Source: Campylobacterales bacterium
Lineage (GTDB): Bacteria; Campylobacterota; Campylobacteria; Campylobacterales; Sulfurimonadaceae
Direction of reading: 5' to 3'
Assembly (NCBI GenBank): GCA_016938735.1
Contig: JAFGUB010000030.1
Coordinates: 1-55,584, forward strand
Length of the DNA: 55,584 bases
The notes under the pieces are model-generated. The model was not told the DNA's origin and searched no databases. It saw only the letters and a program-made list of their open reading frames with translations. Shown piece by piece: positions 1-55,584 of the stretch. The translations under genes were made by a program, and so were the position numbers. Numbering within the stretch: position 1 is the first letter of the stretch; the number at the start of each line of letters is the position of its first letter.

Positions 1-66
1 CCCCAAGAGCTCGAAGCGGTCGCGGCGTGGGTGTATGACCATTATGAGGGCAAGCAGTTCGAGTAG
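1..66 (+). CDS. C-terminal end of a class I cytochrome c (partial)
   Basis: An open frame enters from the left edge and stops at TAG 64-66, giving 21 residues ending DHYEGKQFE. The amphipathic ELEAVAAWVYDHY stretch is what the last helix of small class I c-type cytochromes looks like. The haem motif lies outside the window, so the identification rests on this tail and on the denitrification genes beside it; such cytochromes are periplasmic electron donors to nitrite reductase in this group. It converges on the next gene with six bases between the stops. Confidence 0.55.
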   Translation, partial: PQELEAVAAWVYDHYEGKQFE

Positions 67-72
67 CGTGCT

Positions 73-564
73 TTAAACCATCCACATTACCTTCGCCAAG
101 ATCACAATCAATAGCCCAAAACTGAGCGCCGCATAATGGATGATCTCAAAGCGGTCGATGCGAAACTCTTGGTAGCTTCCGGTGATGATAAAAAAGTGCT
201 TGAGCGGACTGGGCTGCTTGGTCATAAAGGCAAAAGGCGCGGTTGCGAAGATGCCCAAAAGTGCGATGGCAAAGAGCATTTTAAGCGTCAAAAGCTGACC
301 GAAGCGGCTCTCTAGCAGCGCACCCATGCCGCCGTAAGCCTCCACGTAGGTGCCGTACATGTAAAAGCCGCTCATATAGATCATCATTACAGCCGGCCAG
401 TAGGTGCGCTTGATGCGGCGAAAAAGATAGAACTCCACCATCTGAAAGGTTTCGATGGAGATATGCTTTTTGATCGGTTCTAAAACGATGACCTCCAGCG
501 CGATGGCACCCACAAAGAGGATCGCGCCGATGAGATGAAGCAGGACAAGAATTTGGTGTTCCAT
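73..564 (-). CDS. Four-helix membrane protein, CopD/DUF2269-like
   Basis: The 163-residue protein has four predicted membrane helices. It begins with a helix containing LLHLIGAILFVGA, and has further histidines in a loop (LKHFF) and near the last helix (IIHYAALS), the pattern of small haem- or copper-associated membrane proteins of the CopD/HemJ/DUF2269 type. I chose ATG 564 because GAGGAG lies seven bases upstream; an in-frame start at 579 lacks such a site. Two Fnr-like boxes sit upstream (620-653), so it probably belongs to the anaerobic/NO-responsive set. The function is not known from the sequence; a role in NO or copper handling is inference. Confidence 0.6.
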   Translation of the reverse strand: MEHQILVLLHLIGAILFVGAIALEVIVLEPIKKHISIETFQMVEFYLFRRIKRTYWPAVMMIYMSGFYMYGTYVEAYGGMGALLESRFGQLLTLKMLFAIALLGIFATAPFAFMTKQPSPLKHFFIITGSYQEFRIDRFEIIHYAALSFGLLIVILAKVMWMV

Positions 565-591
565 AGAGGATCTCCTCAAAAAAGATCCAAC

Positions 592-653
592 ATTATGTCA
601 ATAATGAGAATAAGTATCATTGATTTAGATCAAAAAGAGTTGACCTTCATCAA
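592..653 (-). promoter_or_regulatory. Tandem Fnr/Dnr-type boxes and -10 for the CopD-like gene
   Basis: TTGATTTAGATCAA (620-633) is a perfect TTGAT-N4-ATCAA box. TTGACCTTCATCAA (640-653) is a second copy with one mismatch, its centre exactly 20 bases further upstream. A CATAAT hexamer on the minus strand (592-597) stands at the same distance from the first box as the -10 elements of norB and nnrS. The arrangement corresponds to activator sites near -41.5 and -61.5. Confidence 0.7.
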
Positions 654-699
654 TGACACCGGGAAGAGAGATTGACTATGATGCCGCGAGGAGTGCGCT

Positions 700-1107
700 T
701 TAGAGCTTGTGCTGCCGCTCATTGAGATCAGAGAGGGTCGTGTGTAACAATATCTCGTCGATCAATACGCGCGGCTCAAGCCATTGGTGGTGTAGTGCGC
801 AGGGGTTTGAGGCGTCGCACGCTTCAAAGCCCAAAATGCACTGTGATGCATGAAGCGGCTCTCCGATAGCGTTGAAGATATCATGCAGAGTGATCGCATC
901 GGCGCTGCGGGCCAGACTAAAGCCGCCTTCACGACCGCGCGCGGCAGTGACGAGTGATGATTTTTCAAGCTGGGTGAGCAGCTTGGTAAGGTACTTATAG
1001 GGCAGCTCCAGCTCACGGTGCAGCGTCGCGGCAGAGTGAACCCCCTCATATCGGGTCAGATAACTCATGACACGGATGGCGTACTGGGCAGTTTTGGAAA
1101 AGTGCAT
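700..1107 (-). CDS. Rrf2-family transcriptional regulator (NsrR/IscR type)
   Basis: The 135-residue protein has an N-terminal winged helix-turn-helix typical of Rrf2 (MHFSKTAQYAIRVMSYL, then PYKYLTKLLTQLEK and the wing GREGGFSL). It also has three cysteines, C-x6-C-x5-C, in QCILGFEACDASNPCALH, the cluster-ligand region of Fe-S Rrf2 proteins such as NsrR and IscR. The start ATG 1107 has AAAGGAG eight bases upstream. It is divergent from the membrane gene at 1172. Placement beside nirS and NO genes suggests NO or redox sensing, as in NsrR, but the sequence alone cannot separate NsrR from other cluster-binding Rrf2 proteins. Confidence 0.8.
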   Translation of the reverse strand: MHFSKTAQYAIRVMSYLTRYEGVHSAATLHRELELPYKYLTKLLTQLEKSSLVTAARGREGGFSLARSADAITLHDIFNAIGEPLHASQCILGFEACDASNPCALHHQWLEPRVLIDEILLHTTLSDLNERQHKL

Positions 1108-1171
1108 GGCGTCTCCTTTGGGAGATTGTAGCTTACATGTAAGAAGAAACGGTATGAAAAAGGGGGATGAA

Positions 1172-1582
1172 ATGGGCTATATGTGGCTTAAATGGTTGCA
1201 TCTGTTTTCGGTGATTGCGGCGATGGGATGGATGGTGATGAGCGCACTGGTTTTGCATGGACACAACCAAGCACCCCATCCCAATCAAACGAGGCTTGAG
1301 CGCCTGCTTTTGGGCGTGGGGTATGCTCTGATGAGCATATTGGTCTTCAGCGGCATCTTGATGGTGTTGGATCAGTTCACGATCATGCGCAGCGACTGGT
1401 TCTACCTTAAGCTCTTCGTATTGGCCCCGCTGTTGGCACAGTTTTTCCACTTTCGTGGCGTGATGCGCGAAACACGGATCGTCCATTTAGGTTATAGCCC
1501 GCGCTACTTTTTGCTGCATTTGGGGTTGACTCTGACGCTGATCGGCGTTGTGCTGGCTTTGTCTCTGTTTAAACCGCTTTAA
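1172..1582 (+). CDS. Four-helix membrane protein, CopD/DUF2269-like
   Basis: A 136-residue integral membrane protein begins MGYMWLKWLHLFSVIAAMGW, with a histidine in the first helix followed by LVLHGH, and further histidines in FFHFRG and LLHLGL. Size, helix count and the first-helix histidine resemble the protein at 73-564, though the two are not close copies. I chose ATG 1172 because AGGGGG lies five bases upstream; upstream in-frame starts (1154, 1067) have weaker signals and would overlap the Rrf2 gene. A short membrane peptide follows directly. Likely haem- or copper-binding by family pattern; the exact role is unknown. Confidence 0.6.
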   Translation: MGYMWLKWLHLFSVIAAMGWMVMSALVLHGHNQAPHPNQTRLERLLLGVGYALMSILVFSGILMVLDQFTIMRSDWFYLKLFVLAPLLAQFFHFRGVMRETRIVHLGYSPRYFLLHLGLTLTLIGVVLALSLFKPL

Positions 1583-1593
1583 GAGGTGAGACG

Positions 1594-1716
1594 ATGGAGC
1601 TGCTGATGGAGTGGATCAAGAGTACATGTAAGATGGGAACGGTGGCGGTTGTGGTGGTGTTGATGTTGGCGATTGTGATCAAGGCGATACGTTTTCGCCT
1701 TGAGTCGCCTGATTGA
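1594..1716 (+). CDS. Small single-helix membrane peptide (40 aa)
   Basis: ATG 1594 to TGA 1716 encodes 40 residues: a short polar start (MELLMEWIKSTCKMG), one strongly hydrophobic helix (TVAVVVVLMLAIVI) and a basic tail (KAIRFRLESPD). GAGGTGAG (1583-1590) begins immediately after the stop of the preceding gene, so the two are probably translated together. The basic tail predicts a cytoplasmic C-terminus. A copy of the window's palindrome with one mismatch (1622-1631) lies inside it. I do not recognise the family; it resembles small subunits that accompany membrane redox proteins. Confidence 0.55.
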   Translation: MELLMEWIKSTCKMGTVAVVVVLMLAIVIKAIRFRLESPD

Positions 1717-1737
1717 TAGAGCGTGTGTGCCAGCGCA

Positions 1738-3387
1738 TCAAGCGCCGGGAAGATCCATACGGTGTTCGATGGAGTAGGTAAAGGTTGGGGTGGTGAGCCC
1801 TTCAATCGTTTCGATAAACTCTCCGGTTTTGGCATCTACGACCAAAATACGTCCGCCCATCCAGTCTGAAATATACATATGCTCTCCGTGTAATGCGGGT
1901 TCAGCATGGAGTAATCGAGGCGTCACCGCTTCGCCTTTCTCATTTTTTGGTGCTTTTGTGGACCATTTTTTGATCACTTTGTGCGTTTTGGCATCAATGA
2001 GTTTGATCTCTCCCTCTTTGTTGGCTTCGATGATGCGCTCGACCATCAGAGAGTCTTTGCCGATCAGATGCACCTTATTGTAGTTGTCCTCACCGCCGAT
2101 GACATTGTCTGCCCAGATATACGGGGTATGTTCGTTGGTGCCTACAAACAGACCGCCGCCGGAGGTTTTGACCTGCTTGGCCACGTTCCATTGATTGTCC
2201 CAGATGGTGACTTGTCCGAGGTTCATGTTGACGGTAGCGTGGTACTGTTTGCCCATTTTTTCTGAAAACCAGCTTGAGCCTTGACCAGGATGCGGTTTGG
2301 TGCCGGGACCCGTATAGACTTTGCCTGAGAGTGTTTTGGTCTTAAAGTCGATGATACCCATCACGTCGCTGCCTTGTGAAGCGATCATGTAGTAGCGTCC
2401 TACCTCTTCGCCTTCATTCAAGAAGGCATCATGCAGTATTTTGCCAACGCCTGCAATGTCGCCGACAATCGGAAAATCTGGTTTGCTGTAGTCGATGATA
2501 TAGACATGGCCTGCATCTTTAAGCGCAAAAGCGATGTATGGACCATATGGGGTGTCTGCAATCGAAGCGACCCGTGATGAGCCCAGATTGCCATCCATGT
2601 CAATAACACTGCTGGTGGGGTAGACTTTGAGCGGTTTAAGCGTCATAGCGTCAAGCAACACGGCGCCGCCGGGGACATAGTTGCCGGCTAGAACATAGCG
2701 TCCATCAGGGGTGCAGGCAAGGCCGCGGCTGTCGCTTCCGACGCGAATCTTAGCGATGATCGGCTGCCCGGGTGCATTGAGGTCAAACATATTAACCCAA
2801 CCGTCACGGCTGATGTTGTAGACATAGCGGGGGATTCGTTTGTTAACTACAGTGACGTGGGTGGCAAATCCTGATTCGTGTTTGGAGAGGACTTTGTTGG
2901 TCGTTCCGTCGATAAAGCCCACTTTAGAAGCGTCACGCTCCGTAAAGACGACGATATCCTGAACACTTTTGACATCGGAGGGTTTTGGGTATTTTTTGTA
3001 GAGCGCTTCGCGATCCTGGAGAATCTTGTGCGTCGCCTCTACATCCTGCATGGTTAGGTTTTTGATCTGCTGCCCTTCGTATTTGAGCAGATACTCCACC
3101 ATCTTATCGGCGTCATCTTTGTTCATCTTCCCCTTAAACGCAGGCATGGCCGTACCGGCGCGACCGTTGAGGATCACTTCAGAGAGGGAGTAGGCATTTT
3201 TTTTGCCCAAAGCTTTAGGCTCAAGGCTGCTGCCCACGCCGCCTTCGTGGTTGGGGCCATGGCACCCTTGGCACTCTTTTTCAAACATGGCAGCCACGTC
3301 CATCTTCGACTCTCCCGCCATCATCGGCACTGCACCCACAAGAACCGCAATCAGTGAACACTTCACCGTCTTCATCATCGCTTGCAT
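1738..3387 (-). CDS. nirS: Cytochrome cd1 nitrite reductase
   Basis: This 549-residue periplasmic enzyme reduces nitrite to nitric oxide. A signal peptide (about residues 1-24) precedes a cytochrome c domain with the haem motif C39-Q-G-C42-H43 and a likely Met81 ligand in TAMPAF. The rest is the eight-bladed haem d1 propeller: ATHVTV (His177) matches the proximal d1 ligand, and His319 (ILHDAF) with His366 (TKPHPGQG) matches the catalytic pair of NirS. Length is normal for the family. AAGGAG lies five bases before ATG 3387. It follows the Crp gene, and a promoter with a perfect Fnr-type box lies upstream. Haem d1 synthesis genes are not in the window. Confidence 0.93.
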   Translation of the reverse strand: MQAMMKTVKCSLIAVLVGAVPMMAGESKMDVAAMFEKECQGCHGPNHEGGVGSSLEPKALGKKNAYSLSEVILNGRAGTAMPAFKGKMNKDDADKMVEYLLKYEGQQIKNLTMQDVEATHKILQDREALYKKYPKPSDVKSVQDIVVFTERDASKVGFIDGTTNKVLSKHESGFATHVTVVNKRIPRYVYNISRDGWVNMFDLNAPGQPIIAKIRVGSDSRGLACTPDGRYVLAGNYVPGGAVLLDAMTLKPLKVYPTSSVIDMDGNLGSSRVASIADTPYGPYIAFALKDAGHVYIIDYSKPDFPIVGDIAGVGKILHDAFLNEGEEVGRYYMIASQGSDVMGIIDFKTKTLSGKVYTGPGTKPHPGQGSSWFSEKMGKQYHATVNMNLGQVTIWDNQWNVAKQVKTSGGGLFVGTNEHTPYIWADNVIGGEDNYNKVHLIGKDSLMVERIIEANKEGEIKLIDAKTHKVIKKWSTKAPKNEKGEAVTPRLLHAEPALHGEHMYISDWMGGRILVVDAKTGEFIETIEGLTTPTFTYSIEHRMDLPGA

Positions 3388-3465
3388 ACTTTCTCCTTCA
3401 TTGTTGGCTAAGAGGACTTCAGCGCTATTATTTCTTAAAATAAATTGATGAAATCCATCTATTAG

Positions 3466-3508
3466 ATTCTACAAATAATGACGAAGCAATTGCATTGATT
3501 CGAATCAA
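3466..3508 (-). promoter_or_regulatory. nirS promoter: Fnr/Dnr box and -10
   Basis: TTGATTCGAATCAA (3495-3508) is a perfect TTGAT-N4-ATCAA palindrome. TAGAAT on the minus strand (3466-3471) is a good -10, one base off the box-to-hexamer distance seen at norB, nnrS and nrdD. This is the layout of a class II Fnr-type activated promoter with the box near -42. Confidence 0.8.
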
Positions 3509-3511
3509 ATT

Positions 3512-4177
3512 TTACGAAAATAGCTCTCTGAGCCCCTCTTTGTTGAGGATGGAAAAGTATTTGCCCTCGTCGCTGATCAAACCGAGCATTTTGAGTTTTT
3601 TTAACGATCGAGAGAGGGTTTCTGGCGTTAGTCCCAATATCGTCGCGATCATCGCCCGCTTGGTCGATCCGGAGGCCGTGCCGTGTTCATAAAGAAACTT
3701 GGCCACGCGCGACGTAGCGTCGAGGGAGAGACGGTTGGTGATGATGTTGTCAAGATATTTGATCTTATGGGACAGCGAAGTAATGAAGGCAAAGGCGATG
3801 TCGGGGTTTCGCAGAAAGTCCCTCTCAAAGAGCGGATAGTCGATTTCAAGCACCACACCCTCGGTTTGAAACTCTGCCGTTGCCGGATAGGGAATATGTC
3901 GAAGATTGGCCATTTCAGCCACAAGCGACACCGGACAAAAGTGGTGCAGTACGATCTCGTTTTCGCGCATATCGGTTTTGTACGCTTTGACGATGCCCTC
4001 GATCAGCACAAAGAGTTTTTTACTTTGGCTCCCTTCATAAAAAAGTACACTGCCTGATGTGTAAGCAACAAAGCGACTGATCCCGCCAAGCATCTTTAAG
4101 TCATCATCATTCAGTGCTGCAAACATTTCGACACTGCGCAGGCGCTCGATCATCGTCGTGAGGTTAGAGTCGGACAT
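3512..4177 (-). CDS. Crp/Fnr-family regulator, Dnr/NssR-like
   Basis: The protein has about 220 residues, with an N-terminal cyclic-nucleotide-binding-type sensor domain, a long dimer helix and a C-terminal winged helix. The recognition helix reads TPETLSRSLKKL, with the E-x-x-S-R residues that Fnr uses to read TTGAT half-sites. The Fnr N-terminal cysteine cluster is absent, so it is closer to NO-responsive Dnr/NnrR/NssR proteins. The frame is open to 4231; I prefer ATG 4177, which overlaps the TonB receptor stop by 14 bases, but no strong ribosome site marks it. It is the best candidate in the window for binding the TTGAT-N4-ATCAA boxes (inference). Confidence 0.82.
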   Translation of the reverse strand: MSDSNLTTMIERLRSVEMFAALNDDDLKMLGGISRFVAYTSGSVLFYEGSQSKKLFVLIEGIVKAYKTDMRENEIVLHHFCPVSLVAEMANLRHIPYPATAEFQTEGVVLEIDYPLFERDFLRNPDIAFAFITSLSHKIKYLDNIITNRLSLDATSRVAKFLYEHGTASGSTKRAMIATILGLTPETLSRSLKKLKMLGLISDEGKYFSILNKEGLRELFS

Positions 4178-6380
4178 GAAGTTGTGCGAACCATGCCGTC
4201 CCTTCGGCACGCTCATAACTGTAGTATTCATGATCGAACAGGTTGTTGATGGAGAGACTAAGATTGATGGTATCGTCTATTCTGTATCCAAGCTTGAGAT
4301 TGACGATGCCTGAGGGGTCGAGTGAGCCGTAGACATCGGTCGCGGTATCGGCGTTGTCTGGGCGGTTGTATATTTTTGAGTGGTACATGTAATAAAGCGC
4401 CGTGTAAAAAAAGGCGTCGTCATAGATTGCCGACAGGGAATAGCGCTCACGCGCAATGCCTTCAAACTGCTTATTGACGGAAGCTGGATCGGCGTCATTT
4501 TCGAGCACCTCGGTGAAAGTTCGGGTCATGTTGGCACTCCAGAGCAGATGAAACGGTAACGGCTGTGTCCATGCCACCTCATAGCCCTGGCTGCGCGCTT
4601 TACCGACATTGATACGGCCGTAATAGGTGGTTCCATCAACGGTTTCAAGCGTTTTAGTCGAGAGCATCTCTTCAAGCTGGGTATGAAAAAGATAGGCTTT
4701 GAGCATCCCATAGCGTATCAAGCGCTGCTCGATGCCGATCTCGTAAGAGAGGCTGCGCTCAGGCTTCAGCTCGGGATTGGCGACATAGACCCGTTTCATC
4801 AGCGGAATTTCGTAGGTGCGGTAGAGATTGACCGCATCAGGCGCTCTAAAGGCGCTTCCGATGGAACTTTTGATTTGTGTTTCTGGGGTCAGGTTGTATC
4901 CGAGTGAGATTTTAGGCGCAAAATTGTTGTGCGTTTTGGCGTCATAATCGGCGTTGAGCAGGCTGTTGTCGGCTTGCATATCGTCACGGGTGTAGCCATC
5001 AAAGGTTTTCCATGTCTCATACCGCATACCCAGTGAAGCCCACCAATCTGCTCCAAAGTCATGGCGTACATCCGTATAGAGTGCGATGATCTCCTCTTTG
5101 CCTCCGGAGGCGCCGGTGCGCTCTGTTTTTGAAGATTCGTCGCGCCAATCTTTGAGTCCGTAGGTTTCGGCGTCTGCACTGTTTTGTTTGTATTCTGCGC
5201 CGATAAGATAACGCCCGCTCTTGGCACGGTGCAAATAGTTTACATGTAAAGCAGAGCTGCGGTTTTCACGTGGTGTGAGGGTACCTAAACCTCCATCGCG
5301 TGTCGCTTTGGAGTCGGCAGTGGTGTACCAGTCATCGGTAGAGAGATGGCTTAGTGAAGCGCTTAGTGTACCCTCCAGGAGGGCATCGCAATAGGCTAAC
5401 TGATAGAGACGACTCAGCAGATCGCTTTGACCCTGAAGAAACTTGCTCTCGCTAAGACGCGCTCCTGCCGCGTTGAAACTATAAGCCGTTTCGCCGCTCT
5501 CTTCAAGTGTGAGCAAGGAGCGGGGGTCGTCATACTCCAGATGATGATGCCCCTCGCGCACCGTCAGATCCCACCTTGCATCGTCATCTTGCTCAAAGCG
5601 CAGTTTGGCGCTGAGATGGTACTTATCCACACCCCCTCGGCCGGCATCGCCGACAATCCATTGGGGGGTTCCCGGAAGCGGTGAAGAGCTCTGAGCGACA
5701 AAGCCGTTGTATCCCGATGGTGGAATTTTTGAGACACTCACCCAATCAGAGCGGTATCCCTGCGTGTCCATTACGGAAGCGTCCAGGGCAAAGCGCCACG
5801 ATTCACCCAGACTATCGGCTGCTCGAAGATAACTCTGTATGACTCTGCCGTTGGCCTCATCATTATGGAGTGCGTCACCATAACCGATCGAAGCGCGATA
5901 CTCCGGCTTGTCAGGCATCTTGGTAACAAAATGTACCACGCCGCCCATAGCACTGCTGCCATAGAGACTGGAGTAGGGTCCGCGTACCACTTCGATCTGC
6001 TCTAGCGATTCAACGGGGAGGTTAAAGACGGAGGGGGCAGAACCGTTGTAGCTGGTGTTCATCACGACCCCATCAAGTAAAATGAGGGTGCGTGCCTGAT
6101 TGGGAATGCCGCGCAAAAGGATGGAAGGATTGACATCAGAGAGGCCGCGATGTTCGATGACGGTGGAGCCCTCTAAGCCCACCAGGGTCTCTTTGAGGTT
6201 GCCAAAAGGAAGCAGCTCAATCTGATCGGCATCCAGCAGCGTCGTGTTGGCCGAGAGCTCTTGGATCGTCGAATCGGTTTGAGAGGTTGTAACAATCACG
6301 CTTTCAAGCAACTGCTCCTCTAAGCCAAAAAGCAGCGTAGCGCATAGCAATGCGCAAGGGATCGTAACACTTTGTTTCAT
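4164..6380 (-). CDS. TonB-dependent outer-membrane receptor
   Basis: The 738-residue protein has a signal peptide, a TonB box (ESVIVTTSQ), a plug domain (about 45-160, with LLDGVVMN and VRGPYSSLYGSSAMGGVVHFVT) and a 22-strand barrel ending in the aromatic/leucine C-terminus FAQLHVRL. AGAGG precedes ATG 6380. It imports a bound nutrient across the outer membrane using TonB energy. The ligand cannot be read from the sequence; iron chelate, copper, haem or cobalamin are all possible. Its stop overlaps the start of the Crp regulator, so the two are probably co-transcribed within the denitrification cluster. Confidence 0.9.
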   Translation of the reverse strand: MKQSVTIPCALLCATLLFGLEEQLLESVIVTTSQTDSTIQELSANTTLLDADQIELLPFGNLKETLVGLEGSTVIEHRGLSDVNPSILLRGIPNQARTLILLDGVVMNTSYNGSAPSVFNLPVESLEQIEVVRGPYSSLYGSSAMGGVVHFVTKMPDKPEYRASIGYGDALHNDEANGRVIQSYLRAADSLGESWRFALDASVMDTQGYRSDWVSVSKIPPSGYNGFVAQSSSPLPGTPQWIVGDAGRGGVDKYHLSAKLRFEQDDDARWDLTVREGHHHLEYDDPRSLLTLEESGETAYSFNAAGARLSESKFLQGQSDLLSRLYQLAYCDALLEGTLSASLSHLSTDDWYTTADSKATRDGGLGTLTPRENRSSALHVNYLHRAKSGRYLIGAEYKQNSADAETYGLKDWRDESSKTERTGASGGKEEIIALYTDVRHDFGADWWASLGMRYETWKTFDGYTRDDMQADNSLLNADYDAKTHNNFAPKISLGYNLTPETQIKSSIGSAFRAPDAVNLYRTYEIPLMKRVYVANPELKPERSLSYEIGIEQRLIRYGMLKAYLFHTQLEEMLSTKTLETVDGTTYYGRINVGKARSQGYEVAWTQPLPFHLLWSANMTRTFTEVLENDADPASVNKQFEGIARERYSLSAIYDDAFFYTALYYMYHSKIYNRPDNADTATDVYGSLDPSGIVNLKLGYRIDDTINLSLSINNLFDHEYYSYERAEGTAWFAQLHVRL

Positions 6381-6463
6381 ACCAACCTCTTTTCGATCAT
6401 CACGTAACGCCAGAACTCCCCTTGGTGCAAGAGGAGTACTCGTGTCATATGGATAGAACGCTA

Positions 6464-6628
6464 TTAAACCTCTTGCTTGGGGCTAAAATGCTCCAAAGCC
6501 AGAAGGGTGACAAAACTCCCAAATACAGCGGTGAAAAAGCCGTATCCGGCCGCCGCTTCGCCCTCATACAAGAAGGCGACCACGCCGCCGGAAATCAGCC
6601 AAAACCCTAACCCCAGTGCGAAGCGCAT
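6464..6628 (-). CDS. Small two-helix membrane protein (54 aa) after norB
   Basis: ATG 6628, three bases after the norB stop (TAA at 6634-6632), opens a 54-residue frame ending at TAA 6466-6464. The product has two hydrophobic segments (LGLGFWLISGGVVAFLY and GYGFFTAVFGSFVTLLAL) joined by a short EGEAAAG turn, and ends FSPKQEV. Tight spacing implies translational coupling with norB. Small membrane peptides often accompany haem-copper oxidases; whether this one is an NO reductase subunit is inference. I do not recognise a named family. Confidence 0.6.
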   Translation of the reverse strand: MRFALGLGFWLISGGVVAFLYEGEAAAGYGFFTAVFGSFVTLLALEHFSPKQEV

Positions 6629-6631
6629 GGA

Positions 6632-7528
6632 TTAGGCCTTGATTTTGCGAGAGAAGTAAATCTTCTCCAGCAGATCGTAAAGCACGATCGCCCCGCCGAC
6701 GATCATCATGCCGTCGGGGAAGATACGAATCCACATCATTCCCTCCATGGCCACCAGAATATCGCGCGCCCTTGTGGCGTAGTAGCCCAGTTCATAAGCC
6801 ACCTGCGCCTGATGCAAGCCGATGATCATGGTCGGAATGGAGTAGAGAATGACCCCGATGGTGAGCAACCAAAAGCCCCATTTGCTCAGACTCTCATTCC
6901 ACACCAGCCCTTTGGCCAGAGCGTTGGCACGCGCCGTCATATAGATGAAGGCGTAGCTGATATAACCAAAGGCGCCCAGCAGTGCCACGTGACCGTGTGG
7001 CATGATCAGGTAGGTTCCGTGTGAGTAGTAGCCGATGGTAGGCGTGTTGATCACCATACCCAGCCATCCCGCACCAAACCAGTTGAGAAACGCCGAACCG
7101 GCCAGCCACAAAAAGGGCACGCCCCAGTCAAAGCCGCGTCCCATCTCTTTAATTTGCTTCTGCTCTTTGATCGCCTCGACCATCAAGATAATGAGCGGCA
7201 GCGGTTCCAGCGCCGAGAAGACGCCGCCGATGGCGATCCAGTACTCATCGGCACCCTGCCACCAGTAGTGGTGTCCCACACCCAGCGTTCCTGTGGCAAT
7301 GACAAGGAAGATCTCAAAAAGCATGATGCGCTCCGCCACGCTGCGGCGTACCAGCCCCAGAGCGACTGAAAGATAAGCCAAAACACCGGCAGCAAAGAGC
7401 TCAAACGTCAGCTCCACCCACAGATGCACGACCCACCAGCGGTAGTAGTCATCGACGGTGAAGTTGGGCATGATTTTGTGAATCGGCATCATCCCCGCGA
7501 AATAGAGCGTGGCAATACCAAAGGCCGA
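6632..7528 (-). CDS. norB: Quinol-type nitric oxide reductase, C-terminal part (after in-frame UGA)
   Basis: This is the continuation, in the same frame, of the gene starting at 8857. Directly after the UGA it reads SAFGIATLYFAGMMPIHK, then RWWVVHLWVE with the FeB-site His and the family's Glu, then HYWWQGADEY and a run of helices with HGH (LIMPHGHVALLGA), as in the catalytic subunit of NO reductases. It ends FSRKIKA. A separate restart at ATG 7492 is possible, but no ribosome site stands out, and the split falls inside the membrane core. The two pieces together make 741 residues including the UGA position, the normal size of a one-subunit qNor. Confidence 0.85.
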   Translation of the reverse strand, partial: SAFGIATLYFAGMMPIHKIMPNFTVDDYYRWWVVHLWVELTFELFAAGVLAYLSVALGLVRRSVAERIMLFEIFLVIATGTLGVGHHYWWQGADEYWIAIGGVFSALEPLPLIILMVEAIKEQKQIKEMGRGFDWGVPFLWLAGSAFLNWFGAGWLGMVINTPTIGYYSHGTYLIMPHGHVALLGAFGYISYAFIYMTARANALAKGLVWNESLSKWGFWLLTIGVILYSIPTMIIGLHQAQVAYELGYYATRARDILVAMEGMMWIRIFPDGMMIVGGAIVLYDLLEKIYFSRKIKA

Positions 7529-8857
7529 TCAGATAATGGTGCCGACGAGCACATCATTTTTGGCTTTGCGAATGGTGCTATAAACCATCCCGAACCAAAA
7601 GACCAGACCCACCAAAAGCCCGATATCCCATACGCGCCCCAGCTCCAGGAACTCACGCCCTTCAGAGCCAAACCAGAACCATGTTTCACGCAAATAGCCC
7701 ATAGAACCGAGATAAATCCCGATGAGTCCGCCGCCGCCTACGATGAGGAGCGCGACCCACAGTACATCCACAAGGCGGGGGAAACGCAGATCTTTGCCGG
7801 CAACAATCGGTGCAATCAGCAGTCCGCCCACGAGCCAGCCCACGGCAACCCAGACAATAGCAAGGTTGAGGTGCAACTGTCGTACGACGTTAAAGGGCAA
7901 AATATCCTGCGAGATCAAAAAGTGATCGGTAGGATCGGCGTAGATATGGGCCAGATAGCCGCCCAAAATGAGCTGCAAGAGCGAAAAGAGCGCCACGATA
8001 GGAACATATTTGAGCAGTTTCTCCTGTGAGGGGAAGATGCTGGTGATCTTAAGCGGCTCTTCGAGCTTCTCTTTTGAATCATCATTCTCCTTGATGAGGT
8101 ACTCATACGCCAGATAGATCACCAAAATGGTTGCAGGCCAGAGTAGCAGCCACTCCCACAGCGTAATGTTGTGAGAAGCCCAGGTGACATCCTGATCGAT
8201 CATCGGCTCTTTGGGCCAGTTGTTTGACCAAGTACGATCGGTACCGGGGCGTTTAGACGAAGCGACCATCTGCGACCAGTCCACAAAGGCAGCGATACGT
8301 GATGCCTCTTCGGGCTTGATCACCCCACCGCGCCATGCGCGCTCATGATCGCCCTCGACCAGAAACTTGATGAGATAATCACGATTGGCTTTGTAGGCCA
8401 ACGCCGAAGCATCCGAATAGACGATCTGCTCTTCACTCATCACCACGGCGTTGAAGTCTGCTTTGGTCAGCTCCTTGACGGCGCCGCGCTCTGCCGCGCT
8501 CAGTTCGGCACTTGGTTTGCCATAGTGTTTGACACCGAAGAAATCATAAAGAAACTCGGCACGCTTGTGCATGAATTCCGTCGTGAAGTCGGGTCCAAGG
8601 TAGGCCCCCATCCCCAGCATCGAGCCGTAATCCATCAGGCCGAACTGCTGGAAATCGCCTTTACCTTTGACGATGTCGTCGTAGGTATAGAGCAGCTCTC
8701 CGCTTTGGCTCTTGACGATCTGCGGCAGCGGCGGCACCTCTTTGGCCAGATTGGCGGTGAAGTAGATCAGCACCGTCACCATAAATATTCCGATGATCCA
8801 GAACGCGCCATAAAGGCCTTTTCGGCTCATAAACCCTTCCAATGCCCTAGAAAGCAT
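7529..8857 (-). CDS. norB: Quinol-type nitric oxide reductase, N-terminal part (ends at in-frame UGA)
   Basis: These 442 residues hold the qNor N-terminal region: a first helix (LYGAFWIIGIFMVTVLIYF), the large periplasmic domain with the typical YGSMLGMGAYLGPDF segment, a second helix, and the first haem-copper helices, including LPFNVVRQLHLNLAIVWVAVGWLVGG with a haem ligand His. The frame stops at TGA (minus strand, bases 7531-7529, codon 443 of 742) and continues without a shift. NO reduction to N2O needs the C-terminal half, so the gene is either non-functional, read through, or carries a sequence error. An Fnr box and -10 lie upstream. Confidence 0.88.
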   Translation of the reverse strand: MLSRALEGFMSRKGLYGAFWIIGIFMVTVLIYFTANLAKEVPPLPQIVKSQSGELLYTYDDIVKGKGDFQQFGLMDYGSMLGMGAYLGPDFTTEFMHKRAEFLYDFFGVKHYGKPSAELSAAERGAVKELTKADFNAVVMSEEQIVYSDASALAYKANRDYLIKFLVEGDHERAWRGGVIKPEEASRIAAFVDWSQMVASSKRPGTDRTWSNNWPKEPMIDQDVTWASHNITLWEWLLLWPATILVIYLAYEYLIKENDDSKEKLEEPLKITSIFPSQEKLLKYVPIVALFSLLQLILGGYLAHIYADPTDHFLISQDILPFNVVRQLHLNLAIVWVAVGWLVGGLLIAPIVAGKDLRFPRLVDVLWVALLIVGGGGLIGIYLGSMGYLRETWFWFGSEGREFLELGRVWDIGLLVGLVFWFGMVYSTIRKAKNDVLVGTII

Positions 8858-8885
8858 GACTTCTCCTTATAGAAAGTTAATTGCT

Positions 8886-8927
8886 ATTCTAAGGTAGTAA
8901 TTATTTTTTGGCATTGATCTATATCAA
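8886..8927 (-). promoter_or_regulatory. norB promoter: Fnr/Dnr box and -10
   Basis: TTGATCTATATCAA (8914-8927) is a perfect TTGAT-N4-ATCAA box, and TAGAAT on the minus strand (8886-8891) is the -10, with 22 bases between them. The box overlaps the stop codon of the upstream EAL gene, so norB has its own promoter. Confidence 0.8.
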
Positions 8928-11264
8928 GAAAAGGCTATGCTCGGCTTGGGGCTTCGCAAAATAGTACCCTTGCGCGGCGTCGATACCATAAGCTTTGACG
9001 GTCTCGAAGAGGGCTTTGTCTTCGACATATTCGGCGATGGTGCGCATCTGCATCTCTTGGGCGAAGGTGACGATGGCCTTGACGATCGACTGTGCTCCTT
9101 TATCGTGCGTCAGCGCTTTGATGATACTGCCGTCGATCTTGATAATGTCCGCTTTGAGCTGCATCAGATAGGTAAAGTTGGAATAGCCCGAACCGAAATC
9201 GTCGATAGCGATGGAGCATCCAAGTTCCTTGAGCCGCATAATGGTCTCCAGCATCTGTGGCGTCTGTGATATGGCTTCGCTTTCAACGAGCTCGATACAC
9301 AGCAAACTACCCAAATCGGCATGCGCGATCCCTTCTAGCAGATAGGCGCACAAAGGGGTGTTGGAAAGGTCTTCGGCGGAGAGATTGATGGAGAGCATCG
9401 TTTGGGTACGCTCAATGAAGCTCAGTGCTTGCGTGACCACGCAGAGGCTGAGCGCGCCGTATTGGCGCGAACGCTTGGCCGGTTCGAGAAAATAAAACGG
9501 AGCAATCACGTTTCCATCGGAGTCAATCATACGGATGAGGGCTTCGTATTTGCAGACATGCTGCGTCTGCACGTCGATGATTGCCTGATAGTACAAGACG
9601 ATGCGATCGTCTCGCAGCGCGCTGCTGATCTGGGTGATCCAGTGGAGTTGGTCGCGCTGGGTTTGCAGCAGTTGCATCGATCCTTCGAACAAACAGCTGT
9701 CCTGTCGCAGCGCTCTGGCCTGTTTGAGCGCCGCATCGGCGCTAGAGAGCAGTTGTGTACGCTCAAAGGAGATCCCGGCGCTCGCCCGGCAGACTACCGT
9801 AAATTCACCGATCACAAACGGCTGAGCATTGACCTGTTCGATCACTTTGATGATCTTCTGATCGAACCCTTCGACATGCTTACATGTAAAGGCAAACTCG
9901 TCGGCGTGCAGATGATAGAGCGCCGCATCCTCATCGACATGGCGGCCAAAGAGCTCTGATAGACGGTGCAAAAGCGCATCACCGATCTCATGCCCGTAAA
10001 CGTCGTTGATCTGGCTAAAGGCCTCGATATCGATCAGCGCCAGGGCCGAGACGCCCGGAAGCTGCTCGATCAAAGCCAGACGGTTGGGCAGGCCGGTAAG
10101 CGTATGGGAGTAGGCAGCCGTATGCAGCCGCTGCTGCTGCTCGATGAGTGCGGTGATCTCATGGCGCACGGCGATAAACTCGCTGATCTCGCCGTGCTCG
10201 TCAAGAATCGGCATGATGAGCGCATCGATCCGGTAGCTGCCGCCGTCTTTTTTGCGGTTTTTCAAAATACCGTGCCAGAGCTTCTTGGCGCGGATCGTTT
10301 GCCAGAGCATTCTGATGGTCTCTTTTGGCGTATCGAGATGGCGTGCCAGTGCGTGTGATTGTCCCAGAAGCTCCTCTTTGTTGTAGCCGCTGATCGCTTC
10401 AAACTGTGCGTTGACATAAGTAATCCGCCCGTCAAGATCCGATTTAGAGACGATACTGCTGCGGTCCAATGCCTCTTTGTAGCTCTCCAAAATGGCATTG
10501 CTGTGTGAAAGCTCTCGGGTGCGTTCGATGATGGTTGCGTCCATCGTGCGGCCCATTTGACGAAAGTAGTGCGCCAAAAAGAGAAGCAGCCCGAAGAGTG
10601 TGAGCAGCAGTGCGCCGTCATAGATCAGTACCCGTGTGAATTGCGACCAAAAAAGCCCATCCACCGCACTTTTAGGGATCTGAATGCTGATGATGCCGCG
10701 CAGATCACCAAGGGCATAATCATACGCCTCATCGTAGCGCTCACGGATAAAATCGGGTGCGGCGTCGCGCGTACCGTGGCATATGAGACACTTAGGCTCG
10801 ATATAGAGCGGGGTGCTAAACTGATAGAGCGCGTCGTTGCTGGTAAAATGCTCCGTCGCCTGCGGATGGGTACGGAAATACTCCATCGCGGTGCGTTGTG
10901 TAGCGTCAGGAGTGTGTTTGGGATTGCGCGGCCGATCCGAAACGGCGGCAAAGACGATGCGCAGTAGATTCTCTTTGGAGAAGCGTTCGCTGATCGCGCC
11001 CGCGGCAAAAGCGGGCAGCCCCTCAAGGGTCTGGGCGTTTAAGGGGATGGTGTTTTCAATGTAGAGTTTTTGGTAGTAGTCGCGATGTGCTTTGGCGAGC
11101 GTGGCGAGGGTCTGTGCCTGCGCCTCGATAAATGCGATGTGCATTTTGCGCTGCATATGGTAATTGATGACCGTTTTGCCGACGATGATCATCAAAAAGA
11201 GCAGGGCAACACCAAAAATGACCTGCTGTAAACGATCGAGCGAATAGGAACCGCACTGTTGCAC
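8919..11264 (-). CDS. Haem-c sensor protein: DUF3365, PAS, degenerate GGDEF, EAL
   Basis: The roughly 780-residue protein has an N-terminal membrane helix, then a periplasmic DUF3365/Tll0287-type domain with a c-haem site (CLICH, about 160-165). A second helix (about 215-240), a PAS domain (about 270-385), a GGDEF domain whose signature is HADEF instead of GGDEF, and an intact EAL domain (YEALIRM, DDFGSGYSN) follow. By family knowledge the EAL domain should hydrolyse cyclic di-GMP, while the GGDEF domain should be inactive. Haem c suggests redox or NO sensing. GTG 11264 with AAGG six bases upstream is the likely start; GTG 11270 is too close to that site. An Fnr-like box lies upstream. Confidence 0.85.
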   Translation of the reverse strand: MQQCGSYSLDRLQQVIFGVALLFLMIIVGKTVINYHMQRKMHIAFIEAQAQTLATLAKAHRDYYQKLYIENTIPLNAQTLEGLPAFAAGAISERFSKENLLRIVFAAVSDRPRNPKHTPDATQRTAMEYFRTHPQATEHFTSNDALYQFSTPLYIEPKCLICHGTRDAAPDFIRERYDEAYDYALGDLRGIISIQIPKSAVDGLFWSQFTRVLIYDGALLLTLFGLLLFLAHYFRQMGRTMDATIIERTRELSHSNAILESYKEALDRSSIVSKSDLDGRITYVNAQFEAISGYNKEELLGQSHALARHLDTPKETIRMLWQTIRAKKLWHGILKNRKKDGGSYRIDALIMPILDEHGEISEFIAVRHEITALIEQQQRLHTAAYSHTLTGLPNRLALIEQLPGVSALALIDIEAFSQINDVYGHEIGDALLHRLSELFGRHVDEDAALYHLHADEFAFTCKHVEGFDQKIIKVIEQVNAQPFVIGEFTVVCRASAGISFERTQLLSSADAALKQARALRQDSCLFEGSMQLLQTQRDQLHWITQISSALRDDRIVLYYQAIIDVQTQHVCKYEALIRMIDSDGNVIAPFYFLEPAKRSRQYGALSLCVVTQALSFIERTQTMLSINLSAEDLSNTPLCAYLLEGIAHADLGSLLCIELVESEAISQTPQMLETIMRLKELGCSIAIDDFGSGYSNFTYLMQLKADIIKIDGSIIKALTHDKGAQSIVKAIVTFAQEMQMRTIAEYVEDKALFETVKAYGIDAAQGYYFAKPQAEHSLFLI

Positions 11265-11311
11265 CCACACCCTTGCTGACGAAAAAATGACGAAATACTG
11301 AGCTTGTATCT

Positions 11312-11349
11312 TTACATGTAACGAAGAAAAAAATATTGACTTAGATCAA
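11312..11349 (-). promoter_or_regulatory. Fnr-like box and TTACATGTAA upstream of the haem-EAL gene
   Basis: TTGACTTAGATCAA (11336-11349) matches the Fnr-type box with one mismatch. A perfect TTACATGTAA (11312-11321) lies where the -10 to start region would be. No clear -10 is found at the spacing seen in the other promoters; TACAAG (11303-11308) is a possible but displaced hexamer. Confidence 0.55.
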
Positions 11350-11436
11350 ATAGTTTTGTTGATCGACGCTCAGTATGTCGCTACGGTATGCTTACAAGAC
11401 CATACGCTCTAGGTTATGGTTGCGTTGTTGCAAGAG

Positions 11437-11685
11437 TCATTGTCCGCCTCGAGTTTGTTTTTTACTTCCGCTTCCCCCTTGTGATCCGCCTCGGCTCTCG
11501 CGCATCGCTTGACGCTCCTGGGAGCTAAGCGATTGCATGCGCGACTGCATTTCGCTTTGAAAGGCGGCCTTGTCGGCTTCTGCCACCTTGCCTCTTTGAG
11601 CCTGAAGCTCCTCTGTACTCATCGCACTATAATCTACCGCAAAAGCCGCTACGGCACCTAAAAGTAAGAGTGTCAACTTTTTCAT
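11437..11685 (-). CDS. Secreted DUF1104-family protein
   Basis: This 82-residue protein has a clean signal peptide (MKKLTLLLLGAVAAFA) followed by DYSAMSTEELQAQRG and repeated glutamine/methionine-rich segments ending in a low-complexity Gly/Ser/Lys tail. The DYS-x-MSTEEL opening is characteristic of DUF1104, a family largely confined to Campylobacterota. It is predicted periplasmic and mostly helical. It stands alone between the efflux operon and the haem-EAL gene. Its function is unknown; the helical, charged pattern also recalls periplasmic metal-stress chaperones such as CpxP, which is only a resemblance. Confidence 0.75.
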   Translation of the reverse strand: MKKLTLLLLGAVAAFAVDYSAMSTEELQAQRGKVAEADKAAFQSEMQSRMQSLSSQERQAMRESRGGSQGGSGSKKQTRGGQ

Positions 11686-11749
11686 CTACGATCCTTTCTG
11701 ATGTGATGGTGCCATGATGCACCGTCAGCGTTAGCCGAGTGTTAGTGCC

Positions 11750-14700
11750 TTAGCGCGTGGCATCGTTTCGGCGTGTGCTCCAGATAAAAAAGAGCGGAAT
11801 AAATAGCAGGGTCAAAAAAGTTCCTACGATCAGCCCTCCGATAGCAACCGCACCCAATGGAGCCAGCCGCTCCAGGCCAATGGCGTTACCGAGTGCCACC
11901 GGCAACATGCCGGCAGAGACGGCAAGTGCCGTCATGAGTACGGGGCGGGTGCGGGTTCGTATGGCATGGATCATCGCCTCTACGACCCCATCGCCCTCTT
12001 CGCGCATCCGATCGGAGGCGAATTGGATGAGCAAAATAGCATTATTGACAATGACGCCCGAGAGCAAGATGAAGCCCATCATTGCCGGCATCGAAGTGTG
12101 GTAGTCAAAGGCCAGCACCATCCAAGAAGCCCCGATGATGGTGAGCGGAATCGAGAGCATCACCAAAGCGGCGATTTTTAGGCTTGAAAAGAGAACAATC
12201 AGTGATAAAAAGATGAGCAGTACCGCCAGCGTGATCGCTCCGATCATCCGCGAAGCAGCATCTTTGAACTGCTTAATATCGCCGGTTTGCTCCATCTCTA
12301 CGCCTTGCGGAAGCGTTACATGTAAGCGTTCCGATTCAAATGCACTCATCAGATGAGAGATGGCCGCCTTCTCTCTAAAGCCGTAGACGTTGATCGTGTA
12401 GCGCAGCCCTTCACGGCTGATATACGAGGGTTCGCTCCGCTGAATCAGACGGGCGACGCTCTCTAGCGGTATGGAACCTTTGGGCGATTGCAGCACCAAT
12501 GAAGGGAGATCGTTGGCGTGCGCGTGCTCATGGGCGTCGATCTCTATGACGATCGGTATCGACGCGGCGTTTTGGATACGGTATCCGCCGACCGTGCGCT
12601 GACGCAAGAAGAGCTGCACTTGGGCGGTAATGGCGTGACGATCCAACCCAAAGAGCGCGGCGCGGCCCGCATCAATCTCCAGCTCCCATACTTGCTTGTC
12701 CATCTGCCAGGTTTGTGATACGCTGACGATACCCGCCACACGTTCCAATGCCCCGCGTACGCTTGTGGCCGCCGCCAAAAGGGAGTCGAAATGATCGCTA
12801 TAAAGCGTCACATCAACATTGGCCCTAAGGCTAGAGAGCGCCGTCGCACCGTAATCCACCACATCGAGCCGTTTGATTCCCTCGATCTGCCACAGCTTTT
12901 CGCGCAGGGCACGTGCAATCTCCCAGATGCTTCTATCACGGCTAAAGCGATCGACATAGGTGGCGGTGATGCCGATCTGATCGATACCGCCGCCGCTACC
13001 GATGCCCATTACCCCCGCTTCGCTGCCAACGGTACTTGAGAGTCGTAGCAACTCTGCTTCGTCGGCGATGATCGCTTCGGCCTCTTTAAGCACCCGCTCG
13101 CTCTCTTCGATGCTGCGATTGGGCATCAAGGTGATGGAAATTTTGAGCCCTCCCGTATCCATAGGCGGCATCAGCTCTTGACCCACTAGGGGCATGACCA
13201 CTTTGACACTGATCACAAAAAGTGCGCCTAATATCCCCATATAGAGCCAGCCGTAGCGCCTTTGTTTCAGTGCCAGCAGCACCGCCCCTTCAAAAAAAGA
13301 GACCATCAGCGTATTGAAGCGTCCGCTGATGGCACCAAAGCCCCGTTCAACGCGACTAAGCAACGGATGATTGAGCCGCAATAGCACGACTGATAGAAGC
13401 GGAACCGCCGTAATTGCCACCACAAAGCTTGATCCTACGGCAATGAGCAGGGTACTGACCAACGGTTCAAAGACCGTCTGCGGATAACCGCCGACAAAGA
13501 GCATCGGTACCAAGGCGATCATGGTGGTAATCACTCCGGCACTCATCGGCAAGAAGATCTCTTGGGTGCCTACCAAAACCGCCTTACGCAGATCATCATG
13601 CAGTGTGAAGAGATGACGCTCGATATTTTCCACCACCACGACCGTGTTGTCAAGCAGCAGCCCAAGGGCTAAGATGATGGCCGTGAGGGTGACAACATTA
13701 AACTCGATCCCCATCAGCCACATCAGCGCGATGCTCATCAGATAGACGATGGGGATCGACAAGAGCACCACCAACACCTGTCGCACACTCGCTAAAAAGA
13801 TAAAGACGATGAGGGTAGACATCACCAGTGCGTCGCGCAGCGCTTCGAACATATTGTCGGTGCTTTGGCGAATCGTCTCCTCTTGGGTATCGGTGATCTC
13901 AAAGCGAATGTCGCCGTAATGCATGGCCATCTCTGAGAGCACCTTTTGCGCCTCATGGATGGTTTGGATCACGTCGGCATCGTCGGCGCGTTCGATGGCA
14001 AGGGCAATGGCACTCTTTTGGTTGCCCCGATAGAGTGCTTGATGCTCAGAGTGCTCAAATCCGATCTGAGCAAGCATCCCCAACGTCAGCTCCGGCGTTA
14101 CATGTAAGGCTTTGAGTGATTCGATGCTCTGATCGGGCCAGAGTGAGGTAAGCATATAGTGGGTCGTGGATGAGCGCAATGTTCCGACCGAAAACTCCGC
14201 GACTCCGCGCTCCACCTGCGCAATGACATCAGAGAAGACCAAGCCGTAGCGATCAAGCAGCGCCTTGCTGATGGAGATCTCGAGGATGCGTTGATGTCCT
14301 CCAAAAAGCGCAACGTCGGCGATCCCAAAAAGGCGCAGCAATTTCGGGCGAATCTCGTTTTGTGCCAGCAGCCGCACTTCATCGAGGTTCAGTGTATCGC
14401 TGGAGAGGGCGACGGTCAGTACCGGCGGGGTCGCGGCGGTGATGGGGTGAATCTGCGCAGGAAGCAGACCCTTGGGCAGACGAGAACCGATGCGATCCAA
14501 CGCGCGTTGCACCTCTGATGTGGCTGTGCCGATGGGCTGAGCATAATCAAATTCGGCGGAGATGACGCTCACTTCATCGCTTGTGCTTGAAAAGACGCGG
14601 CGTATCCCCTCTAGGGTATAGAGCTCCTCTTCAACCGCAACTGCCACATCCGACGCCAGAGTCTGCGCCGACGCACCCGGCATCATCATCACCACGGCAA

Positions 14701-14842
14701 CGGTAGGGTAGTTGGAGTCGGGAAAGAGCTTGCGCTTCATTTTACCAAAACCCATCACGCCCATAAAGGCAAAAAGGGTCAAAAAAGAGATCAGGGCGTA
14801 AGGACGGCGCAGCAGCGTCTCGATCAATCCGGAGCCTTTCAT
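11750..14842 (-). CDS. RND-family efflux transporter (AcrB-like)
   Basis: This 1030-residue inner-membrane pump is driven by the proton gradient and has the two-fold repeat of twelve helices and two large periplasmic loops. Helix 4 contains LGLLLDNTVVVVENIERH, where the usual Asp-Asp pair is Asp-Asn, a variant found in other HAE1-type pumps, so it need not be inactive. The second half carries the matching FILLSGVIVNNAILLIQFA. It overlaps the upstream adaptor gene by four bases (ATGA). With the adaptor and TolC-like channel it forms a complete tripartite exporter; the substrate is unknown. Confidence 0.92.
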   Translation of the reverse strand: MKGSGLIETLLRRPYALISFLTLFAFMGVMGFGKMKRKLFPDSNYPTVAVVMMMPGASAQTLASDVAVAVEEELYTLEGIRRVFSSTSDEVSVISAEFDYAQPIGTATSEVQRALDRIGSRLPKGLLPAQIHPITAATPPVLTVALSSDTLNLDEVRLLAQNEIRPKLLRLFGIADVALFGGHQRILEISISKALLDRYGLVFSDVIAQVERGVAEFSVGTLRSSTTHYMLTSLWPDQSIESLKALHVTPELTLGMLAQIGFEHSEHQALYRGNQKSAIALAIERADDADVIQTIHEAQKVLSEMAMHYGDIRFEITDTQEETIRQSTDNMFEALRDALVMSTLIVFIFLASVRQVLVVLLSIPIVYLMSIALMWLMGIEFNVVTLTAIILALGLLLDNTVVVVENIERHLFTLHDDLRKAVLVGTQEIFLPMSAGVITTMIALVPMLFVGGYPQTVFEPLVSTLLIAVGSSFVVAITAVPLLSVVLLRLNHPLLSRVERGFGAISGRFNTLMVSFFEGAVLLALKQRRYGWLYMGILGALFVISVKVVMPLVGQELMPPMDTGGLKISITLMPNRSIEESERVLKEAEAIIADEAELLRLSSTVGSEAGVMGIGSGGGIDQIGITATYVDRFSRDRSIWEIARALREKLWQIEGIKRLDVVDYGATALSSLRANVDVTLYSDHFDSLLAAATSVRGALERVAGIVSVSQTWQMDKQVWELEIDAGRAALFGLDRHAITAQVQLFLRQRTVGGYRIQNAASIPIVIEIDAHEHAHANDLPSLVLQSPKGSIPLESVARLIQRSEPSYISREGLRYTINVYGFREKAAISHLMSAFESERLHVTLPQGVEMEQTGDIKQFKDAASRMIGAITLAVLLIFLSLIVLFSSLKIAALVMLSIPLTIIGASWMVLAFDYHTSMPAMMGFILLSGVIVNNAILLIQFASDRMREEGDGVVEAMIHAIRTRTRPVLMTALAVSAGMLPVALGNAIGLERLAPLGAVAIGGLIVGTFLTLLFIPLFFIWSTRRNDATR

Positions 14843-15663
14843 GGGTGTCCGATGGTGATACGAAGGTGGCTGTGAATACTATATTCAAGTGCTCGATCAA
14901 GCTTCACCTGTGCCACGTCCAAACCGCCTTCGCTGTGCGCAAAGTGCTTCTCAATAGAGCCGATTAGGGTACCGTCGTGATAGACCTTCTCTCCAAGGGC
15001 AATCGGATCAACACTGCGCAGGTAGCGAAAACGCAGATGCTGCGCGGAGCTTAAGAGGGTCAAGATGGGCTTCGTGCTCCCCGCCATCTCTCCTTCATGC
15101 AGCGTCACCGAGCCTACAACACCCTCAAACGGGGCTGCAATACGGGTATAGCTGCGCTGGTGGTTTAAGATCTCCATTTTAGATCGCGTCGTCTCCAGCG
15201 CCGATTGTTTGAGTGCATGGAGCGTCTGCGATCCTTCAAGCTTTTCGCGCGCCACGCCGCCTGCCTCAAAGAGCCGTTCATCGCGTCTTAGGCGCTCTTG
15301 CGCGTCGTGAAGCTCCAGCTCCTGTGCCCCGTACTGACTTTGTAGCGCTTCTAGGTTGAAGAGCAGCTCCGCTTCGTCAAGCTCCACCAGCAGCGCCCCT
15401 TTGGATACCCGCGAGCCTTCGCTTACATGTAAGGCGGTAATGAAGCCTGCAATTTTAGAGCCAATCTGTACCTCTTGATCACTGCGCAGTTCGGCTAAAA
15501 AGCTGCGCTGTTGTGGAGCGCTTGAGTGGACCGCTGCTGTCGGTTTGATTGGAGGCGCAGGGGGCGTGAGCGATGCTTGGGCCTCAAGTCGGGTTTGATA
15601 AAGCCCAAAGGCTCCCAGTATCAGCAATAAGGCGACAAGCGCCAAAGAGAGTTTAGTGCGCAT
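14839..15663 (-). CDS. RND efflux periplasmic adaptor (HlyD/AcrA family)
   Basis: This protein of about 274 residues has one N-terminal helix (LSLALVALLLILGAFGLYQ), a biotinyl-lipoyl-like half (GSKIAGFITALHVSEGSRVSKG), a coiled-coil hairpin (about 110-160) and the second lipoyl half (YTRIAAPFEGVVGSVTLHEG), then a beta-barrel. It is shorter than AcrA, lacking most of the membrane-proximal domain. ATG 15663 has AAGGAG six bases upstream and overlaps the TolC gene stop; a longer frame from 15720 has no such site. It bridges the RND pump and the outer-membrane channel. Confidence 0.88.
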   Translation of the reverse strand: MRTKLSLALVALLLILGAFGLYQTRLEAQASLTPPAPPIKPTAAVHSSAPQQRSFLAELRSDQEVQIGSKIAGFITALHVSEGSRVSKGALLVELDEAELLFNLEALQSQYGAQELELHDAQERLRRDERLFEAGGVAREKLEGSQTLHALKQSALETTRSKMEILNHQRSYTRIAAPFEGVVGSVTLHEGEMAGSTKPILTLLSSAQHLRFRYLRSVDPIALGEKVYHDGTLIGSIEKHFAHSEGGLDVAQVKLDRALEYSIHSHLRITIGHP

Positions 15664-16930
15664 CGGCAGCTCCTTGTTCATAAAGATATTCGAGTCTAAA
15701 GCGTGCGCGTGCACGTTCAAGATTACTTTGAATCAGCAAGGCTCTTGCTTTGGCTCTTTGTGCAAGGCTTTGAAGTAGATCATCGCTGCTGATGCCCCCC
15801 TCGTCAAAACGCACCTGTTCGATGCGGATGCGCTCCTCTTCGAGCATGAGCGACGCTTGAGCCATGCGTCGCTGATGGTTTGAGAGTTCAAGCGCACGTT
15901 TTGCGTTGAAGGTTTGGGCATCAAACTCCAAGCGGCTTTTGCGCTCTTGCTCCTCTTCGATGAGCAGTGCCAGGCGCAACTGTTCGCTCTGTGCCTTAGT
16001 GGCGCCAAAATCATACAGGCTCCAGCGCAACTGTAGGCCGGCTTGATAGAGCTCCTGAGTATGGTAGGTGTGATCGGCATCTTTGGATGCGTCGCTCAAA
16101 CCGGCTGTAGCTCCGTAGGTTGCCGCAAACCGAAGCTGAGGAAGGCTGCTTTGTCGCAGTTCTAGAGAAGCCTGCAGTGACGCTTGATTGTGTTCATGTA
16201 GGGCAAAACGTTCCAGCGTCGCTTGGGGTATGATGGATGCGTCATAGCCCTCAAAGGGCTGTAGCGGTTGGGGTGAGGTTCCGCCGATCAATGCCGCGAA
16301 ATCGGCGCAGGCTTGGTCGAACTGCGCTTTGAGCCGCTCGGATTCAAGTTCTGCCTCTTGGAGCGCAAGCGAAGCTTTGAGTTTCTCCAGACGTGCGACA
16401 CGGCCCAGTTCATAGGCATCTGTCAACTGTAGCTTGAGCGCAGTTAGTGCGCGGATACGCTCGTCTTGTGCCTCTAAAAGCGCCTCGAGACTCAAAAGTG
16501 CGGCGTAACTGCTCTTGGTCGCATAGACAAGCTGCTCTTTGGCAAGGATCAGTCGACTTTGGGCCTGCTCTACCCCTAGTGAATCGACGCGCTCTTTGTA
16601 GTGCTGCGCCATACCGTCAAACAGCGAGACCTCATACGCCACACCGCCGTAGAGGGGATTTTGCGTGGTTGCAACGCCGCCTGGGTCGCTCATCATGACA
16701 TCAGGCGTCATTGGAGAAAGGGTACGCGAAAGATTGTGGTGCGTGGCGCTGGCATTCAGATAGAGCTCGCCGTAGCGACCGGCACGGCGCGCCTCAAGCG
16801 CGGCCTCGCTTTGATCAAGCCGCAGTTCGATGGAGCGCAGATCGGGATTGTGGCGCAGTGCAAGCGAAACGCTCTGCTCAAGTGAAAGCGCGGCAAGAAG
16901 TGAGGGAAAAAGCAAAAGAATATAGGGCAT
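15653..16930 (-). CDS. TolC-family outer-membrane efflux protein
   Basis: The protein has 425 residues with a signal peptide (MPYILLLFPSLLAALS) and the duplicated long-helix architecture of TolC: an LEQSVSLALRHNPDLRSIELRLDQSE start, beta segments (YEVSLFDG and LQLRWSLYDFG) and paired coiled coils. AGGAGG lies five bases before ATG 16930, and that ribosome site sits inside one arm of a hairpin (16936-16961). The stop overlaps the adaptor start, so channel, adaptor and pump are one transcription unit, following the histidine kinase. Confidence 0.88.
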   Translation of the reverse strand: MPYILLLFPSLLAALSLEQSVSLALRHNPDLRSIELRLDQSEAALEARRAGRYGELYLNASATHHNLSRTLSPMTPDVMMSDPGGVATTQNPLYGGVAYEVSLFDGMAQHYKERVDSLGVEQAQSRLILAKEQLVYATKSSYAALLSLEALLEAQDERIRALTALKLQLTDAYELGRVARLEKLKASLALQEAELESERLKAQFDQACADFAALIGGTSPQPLQPFEGYDASIIPQATLERFALHEHNQASLQASLELRQSSLPQLRFAATYGATAGLSDASKDADHTYHTQELYQAGLQLRWSLYDFGATKAQSEQLRLALLIEEEQERKSRLEFDAQTFNAKRALELSNHQRRMAQASLMLEEERIRIEQVRFDEGGISSDDLLQSLAQRAKARALLIQSNLERARARFRLEYLYEQGAADAH

Positions 16931-16935
16931 CAAAA

Positions 16936-16961
16936 CCTCCTAATGGCGCCATCTTAGGAGG
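16936..16961 (-). promoter_or_regulatory. Hairpin covering the tolC ribosome-binding site
   Basis: CCTCCTAA (16936-16943) and TTAGGAGG (16954-16961) form an 8-bp stem around a ten-base loop that itself contains the palindrome TGGCGCCA. On the minus-strand RNA, the arm nearer the gene contains the AGGAGG that precedes ATG 16930, so folding would hide it. It lies seven bases after the histidine kinase stop. It has no U-run, so it is not a typical terminator. Confidence 0.55.
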
Positions 16962-16967
16962 GGTATG

Positions 16968-18014
16968 TTAGTTGAATGTTAACCGCACCGTTGTTCCCGC
17001 GTCCACTTTAGACGTCACGGTGAGGGAGATGTTCATCGCATCGCAGAGCCGTTTGACGATATGTAGGCCCAAACCGCTTGAACCTTGTTCGCTGAAATGG
17101 CGTTCAAAGACCCGTTCGCTTTGCGCGATACCGACACCCGTGTCGCGTACAAGGAGCTCTTTTCCATCGTATACGATCACTACCGATCCCCCTTCTTTGT
17201 TGTAACGACAGGCATTTGACAACAGCGCACTGATGATCTGATGTAGAGCATCGGCGTTAAGCGGGCGTGCTATACCCTTACATGTAAGCGCGAATTGAAG
17301 CGTGGGGTAGAGCAGACGATAGGTTGCCATCAACTCTTCAATGAGCGGACAGGGGGTTATTGTGGTGTTTGTAAACGGACGTTCATGCAGTAAGGTGGCG
17401 AGGTTTTCATGGAGGTTCATGATGCGTTTGGCGTTGGTCTCGATGCGCTCGAGCGCGCGCGTGTTGCTTGGAGTGCTGCGCAGTAGGGTGACGTTGAGCA
17501 AAATTGCAGTGATCGGAGTATTGAGATCGTGAATAAGGTCTTTTGAAAAAGCATCCAAGCGGCTGATGGTATCGCGCAGCGGATTAATGGCGCTGTGCGC
17601 CAGCCATGCGCTAAGAACGCCAAAAAGCAGCAACAAAAAGAGCTGAATCAGGTAGATGTGCATTCGTAGATGCCCCAGAGCCGTATCAAAACGGTCTCTG
17701 TTCATCTGTAGACGCAAATAGCCCTCTTCATGGGGAATGAACTTGATGATCTGTGTTTGTTTAAGACTCAGATTATCAATCGCAATGGAACGATTTATAT
17801 CGACTTGCCGATGTGTGACGGTTGTACTGTGATAGGAGGCATCGCCCATCTTGTAGGCTCGGGCGTAGTCGATCAGCTCAAAGTGCATCTGACCCAGCAG
17901 CGCTTCGTAACGCTCATGGTAGTAAAAGTGACCCGCTAAGAGAATGAGCGCTCCGACGCTACCGAAATAGACACCGAAAAATCGCCAAAAAGCACTCCGT
18001 TCATAGGGCTTCAA
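16968..18014 (-). CDS. Sensor histidine kinase
   Basis: The protein has about 348 residues: two membrane helices around a periplasmic stretch of about 100 residues, then a HisKA domain with the H-box SKDLIHDLNTPIT, and a HATPase domain with LLSNACRYN, VRDTGVGI and GSSGLGLHIVK. The kinase would phosphorylate one or both response regulators encoded just upstream. The start is uncertain: the frame is open to TTG 18050, but TTG 18014 gives LKPYERSAFW, a plausible N-terminus, with 14 bases of overlap into the regulator gene. Position directly before the efflux genes suggests it controls them (inference). Confidence 0.85.
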   Translation of the reverse strand: MKPYERSAFWRFFGVYFGSVGALILLAGHFYYHERYEALLGQMHFELIDYARAYKMGDASYHSTTVTHRQVDINRSIAIDNLSLKQTQIIKFIPHEEGYLRLQMNRDRFDTALGHLRMHIYLIQLFLLLLFGVLSAWLAHSAINPLRDTISRLDAFSKDLIHDLNTPITAILLNVTLLRSTPSNTRALERIETNAKRIMNLHENLATLLHERPFTNTTITPCPLIEELMATYRLLYPTLQFALTCKGIARPLNADALHQIISALLSNACRYNKEGGSVVIVYDGKELLVRDTGVGIAQSERVFERHFSEQGSSGLGLHIVKRLCDAMNISLTVTSKVDAGTTVRLTFN

Positions 18015-18654
18015 GACGGTATCCCAGCCCTCTGATCGTTTTGATTTCAAGGCCTAGTTTACGCAAATGGCTCATCATGACCCGCAATGATCCTTCACTA
18101 GACTCTTCGCCTTCGCCAAGTGCATAGAGCAGCTCCTCTTTGCGCACGACCGCTCCTCTGCCACGAAACAGTAATCCGACGATTTTTTGCTCATACGCGG
18201 TGAGACTGAGACGTCGATCATGATGATAGAGAAGATTAAGACCCAAATGAAAACTAAAAGCACCTGCGTGGATACGCTCCTCTTCGATCGATCGGGTACG
18301 TTTGAGCAAAGCACGTAAGCGTATGATGAGCTCTTCAAAAGCAAACGGTTTTTTGAGGTAATCCTCCGCGCCCACAGCGAAGCCTCTTGAAAGCGAGCTG
18401 ATATCGCCAAGCGCGGTGATAAAAATCGTCGGGGTCGTATCGCCGCAAGAGCGTAAAGAGCCTAGCAGGTCAAAACCGTTTTGAAAAGGGACGTTGACGT
18501 CAAAAATGTAGCAATCAAAGGCTCTTTTTTGCGTTAATAAGAGGACTTGGTGCGCATCGGTAGCGACCGTGACGCCGAAGCCTTCGATAGCAAGCAGTTC
18601 ACTAAGCGTTTCGCATAATGATGCGTCATCTTCTAGTAAGAGAACTGCGGCCAT
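18001..18654 (-). CDS. OmpR-family response regulator
   Basis: The protein has 217 residues. The receiver domain has acidic pocket residues in LLLEDD, phosphoacceptor Asp52 (IFDVNVP) and the conserved lysine (DYLKKPF), so it should be phosphorylated normally. A winged-helix DNA-binding domain follows (LTAYEQKIVGLLF, then GSLRVMMSHLRKLGLEIKTIRGLGYRL). It is the likely partner of the kinase whose gene overlaps its stop. Four bases separate it from the paralogous regulator upstream, so the two probably arose by tandem duplication. Confidence 0.9.
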   Translation of the reverse strand: MAAVLLLEDDASLCETLSELLAIEGFGVTVATDAHQVLLLTQKRAFDCYIFDVNVPFQNGFDLLGSLRSCGDTTPTIFITALGDISSLSRGFAVGAEDYLKKPFAFEELIIRLRALLKRTRSIEEERIHAGAFSFHLGLNLLYHHDRRLSLTAYEQKIVGLLFRGRGAVVRKEELLYALGEGEESSEGSLRVMMSHLRKLGLEIKTIRGLGYRLEAL

Positions 18655-18658
18655 AGCC

Positions 18659-19315
18659 TCACCCCTCTAACTCCAGTCGATACCCCTTGCCCCACTGCGT
18701 GCGGATCGGTAGGCCGATTTTGCGCAGATGGCTAATCATGACGCGTAGCGAAGCTTCGCTGCTCTCGTCTCTGCCAGAGAGCTCTTGGAGCATCTCACTT
18801 TTTTCCACGGTGGTGTTGCGGTTGCGAAAAAAGAGCTCTACGATTTTGCTTTCATAAGGGGTGAGGGTGATGCGCTCTTCGCCTTCATACAGGGCGCGGC
18901 GGTAGAGGTGGTAGCGAAAAGTACCTACATGTAAGAACTCCGTTTGGGCGCGGTAATGCCGACGCAGCGCCGCTTTGATGCGTACCGCGACCTCTTCGGT
19001 GTTGTAGGGTTTTTTGATGTAGTCATCTGCGCCGCAGAGAAAGCCCGCCGAGATCGACGCGACGTCGCTACGGTAACTGATGAAAATCGCCGGTGTCTGC
19101 ACCCCTGCGCGGCGCAGGCCCGTGAGCATCTCAAAGCCGCATCCGCGCTTGGGGTGCGCCTCAAGCAGCAACAGATCGAACGTGCGCCGAAAAGTCGCCT
19201 CTTCAAACGCTTCGGCGCTGCCGACGCAGACCACCTCAAACCCTTCGTTTGTGAGCGTGCGACAGAGGCTCTGTGCCTCTTCGCGCTCCTCTTCAAGCAA
19301 TAAAATCGATGCCAT
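18659..19315 (-). CDS. OmpR-family response regulator with Glu at the phosphoacceptor position
   Basis: This 218-residue paralogue of the neighbouring regulator has the same layout (LTPYESKIVELFF; ASLRVMISHLRKIGLPIRTQWGKGYRL). Residue 52, aligned with Asp52 of the neighbour, is Glu (LLLLEAHP), and the acidic pocket reads EEE with no Asp. The conserved lysine (DYIKKPY) and a hydroxyl residue (FISY) remain. Aspartate-to-glutamate changes often mimic the phosphorylated state, so this protein may act without phosphorylation; that is inference. It abuts the NnrS stop directly, so NnrS, both regulators, the kinase and the pump may share one transcript. Confidence 0.88.
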   Translation of the reverse strand: MASILLLEEEREEAQSLCRTLTNEGFEVVCVGSAEAFEEATFRRTFDLLLLEAHPKRGCGFEMLTGLRRAGVQTPAIFISYRSDVASISAGFLCGADDYIKKPYNTEEVAVRIKAALRRHYRAQTEFLHVGTFRYHLYRRALYEGEERITLTPYESKIVELFFRNRNTTVEKSEMLQELSGRDESSEASLRVMISHLRKIGLPIRTQWGKGYRLELEG

Positions 19316-20506
19316 CTATCCCCTCCATACCTGTTTGATCACGAGCATAGGTCCAAAACGCAGACCCCACAGCACAAAAAGCGCCATCCACGCCGCCACA
19401 GCCGCGTCAAAGATCCAAAGCTGCTCCGCATACAAAGCCGCCATAGCGCGCAGCACCACCACCGCCTGTGTCCACACAAAGAGCGCCACGGCTACACGAT
19501 CCGCCGCGATAGCGCGGCCTGAATGCCCTAGCGTGACGCGGGTACCAAAGCCGATGAGCATGGTGGTTAAAAAGCCCACTGCCAATAGATGCAGCCCCAA
19601 AAAAGGCGCTTCACCCCACTGTAGAGCCGAGGCAAACAGTGCGAGCGCGTCGATGAGCAGCCCGATCGGCAGCCACGAAAGGGCTACATGTAAGATCCAA
19701 ACCATGGCCGGTCCCTCAAAGAGGCGCATGTTCCACCACAAAATCTCCCGCATCACAAAAAAGCCAAGAGCCAAAGAGACAATCGCCTCGGGCAATGCCA
19801 TCTGCAAAGAGGCGAAGAGCGCCTTAAAGAGCAGGGCACCAAAGACGAATGCCAGTGTATAGAGGTTTTTCGTAGGCTGCGCTTGTGAGAAAAAGGGGAT
19901 CATCCGCTGCACGACCGCAAAGGTGACAAAGAGGACATAAGGGTAAAAAAGCGGCGCAAAGAGCCAAGAGACGACGGAGTTTCCGATATCAAATGCCTGC
20001 GCGATGACGCCCAGCAACCACGAAAAATGCAGAAGCGCTCCAAGGCGCATCCCTATGAGCATCCAAAGCGGATCACGCTTGTCGGGCGCATGGCTGATGT
20101 GATAGACCCACTCCAAAATCAGCAGCCCTAAAACATGGGCGATAAAGAGTAGTAAAACGGCGGCGCAAAAGAGCCAGATCGACGTGACGCTACCTACAAG
20201 CACGAACAACGCACCGACTTGGTAGAGTACAACTACCGGGCGGTAGCTCTCGCCCGGAACGCTCGCAGTGGAGCAATAACGCGGAAACGTGGTCATCAAA
20301 AAACCCAAAAAGAGCTGCGTAAAGGTCAAAAAAAGCAGGGTATAGACGTGCAGCTCCACAGCGCCCGCTACCGGGGTGACAATACCGTGATAGCTCAGCG
20401 CAAAAAGCACCATCGAAACCATCGCCCATAGCATCCCAAATAGGAAAAACCCCTGATGCGGTTGCGATAAGAGATAGCTTCGCTTCAGCCTTTCAACCAT
20501 CGACAT
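19316..20506 (-). CDS. nnrS: NnrS-family membrane protein (NO response)
   Basis: This protein of about 396 residues has twelve predicted helices. The LHVYTLLFLTFTQLFLGFLMTTFPRY segment and later histidine-bearing helices match NnrS, a haem- and copper-containing protein that protects denitrifiers and pathogens from NO-related damage. ATG 20506 has AGGAG about five bases upstream; the longer GTG start at 20512 would overlap that site. An Fnr-type box with a TACAAT hexamer lies upstream, which fits an NO or low-oxygen response. It is divergent from the DUF2249 gene, and the first response regulator begins at its stop. Confidence 0.85.
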   Translation of the reverse strand: MSMVERLKRSYLLSQPHQGFFLFGMLWAMVSMVLFALSYHGIVTPVAGAVELHVYTLLFLTFTQLFLGFLMTTFPRYCSTASVPGESYRPVVVLYQVGALFVLVGSVTSIWLFCAAVLLLFIAHVLGLLILEWVYHISHAPDKRDPLWMLIGMRLGALLHFSWLLGVIAQAFDIGNSVVSWLFAPLFYPYVLFVTFAVVQRMIPFFSQAQPTKNLYTLAFVFGALLFKALFASLQMALPEAIVSLALGFFVMREILWWNMRLFEGPAMVWILHVALSWLPIGLLIDALALFASALQWGEAPFLGLHLLAVGFLTTMLIGFGTRVTLGHSGRAIAADRVAVALFVWTQAVVVLRAMAALYAEQLWIFDAAVAAWMALFVLWGLRFGPMLVIKQVWRG

Positions 20507-20533
20507 ATTCACTCCTGATCATTTTAAAAGAGG

Positions 20534-20575
20534 ATTGTACGCGAAGAGGCGCCGCAAAGCTTTGACTTGCATCAA
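20534..20575 (-). promoter_or_regulatory. nnrS promoter: Fnr-like box and -10
   Basis: TTGACTTGCATCAA (20562-20575) is an Fnr-type box with one mismatch, and TACAAT on the minus strand (20534-20539) is a -10 with the same 22-base gap seen at norB and nrdD. Confidence 0.75.
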
Positions 20576-20584
20576 TACGCCTTC

Positions 20585-20626
20585 TTGACGCATATCAAGC
20601 ACAAAAACTTCGCACGGCTCTATACT
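20585..20626 (+). promoter_or_regulatory. DUF2249-gene promoter: Fnr-like box and -10
   Basis: TTGACGCATATCAA (20585-20598) followed after 22 bases by TATACT (20621-20626) gives a class II Fnr-type promoter reading rightwards, back to back with the nnrS promoter. The predicted start is near 20633, downstream of an open frame start at 20567, which supports ATG 20675 as the true start of the gene. Confidence 0.75.
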
Positions 20627-20674
20627 TCTTCATCGTATCGCTTCAGAGACGAAACCATATACAAGGAGATACCG

Positions 20675-21019
20675 ATGATGATTCCACACGATGCCGCCAA
20701 GATCGACGTAGAGGGTGCGACGGTCGATTTTTTTACTTTTGAAAACGACGAGGCGACCTTTTTTGCTTTTGACACCTCGCGTTGCGGCCCGCCTGAACCG
20801 ATGGTCAATGCGATGGCGGGGCTCAAGCTGCTCGACAGACCCGAAAAAAAGCTGCTGATGATCAACCACAAGATGCCGATGGGGCTTTTTGACAAACTCG
20901 GCGAGCGCTTTGATATCCAAAAGCATGAGCGGGACGATGGTCTTTCAGAGGTGATCTTCGGCTTCAAAGGGAGCGTCGATCTGAGTGCTTCGCAGTTTGA
21001 GGCGAAGTGCCACGGCTAA
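20675..21019 (+). CDS. DUF2249-domain protein
   Basis: This 114-residue soluble protein starts at ATG 20675 (AAGGAG six bases upstream). The segment DTSRCGPPEPMVNAMAGLKLL, followed by KKLLMINHKMPMGLFDKLG, has the DUF2249 pattern (a small alpha/beta fold related to TusA, with a conserved P-x-P-x-x motif at the start of the helix). By family knowledge such genes cluster with NO reductase, NnrS and hemerythrin genes; the biochemical role is not established. It is followed after three bases by the membrane protein gene and lies under an Fnr-type promoter. Confidence 0.7.
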   Translation: MMIPHDAAKIDVEGATVDFFTFENDEATFFAFDTSRCGPPEPMVNAMAGLKLLDRPEKKLLMINHKMPMGLFDKLGERFDIQKHERDDGLSEVIFGFKGSVDLSASQFEAKCHG

Positions 21020-21022
21020 GCC

Positions 21023-22252
21023 ATGGTCTCGATCTCGACCGCGTTTGCGCCGCCGCTGCGGCTGATTGCGCCGTTTTTCATCGCGGGTGCGCTCTTTTAC
21101 CTCATGAGCATTGTGGCGCTTGCGGCGGTTGCGCTGCCGCTGCACTGGCTTGATCTGCGCTGGGTGGGGGTGGTGCATCTCTATCTGGTAGGCTTTGTGA
21201 TGATGAGCATTGTCGGAGCGTTGGCGCAGCTCATACCGGTACTCATTGAGCGTGAGCACTGCTGCGTGGCGCTTTATGGCGCTGCGTTTGTGCTGATGGT
21301 GCTCGGAATTTTGGGGCTTTTTGGCGGCTTTTGGTATGAAGCGGCGCTGCTTCCTTACAGCGGGCTGCTGCTCATCGTCGCCTTTGGCCTCATCGCTTTT
21401 GATCTGCTCATCAGCGCCAAAAAGAGCCTGCTAAAGCACTTCAGCGCGGGCGCGATCGGCTGGATGAGTCTGCTGCTGCTGGTTGGATCGATCATCGGTT
21501 TTGTGATGGCGCTGGGGCTGGGCGCGGGCGCGGATGTAGCCGTGATGGAGTTGATCGATACGCACATTGTCGTCTTGTTTGGCGCACTTTTGGCTCTGGC
21601 TTATGGGGTAGCGCAGGTGCTGCTGCCGATGTTTGCCCTCGCGCACGGCTTTGATGCGCACCCCAACCGCACCGCCCTGCGCACGCTGATTGTGGGGGTG
21701 GGACTCTACGCGCTGGGCGCAGCGGCGGTGGGGCTTGGGCCGATACTTTGCTCCGTGGGGCTGCATCTGTATCAGGCGGGGCTGATGTATGCCAAACGAA
21801 TCCGCAAAGAGCGTGACATCTGGTTTGCATCTTTGCTCTTTGCCTACGCTGCGCTTGCCCTCTCGCTTTTGGGCGCTCTTTGGGGGCTTTTGCTTGCCGA
21901 TGCGCAGCTTTTGCTTGCCGCTTCCGTGCTCTTTGGGCTTGGCTTTTTAGGCTTTTTGATCAGCGGGCATCTGTACAAAATCATTCCGTTTCTGGTCTGG
22001 TTTGAGCGCTTCAGCCCGCTGGTAGGCAAACAAAAAGTCCCCATGCTGCATGAGATGGTACCCCACCGCGCGGCGTGGTTTGGGTTTGGCTACGCCTCTA
22101 TCGGGACGGTTTTGCTGGTTCTTGGCGTAGCGCTTGGCAGCGAAGCGTTGATATTTGGCGGCGTGAGCGCGCTCTTTGTGGGTGGGCTCTTTTTACTCTC
22201 CAACCTGGTTTGGATGCTACGGTTTAACAAAGGAGCAGAAGATGCTGGATAA
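21023..22252 (+). CDS. Twelve-helix membrane protein, possibly haem-copper oxidase-like
   Basis: The 409-residue protein is almost entirely hydrophobic, with about twelve helices. Histidines sit in or at helices in HLYLVGFVMMSIVGALAQLIP, DTHIVVLFGALLALAYGVAQ and SGHLYKIIPFLVWFERF. The H-x-x-x-x-G-F and G-x-x-x-x-x-x-P spacing recalls NnrS-like and oxidase subunit I-like proteins, but I cannot assign a family firmly. It lies between DUF2249 and DUF59 genes in one operon and overlaps the latter by 11 bases. A role in NO detoxification or haem-linked electron transfer is inference. Confidence 0.55.
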   Translation: MVSISTAFAPPLRLIAPFFIAGALFYLMSIVALAAVALPLHWLDLRWVGVVHLYLVGFVMMSIVGALAQLIPVLIEREHCCVALYGAAFVLMVLGILGLFGGFWYEAALLPYSGLLLIVAFGLIAFDLLISAKKSLLKHFSAGAIGWMSLLLLVGSIIGFVMALGLGAGADVAVMELIDTHIVVLFGALLALAYGVAQVLLPMFALAHGFDAHPNRTALRTLIVGVGLYALGAAAVGLGPILCSVGLHLYQAGLMYAKRIRKERDIWFASLLFAYAALALSLLGALWGLLLADAQLLLAASVLFGLGFLGFLISGHLYKIIPFLVWFERFSPLVGKQKVPMLHEMVPHRAAWFGFGYASIGTVLLVLGVALGSEALIFGGVSALFVGGLFLLSNLVWMLRFNKGAEDAG

Positions 22253-22541
22253 AGAAGATATTTATGTGGCCATCAGCAGCGTGATCGACCCCGAAGTTGG
22301 CTGCAACCTTGTCGAACTCGGCCTGATTTACGATGCGACCATTAGCAGCGATGGGGTCGTACATGTAACGATGACCCTCTCCACTAGGGGTTGTCCGCTG
22401 CATATCGCCATGCAGCAGTGGGTCAAAGAGGCGGTTGAAAAGCTCGAAGAGGTCAAGCGCTGCGACGTCGAGATCGTCTGGGAGCCGGCGTGGAACATTA
22501 CGATGGCAGCGCCGCATGTACGCTCCCGTTTTGGGGCCTAA
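22242..22541 (+). CDS. DUF59/MIP18-family Fe-S assembly protein
   Basis: This 99-residue protein starts at ATG 22242, six bases after AAGGAG, inside the end of the previous gene. The DKEDIYVAISSVIDPEVGCN opening, the ELGLIYD segment and the LSTRGCPLH motif with its conserved cysteine identify the MIP18/PaaD/SufT family, which helps assemble or deliver iron-sulfur clusters. Its place in an NO-linked operon suggests repair of clusters damaged by NO, which is inference. A TTACATGTAA copy starts six bases after its stop (22547). Confidence 0.82.
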   Translation: MLDKEDIYVAISSVIDPEVGCNLVELGLIYDATISSDGVVHVTMTLSTRGCPLHIAMQQWVKEAVEKLEEVKRCDVEIVWEPAWNITMAAPHVRSRFGA

Positions 22542-22692
22542 GCGGCTTACATGTAAGCCTTGCCGCTTGGCATGAGATGCACGTTTTGCCTGATGTAGTA
22601 GCGTTGCAACCGCTGCGTGAAAACGTGTCGGCGGCTTTGCAGATGAAGCAACTTTTTTGGTCACAAGAATATACTAAAAACATATTTTTAAG

Positions 22693-22698
22693 TATAAT
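22693..22698 (+). promoter_or_regulatory. -10 element for the AAA ATPase gene
   Basis: A perfect TATAAT, 23 bases before the ATG and at the end of an AT-rich stretch (about 22660-22700), is the likely -10. No convincing -35 is seen. AAAGGAG precedes ATG 22722. Confidence 0.5.
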
Positions 22699-22721
22699 GC
22701 TCTAAACCTAAAGGAGCTTTC

Positions 22722-23927
22722 ATGCTGCCGCTTCTCGAAAATGCCAAAAGGCTTTATGCTATTAAAGCCCATCAAAAACTCCCGCACTACAAACGCTATA
22801 TCTACAACGATCTCATCCATTCTAGCGCCAAAATTACAGCGATTTATGGCAGTCGCGGAATCGGCAAAACGACGATGCTGATGCAGCTTTTGCAACATTC
22901 TACGCTTCAGCCAAGCGCAAAGCTCTACATCTCTTGTGACCATGCGATGTTTGGAGGGGTGAGCTTGTTTGATTTTGTCGATGAGTTTTGCAAACGAGGC
23001 GGGGAGCTTATCTGTATTGATGAAGTCCATGAAGCCTCAAACTTTGAACAAGAGCTCAAGTCAATCTACGATTTTTTGGATATCAAAGTCTATTTCACCG
23101 GCTCGTCGGCACTGCATCTGAGCAACCCCGATTTTGCACGGCGATACTCGATGTATCATCTCTATCCGCTTAGTTTCAAAGAGTATCTGGAGCTTGAGAT
23201 GGATCTATCGCTTCAAGCCTACCCGCTTCATGAGGTTTTATTCAACCATGAAAACATCGCGCATGCGATTTTGGATGCCTTAAGCGATAAAAAAATCATC
23301 AAACATTTCAACACCTTTCTCAAAGTAGGGGCTTATCCCTTCTATTTCGAAGACAAAACCAAATACGTCGATAGGATGATAGAGACGGTCAATACCATTT
23401 TGCATACCGATTTGAGCAAACTCTTTTCGATTCAACCCGATAAAATCGACACCCTCAAAAAGCTTTTGCTGACCCTTTGTGTCTCCAAGCCTCTGGAGTT
23501 TAGCATCGACAAATTGGCCTCAACGGTGGGGATCACCAAAGCAACCTTGTACAAATACATACACTACCTCGACGATGCCGAGCTGCTCAAACAGATCACC
23601 CATGAGGGAAAACGATTTGCCGGCATCCGAAAATCAGACAAACTCTACCTTGCCAATCCCAATCTTTTTGAGGCGTTTTGTGCGAGTCAGGAGATAGGGA
23701 CGCTGCGGGAGACCTACTTTGTCGCACAGGTATCGACGCACCACCGTTTGCACTATCTTGATCGAGGGGATTTTTTGGTCGATGAACAATACACCGTAGA
23801 GATAGGCGGTAAAAATAAGAGCTTTTCGCAAATCAAAGAGCTCAACAACAGTTTCGTCGTATCAGACGATATCGAAGTGGGTATCGGCAACCGCATCCCG
23901 TTGTGGATGTTTGGGTTTTTGTACTGA
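22722..23927 (+). CDS. AAA ATPase with DUF4143-type C-terminus
   Basis: This 401-residue soluble protein has a Walker A motif (GSRGIGKTT, about residues 43-51), a Walker B motif (LICIDEVHE), a sensor segment (VYFTGSSALHLS) and a LYPLSFKEYLEL motif, as in the AAA_14/DUF4143 group. A helix-turn-helix-like part (IDKLASTVGITKATLYKYIHYLDDAELL) and a nuclease-like beta end (DFLVDEQYTVEIGGKNK) follow. These proteins are common in accessory regions and behave like members of toxin/defence or mobile loci, but their function is poorly known. The gene looks more AT-rich than its neighbours, stands alone, and is followed by an nrdG remnant. Confidence 0.8.
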   Translation: MLPLLENAKRLYAIKAHQKLPHYKRYIYNDLIHSSAKITAIYGSRGIGKTTMLMQLLQHSTLQPSAKLYISCDHAMFGGVSLFDFVDEFCKRGGELICIDEVHEASNFEQELKSIYDFLDIKVYFTGSSALHLSNPDFARRYSMYHLYPLSFKEYLELEMDLSLQAYPLHEVLFNHENIAHAILDALSDKKIIKHFNTFLKVGAYPFYFEDKTKYVDRMIETVNTILHTDLSKLFSIQPDKIDTLKKLLLTLCVSKPLEFSIDKLASTVGITKATLYKYIHYLDDAELLKQITHEGKRFAGIRKSDKLYLANPNLFEAFCASQEIGTLRETYFVAQVSTHHRLHYLDRGDFLVDEQYTVEIGGKNKSFSQIKELNNSFVVSDDIEVGIGNRIPLWMFGFLY

Positions 23928-23944
23928 TGCCAAACCAAAAATCC

Positions 23945-24001
23945 TCACCGCCACTGCACATGGGTCAAGGTGGCGACGCCATTGACAAAGTGCTGCACCA
24001 A
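23945..24001 (-). pseudogene. Remnant of a second nrdG 3' end
   Basis: Read on the minus strand, these bases encode VQHFVNGVATLTHVQWR and a stop. The intact nrdG next door ends VQRFVNGVATL, then 17 other residues, then VQWR and a stop. The remnant therefore matches both ends of that tail with an internal deletion. No nrdG sequence is recognisable on its upstream side, so it is a small diverged fragment, probably left by a duplication or by insertion of the ATPase gene. Confidence 0.6.
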
Positions 24002-24086
24002 GCTACAAAGTAGCTCGTCCCCCGCTCACACGGCCAAACCGTTTCGTCTAGGTGCAATTTTATCGTAATCGGAGACGCTTTCGCCT

Positions 24087-24740
24087 TCATCGCCACTGCA
24101 CATACGCCATCGGTACCGCTTTGGTGTGGTCATCGCCTAGATTGCCCAAAGTGGCAACGCCGTTGACAAAACGCTGCACATAAAACGGCTTGCGATACCC
24201 CCTTACATGTAAGGTATGGGCCATCATCTCCAACGTCTCCAGCCGCATCAAACCTCCGTGAAAAGTGGTGCGCACTTCAAAATCAACCCCCGAAGTGCGC
24301 AGCAGATCGAAACTCTCCCAAAACCGCGATTCGCTGCCGCCGCCGCAGATGTCCTGCATCAGCGCTTGCGGGGCTTTGTAGTCGAGTGCGCAGTAGTCCA
24401 TCAGATGCTCATCGAGCAGGCGGCGCAGCACGTCGGGGCGCATGGCGTTGGTGTCGATTTTGAGCCCAAACCCCAGCGCCTTGACGCTCCGCGCCCAAGT
24501 GAGGATACTAGGGACTTGCGTACACTCTCCGCCGCTAAAAACCACCCCCTCAAGCAACCCCTCTCTGCGCTGCAAAAAAGCCAGCGCTTCGGAGGCGTCG
24601 ATGCACCCCTCGCCTAAAACGATCTCGGGATTGTAGCAGTAAGCACAGCGCAGGTTGCACCCCGCAAACCAGAAGATGGCGGCGGGGGTGTCCGGGAAAT
24701 CAAGCAGAGTGAAGGGGGTGATGTCGTGCAGCATATTCAC
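24087..24740 (-). CDS. nrdG: Anaerobic ribonucleotide reductase activating enzyme (radical SAM)
   Basis: The 217-residue protein carries the radical SAM motif GCNLRCAYCYNPE (C-x3-C-x2-C) and FSGGECT, which bind a 4Fe-4S cluster and S-adenosylmethionine. It generates the glycyl radical on the reductase; the target glycine here is on the small protein encoded just upstream. GTG 24740 or ATG 24734 are both possible starts, neither with a clear ribosome site; both lie within the end of that small gene, so translation is probably coupled. It contains one exact TTACATGTAA (24203-24212). Confidence 0.9.
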   Translation of the reverse strand: MNMLHDITPFTLLDFPDTPAAIFWFAGCNLRCAYCYNPEIVLGEGCIDASEALAFLQRREGLLEGVVFSGGECTQVPSILTWARSVKALGFGLKIDTNAMRPDVLRRLLDEHLMDYCALDYKAPQALMQDICGGGSESRFWESFDLLRTSGVDFEVRTTFHGGLMRLETLEMMAHTLHVRGYRKPFYVQRFVNGVATLGNLGDDHTKAVPMAYVQWR

Positions 24741-24858
24741 AAAATTGGCGTCGGTCGCGGTGCTCCTGCTTTTTGCCGATGTTGAAACTCTCGACGGGTC
24801 GGTGATAGCCCATCACTCGGGTGTAGACGATGCATTTGGTACGTTTTTGGGTGTTCAT
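24700..24858 (-). CDS. Stand-alone glycyl-radical domain of anaerobic ribonucleotide reductase (52 aa)
   Basis: The ATG at 24858-24856 overlaps the nrdD stop (ATGA) in a different frame, and the gene ends at TGA 24702-24700 inside nrdG. The product contains VYTRVMGYHRP and ESFNIGKKQEHRDRRQF, which match the extreme C-terminus of class III reductases, where the glycine of R-V-x-G-Y carries the radical. The large nrdD product stops right after its zinc site and lacks this segment. So the radical domain is a separate peptide that must assemble with NrdD, much as the small protein GrcA (YfiD) replaces the radical domain of pyruvate formate-lyase. Confidence 0.8.
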   Translation of the reverse strand: MNTQKRTKCIVYTRVMGYHRPVESFNIGKKQEHRDRRQFCEYAARHHPLHSA

Positions 24859-26945
24859 GAAGCCTCCTGTGTGGGTATGAGCGCATCGCAGCGGGGGCAG
24901 AACTCATGCTCTCCGCTGAGATAGCCGTGGATCGGGCAGATCGAAAAGAGCGGGGTAACGGTGATGTAGGGGAGCCGAAAGCGCGAAAGCACGTTGCGCA
25001 CCATGCGGCGGCACGCCTCGGCGGAGCTGACACGCTCGCCCATGTAAAGGTGCAGCACCGTTCCGCCCGTGTAGCGGCACTGCAGCGCGTCTTGCAGCTC
25101 CAGCGCCTCGAAGGGATCATCGCTAAAGCCGACGGGGAGCTGAGAGCTGTTGGTGTAGTAGACGTTCTCGCCCTCTCCGGCTTGTAAAATCTCCGGGTAG
25201 CGCTTTTTGTCCTCCTTGGCGAAGCGGTAGGTCGTCCCCTCGGCGGGGGTGGCTTCGAGGTTGTAGAGGTTGCCGCTTTGCTCCTGGTAGCGGCGGATGC
25301 GTTCACGCATTCGATCGAGCAGCCGCAGGCAAAAGTCGATGCCCAAAGGGGTGGAGAGATCCTCTTGATCTTGCGTGAAGTTGCGTACCATCTCGTTCAT
25401 GCCGTTGACGCCGATGGTGGAGAAGTGGTTGTTGAAATTTTTGAGATAGCGCGCGGTGTAGGGGTAGAGCCCGCGATCAAAGAGATCATTGACAAAACGG
25501 CGCTTCTTCTCCAAAATAGAGTAAGCCCGCTCCATCTGCGCCTCCAGCGCCTCGATCAGCGCCGCTTCGTCGCCGCAGTAGCGATACCCAAGCCGCGCCA
25601 TGTTGTTCGTGACCACCCCGATGCTGCCCGTCATCTCGGCGCTGCCAAAGAGCCCGTTACCCCGACGCAACAATTCCCGCAGATCGAGCTGTAAGCGGCA
25701 GCACATGCTGCGCACCGCGCCGGGCTGATAGGCATCGGGGTTACTGACACGCGCACCGCTGGCATCGACGGTGTACTGGCTGCCGATAAAGTTTTGAAAA
25801 TAGCTTGAGCCGATCTTGGAGGTGTTTTCAAAAAGCAGCTCCGTGTTGGGGCCGTACCAGTCAAAATCCTCGGTGATATTGACGGTAGGGATCGGGAAGG
25901 TAAAGGGCGAGCCCATGCGGTCTCCCTCGGTCATCACCTCGTAGTAGGCGCGATTGATCAGCTCCATCTCGGGTGCGAAGTGGGCGTAGGTCATCGCCTT
26001 GGGCGAAGCGGCGCCGCGGCTTTGGGCGCGCACCGCAAACGCATCGTCGTGCTCAAAACGCTCGAAGAGGTGGCGGTTGTTACATGTAGGAATCTGCGCG
26101 CGCAGATCATCGGGCACGCTCCAGTCGATGGTGATGTTGGTAAAAGGCGACTGACCCCAGCGGGCAGGGACGTTGAGGTTATAGACAAAGCTGCGCACCG
26201 CCTTTTTGACCTCCGCAAAAGAGAGTTCATCGGCAAAGACGTAGGGGGCAAGGTAGGTATCAAAAGAGCTAAAGGCCTGCGCCCCCGCCCACTCTGATTG
26301 CAAAATACCCAGAAAATTGGCCATCTGCCCCAGTGCTTCGCGGAAATGGCGCGGCGGTGCGCTCTCAACGCGGCCACGCACGCCGTTGAACCTCTCGTTG
26401 AGCAGCGCTCTGAGGCTCCACCCCGCGCAGTAGCCGCTCAGACAGTCAAGATCGTGGATGTGCAGATCGCCGCTGCGGTGCGCGGCGCCCTCCTCAGATG
26501 AGAAGACCGAATCGAGCCAGAAGTTGGCAATCACCTTACCGGCGAGGTTGTTGATCAGCCCCGCGTTGGAGTAGCCCGTGTTGGCGTTGGCGCTGATGCG
26601 CCAATCGGTTTTGGTGATGTACTCCTGGACGCTTTGGGTGGCATTGACAAAGGTGGTGCCGCCCTCAAGCCGCGCATCGCGCTGCAGCTTGTGCAAAAAG
26701 CGGTAGGTGATAAAGGACTTCATCACCTTAAACGCGCCCGCTTCATGCAGCGTCTCTTCGATGAGATCTTGAATGGACTCGACCTCCAAAGACTCCATCT
26801 TCTCCACGCGCCCCAGCACCTCATGCAATACCCGCGCATCAAACGGCGCAGATTCGCTCAGGTACGCTTTGCGGATCGCATCGGCGATTTTGTAGGGGAG
26901 ATAGGGCTCTTTGGAGCCGTCGCGTTTGGTGACGAAGCGCTGCAT
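24855..26945 (-). CDS. nrdD: Anaerobic ribonucleoside-triphosphate reductase, large part lacking the glycyl-radical end
   Basis: The protein has about 696 residues, with an N-terminal ATP-cone (MQRFVTKRDGSKEPY), the ten-stranded reductase barrel with RSMCCRLQLD and NLEATPAEGT, and a C-terminal zinc site, CPIHGYLSGEHEFCPRCDA. It then stops with PTQEAS, whereas complete NrdD proteins continue into RVxGY; that piece is the next gene. It makes deoxynucleotides without oxygen. ATG 26945 is preferred: AAAGG lies upstream, and the predicted transcription start (near 26970) is downstream of the longer start at 26987. An Fnr-like promoter precedes it. Confidence 0.92.
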   Translation of the reverse strand: MQRFVTKRDGSKEPYLPYKIADAIRKAYLSESAPFDARVLHEVLGRVEKMESLEVESIQDLIEETLHEAGAFKVMKSFITYRFLHKLQRDARLEGGTTFVNATQSVQEYITKTDWRISANANTGYSNAGLINNLAGKVIANFWLDSVFSSEEGAAHRSGDLHIHDLDCLSGYCAGWSLRALLNERFNGVRGRVESAPPRHFREALGQMANFLGILQSEWAGAQAFSSFDTYLAPYVFADELSFAEVKKAVRSFVYNLNVPARWGQSPFTNITIDWSVPDDLRAQIPTCNNRHLFERFEHDDAFAVRAQSRGAASPKAMTYAHFAPEMELINRAYYEVMTEGDRMGSPFTFPIPTVNITEDFDWYGPNTELLFENTSKIGSSYFQNFIGSQYTVDASGARVSNPDAYQPGAVRSMCCRLQLDLRELLRRGNGLFGSAEMTGSIGVVTNNMARLGYRYCGDEAALIEALEAQMERAYSILEKKRRFVNDLFDRGLYPYTARYLKNFNNHFSTIGVNGMNEMVRNFTQDQEDLSTPLGIDFCLRLLDRMRERIRRYQEQSGNLYNLEATPAEGTTYRFAKEDKKRYPEILQAGEGENVYYTNSSQLPVGFSDDPFEALELQDALQCRYTGGTVLHLYMGERVSSAEACRRMVRNVLSRFRLPYITVTPLFSICPIHGYLSGEHEFCPRCDALIPTQEAS

Positions 26946-26976
26946 ATCCAAGCCTTTACATGTAAAGTATGAGAGC

Positions 26977-27018
26977 ATTGTAGGCAAGCGGGAGCAAAAA
27001 AACTTTGACTTTCGTCAA
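26977..27018 (-). promoter_or_regulatory. nrdD promoter: Fnr-like box and -10
   Basis: TTGACTTTCGTCAA (27005-27018, extended to the 16-base palindrome-like TTTGACTTTCGTCAAA) is followed after 22 bases by TACAAT on the minus strand (26977-26982). TTACATGTAA (26956-26965) falls in the predicted 5' untranslated region. Confidence 0.75.
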
Positions 27019-27037
27019 AGCAAGAGTAAACGTGCCC

Positions 27038-27943
27038 CTACGCCTTAACGACGCGGAGGCTCTGGGCGTTTTGAAGGTTCTTTTTGAGTTTTTTGAGGTG
27101 GTTGGCGCTTTGGTGCAGCTCTTCGCTGAGTTGGAGCATCATATCTTCGCTCTGCTCAAGCAGCGCGTCGCTCTCGGGTGAGACGCCTTGCGCTTGAACC
27201 GTGAAGAGTTCGCTCTTTTCAATCGCTTCGGTGGCGCTTTGGAGGGTCTCTTCGACGTTTTGCAAGAAATACTCGATGTGGGCGCAAGCGATGTCGAGTT
27301 CGTTGCCGCTTACTTTGTCCACTGAACTTTGTCCGCTGATCTGCTGCGAATGGGCGATGAACTGATCGAAATTTTTCTGGATGCCCAGTACCAGCCGCGC
27401 CATGTATAAAATGACCGCAAAGCTCAATATGGCGAGCACCGCCTGAACGCGAGAAGCCAACATCCGCTTTTGCATGATGTGGCGTTCATACTGCGTCACG
27501 GCATCGTCCATCAACCCTAGCGTCTGGATGCCGCGATCGTAGATCACTTTGAGATCATATAGGTTGTTCTCTCCAAGCAGATAGCGATCGATGAGGGTGC
27601 GCATGACGTTCCAGTTCTCCCCTACGGCGCTCATGGTTTGGCGGATTTGTTCGTTGGAGAAGCCTTGATGTTTGGCTGTGACCTCTTTGAGATAGGTGTA
27701 GTTGCGGTCAAACTCGCCGCGCGCCTCCTCCAGCCGCTCAAACGATCCCTCTTCATTGACCAGCAATCGGTGCAGCTCCAGCACGGTACGCTGCGAAAGC
27801 ATCCGCTGTTTGCCCGCGACGTTGATGATCTTTGCATCAAGTTCCTGATCGTTGTTCAGCCAGATATTAACCCCAATAATGAGCATCAGATTGAGCGATA
27901 AGATCCCGACGATCCAACGGACTTTGTTTGAGATGGAGTTCAT
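27038..27943 (-). CDS. PilJ/NarX-type sensor protein without an output domain
   Basis: The protein has 301 residues: an N-terminal helix, a periplasmic helical bundle (about 30-165) containing NVAGKQRMLSQR, a second helix (about 168-188) and a cytoplasmic coiled coil of about 110 residues. The NxAGxQRMLSQR element is the hallmark of the PilJ-type domain and resembles the P-box that binds nitrate or nitrite in NarX/NarQ. No kinase, methyl-accepting or GGDEF module follows, so how it signals is unclear. Its ATG overlaps the end of the broken crp frame (ATGA). Nitrate sensing is inferred from the motif and from the nap operon beside it. Confidence 0.75.
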   Translation of the reverse strand: MNSISNKVRWIVGILSLNLMLIIGVNIWLNNDQELDAKIINVAGKQRMLSQRTVLELHRLLVNEEGSFERLEEARGEFDRNYTYLKEVTAKHQGFSNEQIRQTMSAVGENWNVMRTLIDRYLLGENNLYDLKVIYDRGIQTLGLMDDAVTQYERHIMQKRMLASRVQAVLAILSFAVILYMARLVLGIQKNFDQFIAHSQQISGQSSVDKVSGNELDIACAHIEYFLQNVEETLQSATEAIEKSELFTVQAQGVSPESDALLEQSEDMMLQLSEELHQSANHLKKLKKNLQNAQSLRVVKA

Positions 27944-28026
27944 GACAACCCCTCCTTGAAATAGCGCGACAGTTCATCCGGGCGTAGCACGACCACGTTG
28001 TGCTCTTGCTCCTCGATCAGCCCCTT
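27940..28026 (-). pseudogene. Remainder of the second crp gene after its in-frame UGA
   Basis: Directly after the UGA, in the same frame, the sequence encodes KGLIEEQEHNVVVL and then RPDELSRYFKEGLS with a stop at 27942-27940. This is the wing and C-terminal helix normally present in Crp-family proteins. With it the gene would be 219 codons plus stop, the usual size, and would overlap the next gene by ATGA, as expected for an intact operon. Confidence 0.75.
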
Positions 28027-28599
28027 TCACGTAAATTTGGCCAGAACCCTTGAGAGTGTCGCGGGCTGGATATTGAGCCGATAAGAGATCTCCTGCTTTT
28101 TGAGGCTGTTAAAGAGATCCAGATGTTCGCTCAGCATTTTAGCCACTTTTGCGGTCACGTCGAAGATCATTCCCATGTTGACCGTGCACTCCACCAGCTG
28201 CTTTTGGTCGGCAAGCATATTGACCAGATTGATCAGCAACGCCATATCGCTACGGACACACGATTTGAAGAGGGTAAGATCGAAAGAGACCACTTCGCTG
28301 GGTGTGAGAAATTCGATGTTGCTATAACAGCTAATGGTATCGCAATCCAGCGAGCCGATGTTGGTGAGCAGTGCTTGGCTTTCAAGTGAATAGAGAAAAA
28401 CTTCGTTGTCAAACCGATCCACTTTGTAAAATTTGGCTTCGCCGCTGAGCAGAAAATAGACGCGGCTAAGGTCATCCTCTTCATAAGCCAAAATCTCCGA
28501 AGCTCCATAGCGTTTGAGCCGTGAACCCTCTTCAAGCGCTTGCAGGTGCTTGGGGTCGGCACCGTCGAAAAAGCGCAAGTTTTGTAAGGCTAGAGGCAT
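28027..28599 (-). CDS. Crp/Fnr-family regulator truncated by an in-frame UGA
   Basis: The 190-residue product has a complete cyclic-nucleotide-binding-type domain (about 1-115), the dimer helix and a helix-turn-helix ending QPATLSRVLAKFT, where TGA (28029-28027, codon 191) stops it just after the recognition helix. The recognition helix has A-x-x-S-R instead of the E-x-x-S-R of the other Crp gene. Without the wing it may not bind DNA normally. It has its own promoter with an Fnr-like box. By context it would sense NO or nitrate metabolism; either it is decaying, or the UGA is read through. Confidence 0.82.
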   Translation of the reverse strand: MPLALQNLRFFDGADPKHLQALEEGSRLKRYGASEILAYEEDDLSRVYFLLSGEAKFYKVDRFDNEVFLYSLESQALLTNIGSLDCDTISCYSNIEFLTPSEVVSFDLTLFKSCVRSDMALLINLVNMLADQKQLVECTVNMGMIFDVTAKVAKMLSEHLDLFNSLKKQEISYRLNIQPATLSRVLAKFT

Positions 28600-28629
28600 G
28601 TCGTCTCCTTCACATGTAACGCTAACCCT

Positions 28630-28671
28630 ATTATAGTGTTTTGGACTGAGACAACCATTGATCCGAATTAA
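28630..28671 (-). promoter_or_regulatory. Promoter of the second crp gene: Fnr-like box and TATAAT
   Basis: TTGATCCGAATTAA (28658-28671, one mismatch) and a perfect TATAAT on the minus strand (28630-28635) show the same 22-base gap as norB, nnrS and nrdD. The box overlaps the stop codon of the PAS gene. Confidence 0.65.
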
Positions 28672-29213
28672 TCCGCCATCAACCGCTTGATCAGTGATCC
28701 GATGCTACATTTTTCAATGCGGGCGCGTTGCGCTAAGGTCTCAAAACTCTGCTTGCCCAGATAGACACACAGCCGCACCCGATCCTCTTCAACCGCCCGC
28801 AGCGCATCATAGTGCTGCTGCGCCGCTTGGGCCTCTGTTTGGCTGATGGGGGTGCGCAGAGATTTGTACTCGATAAGCGTTCCATCTTTGTAAACTCCCG
28901 AGATCTCCGCATGTACCCAGTAGTAGCCGCCGTCTTTGCGCAAGTTTTTAACCGTTCCGCTCCATGCGCCCTGCTCGCGCAACGTTTGCCACAACTCGGC
29001 AAAAACCGAAGACGGCATATCGGGATGACGCACGATGTTGTGCGGTTTACCGATCAACTCCTGCGCGCTATAGCCCGAAATCGCAGCAAAAGTCTCATTG
29101 GCGTAGGTGATGATGCCGCGCAGATCGGTGCGCGATACGATCAGTTCTCCATGCGGTACCGGAGTCTCTACAAAGGGGGCAAAGCTGATCCCCTCAAGCA
29201 CGTCGTGATGCAT
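28668..29213 (-). CDS. PAS-domain sensor protein (Aer-like PAS)
   Basis: The protein has 181 residues. ATG 29213 overlaps the napD stop as TAATG, so the gene is translationally coupled to the nap operon. One PAS domain (about 20-130) contains ITYANETFAAISGYSAQELIGKPHNIVRHPDMP and NLRKDGGYYWVHAEISG, the form found in Aer-type flavin-binding redox sensors. The rest is a helical tail (about 130-181) with no known output module. It could report redox state to a chemotaxis or c-di-GMP partner; the partner is not evident. Confidence 0.78.
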   Translation of the reverse strand: MHHDVLEGISFAPFVETPVPHGELIVSRTDLRGIITYANETFAAISGYSAQELIGKPHNIVRHPDMPSSVFAELWQTLREQGAWSGTVKNLRKDGGYYWVHAEISGVYKDGTLIEYKSLRTPISQTEAQAAQQHYDALRAVEEDRVRLCVYLGKQSFETLAQRARIEKCSIGSLIKRLMAD

Positions 29214-29563
29214 TAGAACTTCTTTTTGAGATCGCCGTGATAGGTGATATCTTTGACATTCACCCCCTCGGCATTGAGCCACTGCGGGATCTCTGTGCCC
29301 TGAATTTCAAGCTTGTCGCGCTGGGCGTTAAGCTCCTCTTCGGTGTAGGCGAAGTGCATATCCGCTGCAACAACGTGGGGTATCACCTGAATGGCAGTGA
29401 GCTTTTTGATCTCCTCTTCGACCCCTTCGCCCTCGATGGTGACAATGATGCGTCCTTTATCGTCGTGAAAATGGTAGTCGCACAGTTCGCTTTTCTGTAG
29501 CGCGGCGACAACCTCGTCAAGGTAGGTGGGTGTGGTTTGAACCACGATGCTTGAGATGTTCAT
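29213..29563 (-). CDS. napD: NapD, chaperone for nitrate reductase maturation
   Basis: This 116-residue cytoplasmic protein has the NapD pattern: NISSIVVQTTPTYLDEVVAAL, then DDKGRIIVTIEG and ACT-like beta segments. NapD binds the twin-arginine signal of NapA until the molybdenum cofactor is inserted. The C-terminal part beyond residue 85 is longer than in enterobacterial NapD, as is usual in this group. AAAAAGGAG precedes the ATG. It ends the nap operon proper, after the porin gene and a hairpin, and its stop overlaps the PAS gene start. Confidence 0.88.
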   Translation of the reverse strand: MNISSIVVQTTPTYLDEVVAALQKSELCDYHFHDDKGRIIVTIEGEGVEEEIKKLTAIQVIPHVVAADMHFAYTEEELNAQRDKLEIQGTEIPQWLNAEGVNVKDITYHGDLKKKF

Positions 29564-29577
29564 AAGGACTCCTTTTT

Positions 29578-29591
29578 GGCGCCGTAGCGCC
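29578..29591 (-). other. Intercistronic hairpin with UACG tetraloop
   Basis: On the minus strand GGCGC-TACG-GCGCC forms a five-pair GC stem closed by C-G around UACG, an exceptionally stable RNA tetraloop. It lies between the porin and napD genes and just before the napD ribosome site (AAAAAGGAG). No U-run follows on that strand, so an RNA-processing or stability role is more likely than termination. Confidence 0.5.
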
Positions 29592-29593
29592 TT

Positions 29594-30838
29594 TTAAAAT
29601 TGATAATTTAGCTGCGCCCAACCGACGGTTTTGTCTTTGGCGACGAATGCAAGACTCTCATCGCCTGCGCTGAAGAAGGCGGCTTTAAGCAGCAGCGACA
29701 GGCCATTGACGGCACCGATTTTGTTAGCATAACTCACATCGATCTCGCTGCCGAGATCCTCTTCGCCGGTTTGGGCTGAAAAGCTATGATACACAAGCGC
29801 CAGATTGCCCAGTGCTGCCGCATTATAACCCGCCATGACGTTCATATCGATCAGGCCGTTGGCGTTGTTCGAGCCTAAAAAGACGTCCGCCCAGCCGTTA
29901 AACTTATGGAGGGTCGCCAGTGGTGTCATAAAGCCGTTGTTGACATCATCGCCCGCTTCACCCAGCACTTCATAGCCTGCACCCAGCGTAGCACCGCTAT
30001 AGGTCGCTGCAAGTTCCAGATTCATATACGACGCATCGGCTTTGACATCCTCAACGCGGTACTCCAGCGAAGGGTCGCTTTGGATGGCATACTCCGCGCG
30101 GTAGCTGAGTGAAAGATCGGGATTGACCTTGGCTTTGCCGTGCAACGCCGCGCCGTAGGTGTCACTGATGGAGCCGAGCATATAGCTATAAGCGACAAGC
30201 GTTGCTTCGGGAACCATCTTGTAAGAGAGATTGATCAATGCGCTGGAAGTTTCGGTGGCTCTGTCCGCTACGGCATATTTTTTAACCGGATTGATCCCAA
30301 ACACGTAAGCTGCTACGACACTCAGCGGCTCGACCGGATTGGAGATGAGCGCGACTGCATCGAAGCTCTGGGGCATTTGACGCCAATCGACGGAGCCTAC
30401 GAAGCGCTGGTTGTCGAGGTTGACGATCTGGCGACCCGCTTTGATGGTCGTTTTGGCCGGAAGCTTGATCGCCAAATAGCCCTGAGTTAAACGTGCCTGA
30501 TCGGGATCAACGATGGTATCAAACTCGGTTTTGCCGTTGGCGGTGGAGAAGTATTCGTCATAGCCGAAGTTATTGACCGAAACGCCTTCAAGACCGAAGC
30601 CCAGCATGGAGGTTCCGGCAATGGAACCGGCAGTGACACCAAGACGGGTACGGGCGGTAAAAGCACTGCCTGCGTCTTTGTCGTTGTCGGCGATATCGGC
30701 ATTTTCGTAACGCAGGCGCACTTGGCCGTTAAACTTTACGTCGTCAAAGAGATTGATGCCTTGTGCGGTATTGTCGGCAAAAAGATTGGCACTAAGTGCA
30801 ACAGCAGCAACAGCTGAAAGAGTGAACCATTGTTTCAT
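29594..30838 (-). CDS. Outer-membrane porin inside the nap operon
   Basis: The protein has about 414 residues with a signal peptide (MKQWFTLSAVAAVALSANLFA), then an all-beta pattern of alternating strands (FNGQVRLRYENADI, TARTRLGVTAG, TTIKAGRQIVNLDNQRFVGS) and a C-terminal aromatic residue (LNYQF), as in alginate-export/OprD-like porins of Campylobacterota. ATG 30838 has AAAGGA upstream; the longer frame to 30868 would run into napL. Lying between napL and napD, it probably supplies nitrate or lets nitrite cross the outer membrane (inference). Confidence 0.8.
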   Translation of the reverse strand: MKQWFTLSAVAAVALSANLFADNTAQGINLFDDVKFNGQVRLRYENADIADNDKDAGSAFTARTRLGVTAGSIAGTSMLGFGLEGVSVNNFGYDEYFSTANGKTEFDTIVDPDQARLTQGYLAIKLPAKTTIKAGRQIVNLDNQRFVGSVDWRQMPQSFDAVALISNPVEPLSVVAAYVFGINPVKKYAVADRATETSSALINLSYKMVPEATLVAYSYMLGSISDTYGAALHGKAKVNPDLSLSYRAEYAIQSDPSLEYRVEDVKADASYMNLELAATYSGATLGAGYEVLGEAGDDVNNGFMTPLATLHKFNGWADVFLGSNNANGLIDMNVMAGYNAAALGNLALVYHSFSAQTGEEDLGSEIDVSYANKIGAVNGLSLLLKAAFFSAGDESLAFVAKDKTVGWAQLNYQF

Positions 30839-30849
30839 TGTGAATTCCT

Positions 30850-31818
30850 TTATTGTTTGAGATTCCAAAAGAGAATACGCTTCTCTTCTGCGGCAGAAAT
30901 AAGCATCTCTTCACCCATAAAGAGGATGTCAACGAGTGTGGCATCGTGTCCTTTGAGGGTGGCGATGTTCGCCTTGGTTTGGGTGTCAAAAAGCAGTAGA
31001 TCGTTTTCGATCGAACTGGCAAATACACCAAGCGCCGCGCTCGGCGAAAGTGCGGCGGCGTAGATCAAAAACGAACCGTTCACATAGTAGGCCTCGCCGT
31101 TTTGGCGGTAGATCGCACAGCGGCGATCTTGCCCTGCGGTAATGACAGTGCCGTTTTTATAATCGATCTTGTAGATATTGTCGAGGTTTTGTCCGATAAA
31201 AAGCTTTTGATGGGTGAAGTCATCGACTTTAAAGAGGTTGACTTCGCCGCTCTCATCGGCGGTGATGAGGGTTTTGCGCTCTTCGCTCAGCACAATATCG
31301 CCCAGCGCCGAACCGCCGCTACGGCGTGCCTTGATCGCTTTGCGGTAGAGCGGGGTGCGTGTTTTGAGATCAAACAAGACGATCTCGGAGCTCAGCAAGC
31401 CCAAAACGATGCGCTGCGCATCCACAAAGAGCCCTTTTTTGATAATCAGCTCAGAACGCTCGTCAATGAGCCGCTCTAAGGCTCTTTCACGGTACATGTA
31501 GACATCGCGGTAGCCCGATTTGCCCTGAGAGACAATCAAAAGCGCACCCTCAAACGCGTCGATGGAGTAGATTTTCGGCTGGCTCAGATCGCCTAGAAAA
31601 TCGGGCACGGCGGGTAGGGTGATGGTGCCTTTGTGCGTTTGGGTAGCGATATCAAAAAGATCGATAATACCTCGATCGGTTGCGGCGTAGAGGGTTTGCT
31701 CTACATGTAACAGATCCGTCACCAAGCCTGAGGCTTTAAGCGCATAAGCACTTTGAAGCGTCGCGGCTTGTAAAGCGCTCGAGAGGATCAGCAAGATGAA
31801 TAGACGTCGCATGTTCAC
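30850..31818 (-). CDS. napL: NapL, periplasmic beta-propeller protein of the nap operon
   Basis: The 322-residue protein has a signal peptide (MNMRRLFILLILSSALQA) and repeated WD40-like blades (LYAATDRGIIDLFDIATQTHKG, TLITADESGEVNLFKVDD, NGTVITAGQDRRCAIY, EMLISAAEEKRILFWNLK). Length, signal peptide and position after napF match NapL of Campylobacterota nap operons. Its biochemical role is unknown; it is not required for the basic NapA reaction in all species. It contains one palindrome with one mismatch (31701-31710). Confidence 0.85.
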   Translation of the reverse strand: MNMRRLFILLILSSALQAATLQSAYALKASGLVTDLLHVEQTLYAATDRGIIDLFDIATQTHKGTITLPAVPDFLGDLSQPKIYSIDAFEGALLIVSQGKSGYRDVYMYRERALERLIDERSELIIKKGLFVDAQRIVLGLLSSEIVLFDLKTRTPLYRKAIKARRSGGSALGDIVLSEERKTLITADESGEVNLFKVDDFTHQKLFIGQNLDNIYKIDYKNGTVITAGQDRRCAIYRQNGEAYYVNGSFLIYAAALSPSAALGVFASSIENDLLLFDTQTKANIATLKGHDATLVDILFMGEEMLISAAEEKRILFWNLKQ

Positions 31819-31830
31819 TCCTTGATAACA

Positions 31831-32313
31831 TTATGCGGTCACGACAATCGCACCGCTGGGGCAGCGCGAAAGACAAAAACCGCAGGCGGTACACTTTTCG
31901 CTTTCGATCATGGGACGATAGAGCCCGCTAAAGAGGATCGCATCTTCCAGGCAAGGCTCTTTACATGCAAAGCAGATCACCCCGTGATGGCTCATGCACT
32001 TTTGGGTATCAATCAGCACATGCGCCCTGATCGGTGCACCGGCATCATAAAGCACCTCATGCGTGCAAGCCTTCAGGCACGCTTCGCAGTAGGTGCAGCC
32101 ACTTTGGGCAAAGTCGAGATAAGGTGTGCCTTTGTCACTGATACGCATAATGTGCTCTTCGCAGGCATTGACACACGCTTTGTCGTTACATGTAATGCAA
32201 ATAGAGCCAAAACGCATCGCATCACCGGCGTAAGGCGGACGGATCATTGGAGCTTTAAGCGCAGCGCTGCTGCCTAAAAAGCTGAAAAAGTCACGTCTGC
32301 CCAGTTCTGCCAT
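31831..32313 (-). CDS. napF: NapF, ferredoxin-type protein
   Basis: This 160-residue cytoplasmic protein has four cysteine clusters for 4Fe-4S centres: CITCNDKACVNAC, CTYCEACLKAC, CFACKEPC and CTACGFCLSRC. It begins with an RRDFFSFLG segment as in other NapF proteins. NapF is thought to act in cofactor loading or electron supply to NapA in the cytoplasm. It follows napB after two bases. A TTACATGTAA (32186-32195) contributes the T-C-N residues of the first cluster. Confidence 0.9.
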   Translation of the reverse strand: MAELGRRDFFSFLGSSAALKAPMIRPPYAGDAMRFGSICITCNDKACVNACEEHIMRISDKGTPYLDFAQSGCTYCEACLKACTHEVLYDAGAPIRAHVLIDTQKCMSHHGVICFACKEPCLEDAILFSGLYRPMIESEKCTACGFCLSRCPSGAIVVTA

Positions 32314-32315
32314 CG

Positions 32316-32942
32316 TTAGTTAATCCCTGCGTTGAGGGTATCAAGCAGATTGGAGCGGTTTTTCATCGTGTCGTTTTGATAGTCCGGACGGAAGTTGTTT
32401 TCCACCAGAGGATCGCCTACGTTTTGGGGTGCATGGCACTGTGAACAGTTAAAGCGTCCCTTGTGCAGTTCATCGAGCTTATGGACGATGACTTTGATGT
32501 CACTGGTTGTTTTGAGTTTTTGACCCTCATAGAGCAGATTGCCCTCTTTGTCAATCTCCGGTTTTGGACGGAAGCTCGCAAAGTGTGACGTGGGAATCGG
32601 CGTCGCACCCATGGATTCGGCCACTTCAGGACTATGACACGCGATACACTGATTGTCCTCTCTGGTGATCGGCAGCATCCCTTCGGTGTCGTGCGGGATC
32701 ATCGGCGGCGCGTTGTCAAAGGCACGCTCATACTTCACCCCTGAACCTAGAGTGTTGGTGGCGTATTCGGTTTTGCTTGGCAGGGTCGTCTGTTCACTAT
32801 AAAGCGTGGTCTTGCGCAGACCGATCGCCTCCTCCGTTTGGAGCGGCTTTGCTGCTTCTACTTGAGCGGGTTTGCTCTTATCGCTACAGCCGCTCATCAT
32901 CAAGACGGCTGCAAGCGCACTGATTAGTACTATCTTTTTCAT
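32316..32942 (-). CDS. napB: NapB, dihaem cytochrome c subunit of nitrate reductase
   Basis: This 208-residue protein carries two haem c motifs, CIACH and CSQCH, with the surrounding MIPHDTEGMLPI and PTSHF segments typical of NapB. It passes electrons to NapA. The N-terminus MKKIVLISALAAVLMMSGCSDK has a lipobox-like MSGC, so it may be a lipoprotein rather than freely soluble. ATG 32942 overlaps the napH stop by four bases; a longer frame to 33215 is only an overlap with napH. Confidence 0.92.
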   Translation of the reverse strand: MKKIVLISALAAVLMMSGCSDKSKPAQVEAAKPLQTEEAIGLRKTTLYSEQTTLPSKTEYATNTLGSGVKYERAFDNAPPMIPHDTEGMLPITREDNQCIACHSPEVAESMGATPIPTSHFASFRPKPEIDKEGNLLYEGQKLKTTSDIKVIVHKLDELHKGRFNCSQCHAPQNVGDPLVENNFRPDYQNDTMKNRSNLLDTLNAGIN

Positions 32943-33754
32943 AAACTCTTCTCCTTGGCTTGCATTGCAAATTTTCTTAGTGAAAAGTGGAGTGCATCGT
33001 CGTCGCACACTTCGACGCAGCGACCGCAGTTGATACACTCCCCCATCACTACACTTTCGCTGCTCTTGGCAACCATGTGCAGCACCTCTTTTTCCGGACA
33101 CACCTCTTTGCACTTCATACAGGCCGTGCAAGCCTCGGCGTCGTGATAGACGCGGATCAGCGAAAAGCGCCCCGCGAGACTGTAAAACGCCCCCAGCGGA
33201 CACAGATGACCGCACCAGCCGTTCTCGTGGACAAACAGATCAAACAAAAAGATCACCACGATGGCACCCACACCCAGACCCATTCCAAAGACGGCTCCGC
33301 GGTGCACTATCGAAATCGGGCTGATCATCTCAAAGGCCGCTACACCCATCGCAAAAGAGAGCAAGAGTCCAAGGCCCATCACCCAGTAGCGAATGGAGCG
33401 GCTCATATAAACCCTCTTTTGGACCTGCGAGATTCCCAGACTCCGGCGCAGCTTGTTAGCAGCATCGGTAATGAGATTGACCGGACAGACCCACGCACAA
33501 AAGGCGCGACCTCCGATGATCATATAAAAAAGCGCGATAATCAGCGCGCCCAAAAGCACGTCAAATCCCAGCACCGCCCCTGCGAGCGTCATCTGCATAA
33601 TCGCATAAGGATCGGCGAGCGGAATCGATTCAAAGAGCAGCGAACTGCTCAAATTGCCCTGCAAAATCTTCCAGCCAAAGAGATTGGCACCGATGTAGAG
33701 GCCCAAAAGCCCCAGCTGCGTTAAACGGCGCAGGATCATAAAACGGTACTTCAT
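32939..33754 (-). CDS. napH: NapH, membrane quinol dehydrogenase subunit
   Basis: The protein has 271 residues: four membrane helices with the CAWVCPVN and CGHLCPLGAF motifs at the membrane face, then two 4Fe-4S clusters (CTACMKCKEVCP and CINCGRCVEVC). With NapG it oxidises menaquinol and sends electrons to NapB, replacing NapC, which is absent here. ATG 33754 has AAGGA seven bases upstream and starts one base after the napG stop. Confidence 0.92.
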   Translation of the reverse strand: MKYRFMILRRLTQLGLLGLYIGANLFGWKILQGNLSSSLLFESIPLADPYAIMQMTLAGAVLGFDVLLGALIIALFYMIIGGRAFCAWVCPVNLITDAANKLRRSLGISQVQKRVYMSRSIRYWVMGLGLLLSFAMGVAAFEMISPISIVHRGAVFGMGLGVGAIVVIFLFDLFVHENGWCGHLCPLGAFYSLAGRFSLIRVYHDAEACTACMKCKEVCPEKEVLHMVAKSSESVVMGECINCGRCVEVCDDDALHFSLRKFAMQAKEKSL

Positions 33755-33755
33755 C

Positions 33756-34529
33756 TTAGAATCCTTCATCCGCATTGAGCGCATCGAGCGCGCTTTGTTG
33801 GTTGATCTTCGTTTGGGTGGTTTCCGCTTTGGCACCCGCTACGCGTGCCTCATCGCCGCTGTCCCAGCCCTTGATGTAGTGATCTCCGACCTTACCTAAA
33901 GCAATCGCGTTGGGCAGTACAAAAATCGCTGGTTTTTCGGTGATGCAGGCCCGTTCGCACAGACCGCAGCCCGTACAGACGTTGGTATTGACCACAGGCT
34001 TCAAAAAAGCATGCTTGCCGGTGCGTTCGTTCTTCTCGTATTTGAGATAGATCGCCTCATCCATCAAAGGACAGGCGCGGTAGCAGGCATCGCATTGGAT
34101 GCCCCAAAAGGCAACACACGCCTCGACGTCCACCACCGCAACGCCTATATCGATCTTTTTGATCTCCCACGCACCTGTTTCGTCTTTGAGTGAGGCTTCA
34201 TTCAAAGCCCCCGTCGGACAGACAGGCACACAGGGGATATCTTCACACATATAGCACGGTATATCGCGAGGCACAAAGTAGGGCGTTCCGATGGGATTGC
34301 TATCCCCCGGAGCCGCCAGACGCAGCGTGTCATAAGGACAGGCCAAAACACACAATCCACACTTGATACATGTACGCAAAAAATCGCTCTCAGGAAGTGC
34401 GCCGGGCGGACGCAAAATCAGGGGTGCACTGCGCACCTCACCGACATACGCGCTCCACGCCAAAGCACCCATGGCCGCAAGACCGATGCCTCTGGCCATG
34501 GAGAGGATAAATTTGCGACGCTCATTCAT
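33756..34529 (-). CDS. napG: NapG, periplasmic ferredoxin-type quinol dehydrogenase subunit
   Basis: The 257-residue protein has a twin-arginine signal (ERRKFILSMARGIGLAAMG) and four 4Fe-4S sites (CIKCGLCVLACP, CYMCEDIPCVPVCP, CDACYRACP and CTGCGLCERAC), exported folded and bound to NapH. It starts 11 bases after the napA stop. Sequence and order (A-G-H-B-F-L) are those of Campylobacterota. Confidence 0.92.
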   Translation of the reverse strand: MNERRKFILSMARGIGLAAMGALAWSAYVGEVRSAPLILRPPGALPESDFLRTCIKCGLCVLACPYDTLRLAAPGDSNPIGTPYFVPRDIPCYMCEDIPCVPVCPTGALNEASLKDETGAWEIKKIDIGVAVVDVEACVAFWGIQCDACYRACPLMDEAIYLKYEKNERTGKHAFLKPVVNTNVCTGCGLCERACITEKPAIFVLPNAIALGKVGDHYIKGWDSGDEARVAGAKAETTQTKINQQSALDALNADEGF

Positions 34530-34540
34530 GGCTTATACCT

Positions 34541-37342
34541 TTACGCTTTATAAATTTTGACCGCACATTTTTTATAGTCGGTCTGCTTGGATTGCGGACA
34601 GGTGGCATCCAGACACACTTTGTTGATAAAGACCTTTTCATCAAACCACGGTACAAAGACGAGCCCCACCGGCGGACGGTTACGTCCACGGGTCTCGACA
34701 CGCGCTTTGACCACGCCTCGGCGTGACTCGACATTCACCAGATCACCACGCTGCACGCCGCGTTTTTTGGCATCATCGGGGTGCATGTAGCAAAGTGCTT
34801 CAGGCACCGCTTTGTAAAGTTCCGGGACACGCATCGTCATGGTGCCTGAGTGCCAGTGCTCCAAAACACGTCCGGTACAGAGCCAGGTGTCATATTCGGC
34901 ATCCGGCATTTCGGGGGGATCCATATAAGGACGGGCAAAAATTTTGGCTTTATTCTCCAAAGATTTCTTCGTTTTGTCCGTAACCTTTTGCAGATCACCT
35001 TGTGCGAGCTCTTTGGCCAGTTTGCCATAGAAGGCGAAATCGCTATCGGGCGCTGCTTTTTTCGCATAGGGGTCGTATTTGGTATTGAAGCGCCACTGCG
35101 TCTCTTTGCCATCCACAACCGGCCATTTCAGACCGCGCACCTTGTGATAGACATCAAAAGGAGCCAGGTCGTGCGCATGGCCGCGACCGAAATCGGCGTA
35201 CTCCTCAAAGAGGTACTTCTGGACAAAGAAGCCATATCCATCAAAGACTTTACCATCGCTACCGACGACTTTGCGGCTATCGCCCATCGCCTCGGAGTTA
35301 TCGTAGCCCGCTTGAACGGGATCTTTGAGATCGACCTTGTAGCTCTTGGCACGCTCGTTAGCAAAGATAATCTCATACATGGTGGTGTTATCTTTGTAGC
35401 CCATCTTTTTGGCCGCTTCGCGGACGTCGGCAAGCTTGGTGCCATCGCGCAGGGTCTGTTCACCCCACAGATCAGCGACCGTAAAGCGCTTGGAGAACTC
35501 TATCCACTGCCAGGTGTCGCTCATCGCATCGCCTACAGGAAGCACCTGCTGACGCCACAGCTGGGTGCGGCGCTCCGCGTTGCCATAACCGCCCCATTTC
35601 TCATAGATCATTGCCGAAGGCAGGATCAGGTCAGAGACCTTCGCCGAGATGCCCGGATAACCGTCAGAAGTGACGATAAAGGCGTCCATTTCGCGCGCTG
35701 CGTTGATCCAGTGGGTTGCCGAAGCGCTATCTTGGTAGGGGTTACAGACATTGACCCATGCAAATTTGATATTACCGTCTTCGATATCACGGTGAATCTT
35801 CATAATATCTTGGTTGCCAATGGGGTTTAGAGTTCCCTCAGGTACCTTCCACGCCTGCTCGCAGATTTTGCGGTGCTTGGGGTTGGCGCTCATCATGTCT
35901 GCCGGCAAGCGGTGGGTAAAGGTACCGACCTCACGCGCCGTGCCACATGCTGAGGGCTGACCGGTAAGCGAGAAGGCGCCTGAACCCGGCTTGGCTTGCT
36001 TGTTGAGCAAGAAGTGGACGTTGTAGGAGAGGGTATTGACCCACGTTCCACGGGTGTGCTGGTTCATTCCCATGGTCCAAAACGAGACCACTTTGCGCTC
36101 TTTTTCAATATAGAGCGCGGCAAGGGCTTTGAGCTTCTCTTTGAAACTCTCTAGGCTCTCGTTGGGATCGCCCTTAGAGATTTTGGCGACGTAATCAAGC
36201 GTATAAGGAGCCAAAAATTTCTTGTACTCCTCAAAGCTGATCTCCCAGTGGGCCAGACCCGCCGGTTTCATCTCCATCATATCGCCCTCTTTGTAGCCAA
36301 AAGGCGCAAGCGCCGGGGCCTCTTTGGCAGAGACCGCTTTGCGCATCTCTTTGCCGTAGGTCTCCATCTCTTTGGCGCTGTATTTGCCGCTTTTAATCGA
36401 AATCTCGTTGTCACGTCTCATCCCGTAGCCTGTATTGACCGGCTGCGAGGCGAAGACGATGTGCTCTTTGACAAAATCCCAATCGATTGACTCGGGATGG
36501 TTGTAGACGATCTCATGCGCGATATAGTTCCACAGCGCCAAGTCGGTATTCGGGGAAAAGATAATCTCGATATCGGCCAAATCCGAAGTACGGTGGCGGT
36601 AGGTGGACATATTGATCACCTTGACGCGGTCAGGCTCGGAGAGCTTGCGATCGGTCACGCGTGACCAGAGGATCGGGTGCATCTCCGCCATGTTGGAGCC
36701 CCAAGAGACGATGGTGTCCGTGAGCTCGATATCGTCATAACAGCCTGAGGGCTCATCAATCCCGAACGTTTGATAGAAGCCTACGACGGCTGAAGCCATA
36801 CAGTGGCGTGCATTGGGGTCGATGGCGTTGGAGCGGAATCCCGCTTTCATCATCTTGAGCGCCGCATAACCTTCCATAATGGTATATTGGCCTGAAGCGA
36901 AGATGCCGAGTCCCTCGGGTCCCTTCTCTTTAAGAGCACGTTTAGCGTGTTTTTCCATCTCATCAAAGGCGCGCTCCCAGCTCACCTCGGCGAACTTGCC
37001 TTTCTTATCAAACTCACCCTTCGCATTGACGCGCAACAGCGGTTTGGTCAGGCGGTCCGCACCGTACATGATCTTGGCATTGAAATAGCCTTTGATGCAG
37101 TTGAGGCCGCGATTGACCGGAGCTGCAGGGTCGCCTTTGACTGCGACGACACGCCCATCTTTGGTGGCCATCATGATGCCACATCCTGTGCCGCAGAATC
37201 GGCACGCCGCTTTATCCCAACGCCAATCTTTCTGTGCCTCTTCAGCTGCCGCCTGTGCACTCACCGGTAATGTCATACCGATTGCACTGGCCGCCGAAGC
37301 CGCCGCCGCGGATTTTAGAAAATCCCTTCGCTCCATACTCAT
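34541..37342 (-). CDS. napA: NapA, periplasmic nitrate reductase catalytic subunit
   Basis: This protein of about 933 residues has a twin-arginine signal ([19 protein letters not shown]), a 4Fe-4S site ([11 protein letters not shown] and a fourth Cys in LNCIKGYF) and the molybdenum-ligand cysteine in [10 protein letters not shown]. The C-terminal cofactor-binding part has [16 protein letters not shown]. It reduces nitrate to nitrite on a bis-MGD molybdenum centre. Of three nearby ATGs, 37342 has GGAG at the best spacing; 37345 is also possible. It is the first gene of the operon, with an Fnr-like box and a TTACATGTAA upstream. Confidence 0.95.
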
Positions 37343-37418
37343 CATCGCTCCTTTGTATCGAAATTCGTTCGAATTTCAGAGTATGGACGTAGCTTATCGC
37401 GATCATTAAACAATGTCT

Positions 37419-37446
37419 TTGATCTAGGTCAAGGTGTTACATGTAA
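37419..37446 (-). promoter_or_regulatory. nap operon upstream region: Fnr-like box and TTACATGTAA
   Basis: TTGATCTAGGTCAA (37419-37432) is an Fnr-type box with one mismatch, and TTACATGTAA (37437-37446) follows four bases further upstream. At the usual distance the hexamer is only TAAGCT, so the -10 is weak or uses a different spacing. Confidence 0.6.
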
Positions 37447-37526
37447 GGATAGATTCAGTGTAAAGTTTGGAAGCGGTTTGCAGCGCGTCCGGCGCTACAG
37501 TGTATCAAGCATTGAAGGTGTCCGTA

Positions 37527-38624
37527 CTAGCGTGTAATAAACATATAAAACGGTTTCGACGCCAGTTGCATATCGATCCAGACGCCGTTGTTGGCCCCAA
37601 TATCGCCCAGTGCGGATTTGAGGGAGGTATAGGTACGCGGCAGTTCAAAGGTGACTTTGATCGATTGGTTGGAGAGGAGGGTTTTGGAGCCTCCGGTGAT
37701 GATGTTGCACAGCTCTCCGACGCCGTCTTTGAGGGTATCGAGATCTTTGGGTGCGATTTTTTCGCCCAGCATCGCTTCGATCGCGGTTTGGGCCAGTTCG
37801 ATGGGGAAGATGAGCACAAAAACCCCTTCAAGATCCCCTTTGAAGCGCATCAAAGCGTAGAGCATCTCCGCGTCGTTGTTTAGATCGAAGCGTTTGATGG
37901 TGTGGGAGGATTTTTGCGCCTCCAATCCGGTGAAGGAGACGAGCGTCTCAACGGCGGTATCCACAAAGACGGGCAGATTGAGAATCAGCTGTTTGGAGAG
38001 GGCGAGGGGTTTGGGCGCGGCGGCACTTGCGCCTTCGCTTTGGCGGTTGAGGGTGCTTTGGGTGACGATCATGGTGTATTGATGCTGATCGATCATCTGC
38101 TGAAAATGTTCCATATTTTTGGCGATCACCACGCTGTAGCCGAATTTTCCGAGTTCGCCGGCGAGTTTGCGTGCATTGACTTCGTCATCGTCAAACACCA
38201 GTACCTCCATGCCGTTTTTATACGCCTTGGGATCGAGAAAGAGGCGTGCGGCGTTGAGGTTTTTGAAGAGCTTGATCTTGGTTTCGGCGGTGAGGCGGCG
38301 TAGCTGCGTATAGGTGGCGCTGTCGTAGTCGATGACGCCTAAAACGACGCCCAGTTTTTGCCCGACCCGCTCAAGCAGCGTCACAAACGCACGCAGCTCA
38401 TTGGCAGCGACAACACCTTTGAGCTGTGCAAAAGAGATCAGCAGCGCTTTGGCCTTGTGCTCTTGAAGCGTCTCTTGCATGGCGTAAAGCGTGTTGATAA
38501 AGAGCCTGTTACGCGACTCCGAAAAGACTCCGTTATGTTCGACGATAAAAAAACCGTGTTGAGACCGATACATGTAAACGCTTTGATCAAAAATATGGAG
38601 CACACGGGGGTGCTTCGTGTGCAT
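37527..38624 (-). CDS. CheX-domain protein with STAS-like and degenerate receiver-like regions
   Basis: The protein has 365 residues. The N-terminal 110 or so (FDQSVYMYRSQHGF, KALLISFAQLKGV) are STAS-like. Residues about 140-190 (VLVFDDDEVNARKLAGELGKFGYSVVIAK) look like a receiver domain, but the strand that should carry the phosphoacceptor reads MIVTQ with no Asp. The C-terminal 150 match the CheX/CheC fold, with GVGELCNIITGGSKTLL containing the E-x-x-N catalytic pair of CheY phosphatases. It probably dephosphorylates a response regulator; its partner is not in the window. Confidence 0.7.
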   Translation of the reverse strand: MHTKHPRVLHIFDQSVYMYRSQHGFFIVEHNGVFSESRNRLFINTLYAMQETLQEHKAKALLISFAQLKGVVAANELRAFVTLLERVGQKLGVVLGVIDYDSATYTQLRRLTAETKIKLFKNLNAARLFLDPKAYKNGMEVLVFDDDEVNARKLAGELGKFGYSVVIAKNMEHFQQMIDQHQYTMIVTQSTLNRQSEGASAAAPKPLALSKQLILNLPVFVDTAVETLVSFTGLEAQKSSHTIKRFDLNNDAEMLYALMRFKGDLEGVFVLIFPIELAQTAIEAMLGEKIAPKDLDTLKDGVGELCNIITGGSKTLLSNQSIKVTFELPRTYTSLKSALGDIGANNGVWIDMQLASKPFYMFITR

Positions 38625-38695
38625 GATTCTTACATGTAATGGCTTTAATTACCTGATTGATAGACGTTTTTTGGCATTTTTGCGTACCATACGCC

Positions 38696-40786
38696 ATGTC
38701 ATCACTCATTACCATCATCGCTCAGAAAACGTCCATAGCGCCTCAGTATGTCGGCAATATTCTTAGTTTGCTCCAAGAGGGCGCCACCATTCCCTTTATC
38801 GCCCGGTACCGCAAAGAGCGTAGCGGCAACGCCACCGATGAGCAGCTACGTCTGCTGCTTGAGGTCTACATGTACACCCAAAAGCTCCTCGAGCGCCAAG
38901 CGGAGATCAAGCGGTTGCTAAGCGAGCGCGGTCTGCTCGAACCGACGCTTGAAGCGCAGATCGACGCGGCGCAGAGCCTGCAACTGCTTGAAGACCTCTA
39001 CCGTCCCTACCGACAAAAGCAGAGCAGCCGCGCCGCAAACGCCATCGCCGCGGGGCTTGAGCCGCTGAGCGATTGCATCGCAAGCGGTGTGCAGCGTATG
39101 AACGCCTTGCGCGAGGAGGCGCGGCGCTACTGCTGCGATGCGTACGCGGATGTCGATGCAGTGCTTTTGGGGGCGCAGGATATTTTGGCCGAGCGCTACA
39201 GTGACGACCCTGCCGAGCGGGCTTATTGGCGCGCGCAAATGCTTGAGCACGCCTCGTTTGAGATCAAAGGCACCAAGCATTTGGTCTCAGGCGGGCTGTA
39301 TGCCAAGCTTGCCGGCACCTCCGAGCGTATCGCCTCCATCCCCGCACACCGCTACCTCGCCATTATGCGCGGCGTCGCGCACAAAGAGCTCTCCGTCAAG
39401 ATCCCGCTGGAGCCCGAGCGCATCGAGCGGCGCATCCGCCACTACACCACAACCGCCGCAACGCCGCTCTTTTTTGAAGCCTGCATGGACGGCTTCAAGC
39501 GGTTGCTGTTGCCCTCTTTGGAGCGCGAAGTCCACACACTCATCAAAGAGCGCAGCGACGAGCGCTCCATTGCCACCTTCGGGCGGAACCTCTCGCAGTT
39601 GCTGCTGGCCGCTCCGGTGACGGGGAGGGCGATTTTGGGGGTCGATCCGGCGTACCGCAGCGGCTGTAAGCTGGCGGTGACCGACAGTGAAGGGGAGTAT
39701 CTCGCTCATGCGGTGATCTACCCCACGCCGCCGCAGTCTGATTACGCCGCTTCCGCCCAAACGGTCAAAGCCTTACATGTAAAGTACGGTTTTAACGCGG
39801 TCGCCATCGGCAATGGTACGGGCTCGCGCGAGACGCAGGAGTTTTTTGCGCGGCTGGTGCGCGAAGAGGCTCTGGAGCTGGCCTTTACGGTGGTGAGCGA
39901 AGCGGGGGCGTCGGTCTATTCGGCCTCCAAAATCGCCCAGGAGGAGTACCCGCAGCTGGATGTAACAATCCGCGGCGCCCTCTCCATCGCCCAGCGTCTG
40001 CGCGACCCGATGGCGGCGCTCGTGAAGATTGACCCCAAATCGCTGGGGGTGGGGCAGTATCAACACGATGTGGATCAAAAGCGGCTGGAGCAGAAGCTGC
40101 ATGATGTGACCGAAGCGCTGGTTAATAGCGTGGGGGTCGATCCCAACAGCGCGTCGCGCGCTTTGCTCTCGTATGTGGCGGGTGTGGGGCCGAAGCTCTC
40201 CGAGCGCATGGTGGCGCACCGTCAAAGCGAAGGGGGCTTTACATGTAAGCATGATCTGCTGCGCGTCAAGGGGCTGGGCAAAAAGGCGTTCGAGCAGTGC
40301 GCCGGATTTTTTCGTATCCGAAACGGTAAAAGCGTGCTGGACAATACGGGCGTACACCCCGAACATTACGAGATAGCGCAGGCGCTGCTGCGTGATGGAG
40401 TCGATTTGCACCATGTCGGCGTGAGCGAGGCACAGCGCTATGGCGTGGGCGAAGCGACATTGCGCGACATCGCTTTAGAGCTGCAAAAGCCGGGACGCGA
40501 TCCCAGAGAGGAACTTCCGCCGATTCTGTTTCGTCAAGACGTCACCGATATCGCCTCGCTGCGCCCGGGCGACAAGGTGGCGGGTGTGGTGCGCAACATC
40601 GCCGATTTCGGGGCTTTTGTGGATATCGGCCTTAAAAACGACGGTCTGATTCACATTTCTCAGATGAGCGAGCGGCGCATTGCCCATCCGCTGGAGGTGC
40701 TCAGCGTCAATCAGCAGCTTCTTGAGATCACCGTGCTGGAGGTGGACGCAGAGCGGGGCAAGGTGTCGCTCTCCTTGCGCGCTTGA
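38696..40786 (+). CDS. tex: Tex-family RNA-binding protein
   Basis: This cytoplasmic protein has 696 residues with the Tex order: an N-terminal helical domain (TIPFIARYRKERSG), a YqgF-like nuclease fold (GVDPAYRSGCKLAVTD), helix-hairpin-helix repeats (LLRVKGLGKKAFEQCAGFF) and a C-terminal S1 domain (GVVRNIADFGAFVDIGLKNDGLIHIS). It acts in transcription or RNA turnover. I chose ATG 38696, though no clear ribosome site precedes it; a TTG at 38657 would extend it by 13 residues. Two TTACATGTAA copies (39773 and 40239) encode LHV and TCK. Confidence 0.93.
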   Translation: MSSLITIIAQKTSIAPQYVGNILSLLQEGATIPFIARYRKERSGNATDEQLRLLLEVYMYTQKLLERQAEIKRLLSERGLLEPTLEAQIDAAQSLQLLEDLYRPYRQKQSSRAANAIAAGLEPLSDCIASGVQRMNALREEARRYCCDAYADVDAVLLGAQDILAERYSDDPAERAYWRAQMLEHASFEIKGTKHLVSGGLYAKLAGTSERIASIPAHRYLAIMRGVAHKELSVKIPLEPERIERRIRHYTTTAATPLFFEACMDGFKRLLLPSLEREVHTLIKERSDERSIATFGRNLSQLLLAAPVTGRAILGVDPAYRSGCKLAVTDSEGEYLAHAVIYPTPPQSDYAASAQTVKALHVKYGFNAVAIGNGTGSRETQEFFARLVREEALELAFTVVSEAGASVYSASKIAQEEYPQLDVTIRGALSIAQRLRDPMAALVKIDPKSLGVGQYQHDVDQKRLEQKLHDVTEALVNSVGVDPNSASRALLSYVAGVGPKLSERMVAHRQSEGGFTCKHDLLRVKGLGKKAFEQCAGFFRIRNGKSVLDNTGVHPEHYEIAQALLRDGVDLHHVGVSEAQRYGVGEATLRDIALELQKPGRDPREELPPILFRQDVTDIASLRPGDKVAGVVRNIADFGAFVDIGLKNDGLIHISQMSERRIAHPLEVLSVNQQLLEITVLEVDAERGKVSLSLRA

Positions 40787-40824
40787 TGCACGTCAAGGCG
40801 CAGCGCTTTTGGTTGGGGTAGACT
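40783..40824 (+). promoter_or_regulatory. Fnr-like box and -10 for the FmdE-like gene
   Basis: TTGATGCACGTCAA (40783-40796), which overlaps the tex stop codon, and TAGACT (40819-40824) keep the 22-base gap seen in the other promoters of this set. Confidence 0.6.
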
Positions 40825-40850
40825 CCTCTTTTTTCAATAAGGAGCATGTG

Positions 40851-41450
40851 ATGAACTATCCCGAATTTTTTGAGACGGTGACGACGATCACCCTCTATGA
40901 TCCGCTGAGCCGTTTGCTGGGAGCCTCAAGTGACGGTTTGCTGCGCTTTTGCTATCTTGATGCGGTGAAGCTTGCGGGGCATTCGTGTCCTACGGTGGCG
41001 GGGGCGTATCTGATGAGCGTACGTTCGCTTGAGGCACTTTACGGCGCACAGACACCCCAGCGCGGCGGGGTGATCGTCACCATTGGCGGCAGACGCGACG
41101 AGGGGGTGCACGGGGTGATCGGTGCGGTGGCGGGGCTGATCTGCGGCGCGGCCGGCGAAGAGGGCTTTAAGGGGCTAGGCGGCGTTCATGCGCGCTGCCA
41201 TCTGTTGCGCTTTGATCCGCAGCAAAGTGAGCCGATGCGCCTACAGCGCATCGATAACGGCCACGTCGTTGCGGCGCACTACGACCCGTCGCGCGCCTCT
41301 TTGATGCCCATAGACCCTGAGCTCAAAGCCGCCGCTATGGGCCTGCCCTTGGATCTTGAAGCGCAGAGGCGCTTTGGGGAGGCGTGGCAGCGCAACGTCG
41401 AAGCGATTATGAACGCCGCTTCGGAGGTGGTGCGCATAGAGGCGTGTTAG
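40851..41450 (+). CDS. FmdE-like protein
   Basis: The protein has 199 residues; ATG 40851 has AAGGAG six bases upstream. DAVKLAGHSCPTVAGAYLM has the H-x-C-P-x-x-x-x-G arrangement of FmdE-type domains, named after a subunit of formylmethanofuran dehydrogenase but found in many bacteria with unknown partners. A glycine-rich stretch (GVHGVIGAVAGLICGAAGEEG) follows. The Fnr-like promoter suggests induction with denitrification. A link to molybdenum or other metal cofactors is inference. Its end overlaps the convergent metalloprotease gene by four bases. Confidence 0.65.
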   Translation: MNYPEFFETVTTITLYDPLSRLLGASSDGLLRFCYLDAVKLAGHSCPTVAGAYLMSVRSLEALYGAQTPQRGGVIVTIGGRRDEGVHGVIGAVAGLICGAAGEEGFKGLGGVHARCHLLRFDPQQSEPMRLQRIDNGHVVAAHYDPSRASLMPIDPELKAAAMGLPLDLEAQRRFGEAWQRNVEAIMNAASEVVRIEAC

Positions 41451-41959
41451 CCCCAGAGGCTCTGTGTAGGCGCGCGGTGCAGATGGGTGAGGTAGAGTCT
41501 GAGATCGAACTCGAGCTGATGATACGTCGGCTCGATGTGCGTGCAGAGCCGATAGAAGGCTTTATTGTGCTCTTTTTCTCGAAAATGGGCGAGCTCATGC
41601 ACGACGATCATGCGCAAAAATGGCTCTGGGCACTGTTTGAAGAGTGATGCGATGCGGATGGCGTTGGTGACTTTAACCTTGGCTCCTTGAATGCGCGGCG
41701 TGTAGTGGTGGGTACCCAGCGCACCGTGGAGGCTCTCGATCTTGCCATCAAAGCGCACGCTGCGCAGCGGCGGGGCGTTTTTGAGGTGGCTGTTTTTGAG
41801 GGTATGGACGAACTCATGCAGGGCCGCGTCGGTGGTGTAGGGGTGGGCTTGGGGATATTTGCGCCCCAGGTAGGCCGCGATCCCCTCGTTTTGGATCAGA
41901 TGCTCCACCTTCTCAAGCAGTTCCGCGCCGTAGTGCTGCAGGTATTTTAAGGTGCTCAT
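41447..41959 (-). CDS. YgjP/DUF45-family zinc metalloprotease
   Basis: The 170-residue protein contains MIVVHELAHFREKEHNKAFY, the HELAH zinc motif with a downstream His, as in the YgjP-like DUF45/M48 group. An N-terminal region has FVHTLKNSHLKNAPPLRSVRF. The role of these small cytoplasmic proteases is largely unknown. It overlaps the upstream 230-residue gene by four bases (ATGA), so purE, that gene and this one form an operon. Confidence 0.8.
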   Translation of the reverse strand: MSTLKYLQHYGAELLEKVEHLIQNEGIAAYLGRKYPQAHPYTTDAALHEFVHTLKNSHLKNAPPLRSVRFDGKIESLHGALGTHHYTPRIQGAKVKVTNAIRIASLFKQCPEPFLRMIVVHELAHFREKEHNKAFYRLCTHIEPTYHQLEFDLRLYLTHLHRAPTQSLWG

Positions 41960-42648
41960 CGCCCTTTTTTACCCTTTTGACGGGTTTTGGAGACGCGGTT
42001 GGGAGTGGGTTTGAACTTTTTCTCTTTGAGCTTTTCGATGATCCCGATGGCGATGGCGTGGATATCGGAGATGACGCACTCGTTTTCGACCAGAAAGTGT
42101 TCGCGGTTCATCTCGAACTTGTCCATCAGGCTCATAAAGTCGAACTGCTCCAAAAAGGGGTAGAGGTGTACCGACTTCTCCTCTTCGAGTATCCAGTGGC
42201 TGAGGGTGCAGATAATGAGAAACTCCGGCAGCGAGGTGAACTTGTTGTAGAAGTGGCTGGCCACTTTATGCGCCATCGCGTTGTAGTAGGCGATCAGCGG
42301 CGCTTCGGCGCGACCGAGCTGCTCGAACTTGCTATGGCGTGAGGCGTTTTTGGCCAAGACGATAAGGTAGTCCAAATTGATAACGCACTCTTGCAGGGCG
42401 CGCGTCAGTGCTTTGAGGGTGTCGTAGACGTAGGCGGTCTCTTCAGGTGTGCCCAAAGAGGGTTTGTAGCCGTTTTGCTCGATCTGATCGAAATAGCGCT
42501 CAAGCGCCGTGCGTGCGAAGACGAGCAGTGCTTCGGTCTTGACGTCGCGCAGCAGGGTGGGTTTGATGCGTTTAGGAGCGTTGGAGGCCAAAAAGAGCTC
42601 GATCGCTTCAAGTGTGTCCGTATCCGGGGCGGAGTAGTTTGTGAGCAT
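41956..42648 (-). CDS. Conserved hypothetical protein (230 aa)
   Basis: This soluble, mostly helical protein (TLEAIELFLASNAPKRIKP, LLVFARTALERYFDQIEQ, SLPEFLIICTLSHWILEEEKS) ends in a strongly basic tail, KFKPTPNRVSKTRQKGKKGR. I do not recognise a domain. The basic tail may bind nucleic acid, which is only a suggestion. It starts nine bases after the purE stop and overlaps the metalloprotease gene start. Confidence 0.7.
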   Translation of the reverse strand: MLTNYSAPDTDTLEAIELFLASNAPKRIKPTLLRDVKTEALLVFARTALERYFDQIEQNGYKPSLGTPEETAYVYDTLKALTRALQECVINLDYLIVLAKNASRHSKFEQLGRAEAPLIAYYNAMAHKVASHFYNKFTSLPEFLIICTLSHWILEEEKSVHLYPFLEQFDFMSLMDKFEMNREHFLVENECVISDIHAIAIGIIEKLKEKKFKPTPNRVSKTRQKGKKGR

Positions 42649-42657
42649 CGTGCCGGT

Positions 42658-43152
42658 CTATAGAATGGTTTCGATCTCTAAAGAGTCCGACTCCACTTTT
42701 TGTGCTTTGGCGACGCGGTCTGCGAGGAGCTTCTCTTGCAGCGTCTCATCGCTGAGCGCTAAAATCTGCATGGCCAGATAGGCGGCGTTGATGGCACCTG
42801 CTTGACCGATGGCAACGGTGGCCACCGGCATCCCCGCCGGCATCTGCACGGTGGAAAGCAGGGCGTCGATGCCGCTAAGCGCCGATGCACGCATGGGTAC
42901 GCCGATGACCGGTTTGGTGGTTTTGGAGGCGAGTACCCCCGCCAAATGCGCCGCCATTCCGGCAGCGGCGATAAAGACCTGTGAGCCTTTACGCTCTGCT
43001 TCGACGATGTAGTTTTTGGTGCGCTCAGGCGAGCGGTGGGCCGAGGAGACGATCAGTTCAAAGGGGACGCCGAATGATGCGAGGGTATCGCCGCACGCCT
43101 TCATAACGCTGTAGTCGCTTTTGCTGCCCATGATGATGGAGACGAATTTCAT
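42658..43152 (-). CDS. purE: PurE, N5-carboxyaminoimidazole ribonucleotide mutase
   Basis: This 164-residue protein of purine synthesis has the PurE signature: [39 protein letters not shown] and [21 protein letters not shown]. It moves the carboxyl group of N5-CAIR to the ring carbon. AAAGGA lies upstream of ATG 43152. It leads a three-gene operon. TATAAT on the minus strand (43221-43226) is a possible -10 about 70 bases upstream. Confidence 0.95.
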
Positions 43153-43309
43153 AGTGATCCTTTAGTGAGTGGTGGAAATTTAGAATTTTGGCAGTATACT
43201 TTCTTGATTCATATAAAAATATTATACGCCCTGCTGATAATTAAAATAATTTTTTCTGATGTTTCAAATCGTATCATCTTCTCTTCTTCGTTCAAATATT
43301 CGAGTATGT

Positions 43310-43333
43310 TACAATTCGCATCTTTACATGTAA
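43310..43333 (+). promoter_or_regulatory. mutS2 promoter -10 with adjacent TTACATGTAA
   Basis: TACAAT (43310-43315) is a likely -10, and a perfect TTACATGTAA (43324-43333) covers the expected transcription start. The surrounding intergenic stretch (43153-43361) is AT-rich and otherwise shows no gene or RNA. Confidence 0.45.
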
Positions 43334-43361
43334 CATAGACGATACCAACACAAAGCCCCAA

Positions 43362-45566
43362 ATGAATCCTATGGAACCACTGATCGAACAGCTTGATCTG
43401 TCTGCGCACATCGACGCGTTTTCAAGCTTTTTTAGCCGCCCCAAGCCGCTCTACATCGAAGGCGACCAAGAGCTGCATTACCGCTACATCACGGCGCTTG
43501 ATGCGCTGGCTTTTCGCGCTCCGCCCAAGGTGGCCCCTTTTGGCGATATGAGCCTGCATCTGAAAAAGCAAGGGGTGCTGCGTTTTGAGCAGATTTTTGA
43601 GCTGCTTAAAGTGGTGCGCACCTTCAGACGGCTCAAAAACGGCGACTTCGGCGGGCTGATCGGTGCGTGGATGGAGAAGATCGAGATCCCTGCCGCTTTG
43701 AATGAGATTGACGGCTACTTCAACGAAGAGGGGCGTTTTAACGAGTCGATGGATGCGACCATTTATGGTCTGACCCAGCGTATCGGCGCGATCAAGAGCG
43801 AGATGCGCGAAGCCTTCAAGCGGCTGATCCACACCAAAAAGATTCTGCCTTATCTGGTCGATACGCAGATCCACTTCCAAGGCGAAGAGGAGGCGCTTTT
43901 ACTGCGCGGCGGCTTCAATCATGTGATGGAGGGCAACATCATCGGCCGCAGCAGCGCGGGCTTTTTTTATGTGGTGCCTCAGAGTATTTTGGCGCTCAAA
44001 GCGCAGATGCGCAGTGTCGAGCAGCTTCGAGAGGCGGAGTTTTACGAGTATGCCAAGCGCTTTAGCCTGAAGTTGCGCGAGGTTCTTGCCTTTATCGGCT
44101 TTATCGACCGTGAGTTTGACCGGTTTGATCACTATCAGGCCCGCGTGCACTTTGCCCGCGCCAAAAACCTGCAGCTGCTCAAGTGCGTGCGCGAGAGCGT
44201 GGTGGTGCTTGAGGGCTTTGCGCATCCGGCCCTGCACAAACCCAAAAGCGTGCATCTCGACTTCACCAAAAATGTGCTGATGATCACGGGGGTCAATGCG
44301 GGCGGAAAGACGATGCTGCTCAAATCGATCCTCTCGGCGGCGCTGATGGCACGCTATCTTATTCCGATGCAGATCAACGCCCACAAATCGCGCATCGGTA
44401 ACTTCAAACAGATCCACGCCGTGATTGATGATCCTCAAAATGTGGGCAACGACATCTCCACCTTTGCCGGACGGATGCAGCAGTTCTCTAGGCTCTTTGG
44501 GGAGCAGGGCGCACTGGTGGGTGTGGATGAGATCGAGCTGGGGACTGATAGCGACGAAGCGGCGGCGCTTTTTAAGGTGATCCTCGATGATCTGATTGCG
44601 CGGGGACAGAAGATCGTCGTCACCACCCACCACAAGCGCCTCGCCGCGCTCATGGCGGATCGTGACGATGTGGAGCTGATGGCGGCGGTCTATGATGAAG
44701 AGAACCGCCTGCCGACCTATGAGTTTTTGCAGGGCATCATCGGCAAGAGCTACGCCTTTGAGACCGCGCAGCGCTACGGCATCAACGCTTCGGTGATTCA
44801 TCGCGCCAAGGCACTCTACGGCGACAACAGCGAAAAGCTCAATCAGCTCATCGAGCGCGGCAGCGAGCTGGAGCGGAATTTGCGCCGTAAACACGCCGAA
44901 CTCGATGACAAACTAGAGAGCGTCAAACAGCAAGAACGGCTGCTTAAAGAGGAGCGCGAAACCTTACATGTAAGCCTCAAAGTACGCCAAAACGAGCTGG
45001 AGCGCGAATATTTCGAGGCCATCGGCGAAGCCAAAGAGGCGGCTAGGGCGGGCGATACGGCGGCGATTCATCGGCGCATGAACGAGGCCCGAAAGCGCCT
45101 GCCCGCCCAAAGCGTCGAGCCGCCCAAAATCGAACGCCCTTTTGAAGTGGGCGAGCACGTCAAATACCGCAAAGAGCGCGGCGTGATCGTGGCGCTCAAA
45201 TCCAAAGAGGCGATGATCGAAGTAGAGGGGATTCGGTTGTGGGTGCGTCAAAGTGAGCTCAAACACAGCGATCCTCTGCCAAAGGTCAAACCGAAAGTCC
45301 ATGTACAGACCGAAATGCCCACGCGCAGCGGTTTGACGCTCGATCTGCACGGCATGCGCGCCGAGGAGGCCGAAGAGGCGATGGATCGCTTTTTATCCGA
45401 CGCGCTCTTGCAAGGGTGGGATGAGGTACTGATTTATCACGGGATCGGGACGGGCAAGCTCTCCTACGCCGTCAAAAATTTTCTCAAGGCCCATCCGAGT
45501 GTCAAGAGCTTTGACGATGCGCCGCAGAACATGGGCGGATTTGGGGCGAAGGTGGTGCGGCTGTAG
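43362..45566 (+). CDS. mutS2: MutS2 endonuclease/ATPase with Smr domain
   Basis: The protein has 734 residues: N-terminal MutS core helices, an ABC-type ATPase with Walker A GVNAGGKTMLLKS and Walker B LVGVDEIELGTDSDE, a coiled-coil arm (about 480-590), and a C-terminal Smr nuclease domain with LDLHGMRAEEAEEAMDRFL and IYHGIGTGKL. Members suppress recombination or rescue collided ribosomes and do not do mismatch repair. No clear ribosome site precedes ATG 43362. A hairpin follows the stop. Confidence 0.93.
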   Translation: MNPMEPLIEQLDLSAHIDAFSSFFSRPKPLYIEGDQELHYRYITALDALAFRAPPKVAPFGDMSLHLKKQGVLRFEQIFELLKVVRTFRRLKNGDFGGLIGAWMEKIEIPAALNEIDGYFNEEGRFNESMDATIYGLTQRIGAIKSEMREAFKRLIHTKKILPYLVDTQIHFQGEEEALLLRGGFNHVMEGNIIGRSSAGFFYVVPQSILALKAQMRSVEQLREAEFYEYAKRFSLKLREVLAFIGFIDREFDRFDHYQARVHFARAKNLQLLKCVRESVVVLEGFAHPALHKPKSVHLDFTKNVLMITGVNAGGKTMLLKSILSAALMARYLIPMQINAHKSRIGNFKQIHAVIDDPQNVGNDISTFAGRMQQFSRLFGEQGALVGVDEIELGTDSDEAAALFKVILDDLIARGQKIVVTTHHKRLAALMADRDDVELMAAVYDEENRLPTYEFLQGIIGKSYAFETAQRYGINASVIHRAKALYGDNSEKLNQLIERGSELERNLRRKHAELDDKLESVKQQERLLKEERETLHVSLKVRQNELEREYFEAIGEAKEAARAGDTAAIHRRMNEARKRLPAQSVEPPKIERPFEVGEHVKYRKERGVIVALKSKEAMIEVEGIRLWVRQSELKHSDPLPKVKPKVHVQTEMPTRSGLTLDLHGMRAEEAEEAMDRFLSDALLQGWDEVLIYHGIGTGKLSYAVKNFLKAHPSVKSFDDAPQNMGGFGAKVVRL

Positions 45567-45573
45567 GGCGGTT

Positions 45574-45600
45574 TGTGGGCTATAATGTAGCCCACATTTT
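45574..45600 (+). terminator. mutS2 terminator with a TATAAT in its loop
   Basis: TGTGGGCTA (45574-45582) pairs with TAGCCCACA (45588-45596) in a perfect nine-pair stem, followed by TTTT (45597-45600): an intrinsic terminator seven bases after the mutS2 stop. TATAAT (45581-45586), in the upper stem and loop, lies 32 bases before the FIST gene ATG and could be its -10. Confidence 0.65.
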
Positions 45601-45617
45601 CACCAATAGAGGGATGA

Positions 45618-46715
45618 ATGCACACCTTGTTCGATGCGTCCGGTACACTGGAGGGATTTAGTCGTTTGGTGGATGAGGCGCTGGCGCTTGAGGCGCAAGC
45701 CTTGCTCATCTTTTGCTGTGATGCGAACGGTTTTGAGCCGGCGCAGCTCGATCCGCTCCTTCACACCGTTTCCGTTCCGCTTATCGGTGCTCTATTTCCG
45801 CAGATTCTCTTTGGGACACAGAAGTATGAGAGGGGTACGGCCATGCTTGCGCTGGATCGTCCTTTTGAGGTATTTATGTTGGAACACCTCAGCGATGAGC
45901 CTGAACGCATCAGCACGCAGATCGCCAATATCACGGCGGAGCATTTTGAGACGATGGTGGTCTTCGTCGATGCCTTCTCGACCTCTATTCAAACGCTCAT
46001 TGACGGACTCTATCGCGAGTTTGGTTTGGACTACGCCTTTATTGGAGGCGGTGCGGGCAGTCTCTCTTTTATCCAAAAGCCCGTTGTCTTTACCAATCAG
46101 GGATTGCGCCGCGACGCGGCTGTTCTGGCCTGTCTCAGCGAGCCTTGCTCTATCGGCGTTAAACATGGTTGGGAGTCGATTGCAGGACCCTTTATGGTGA
46201 CCAAGGCGCATGGTACGGTGATTGAGGAGCTCGATCATCAGAGTGCTTTTGAACGGTACCGCCGGGTGGTCGAGGCGCACAGCGGTCAACCATTTGATGA
46301 GAAAAATTTTTTTGATATTGCCAAAGCCTATCCCTTCGGCATCAGCAAGATCGGCGCCGAAAAGGTGGTGCGCGACCCCATCGCGCGACAGCAAGAGGCG
46401 CTGGTATGCGTCGGGAATGTGACCAACGGCGATTATGTGGATATCCTTACATCAACGACTGAAAAGCTGGTACACGCCGCCTCTGCGGCGATGCACGATG
46501 CCTATGACAAGCGTACGCAGAATCAGGGGGTGACGCTTTTCATCGACTGTATCAGCCGGGTGCTCTTCATGCAAGAGCGCTTTGAGGAGGAGTTGCACAG
46601 CGTTGCGTCCGTACAGGCGCAGCTCATCGGTGCGATGACGCTTGGAGAGATCGCCAACAGCGGAAAGGACTATCTGGAGTTTTACAACAAAACCGCGGTG
46701 GTCGGGGTTTTTTGA
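45618..46715 (+). CDS. FIST-domain sensory protein
   Basis: The 365-residue protein has FIST N and FIST C domains: an N-terminal region with [13 protein letters not shown] and [11 protein letters not shown], a central [22 protein letters not shown] typical of FIST proteins, and a C-terminal region with [19 protein letters not shown] and [20 protein letters not shown] is an intracellular sensor of small ligands, probably amino acids. GAGGG lies just before ATG 45618. Its stop overlaps the start of a histidine kinase gene (TGATG), so the two likely form a sensor-kinase pair. Confidence 0.82.
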
Positions 46716-47878
46716 TGCAGAACACGCAGCGCGAAGTTGTTTTGTACGAGATCGCCATGGCGATCGGCAATACACTCGTGATGCATGAAGCCTGCAATGA
46801 GATCCTCTCGACGCTGCTGCGCAAACTGGGGGCGGTTTCGGGCGCAATGATTCGCGATGCGTCGATGCAGGAGCGTGAAACAATCCTCTTTTCGATCCCC
46901 AGACGCATACACAACCACAAAGGGATCGCCGCTTTGCTCGAGGAGCTGCAAGCGGGCGATGCCCGGGCGTGTGTCGTGGAGGATGGGGTGTATCGCTATC
47001 TCTTTCGTTTGGAGCAATTTGGCTATCTGGTTCTTTTTGGGTATCACGAGATTGATGCGTTGATTTATAAATCGCTGCCGCCGCTGATCGCCAAGATCAC
47101 CACTGCCCTGCAGGCGTGCAGCAACCATGAAGCCCTCCAGCAAAGCCTTCAGGAAGCAGAGGAGGCGGGTCAGGCAAAAATGCGTTTTTTGGCCAATATG
47201 AGCCATGAGATCCGCACACCGATGAACGGTATTTACGGTTTTTTGCAGCTTTTGCAGCGTTCTCATCTTGATGAACGCCAGCAGCGCTACGTCGCGATTA
47301 TCGATGCATCTATCAAAACGCTGCTGAACATCATCAACGACATTCTTGATTTTGCCAAAATTCAGCGCCAGAGCGTCGTGGTTGAATCAGTGCCGATGAA
47401 TTTCTCTCAAGAGCTTTACAACGCCATCTGGCTCCATTCGATCAAAGCACAGGAGAAGGGACTTAAGTATCATGTTGACATCGACCCCTTGATCGATCAC
47501 GCAATTTTATGTAGTCCGCATCATCTGAAGCAGATTCTCTCGAACTTGATTACCAATGCGATTAAATTTACCCCTGAAGGGGGAGCTGTAAGCGTACATG
47601 TAAGCCTTGTCGAAGCGTGTGAACAGTCGCAGACGATCCGCTTCGCAGTCATAGACAACGGAATCGGCATCGCTTTGGAGAAGCAGGAGCGTATCTTTGA
47701 GCCTTTCAGTCAAGCCGATGAATCGACAACGCGCCTTTTCGGGGGAACGGGTTTGGGGCTGAGCATCTGCAGAGAGCTGGTTAAAGCGATGGGCGGAGAC
47801 CTGACGTTACAAAGCGCACCGGCTCAGGGAAGTACCTTCTCATTTGTGTTGGTTTTAGCGCGGTCACATCCCCATTAA
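46715..47878 (+). CDS. Histidine kinase (soluble) coupled to the FIST gene
   Basis: The protein has 387 residues and no membrane helix. An N-terminal GAF-like region (about 1-130) is followed by a helix and a HisKA domain ([15 protein letters not shown]) and a HATPase domain ([35 protein letters not shown]), the type usually ending a hybrid kinase, but no receiver is attached. ATG 46715 shares bases with the FIST stop (TGATG). Its end overlaps the convergent GGDEF gene by four bases. It probably receives the FIST signal; its response regulator is not evident. Confidence 0.88.
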
Positions 47879-49092
47879 TCAGACTCGACGCGGTTGCGCC
47901 CACTGTTTTTGGCGCGATAGAGCGCTGCGTCCGCGCGGTTGAAGAGCGATTCGGCATCTTCTAAAGCGCGTAGCGCCGCAACGCCGATAGAACAGCTCTG
48001 CGCTTCACTCTGCGCCCGCACTTCGGCGGCGATATTAAGCCGGATGCGCGAAGCCACCTGCGCGGCCTCTTCAAGCGTCGTTTTAGGCAGTAGTACCGCA
48101 AACTCCTCTCCGCCCCAGCGCGCGCAGGCATCGCCTTGACGCAGATTTTTTTGCAGTACCCGCGCGGTCTGTATCAAAACGGCGTCGCCTGTTTTGTGAC
48201 CGAAGGTGTCGTTGATGCGTTTGAAATGGTCCAGATCGACGATGAGTAGTGAGAGCGCGGTAGAGTCGAGCTGCGCCTCGTCGACCATCTTGGGATAGAG
48301 CGTGTCGAACATGCGGCGGTTGTAAAGGCCTGTCAGAGGATCGTAGTTGATCAACTCCATATCGGTGATGTCTTCGCGGATGGCGACGTACTCACTGATT
48401 GCGCCCGTGTCGTCGCGCACGGGGACGATACGGGTTTTGGCCAAAAAGGTCTGACCGTTGCGCTTGCGGTTTTTCATGATGGCGCGGAACTCTTCGCCCT
48501 GCTTGATCTTGTGCCACATCTTGATGAACATCGAATCGGGGATGTCGGGGTGGCGGATGATGGCGTGGGTATTGCCGATCCACTCCTCTTTGCTATAGCC
48601 CGTCAAAGTGCAAAAAGCGTCACTCACCGCCGTGACGACCCCTTTGGTATCGGTGACGGAGAGCACGACGTGCTCTTTGATGATTTTGGCGTAGGCACTC
48701 TCTTGCTGGGCGCGTGCGCAGTGTCTGCGCATCTGTTGTGAGAGTGCGTTGTCGAGTTGGTCGTACAGATGAAGCAAAAGGACGGGGTGTGCCTGTAGCT
48801 CGTCACGCAGCAGGTGTTTGTAGCCGTTGATGCTATCGAGCAGTTCGTCAGGACGCAGCCCGAGCGTGACTAAAGCCTCAAGAGCTCTGTCTAGGCGCTG
48901 TGTTGCCGTTGCGCGTACGGATGCCTCGGCGATGATGGCATCGAGCAAGGCCTCACCTGCCGCTATGACCGACGCTTCGGATTGCAGCCGTTGATACAGG
49001 TTGCGGATGCAGGGCTGTCGCTTCCATCGGTGCAGTAAGGCGCTTTTGGTCATGGTGAGCCGCGCACTGAGCATGGAGGGGATATGCGACAT
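47875..49092 (-). CDS. PAS-GGDEF diguanylate cyclase
   Basis: The protein has 405 residues: an N-terminal helical region (about 1-135, globin-coupled-sensor-like in its helix content but not assigned), a PAS domain (about 140-250, with [14 protein letters not shown], the same Aer-like form as the nap-linked PAS protein) and a GGDEF domain with an intact [12 protein letters not shown] signature. It should make cyclic di-GMP. No inhibitory RxxD site is obvious. It lies ten bases after the DUF1566 gene on the same strand. Confidence 0.87.
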
Positions 49093-49101
49093 GATCAGAA
49101 C

Positions 49102-49851
49102 CTAGAGCTCGCTAACGCAACGGACATAGGAGCGGTTTTTTTTGGAGCTGGTGGCGACGGTGCCGAATTTGAACCCGACGACGTAGGACTCCTCTTCACT
49201 AAAAGGGGTGGCGCTCCAGTAGTAGCGGTGCATCATCGCTCCAAAATAGTCGGTATTGACGCTTGGGCCGTTGTGGGCGTAATCAACTATGGAGTAGAGT
49301 TCTTCAAGCGTGGGCAGACGCCATGATCGGTTGTAGTGGCTGAGCGATTCGCAGTGCTCTATCGCCTCTTCAAAGCTGTAGCGTGTTTTGGCTTCGGTGG
49401 CGTCAAGGCCCAGCCAGAGCAGATCGTTTTGGTCATCTACGATCCCGTCTTTGCGCTTGGCGTAGGGGGATATACCATTGGACTTTTTGGCATTGGTGCA
49501 CAGAACGCCGCTGCGTTTATGCAACGGAGCCAGTGCGATATCGCCGTCTTGCAAGAAAAAGGTAAACCCTTGCTCCGTTCCCTTCGCGTCGCCCCCTTCG
49601 CCCTCGCTGCCGGTGTTACCGCGCACAATTCCGTCGTAGACGGTATTGCTTCCCCAGTAGCTCTGGTTGGGGCTAAAGACTTCGGTTTGCCCCTTGAGGG
49701 TGAAGAGTTCACGGATATCGGGTAAGCGCCACTCTTTGCCCATGCCCTTACATGTAGCTTGCGCTTGCTCATAGGTGGCTTCAAGCCCTTTATGCTCATG
49801 CCACGAACCCCAGAGCAAAATAGGGACGATACAGACCAATATTGCTTTCAT
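49102..49851 (-). CDS. Secreted DUF1566 (Lcl-type) protein
   Basis: This 249-residue protein has a signal peptide (MKAILVCIVPILLWGSW) and two DUF1566 repeats marked by WRLPDIRELFTL and WRLPTLEELYSIVDY, each followed by YWGSNTV or YYWSATP segments. Such Lcl-domain proteins are periplasmic or surface-exposed, with unknown binding roles. AAGGGGG lies before the ATG. A palindrome with one mismatch (49748-49757) lies inside. It sits between a methyltransferase gene and the GGDEF gene on the same strand. Confidence 0.82.
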   Translation of the reverse strand: MKAILVCIVPILLWGSWHEHKGLEATYEQAQATCKGMGKEWRLPDIRELFTLKGQTEVFSPNQSYWGSNTVYDGIVRGNTGSEGEGGDAKGTEQGFTFFLQDGDIALAPLHKRSGVLCTNAKKSNGISPYAKRKDGIVDDQNDLLWLGLDATEAKTRYSFEEAIEHCESLSHYNRSWRLPTLEELYSIVDYAHNGPSVNTDYFGAMMHRYYWSATPFSEEESYVVGFKFGTVATSSKKNRSYVRCVSEL

Positions 49852-49893
49852 TGTAACCCCCTTGAAATGATTTTATTGTAGCACACAAAGGGC

Positions 49894-50541
49894 TTAAGGC
49901 GCCGACTTTTGCAGATAAATGCTCTTTTTTGGATCAAAGCGTAGCACTTTGAAACCGCTGTGCGCGGCCATGTAGGCAAAGGTTTCGGGGCGAAAAAAGG
50001 TGACGTGTGTAGGGTCTTTGCGGTACCACCACTGCAAAAAGTGCGTTTCGTCGTTTGGGTGAAACTGCGTCATGAGCGCCAGATAGCCCCCTTTGTGCAA
50101 GTGCTGATGAAAAAAGCGCAGCAGCCCCAGCGGATCGGCGACGTGTTCGATCACTTCGGTGCACGTGATGAGATCGAACACTTTTCCTTCATAGCAGGGA
50201 TGGGGATGAAAGTATTTGTCATAAAGGCTTACATGTAAGCCCAACCGCTTCATCAAAACGGCCAAAACCGGCCCTGGCCCGCAGCCAAAATCGAGCACCT
50301 CATGAATGCTATTGAGATCCGCGCGAAAGCTAAAATCGATAAACTCTTCAAACATTGGCGCGTAGCCCGGCGAATCGATGGTGTTGTGGTGATTGTTGTA
50401 GATCTGCAGCTCTTTGGCGGCGCTTGGCGCGTGTTTGGGGTCTTTGAAAATCAGCTTACATGTAGGGCAGCGGTAAAAATCCCACTCCATCAGGGGATCA
50501 AAAAAGTGTAGGGTTTGGGCGGTGCAAACAGGGCAGTTCAT
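49894..50541 (-). CDS. SAM-dependent methyltransferase with N-terminal zinc ribbon
   Basis: The protein has 215 residues. CPVCTAQ and CPTCKL (C-x2-C twice, about residues 3-30) form a likely zinc ribbon. A class I methyltransferase of the Methyltransf_23 type follows, with motif I VLDFGCGPGPVL, DLITCTEVIEHV and GGYLALMTQF. The substrate is unknown. It is divergent from ligA with only 26 bases between start codons, so their promoters must overlap the opposite gene or each other. One exact TTACATGTAA (50229) encodes LHV. Confidence 0.85.
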   Translation of the reverse strand: MNCPVCTAQTLHFFDPLMEWDFYRCPTCKLIFKDPKHAPSAAKELQIYNNHHNTIDSPGYAPMFEEFIDFSFRADLNSIHEVLDFGCGPGPVLAVLMKRLGLHVSLYDKYFHPHPCYEGKVFDLITCTEVIEHVADPLGLLRFFHQHLHKGGYLALMTQFHPNDETHFLQWWYRKDPTHVTFFRPETFAYMAAHSGFKVLRFDPKKSIYLQKSAP

Positions 50542-50543
50542 AA

Positions 50544-53233
<2,690 letters not shown>

Positions 53234-54090
53234 TTCGATCGCCATCGGCGGATTTGACGGGATGCACATCGGTCATCAGCGCCTCTTTTCGTATCTGGGC
53301 GAACACGGAGCGATTGTGGTGATTGAGAGCGGCTTTGCCAACCTCACCCCCCATCAAGAGCGTGAACGTTTTTCGCGCTATCCGCTCTTTTACTATCCGT
53401 TAGAGCAGATTCGTCACCTTGAAGGGGCGGCGTTCGTGCAGCGTATTTGCGAGGATTTCCCGCAGCTTAGGCGTATCGTTGTGGGGTATGATTTTCACTT
53501 CGGCAAAAACCGCGGCAGCTCCTGCCATGATTTGGCAGATTTTTTTCACGGTGAAGTGGTGGTGGTCGAGCCTGTGTGCCATCACGGCGATTCAGTCCAT
53601 TCGCATAAGATCCGTGCCAAAATCCAGCTAGGCGATATCTCGGGAGCCAACGCTTTTTTGGGGCATAACTACACGATTTACGGCGCGGTGGTGGCCGGGC
53701 AGGGGCTGGGTAGACGCGCACTCGTGCCGACGATCAATCTACATGTAAGCAATTTTTTGCTGCCCAAAGAGGGGGTTTACGCGACCTTGACGCGCATTGA
53801 CGATGAGGAGCATTACCATCCTTCGGTCTCCTTTATCGGCCATCGTGTCAGCACCGACGGCTCTTTTGCGGTGGAGTCGCATCTGCTTGACGGCGAGATA
53901 GAGGTGAGAGAGTGCGCTGCCATCAGCTTTTTGGGATGGATTCGACCCAACCGCAAGTTTGAGACGCTTGAGGCGCTGCGCAGTGCCATCGTAGAGGATA
54001 TAGACACAGCGCGGCGCATCTGTGCGCAGATGTTGCTTTAGGGTGTTCTGTTTTTAAACATCAACGGCGCTTCAGCGGAGCGTTTCTAAT

Positions 54091-54118
54091 GATAGATTAA
54101 ATCAATCTATCCTATAAT
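54091..54118 (+). promoter_or_regulatory. atpB promoter with operator-like inverted repeat
   Basis: GATAGATT (54091-54098) and AATCTATC (54104-54111) form a perfect 8-base inverted repeat around AAATC, directly before TATAAT (54113-54118), 29 bases ahead of ATG 54148. The repeat fills the spacer and -35 side, where a repressor or activator would bind; a hairpin in RNA is unlikely, as transcription should start downstream. Confidence 0.55.
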
Positions 54119-54147
54119 CCGCACAATTTTTGCATAAGGAACTCTTC

Positions 54148-54825
54148 ATGGGTGAACTCTTTACGTTCTTCGGCCTGATCAGCCACGACCATAGTTGGAT
54201 CTTCTTGACACACATGCTGCTCACTGCCGCGATTGTCCTTTTTCTCGCCAGAGCGGCTGTCAATAACCTCAAAGTTGTACCCACCGGTGCGCAAAACGTC
54301 ATCGAAGCCTACCTTGGCGGTGTGCTGGCGATGGGCAGCGACGTGATGGGTAAAGAGAAAGCCCGCCGTTATTTGCCGCTGGTCGCTACCATCGGTTTGT
54401 TTGTCGGGATTGCCAACATCATCGGTATCATTCCCGGTTTTGAAGCGCCGAGCGCCTTTTTGGACTTTACTTTGGGTCTGGCGTTGGTGGTCTTTGTTTA
54501 CTACAACTTCGAAGGTATCCGCCGCAATGGGGTGATTGAGTACTTCAAACACTTCATGGGGCCTGTATGGTGGCTTGCGTGGTTGATGTTCCCCATCGAA
54601 ATCGTGTCGCATATTTCACGCATCATTTCACTGAGCTTTCGTCTATTCGGTAACGTCAAAGGGGATGATATGTTCTTGATGGTCATCTTGATGTTGGCTC
54701 CGTTACTGTTGCCGATGGTTCCTCTTGCACTGCTCACCTTCATGGCTTTTTTGCAAGCGTTTATCTTTATGATGCTTACCTATGTCTATCTGGGCGGCGC
54801 CGTACTGCTGCACGACGATCACTAA
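54148..54825 (+). CDS. atpB: ATP synthase F0 subunit a
   Basis: The 225-residue membrane protein has five or six helices. The [15 protein letters not shown] segment carries the essential arginine of the proton half-channel facing the c-ring, and [18 protein letters not shown] is the conserved last helix. AAGGA lies seven bases before ATG 54148; an in-frame TTG at 54130 is less likely. As in other Campylobacterota, it stands apart from the main atp operon. Confidence 0.95.
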
Positions 54826-54834
54826 ATCTGCTTG

Positions 54835-55113
54835 ATGCAGCGACAAACCTTTGATGCCCTGCTGAGCTTTATGCTCGGCGCGGTGTGGGCATTTATCGTT
54901 GTTGGTGCTTTTGTCGCTTTCTCTCTCTTCTCCATTTTGGGTTATTGGGTGGCCATCGTTGCTACGTTTATCTTCCTTTTTATCGCCTTCTTAATCGTTT
55001 TGCTTCTTGAAGCATTATTGATGTTTCGTCGTAGTGAAGAAGAGAAGCGCCGGCAAAGCCGTCTTATTGAAGAGCTGCATCAAACGCTTTTGTCCCAAAA
55101 GAGTGATGATTAG
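54835..55113 (+). CDS. Two-helix membrane protein after atpB
   Basis: The protein has 92 residues with two long helices (LSFMLGAVWAFIVVGAFVAFSL and WVAIVATFIFLFIAFLIVLLLEALLMF) and a charged, coiled-coil-like cytoplasmic tail (RRSEEEKRRQSRLIEELHQ). ATG 54835 starts nine bases after the atpB stop, without a clear ribosome site, suggesting coupling. I do not recognise a family name; the position suggests a helper for the ATP synthase or another small envelope role, but this is untested. Confidence 0.65.
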   Translation: MQRQTFDALLSFMLGAVWAFIVVGAFVAFSLFSILGYWVAIVATFIFLFIAFLIVLLLEALLMFRRSEEEKRRQSRLIEELHQTLLSQKSDD

Positions 55114-55139
55114 TTCTTTACTTAGACTTTAAAACCTAC

Positions 55140-55145
55140 TATAAT
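55140..55145 (+). promoter_or_regulatory. -10 element for the last gene
   Basis: TATAAT, with TTTACT (55117-55122) 17 bases upstream as a partial -35, lies 33 bases before ATG 55179. Confidence 0.5.
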
Positions 55146-55178
55146 CCTTACATTTTGACATCTTCCTAAGGGTTTCTG

Positions 55179-55584
55179 ATGCGTCTTTGGATCGTATTTT
55201 TGATAGGTTCGGTGCTTCTGAGCGCGACAGAGCAGACCTATTACCGAATCGTGATCGGTTCTTATTCCAAAAGTGAAAACGCGGAAGCAGACAAGGAGCG
55301 TTTTGCGACAATCATGCAGCGTGATGAGGGGTTTGTGCGCTTACAGCAAATCCAAGGCATCGATTTTGAGATTTATAACGGCAGTAAGTACCATACCCTC
55401 TCTATTAAACCCTTTGTCTCCAAAACTGATGCCCAAGACGTATTGACGTTGGTGCATACGATTGACAAGGCGCCTTTTATCGGTCGTTATACGCAAAATA
55501 CGAACACTCCTAGCGCTGCGACGCACGCAGTGTCTATCAGTAGCCACTCCTCTAGCGAATCTAGCGAATCTAGCGAATCTAGCG
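55179..55584 (+). CDS. Secreted SPOR-like protein with Ser-Ser-Glu repeats (partial)
   Basis: ATG 55179 opens a frame that runs off the window after 135 codons. A signal peptide (MRLWIVFLIGSVLLSATE) is followed by YYRIVIGSYSKSENAEADKERF and FVSKTDAQDVLTLV, which resemble SPOR domains that bind denuded peptidoglycan, and then a linker rich in Thr/Ser. At the edge it enters a run of SSE repeats encoded by a 9-base tandem repeat. The rest of the protein and its function are outside the window. Confidence 0.65.
   Translation, partial: MRLWIVFLIGSVLLSATEQTYYRIVIGSYSKSENAEADKERFATIMQRDEGFVRLQQIQGIDFEIYNGSKYHTLSIKPFVSKTDAQDVLTLVHTIDKAPFIGRYTQNTNTPSAATHAVSISSHSSSESSESSESS
55551..55584 (+). repeat. 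9-base tandem repeat TCTAGCGAA
   Basis: Three full copies and seven bases of a fourth, perfectly identical, run to the window edge. The unit is in frame and encodes Ser-Ser-Glu, so copy-number change would alter linker length without shifting the frame. Confidence 0.9.

Follow-up and report, generated by a model that had tools for sequence, protein, structure and literature searches.

An in-frame UGA in the quinol nitric oxide reductase gene of a Campylobacterales bacterium, probably one of many genes lost to single stop codons

We propose that the norB gene of this Campylobacterales bacterium, which is of the quinol nitric oxide reductase (qNor) type, was probably inactivated by a recent and real nonsense mutation, a case of ordinary gene loss to which we give a probability of about 0.6 from comparison of sequences. 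The TGA that cuts the gene is not a new system of UGA decoding. By comparison with related genes, the stop would have arisen through a single-base change of a conserved tryptophan codon, TGG, to UGA, and norB would be one of roughly 30 genes lost via single stops, under weak selection, among dispensable and signalling genes.

The interrupted gene lies at positions 6632 to 8857 on the minus strand of the 55,584-nucleotide stretch analysed here (the window), and comprises 742 codons including the final stop. Its frame runs from an ATG at 8857 through 442 codons to a TGA at 7531-7529 (codon 443), and past this TGA it continues unshifted for 298 more codons to a TAA at 6634-6632. The read-through length of 741 residues given in an earlier sequence-only reading is thus correct (442 codons, the stop codon and 298 codons), as is its description of an otherwise open gene split without a shift: both halves match one qNor, and the solved structures 3ayf and 6fwf align across the break. 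Chance does not explain the split frame, since the halves together cover a single protein from end to end. The upstream fragment (7529 to 8857, minus strand, 442 amino acids) carries the cytochrome c-like domain and the first helices, with an RQLH motif at residue 326. The N-terminal domain (PF22085, 148.8 bits) and the first part of COX1 precede the TGA, and the remainder of COX1 follows it. The downstream frame, counted from its first ATG (6632 to 7492, minus strand, 286 amino acids), holds HLWVE (478), GHHYWW (528) and SALE (548). The haem-copper-oxidase core with its nitric oxide reductase motifs HLWVE, HH and SALE is therefore present, as judged by motif only, and since all three motifs lie after the TGA the 442-residue product lacks the catalytic half. 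Translation would end at residue 442, within a transmembrane helix, and homology predicts an inactive enzyme, as the fragment would lack the residues that form the active site of non-haem iron and haem b3.

The codon lost at position 443 is conserved without exception among the relatives compared. In all 83 qNor relatives (80 loci from a search of genome contigs and three from the same family; 59-78% identical), this position is TGG, which answers the earlier question of which codon is usual there. More distant cNOR relatives have alanine instead, so that Trp 443 marks this qNor subfamily. Full-length relatives share 195 invariant columns, of which the window keeps 194 and breaks only codon 443; decay elsewhere in the gene was looked for and is absent. 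Identity to the nearest relative is 76-80% on both sides of the TGA, and the pattern of differences (66-69% at third codon positions, 7-12% at second positions) is alike before and after it. By these comparisons, norB was under selection until recently. Only 4 of the family's 228 genomes have a qNor of the window's type, most of the others giving a cNOR-like match, and close relatives of this norB were located in Helicobacter and in Krumholzibacteria, Aminicenantes and Bacteroidales bins. A qNor relative from a Bacteroidales bin (L059) has three in-frame stops in the alignment and an N-terminal part that is apparently frameshifted or of poor quality.

The genomic setting of norB is one of nitrate and NO metabolism. 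Periplasmic nitrate reductase genes lie at 31-37 kb and NnrS at 19.3-20.5 kb; two response regulators of similar length stand in tandem at 18001-19315, beside a histidine kinase and NnrS. Just upstream of norB, at 8914-8927, is a perfect palindromic box of the FNR/DNR type, TTGATATAGATCAA. Matches to TTGAYNNNNRTCAA with at most one mismatch number 23 in the window against 5.6 expected, and perfect boxes stand upstream of several NO and nitrate genes. A CRP/FNR-family regulator (3512 to 4231, minus strand) is a candidate reader of the box upstream of norB. A protein with cytochrome c and cytochrome d1 domains (1738 to 3387, minus strand) matches 6rtd best among solved structures, followed by cd1 nitrite reductases; no other d1-domain protein was found in the genome, and this one stands without a NirF-like partner. 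Three bases past the norB stop, a 54-codon ORF (6464 to 6628, minus strand) belongs to no family and has no convincing counterpart 3' of norB in relatives. The earlier view of it as a maintained, coupled gene falls away, since an ORF that is not conserved at this place provides no evidence of maintenance.

Searches of the genome found no second NO reductase, no Hcp and no plasmid copy. The lack of a second NO reductase counts against the loss of norB, which would be costly to a nitrate reducer that makes NO. If the cell does make NO the loss matters, and the mutation would then be recent, the cell would live in an NO-free condition, or the stop would be an error. Should the stop be real, the strain is a nitrate reducer that is probably unable to use this qNor for NO reduction, and it may be a natural mutator.

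The norB stop is not alone in this genome. A survey of 1.54 Mb, or 54% of the window's genome, in which a dicodon model was used to find stops with same-frame coding on both sides, gave about 16 genes, norB among them, that are each cut by a single in-frame stop. Extrapolation of this count suggests roughly 30 such genes genome-wide. Besides norB (C7:7529, by contig and position), they encode an Mqo-like oxidoreductase (C31:98134), MutS7 (C36:70503), two MCPs (C31:103442 and C14:72148), a GGDEF-EAL protein (C31:78127), a PAS hybrid kinase (C31:57304), two HD-domain sensors (C20:12775 and C4:32542), an ABC-type binding protein (C36:136133), an alpha carbonic anhydrase (C9:42774), PhoD (C28:49688), a NiFe hydrogenase large subunit (C4:38925), a molybdopterin oxidoreductase (C13:43518), a membrane protein (C4:8523) and a methyltransferase (C1:9018). 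In most of them Pfam domains span the stop or are present on both sides of it. The stops are TGA in two, TAG in eight and TAA in six, so that the earlier picture of an event at one site does not hold: in the half of the genome surveyed, some 15 genes besides norB are each cut by one stop, and all three kinds of stop are represented. A stricter frame model retained eight stops and one frameshift. Three related genomes used as controls (400 kb of G226, 160 kb of G224 and 187 kb of G013) yielded no convincing single-stop gene in 747 kb, where 3.9 to 7.7 would be expected at the rate of the window's genome, with sensitivity probably lower in the GC-rich G226 and G224. Frameshifts number about two against about 16 stops, and only those in MutS7 and at C9:77970, an apparent one-base shift in a GGDEF/EAL gene, look real; these counts are weak because the loose frameshift scan gave mainly gene junctions.

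Of the three explanations offered by the sequence-only reading, a recent nonsense mutation and a sequence error both fit the invariant TGG and the absence of decay, and readthrough at one site is unsupported. The choice is chiefly between a real mutation and an erroneous base of the draft consensus, arising from low coverage, strain mixture or damage, with norB intact in the living cells. We regard such an error as the less probable of these two and as a serious alternative. The assembly is a draft of 62 contigs, some of just 1.5-3.5 kb, and norB is otherwise perfect and the sole NO reductase found. Scattered base errors would give such a pattern, with some 16 single-base stops over 1.54 Mb and hardly any frameshifts, and a large excess of stops over frameshifts is not what natural pseudogenes or mismatch-repair mutators usually show. 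The mix of stops (2:8:6 for TGA:TAG:TAA) fits random single substitutions, for which 0.15:0.46:0.39 is expected, and an erroneous base in the consensus would look identical to a mutation.

Random miscalls do not, however, predict which bases and which genes were hit. At eight of the 11 sites that could be compared with a relative, the change is a C:G-to-T:A transition, where uniform substitution predicts 18% (p = 1e-4). Two of the eight are TGG to TGA, the second TGA case standing in for a tryptophan codon as norB does, one is TGG to TAG, and the rest turn glutamine codons into TAA or TAG; the three transversions affect two Tyr codons and one Lys codon. A bias towards transitions would equally come from C-to-T damage or from PCR error. 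Signalling genes hold 14.5% of coding length and make up seven of the 16 (p = 0.005; 0.02 if one uncertain case is dropped, leaving six), an enrichment that is mildly circular as some of those genes served as search queries. Random miscalls would neither cluster in this way nor spare housekeeping genes, none of which is among the 16 (P of about 0.03 on the assumption that 20% of coding DNA is essential), and they do not predict two lesions in MutS7. In the sister species G001, the single-stop genes that could be checked, several in number, are intact. Together, the transition bias, the excess of signalling genes, the avoidance of housekeeping genes and the doubly hit MutS7 favour real mutations filtered by selection, while the near absence of frameshifts and the draft assembly keep the error reading alive.

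If the mutations are real, loss of the mismatch-repair gene MutS7 may have helped, which we offer as conjecture. The MutS7-type gene occupies about 69504-72500 of contig C36 (loci L158-L163 and L290) and encodes MutS III, MutS V and an HNH-like C-terminus, the HNH matches being slightly under the Pfam cut-offs. It is broken twice, by a frameshift near residue 214 and by the in-frame TAG, which replaces a glutamine codon; in relatives the gene is full-length, with about 1000 codons. This glutamine codon is also replaced by a stop, an in-frame TAA, in the MutS7 of another genus of the family (L292, G040:C87:433-2583), perhaps by coincidence or as a hotspot. MutS proteins with a C-terminal HNH endonuclease are known from epsilonproteobacteria, giant viruses and octocoral mitochondria (Bilewitch and Degnan 2011, PMC3166940). 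It is a speculative and rather unlikely extension that MutS7 is the guardian of mismatch repair here, and that its loss made a natural mutator which shed norB and about 30 other dispensable genes via transitions. If true, mutation loads compared between genomes with and without MutS7 would offer a test of its function in bacteria.

The remaining explanations retain a functional norB product. UGA terminates 97 of 296 ORFs of at least 250 codons (456 kb), in agreement with the earlier statement that it is an ordinary stop elsewhere, and RF2 is intact and full length (505 bits). The only tRNA-Trp found has the anticodon CCA, and no UCA anticodon occurs among the genome's tRNAs; reassignment of UGA to tryptophan (code 4/25 type) was rejected on these grounds. 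A suppressor tRNA-Trp of the Hirsh type was likewise rejected, for the tRNA has the wild-type G24 in its D arm rather than A24, the position being counted by hand. A selenoprotein was rejected because no tRNA-Sec was found in the genome at cut-off and the relatives carry Trp rather than Cys or Sec.

It is improbable that UGA 443 is read through by tRNA-Trp (CCA) usefully often, which would give some full-length qNor at lowered expression. Natural leakage at UGA inserts tryptophan, the very residue needed at 443, Belinky et al. 2021 (PMC7918605) argue that bacterial genes frequently tolerate an in-frame stop, and the constraint on norB appears intact. That constraint is equally expected of a young mutation and does not discriminate. 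A T after UGA, as found at codon 443, favours termination in E. coli (a tight context), no suppressor tRNA was found in a genome with an intact RF2, and leakage of tRNA-Trp cannot account for the TAG and TAA lesions at Gln, Tyr and Lys sites elsewhere in the genome. Still harder to credit is a split enzyme whose two fragments are made separately and then assembled: the first ATG of the downstream frame is only 12 codons past the TGA, but the break is within a transmembrane helix, the restart would begin within a transmembrane segment without a well-placed ribosome-binding site (as judged by eye), and none of the 83 relatives has a split gene. Programmed recoding, whether by selenocysteine, by reassignment of UGA to Trp or by A-to-I editing, is the least credible of all, for despite the UGA lying exactly at an invariant TGG and the second TGA case also lying at a Trp codon, tRNA-Sec (at cut-off) and a UCA anticodon are missing from the genome, UGA is a normal terminator, the G preceding the A of UGA is unlike the known context of TadA editing, and the other cut genes have TAG or TAA.

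Set beside known systems, norB has the sequence features of a qNor in all but its continuity. It aligns full length across the stop with the solved enzymes of Geobacillus (3ayf, the best match, E 2.6e-125), Neisseria (6fwf/6l3h) and Alcaligenes (6qq5), and shares with them the fused N-terminal cytochrome c-like domain without CXXCH (here, without any cysteine at all) and the HLWVE, HH and SALE motifs downstream. It differs in that the single uninterrupted frame of a qNor is cut at codon 443, where 3ayf has Tyr and 6fwf has Ala opposite the expected Trp. Like the in-frame-stop genes of Belinky et al. 2021 (PMC7918605), it has one stop, normal constraint elsewhere and no further lesion; that study used conservation of the stop across strains, whereas here about 16 cases come from 54% of one genome. 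The MutS7 gene shares MutS III, MutS V and the HNH-like C-terminus with the described MutS7 (PMC3166940) and differs by its frameshift and in-frame TAG. Such sites invite stories of UGA recoding, and caution is due; by itself the norB stop is ordinary, one nonsense base in a conserved enzyme gene. It points instead to an unusually large number of dispensable genes with single stops, alongside a doubly broken MutS7.

Follow-up and report, generated by a model that had tools for sequence, protein, structure and literature searches.

A gene for a Crp-type regulator of nitrogen metabolism is cut by an in-frame UGA in a stretch of DNA that carries a second nitrogen-metabolism gene interrupted in the same way, which raises the question of whether UGA has changed its meaning in this organism or whether the regulator gene carries an ordinary nonsense change. 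The DNA that we analyzed (the window, by which we mean the whole stretch of 55,584 nucleotides) lies on contig C7 of a 2.85 Mb genome in 62 contigs, presumably a MAG, that is 99.69% complete with 1.06% contamination. The host of the regulator is a sulfur-oxidizing bacterium.

An interrupted regulator gene beside nap

Direct reading of the minus strand from position 28599 to position 27940 gives a frame of 219 amino acids with a single internal TGA, at codon 191 (28029-28027). The original prediction had described this TGA as being followed by 28 codons of the true C-terminal end of the protein and then by an ATGA overlap with the next gene, and these coordinates proved exact, with orthologs aligning through the stop. 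The locus is made up as follows.

28027-28599, minus strand: open part of the Crp/Fnr-type regulator gene, 190 codons plus the premature TGA, comprising the ligand-binding domain and the helix-turn-helix (HTH) up to the recognition helix
28027-28029, minus strand: premature TGA, codon 191; the aligned residue in orthologs is Arg (CGN)
27943-28026, minus strand: 28 codons that follow the stop and encode the wing and final helix of the regulator, conserved as judged by nucleotide identity to the closest relative
27940-27943, minus strand: ATGA in which the original end of the crp frame (terminal TGA 27942-27940) overlaps the start of the PilJ gene
27038-27943, minus strand: gene for a PilJ-domain membrane protein with the motif INVAGKQRMLSQR, the partner gene of the regulator (Pfam PF13675, 66 bits)
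29213-37345, minus strand: nap cluster adjoining the regulator (napD, porin, napL, napF, napB, napH, napG, napA), in which no interruption was accepted

When the frame was read through the stop, Pfam matched cNMP_binding at residues 29-117 (28.0 bits; cut-off 27.5) and HTH_Crp_2 at residues 165-213 (34.3 bits; cut-off 27), the latter spanning the stop. The frame thus has both the cyclic-nucleotide-binding-like domain and the Crp-type winged HTH that mark the Crp/Fnr superfamily, and on its sequence the gene is a regulator of that superfamily belonging to the nap (nitrate reduction) region. A search of the genome for a second intact copy found none, the other three matches being only 25-26% identical.

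Relatives of the whole frame were present in 52 of the 60 related genomes searched, and the GTDB collection held seven relative loci, in Sulfuricurvum, Sulfurimonas and other Campylobacterales/Sulfurimonadaceae MAGs. The closest ortholog, an uninterrupted gene of a Sulfuricurvum MAG, is 83% identical over residues 1-219. Arg occupies the position of the stop in all eight distinct intact loci of at least 61% identity that cover it (CGC in three, CGT in two, CGA in two and CGG in one; L003 and L032, which are one contig, were counted once). A ninth locus (L007, 60.5% identical) stops short of the aligned position, the next (L006, 47%) has Lys there, and the more distant relatives have mostly Arg or Lys. 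Since the close orthologs all have a CGN codon for Arg at this position, the CGA-to-TGA change that had been proposed is well supported, and the stop would most simply have originated by that transition. The string L-A-K-F-T-R predicted for the uninterrupted protein was also nearly exact, a 69%-identical ortholog reading LAKFTRLGLI.

We then compared the two sides of the stop with the closest relative. In the tail 22 of 28 residues match and 6 of 28 codons are nonsynonymous; nucleotide identity is 78.6% after the stop and 77.9% before it, and the third-position difference is 0.39 after it and 0.47 before it. Because the tail is as conserved as the rest of the regulator, either the stop arose recently or the base is an error. 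(Note that it is homology through the stop that makes the 28-codon tail something other than chance; openness over 28 codons alone is unremarkable.) With intact orthologs, alignment through the stop and no recoding signal, the regulator gene has the properties of a nonsense pseudogene.

A change from CGA to TGA at codon 191 would end translation at residue 190, midway through the winged HTH, and to judge from the domain match the 190-residue product, lacking the wing and the last helix, would probably be inactive or unstable. Translation of the downstream PilJ gene may in turn be reduced, given the overlap of its start with the original stop. That the truncated protein is instead a working, altered regulator strikes us as extremely unlikely: the stop lies past the recognition helix and constraint on the remaining frame is normal, as would suit such a protein, but every close ortholog that covers the tail retains it, and the Pfam HTH model extends to residue 213.

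The surroundings of the gene are shared with its relatives. Among 12 distinct relative loci (L032 and L124 taken as one), napA lies near the regulator in all 12 and a PilJ-domain gene directly follows it in 8. The names given above to the genes of the nap cluster are ones that we presume from their translations and synteny, and the motif of the PilJ-domain protein is one that we take to be nitrate-sensor-like. No output domain was found in the PilJ-domain protein (27038-27943), and together with the Crp regulator beside nap it may form a nitrate-sensing unit.

Among known regulators, the nearest functional group to have been described is that of the Nss proteins of Wolinella succinogenes, which are of the Crp/Fnr type. 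NssA, NssB and NssC are described as raising the nitrate, nitrite and N2O reductases on nitrate, NO or N2O (PMC6682613). As far as that description extends, the Nss regulators and the nap-linked regulator have in common that they belong to Campylobacterota and are tied to nitrate-reduction genes, a likeness of family and location; they differ in that the copy here is interrupted and in that an adjacent PilJ gene is absent from the description of Nss in the available part of PMC6682613. By this analogy, our regulator probably works most like the Wolinella Nss regulators. The DNR protein, which belongs with NO-dependent denitrification control, is distant from the regulator, whereas the regulator here sits with nap. 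By sequence, no solved structure other than DNR (PDB 3dkw) was reached; the match (E 0.00048) aligned residues 5-208 across the stop.

A second interruption, in the NO reductase gene

At the other end of the window lie nirS (1738-3387), which is uninterrupted, and the following two genes.

3512-4231, minus strand: second Crp/Fnr-type regulator gene, uninterrupted, beside nirS and the qNOR gene
6632-8857, minus strand: gene for a quinol-type nitric oxide reductase (qNOR), interrupted by TGA 7531-7529, identified by homologs and Pfam COX1

The second UGA interruption that had been claimed for the window is real. Two full-length, uninterrupted qNOR homologs (G010 and G018, 72% identical) have TGG (Trp) at the position of TGA 7531-7529, the Pfam COX1 match on the frame covers residues 282-713 and spans the TGA, and identity to the two homologs is about 74-75% after the stop and about 69-70% before it. 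The genome has two COX1-family genes, and since the other one is uninterrupted, the genome yielded no NO reductase other than the interrupted one. NosZ, encoded on contig C4, is uninterrupted (876.7 bits). An interrupted qNOR gene together with intact nirS and nosZ would leave NO without its usual reductase.

A shared loss of NO control, which the original prediction had offered as one way to account for both interruptions, is not borne out. The interrupted regulator belongs to the nap region, and napA lies near its relatives in every locus compared; it is the intact Crp-type gene at 3512-4231, not the interrupted one, that adjoins nirS and the NO reductase gene.

Stop codons across the genome

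To find stops with coding signal on both sides, we applied a codon-context score and a test of the other frames to a sample of 936,198 bases (33% of the genome, in 60 pieces, window included). This returned 74 stops. Of these, 55 have an ATG within 7 codons and were assigned as a group, not one by one, to adjacent genes; the 19 with no ATG within that distance comprised 8 TAA, 8 TAG and 3 TGA. On inspection, nine of these 19 were judged to be neighboring genes or the ends of genes and were excluded (L084:14936, L092:390, L092:11663, L100:13726, L108:14851, L112:13493, L174:2134, L183:16821 and window:29596), and two were doubtful and left out (L108:12904, TGA, and L081:8525, TAG, neither with a Pfam match). 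Thus, there are eight probable in-frame interruptions in the 936 kb sample, four by TAG, two by TAA and two by TGA, six of them in addition to the regulator and qNOR genes.

L097:18925, contig C4: NiFe-hydrogenase large subunit, with TAG in place of a conserved Trp; contig C49 carries a paralog without interruption
L097:12544: phosphonate-binding/kinase protein, probable TAG or TAA interruption
L184:12274: chemoreceptor with a CZB domain, probable TAG or TAA interruption
L188:1994: dCache kinase, probable TAG or TAA interruption
L077:9020: methyltransferase, probable TAG or TAA interruption
L091:12775: Tll0287-like sensor, probable TAG or TAA interruption

Alignment across the stop supports window positions 28029 and 7531, L097:18925 and L097:12544 and, at a domain edge, L184:12274. 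For L188:1994, L077:9020 and L091:12775 the Pfam match begins beyond the stop or right at its edge, and the evidence is coding signal and inspection. Counting G:C-to-A:T changes alone, codon usage leads one to expect stops in the proportions TGA 22%, TAG 49% and TAA 29%, and on this expectation the probability of at least two TGA among eight is 0.56. With both doubtful sites included (TAG 5, TAA 2, TGA 3), the probability of at least three TGA among ten is 0.40.

In a separate homology test, gene calls of relatives, made by coding score, were aligned to 182 places in the genome. Four nonsense sites (TGA 2, TAG 2) and one probable frameshift were accepted; the same test accepted none in 150 places of G010, 66 of G028 and 74 of G001. 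Inspection by eye removed four of eight sites in this genome, six of six in G010 and five of five in G001 as extensions upstream of genes, ends of genes or antisense frames; the least certain of these is L129:9727 in G001. The difference between 4 of 182 places here and 0 of 290 in the three relatives (Fisher P = 0.022, with two of the four being the window's own sites) is an excess of nonsense sites that hints at either somewhat more decay or more consensus error in this genome. Both of the homology-supported TGA cases lie in the window, and both are in nitrogen-oxide genes; two UGA interruptions in 55.6 kb are slightly above the rate elsewhere in the sample (P = 0.056, uncorrected for the choice of window). 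(Note that the probable frameshift is in a small gene, of RelE/ParE type by eye, at L191:4096-4379 on contig C58, as compared with a relative's copy. A frameshift-like site at L097:14500 was rejected as a gene boundary.)

These counts bear on the suggestion that UGA is suppressed or recoded, which was to be given up if other stops proved equally frequent as interruptions: in the 33% sample, TGA is no more common as an interruption than TAA or TAG. Moreover, the two UGAs in the window replace different residues, Arg in the regulator and Trp in qNOR, and with only two of the eight probable interruptions being TGA, at Arg and at Trp, reassignment of UGA to one amino acid was rejected. UGA is a common terminator, with which 190 of the 563 gene calls that reach 200 amino acids end (34%), and prfB, which encodes release factor 2 (RF2), is present (505 bits) and has no internal stop. 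As far as the uninterrupted state of prfB goes, an altered RF2, one of the causes that had been envisaged, finds no support, and reassignment through a lost terminator or a lost RF2 was likewise rejected. A suppressor tRNA with anticodon UCA, the other cause envisaged, was not found either among the 34 distinct tRNA sequences from loci around 38 tRNA matches, a list that is incomplete in that expected anticodons are missing (e.g., His, Pro and Ile), and such a tRNA could lie in an unassembled stretch. A pattern search for UCA tRNAs combined with ARAGORN gave four pattern matches, none of which is a tRNA. Selenocysteine insertion was rejected because neither tRNA-Sec nor SelB scored over its cut-off, the best matches reaching 38 bits (cut-off 47) and 196 bits (cut-off 242), respectively; the eight weak tRNA-Sec matches returned as loci are ordinary tRNAs.

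We consider it very likely that the interruption of the regulator gene is a recent, ordinary nonsense change in an Nss-like nap regulator, one among the scattered TAG, TAA and TGA interruptions of this genome, and not a sign that UGA has changed its meaning; it may be a fixed mutation, a strain variant or a consensus error of the assembly. The gene resembles an ordinary nonsense pseudogene in its one-base change to a stop, its conserved tail, its intact orthologs and the mixed stop types in the genome. If the change is ordinary, what remains is an annotation note: one genome has a nap regulator that is broken or wrongly assembled. It appears unlikely that the TGA is absent from the organism, having entered a metagenome assembly through an error of the consensus, an allele of a minor strain or deamination damage to cytosines. 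The 62 contigs and the excess of nonsense sites over the three relatives are in keeping with this possibility, and both window cases and the hydrogenase case (Trp to TAG) fit G:C-to-A:T changes; however, a single probable frameshift in 182 places argues that the assembly is not broadly error-ridden, and the values for completeness and contamination (99.69% and 1.06%) also speak against an artefact. Coordinated decay, in which the lineage abandoned NO reduction or control of nap and both genes came under shared relaxed selection, would account for the interruption of the sole NO reductase that we found and for the fact that qNOR and the regulator both deal with nitrogen oxides. We regard it as improbable, since NosZ, nap and nirS carry no interruption, genes with no tie to nitrogen (hydrogenase, chemoreceptor and kinase) are interrupted too, and the parts of the genes that follow the stops show no extra decay.

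tRNA-Trp and the reading of UGA

The only tRNA-Trp(CCA) found (L247, G000:C48:25442-25517, minus strand) has a C27-A43 mismatch and a 4-bp anticodon stem. It resembles the tRNA-Trp of Blastocrithidia in that positions 27 and 43 are unpaired and the loop is of 7 nt, with A9 (no A9C) and G24 (no G24A). The same 27-43 mismatch is found in 22 of the 29 relatives' tRNA-Trp examined, G010 and G028 included, the 29 being the loci returned from 56 related genomes with matches. According to PMC13092985, tRNA-Trp with a 4-bp stem is prominent in Campylobacterota, many standard-code genomes have no other tRNA-Trp, and in E. coli overexpression of a C27A variant increases readthrough of UGA some 2.5-fold; its relevance at native tRNA levels is, in the terms of that source, still to be assessed. 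Because the 4-bp stem is common to most relatives, it is a long-standing feature of the group and no explanation for interruptions in one genome.

Partial reading of UGA as Trp by this tRNA would restore the NO reductase exactly, at a low level, and would give the regulator Trp in place of Arg. In favor of such reading, the C27-A43 mismatch is able to raise near-cognate reading of UGA, the form is a published one (prominent in Campylobacterota, with its roughly 2.5-fold effect when C27A is overexpressed; PMC13092985), and the UGA of qNOR aligns with Trp in both full-length homologs. We nevertheless judge it very unlikely, given that G010 and G028 have the same stem and no interrupted gene was accepted in either, that TAG and TAA interruptions, which tRNA-Trp(CCA) is not expected to read, are no less frequent, that UGA is a common terminator in this genome, that the residue lost from the regulator is Arg rather than Trp, and that PMC13092985 itself leaves the relevance at native levels to be assessed. 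In codes in which UGA means Trp and tRNA-Trp(CCA) has a 4-bp stem (Blastocrithidia; Zinderia), the tRNA, like the one here, lacks the 27-43 pair; unlike in those codes, UGA here is a common terminator, RF2 is present, the interruptions are not biased toward UGA, and one UGA stands at an Arg position.

A broader version of this idea, which we rate as highly improbable, is that the 4-bp-stem tRNA-Trp makes UGA slightly leaky in these Campylobacterota, with the result that UGA at Trp codons would be partly silent and would persist in alleles of low expression, and that the regulator would be made at a low level with Trp. The stem of this tRNA makes native readthrough of UGA in Campylobacterota testable at a natural Trp-to-UGA site, that of qNOR.
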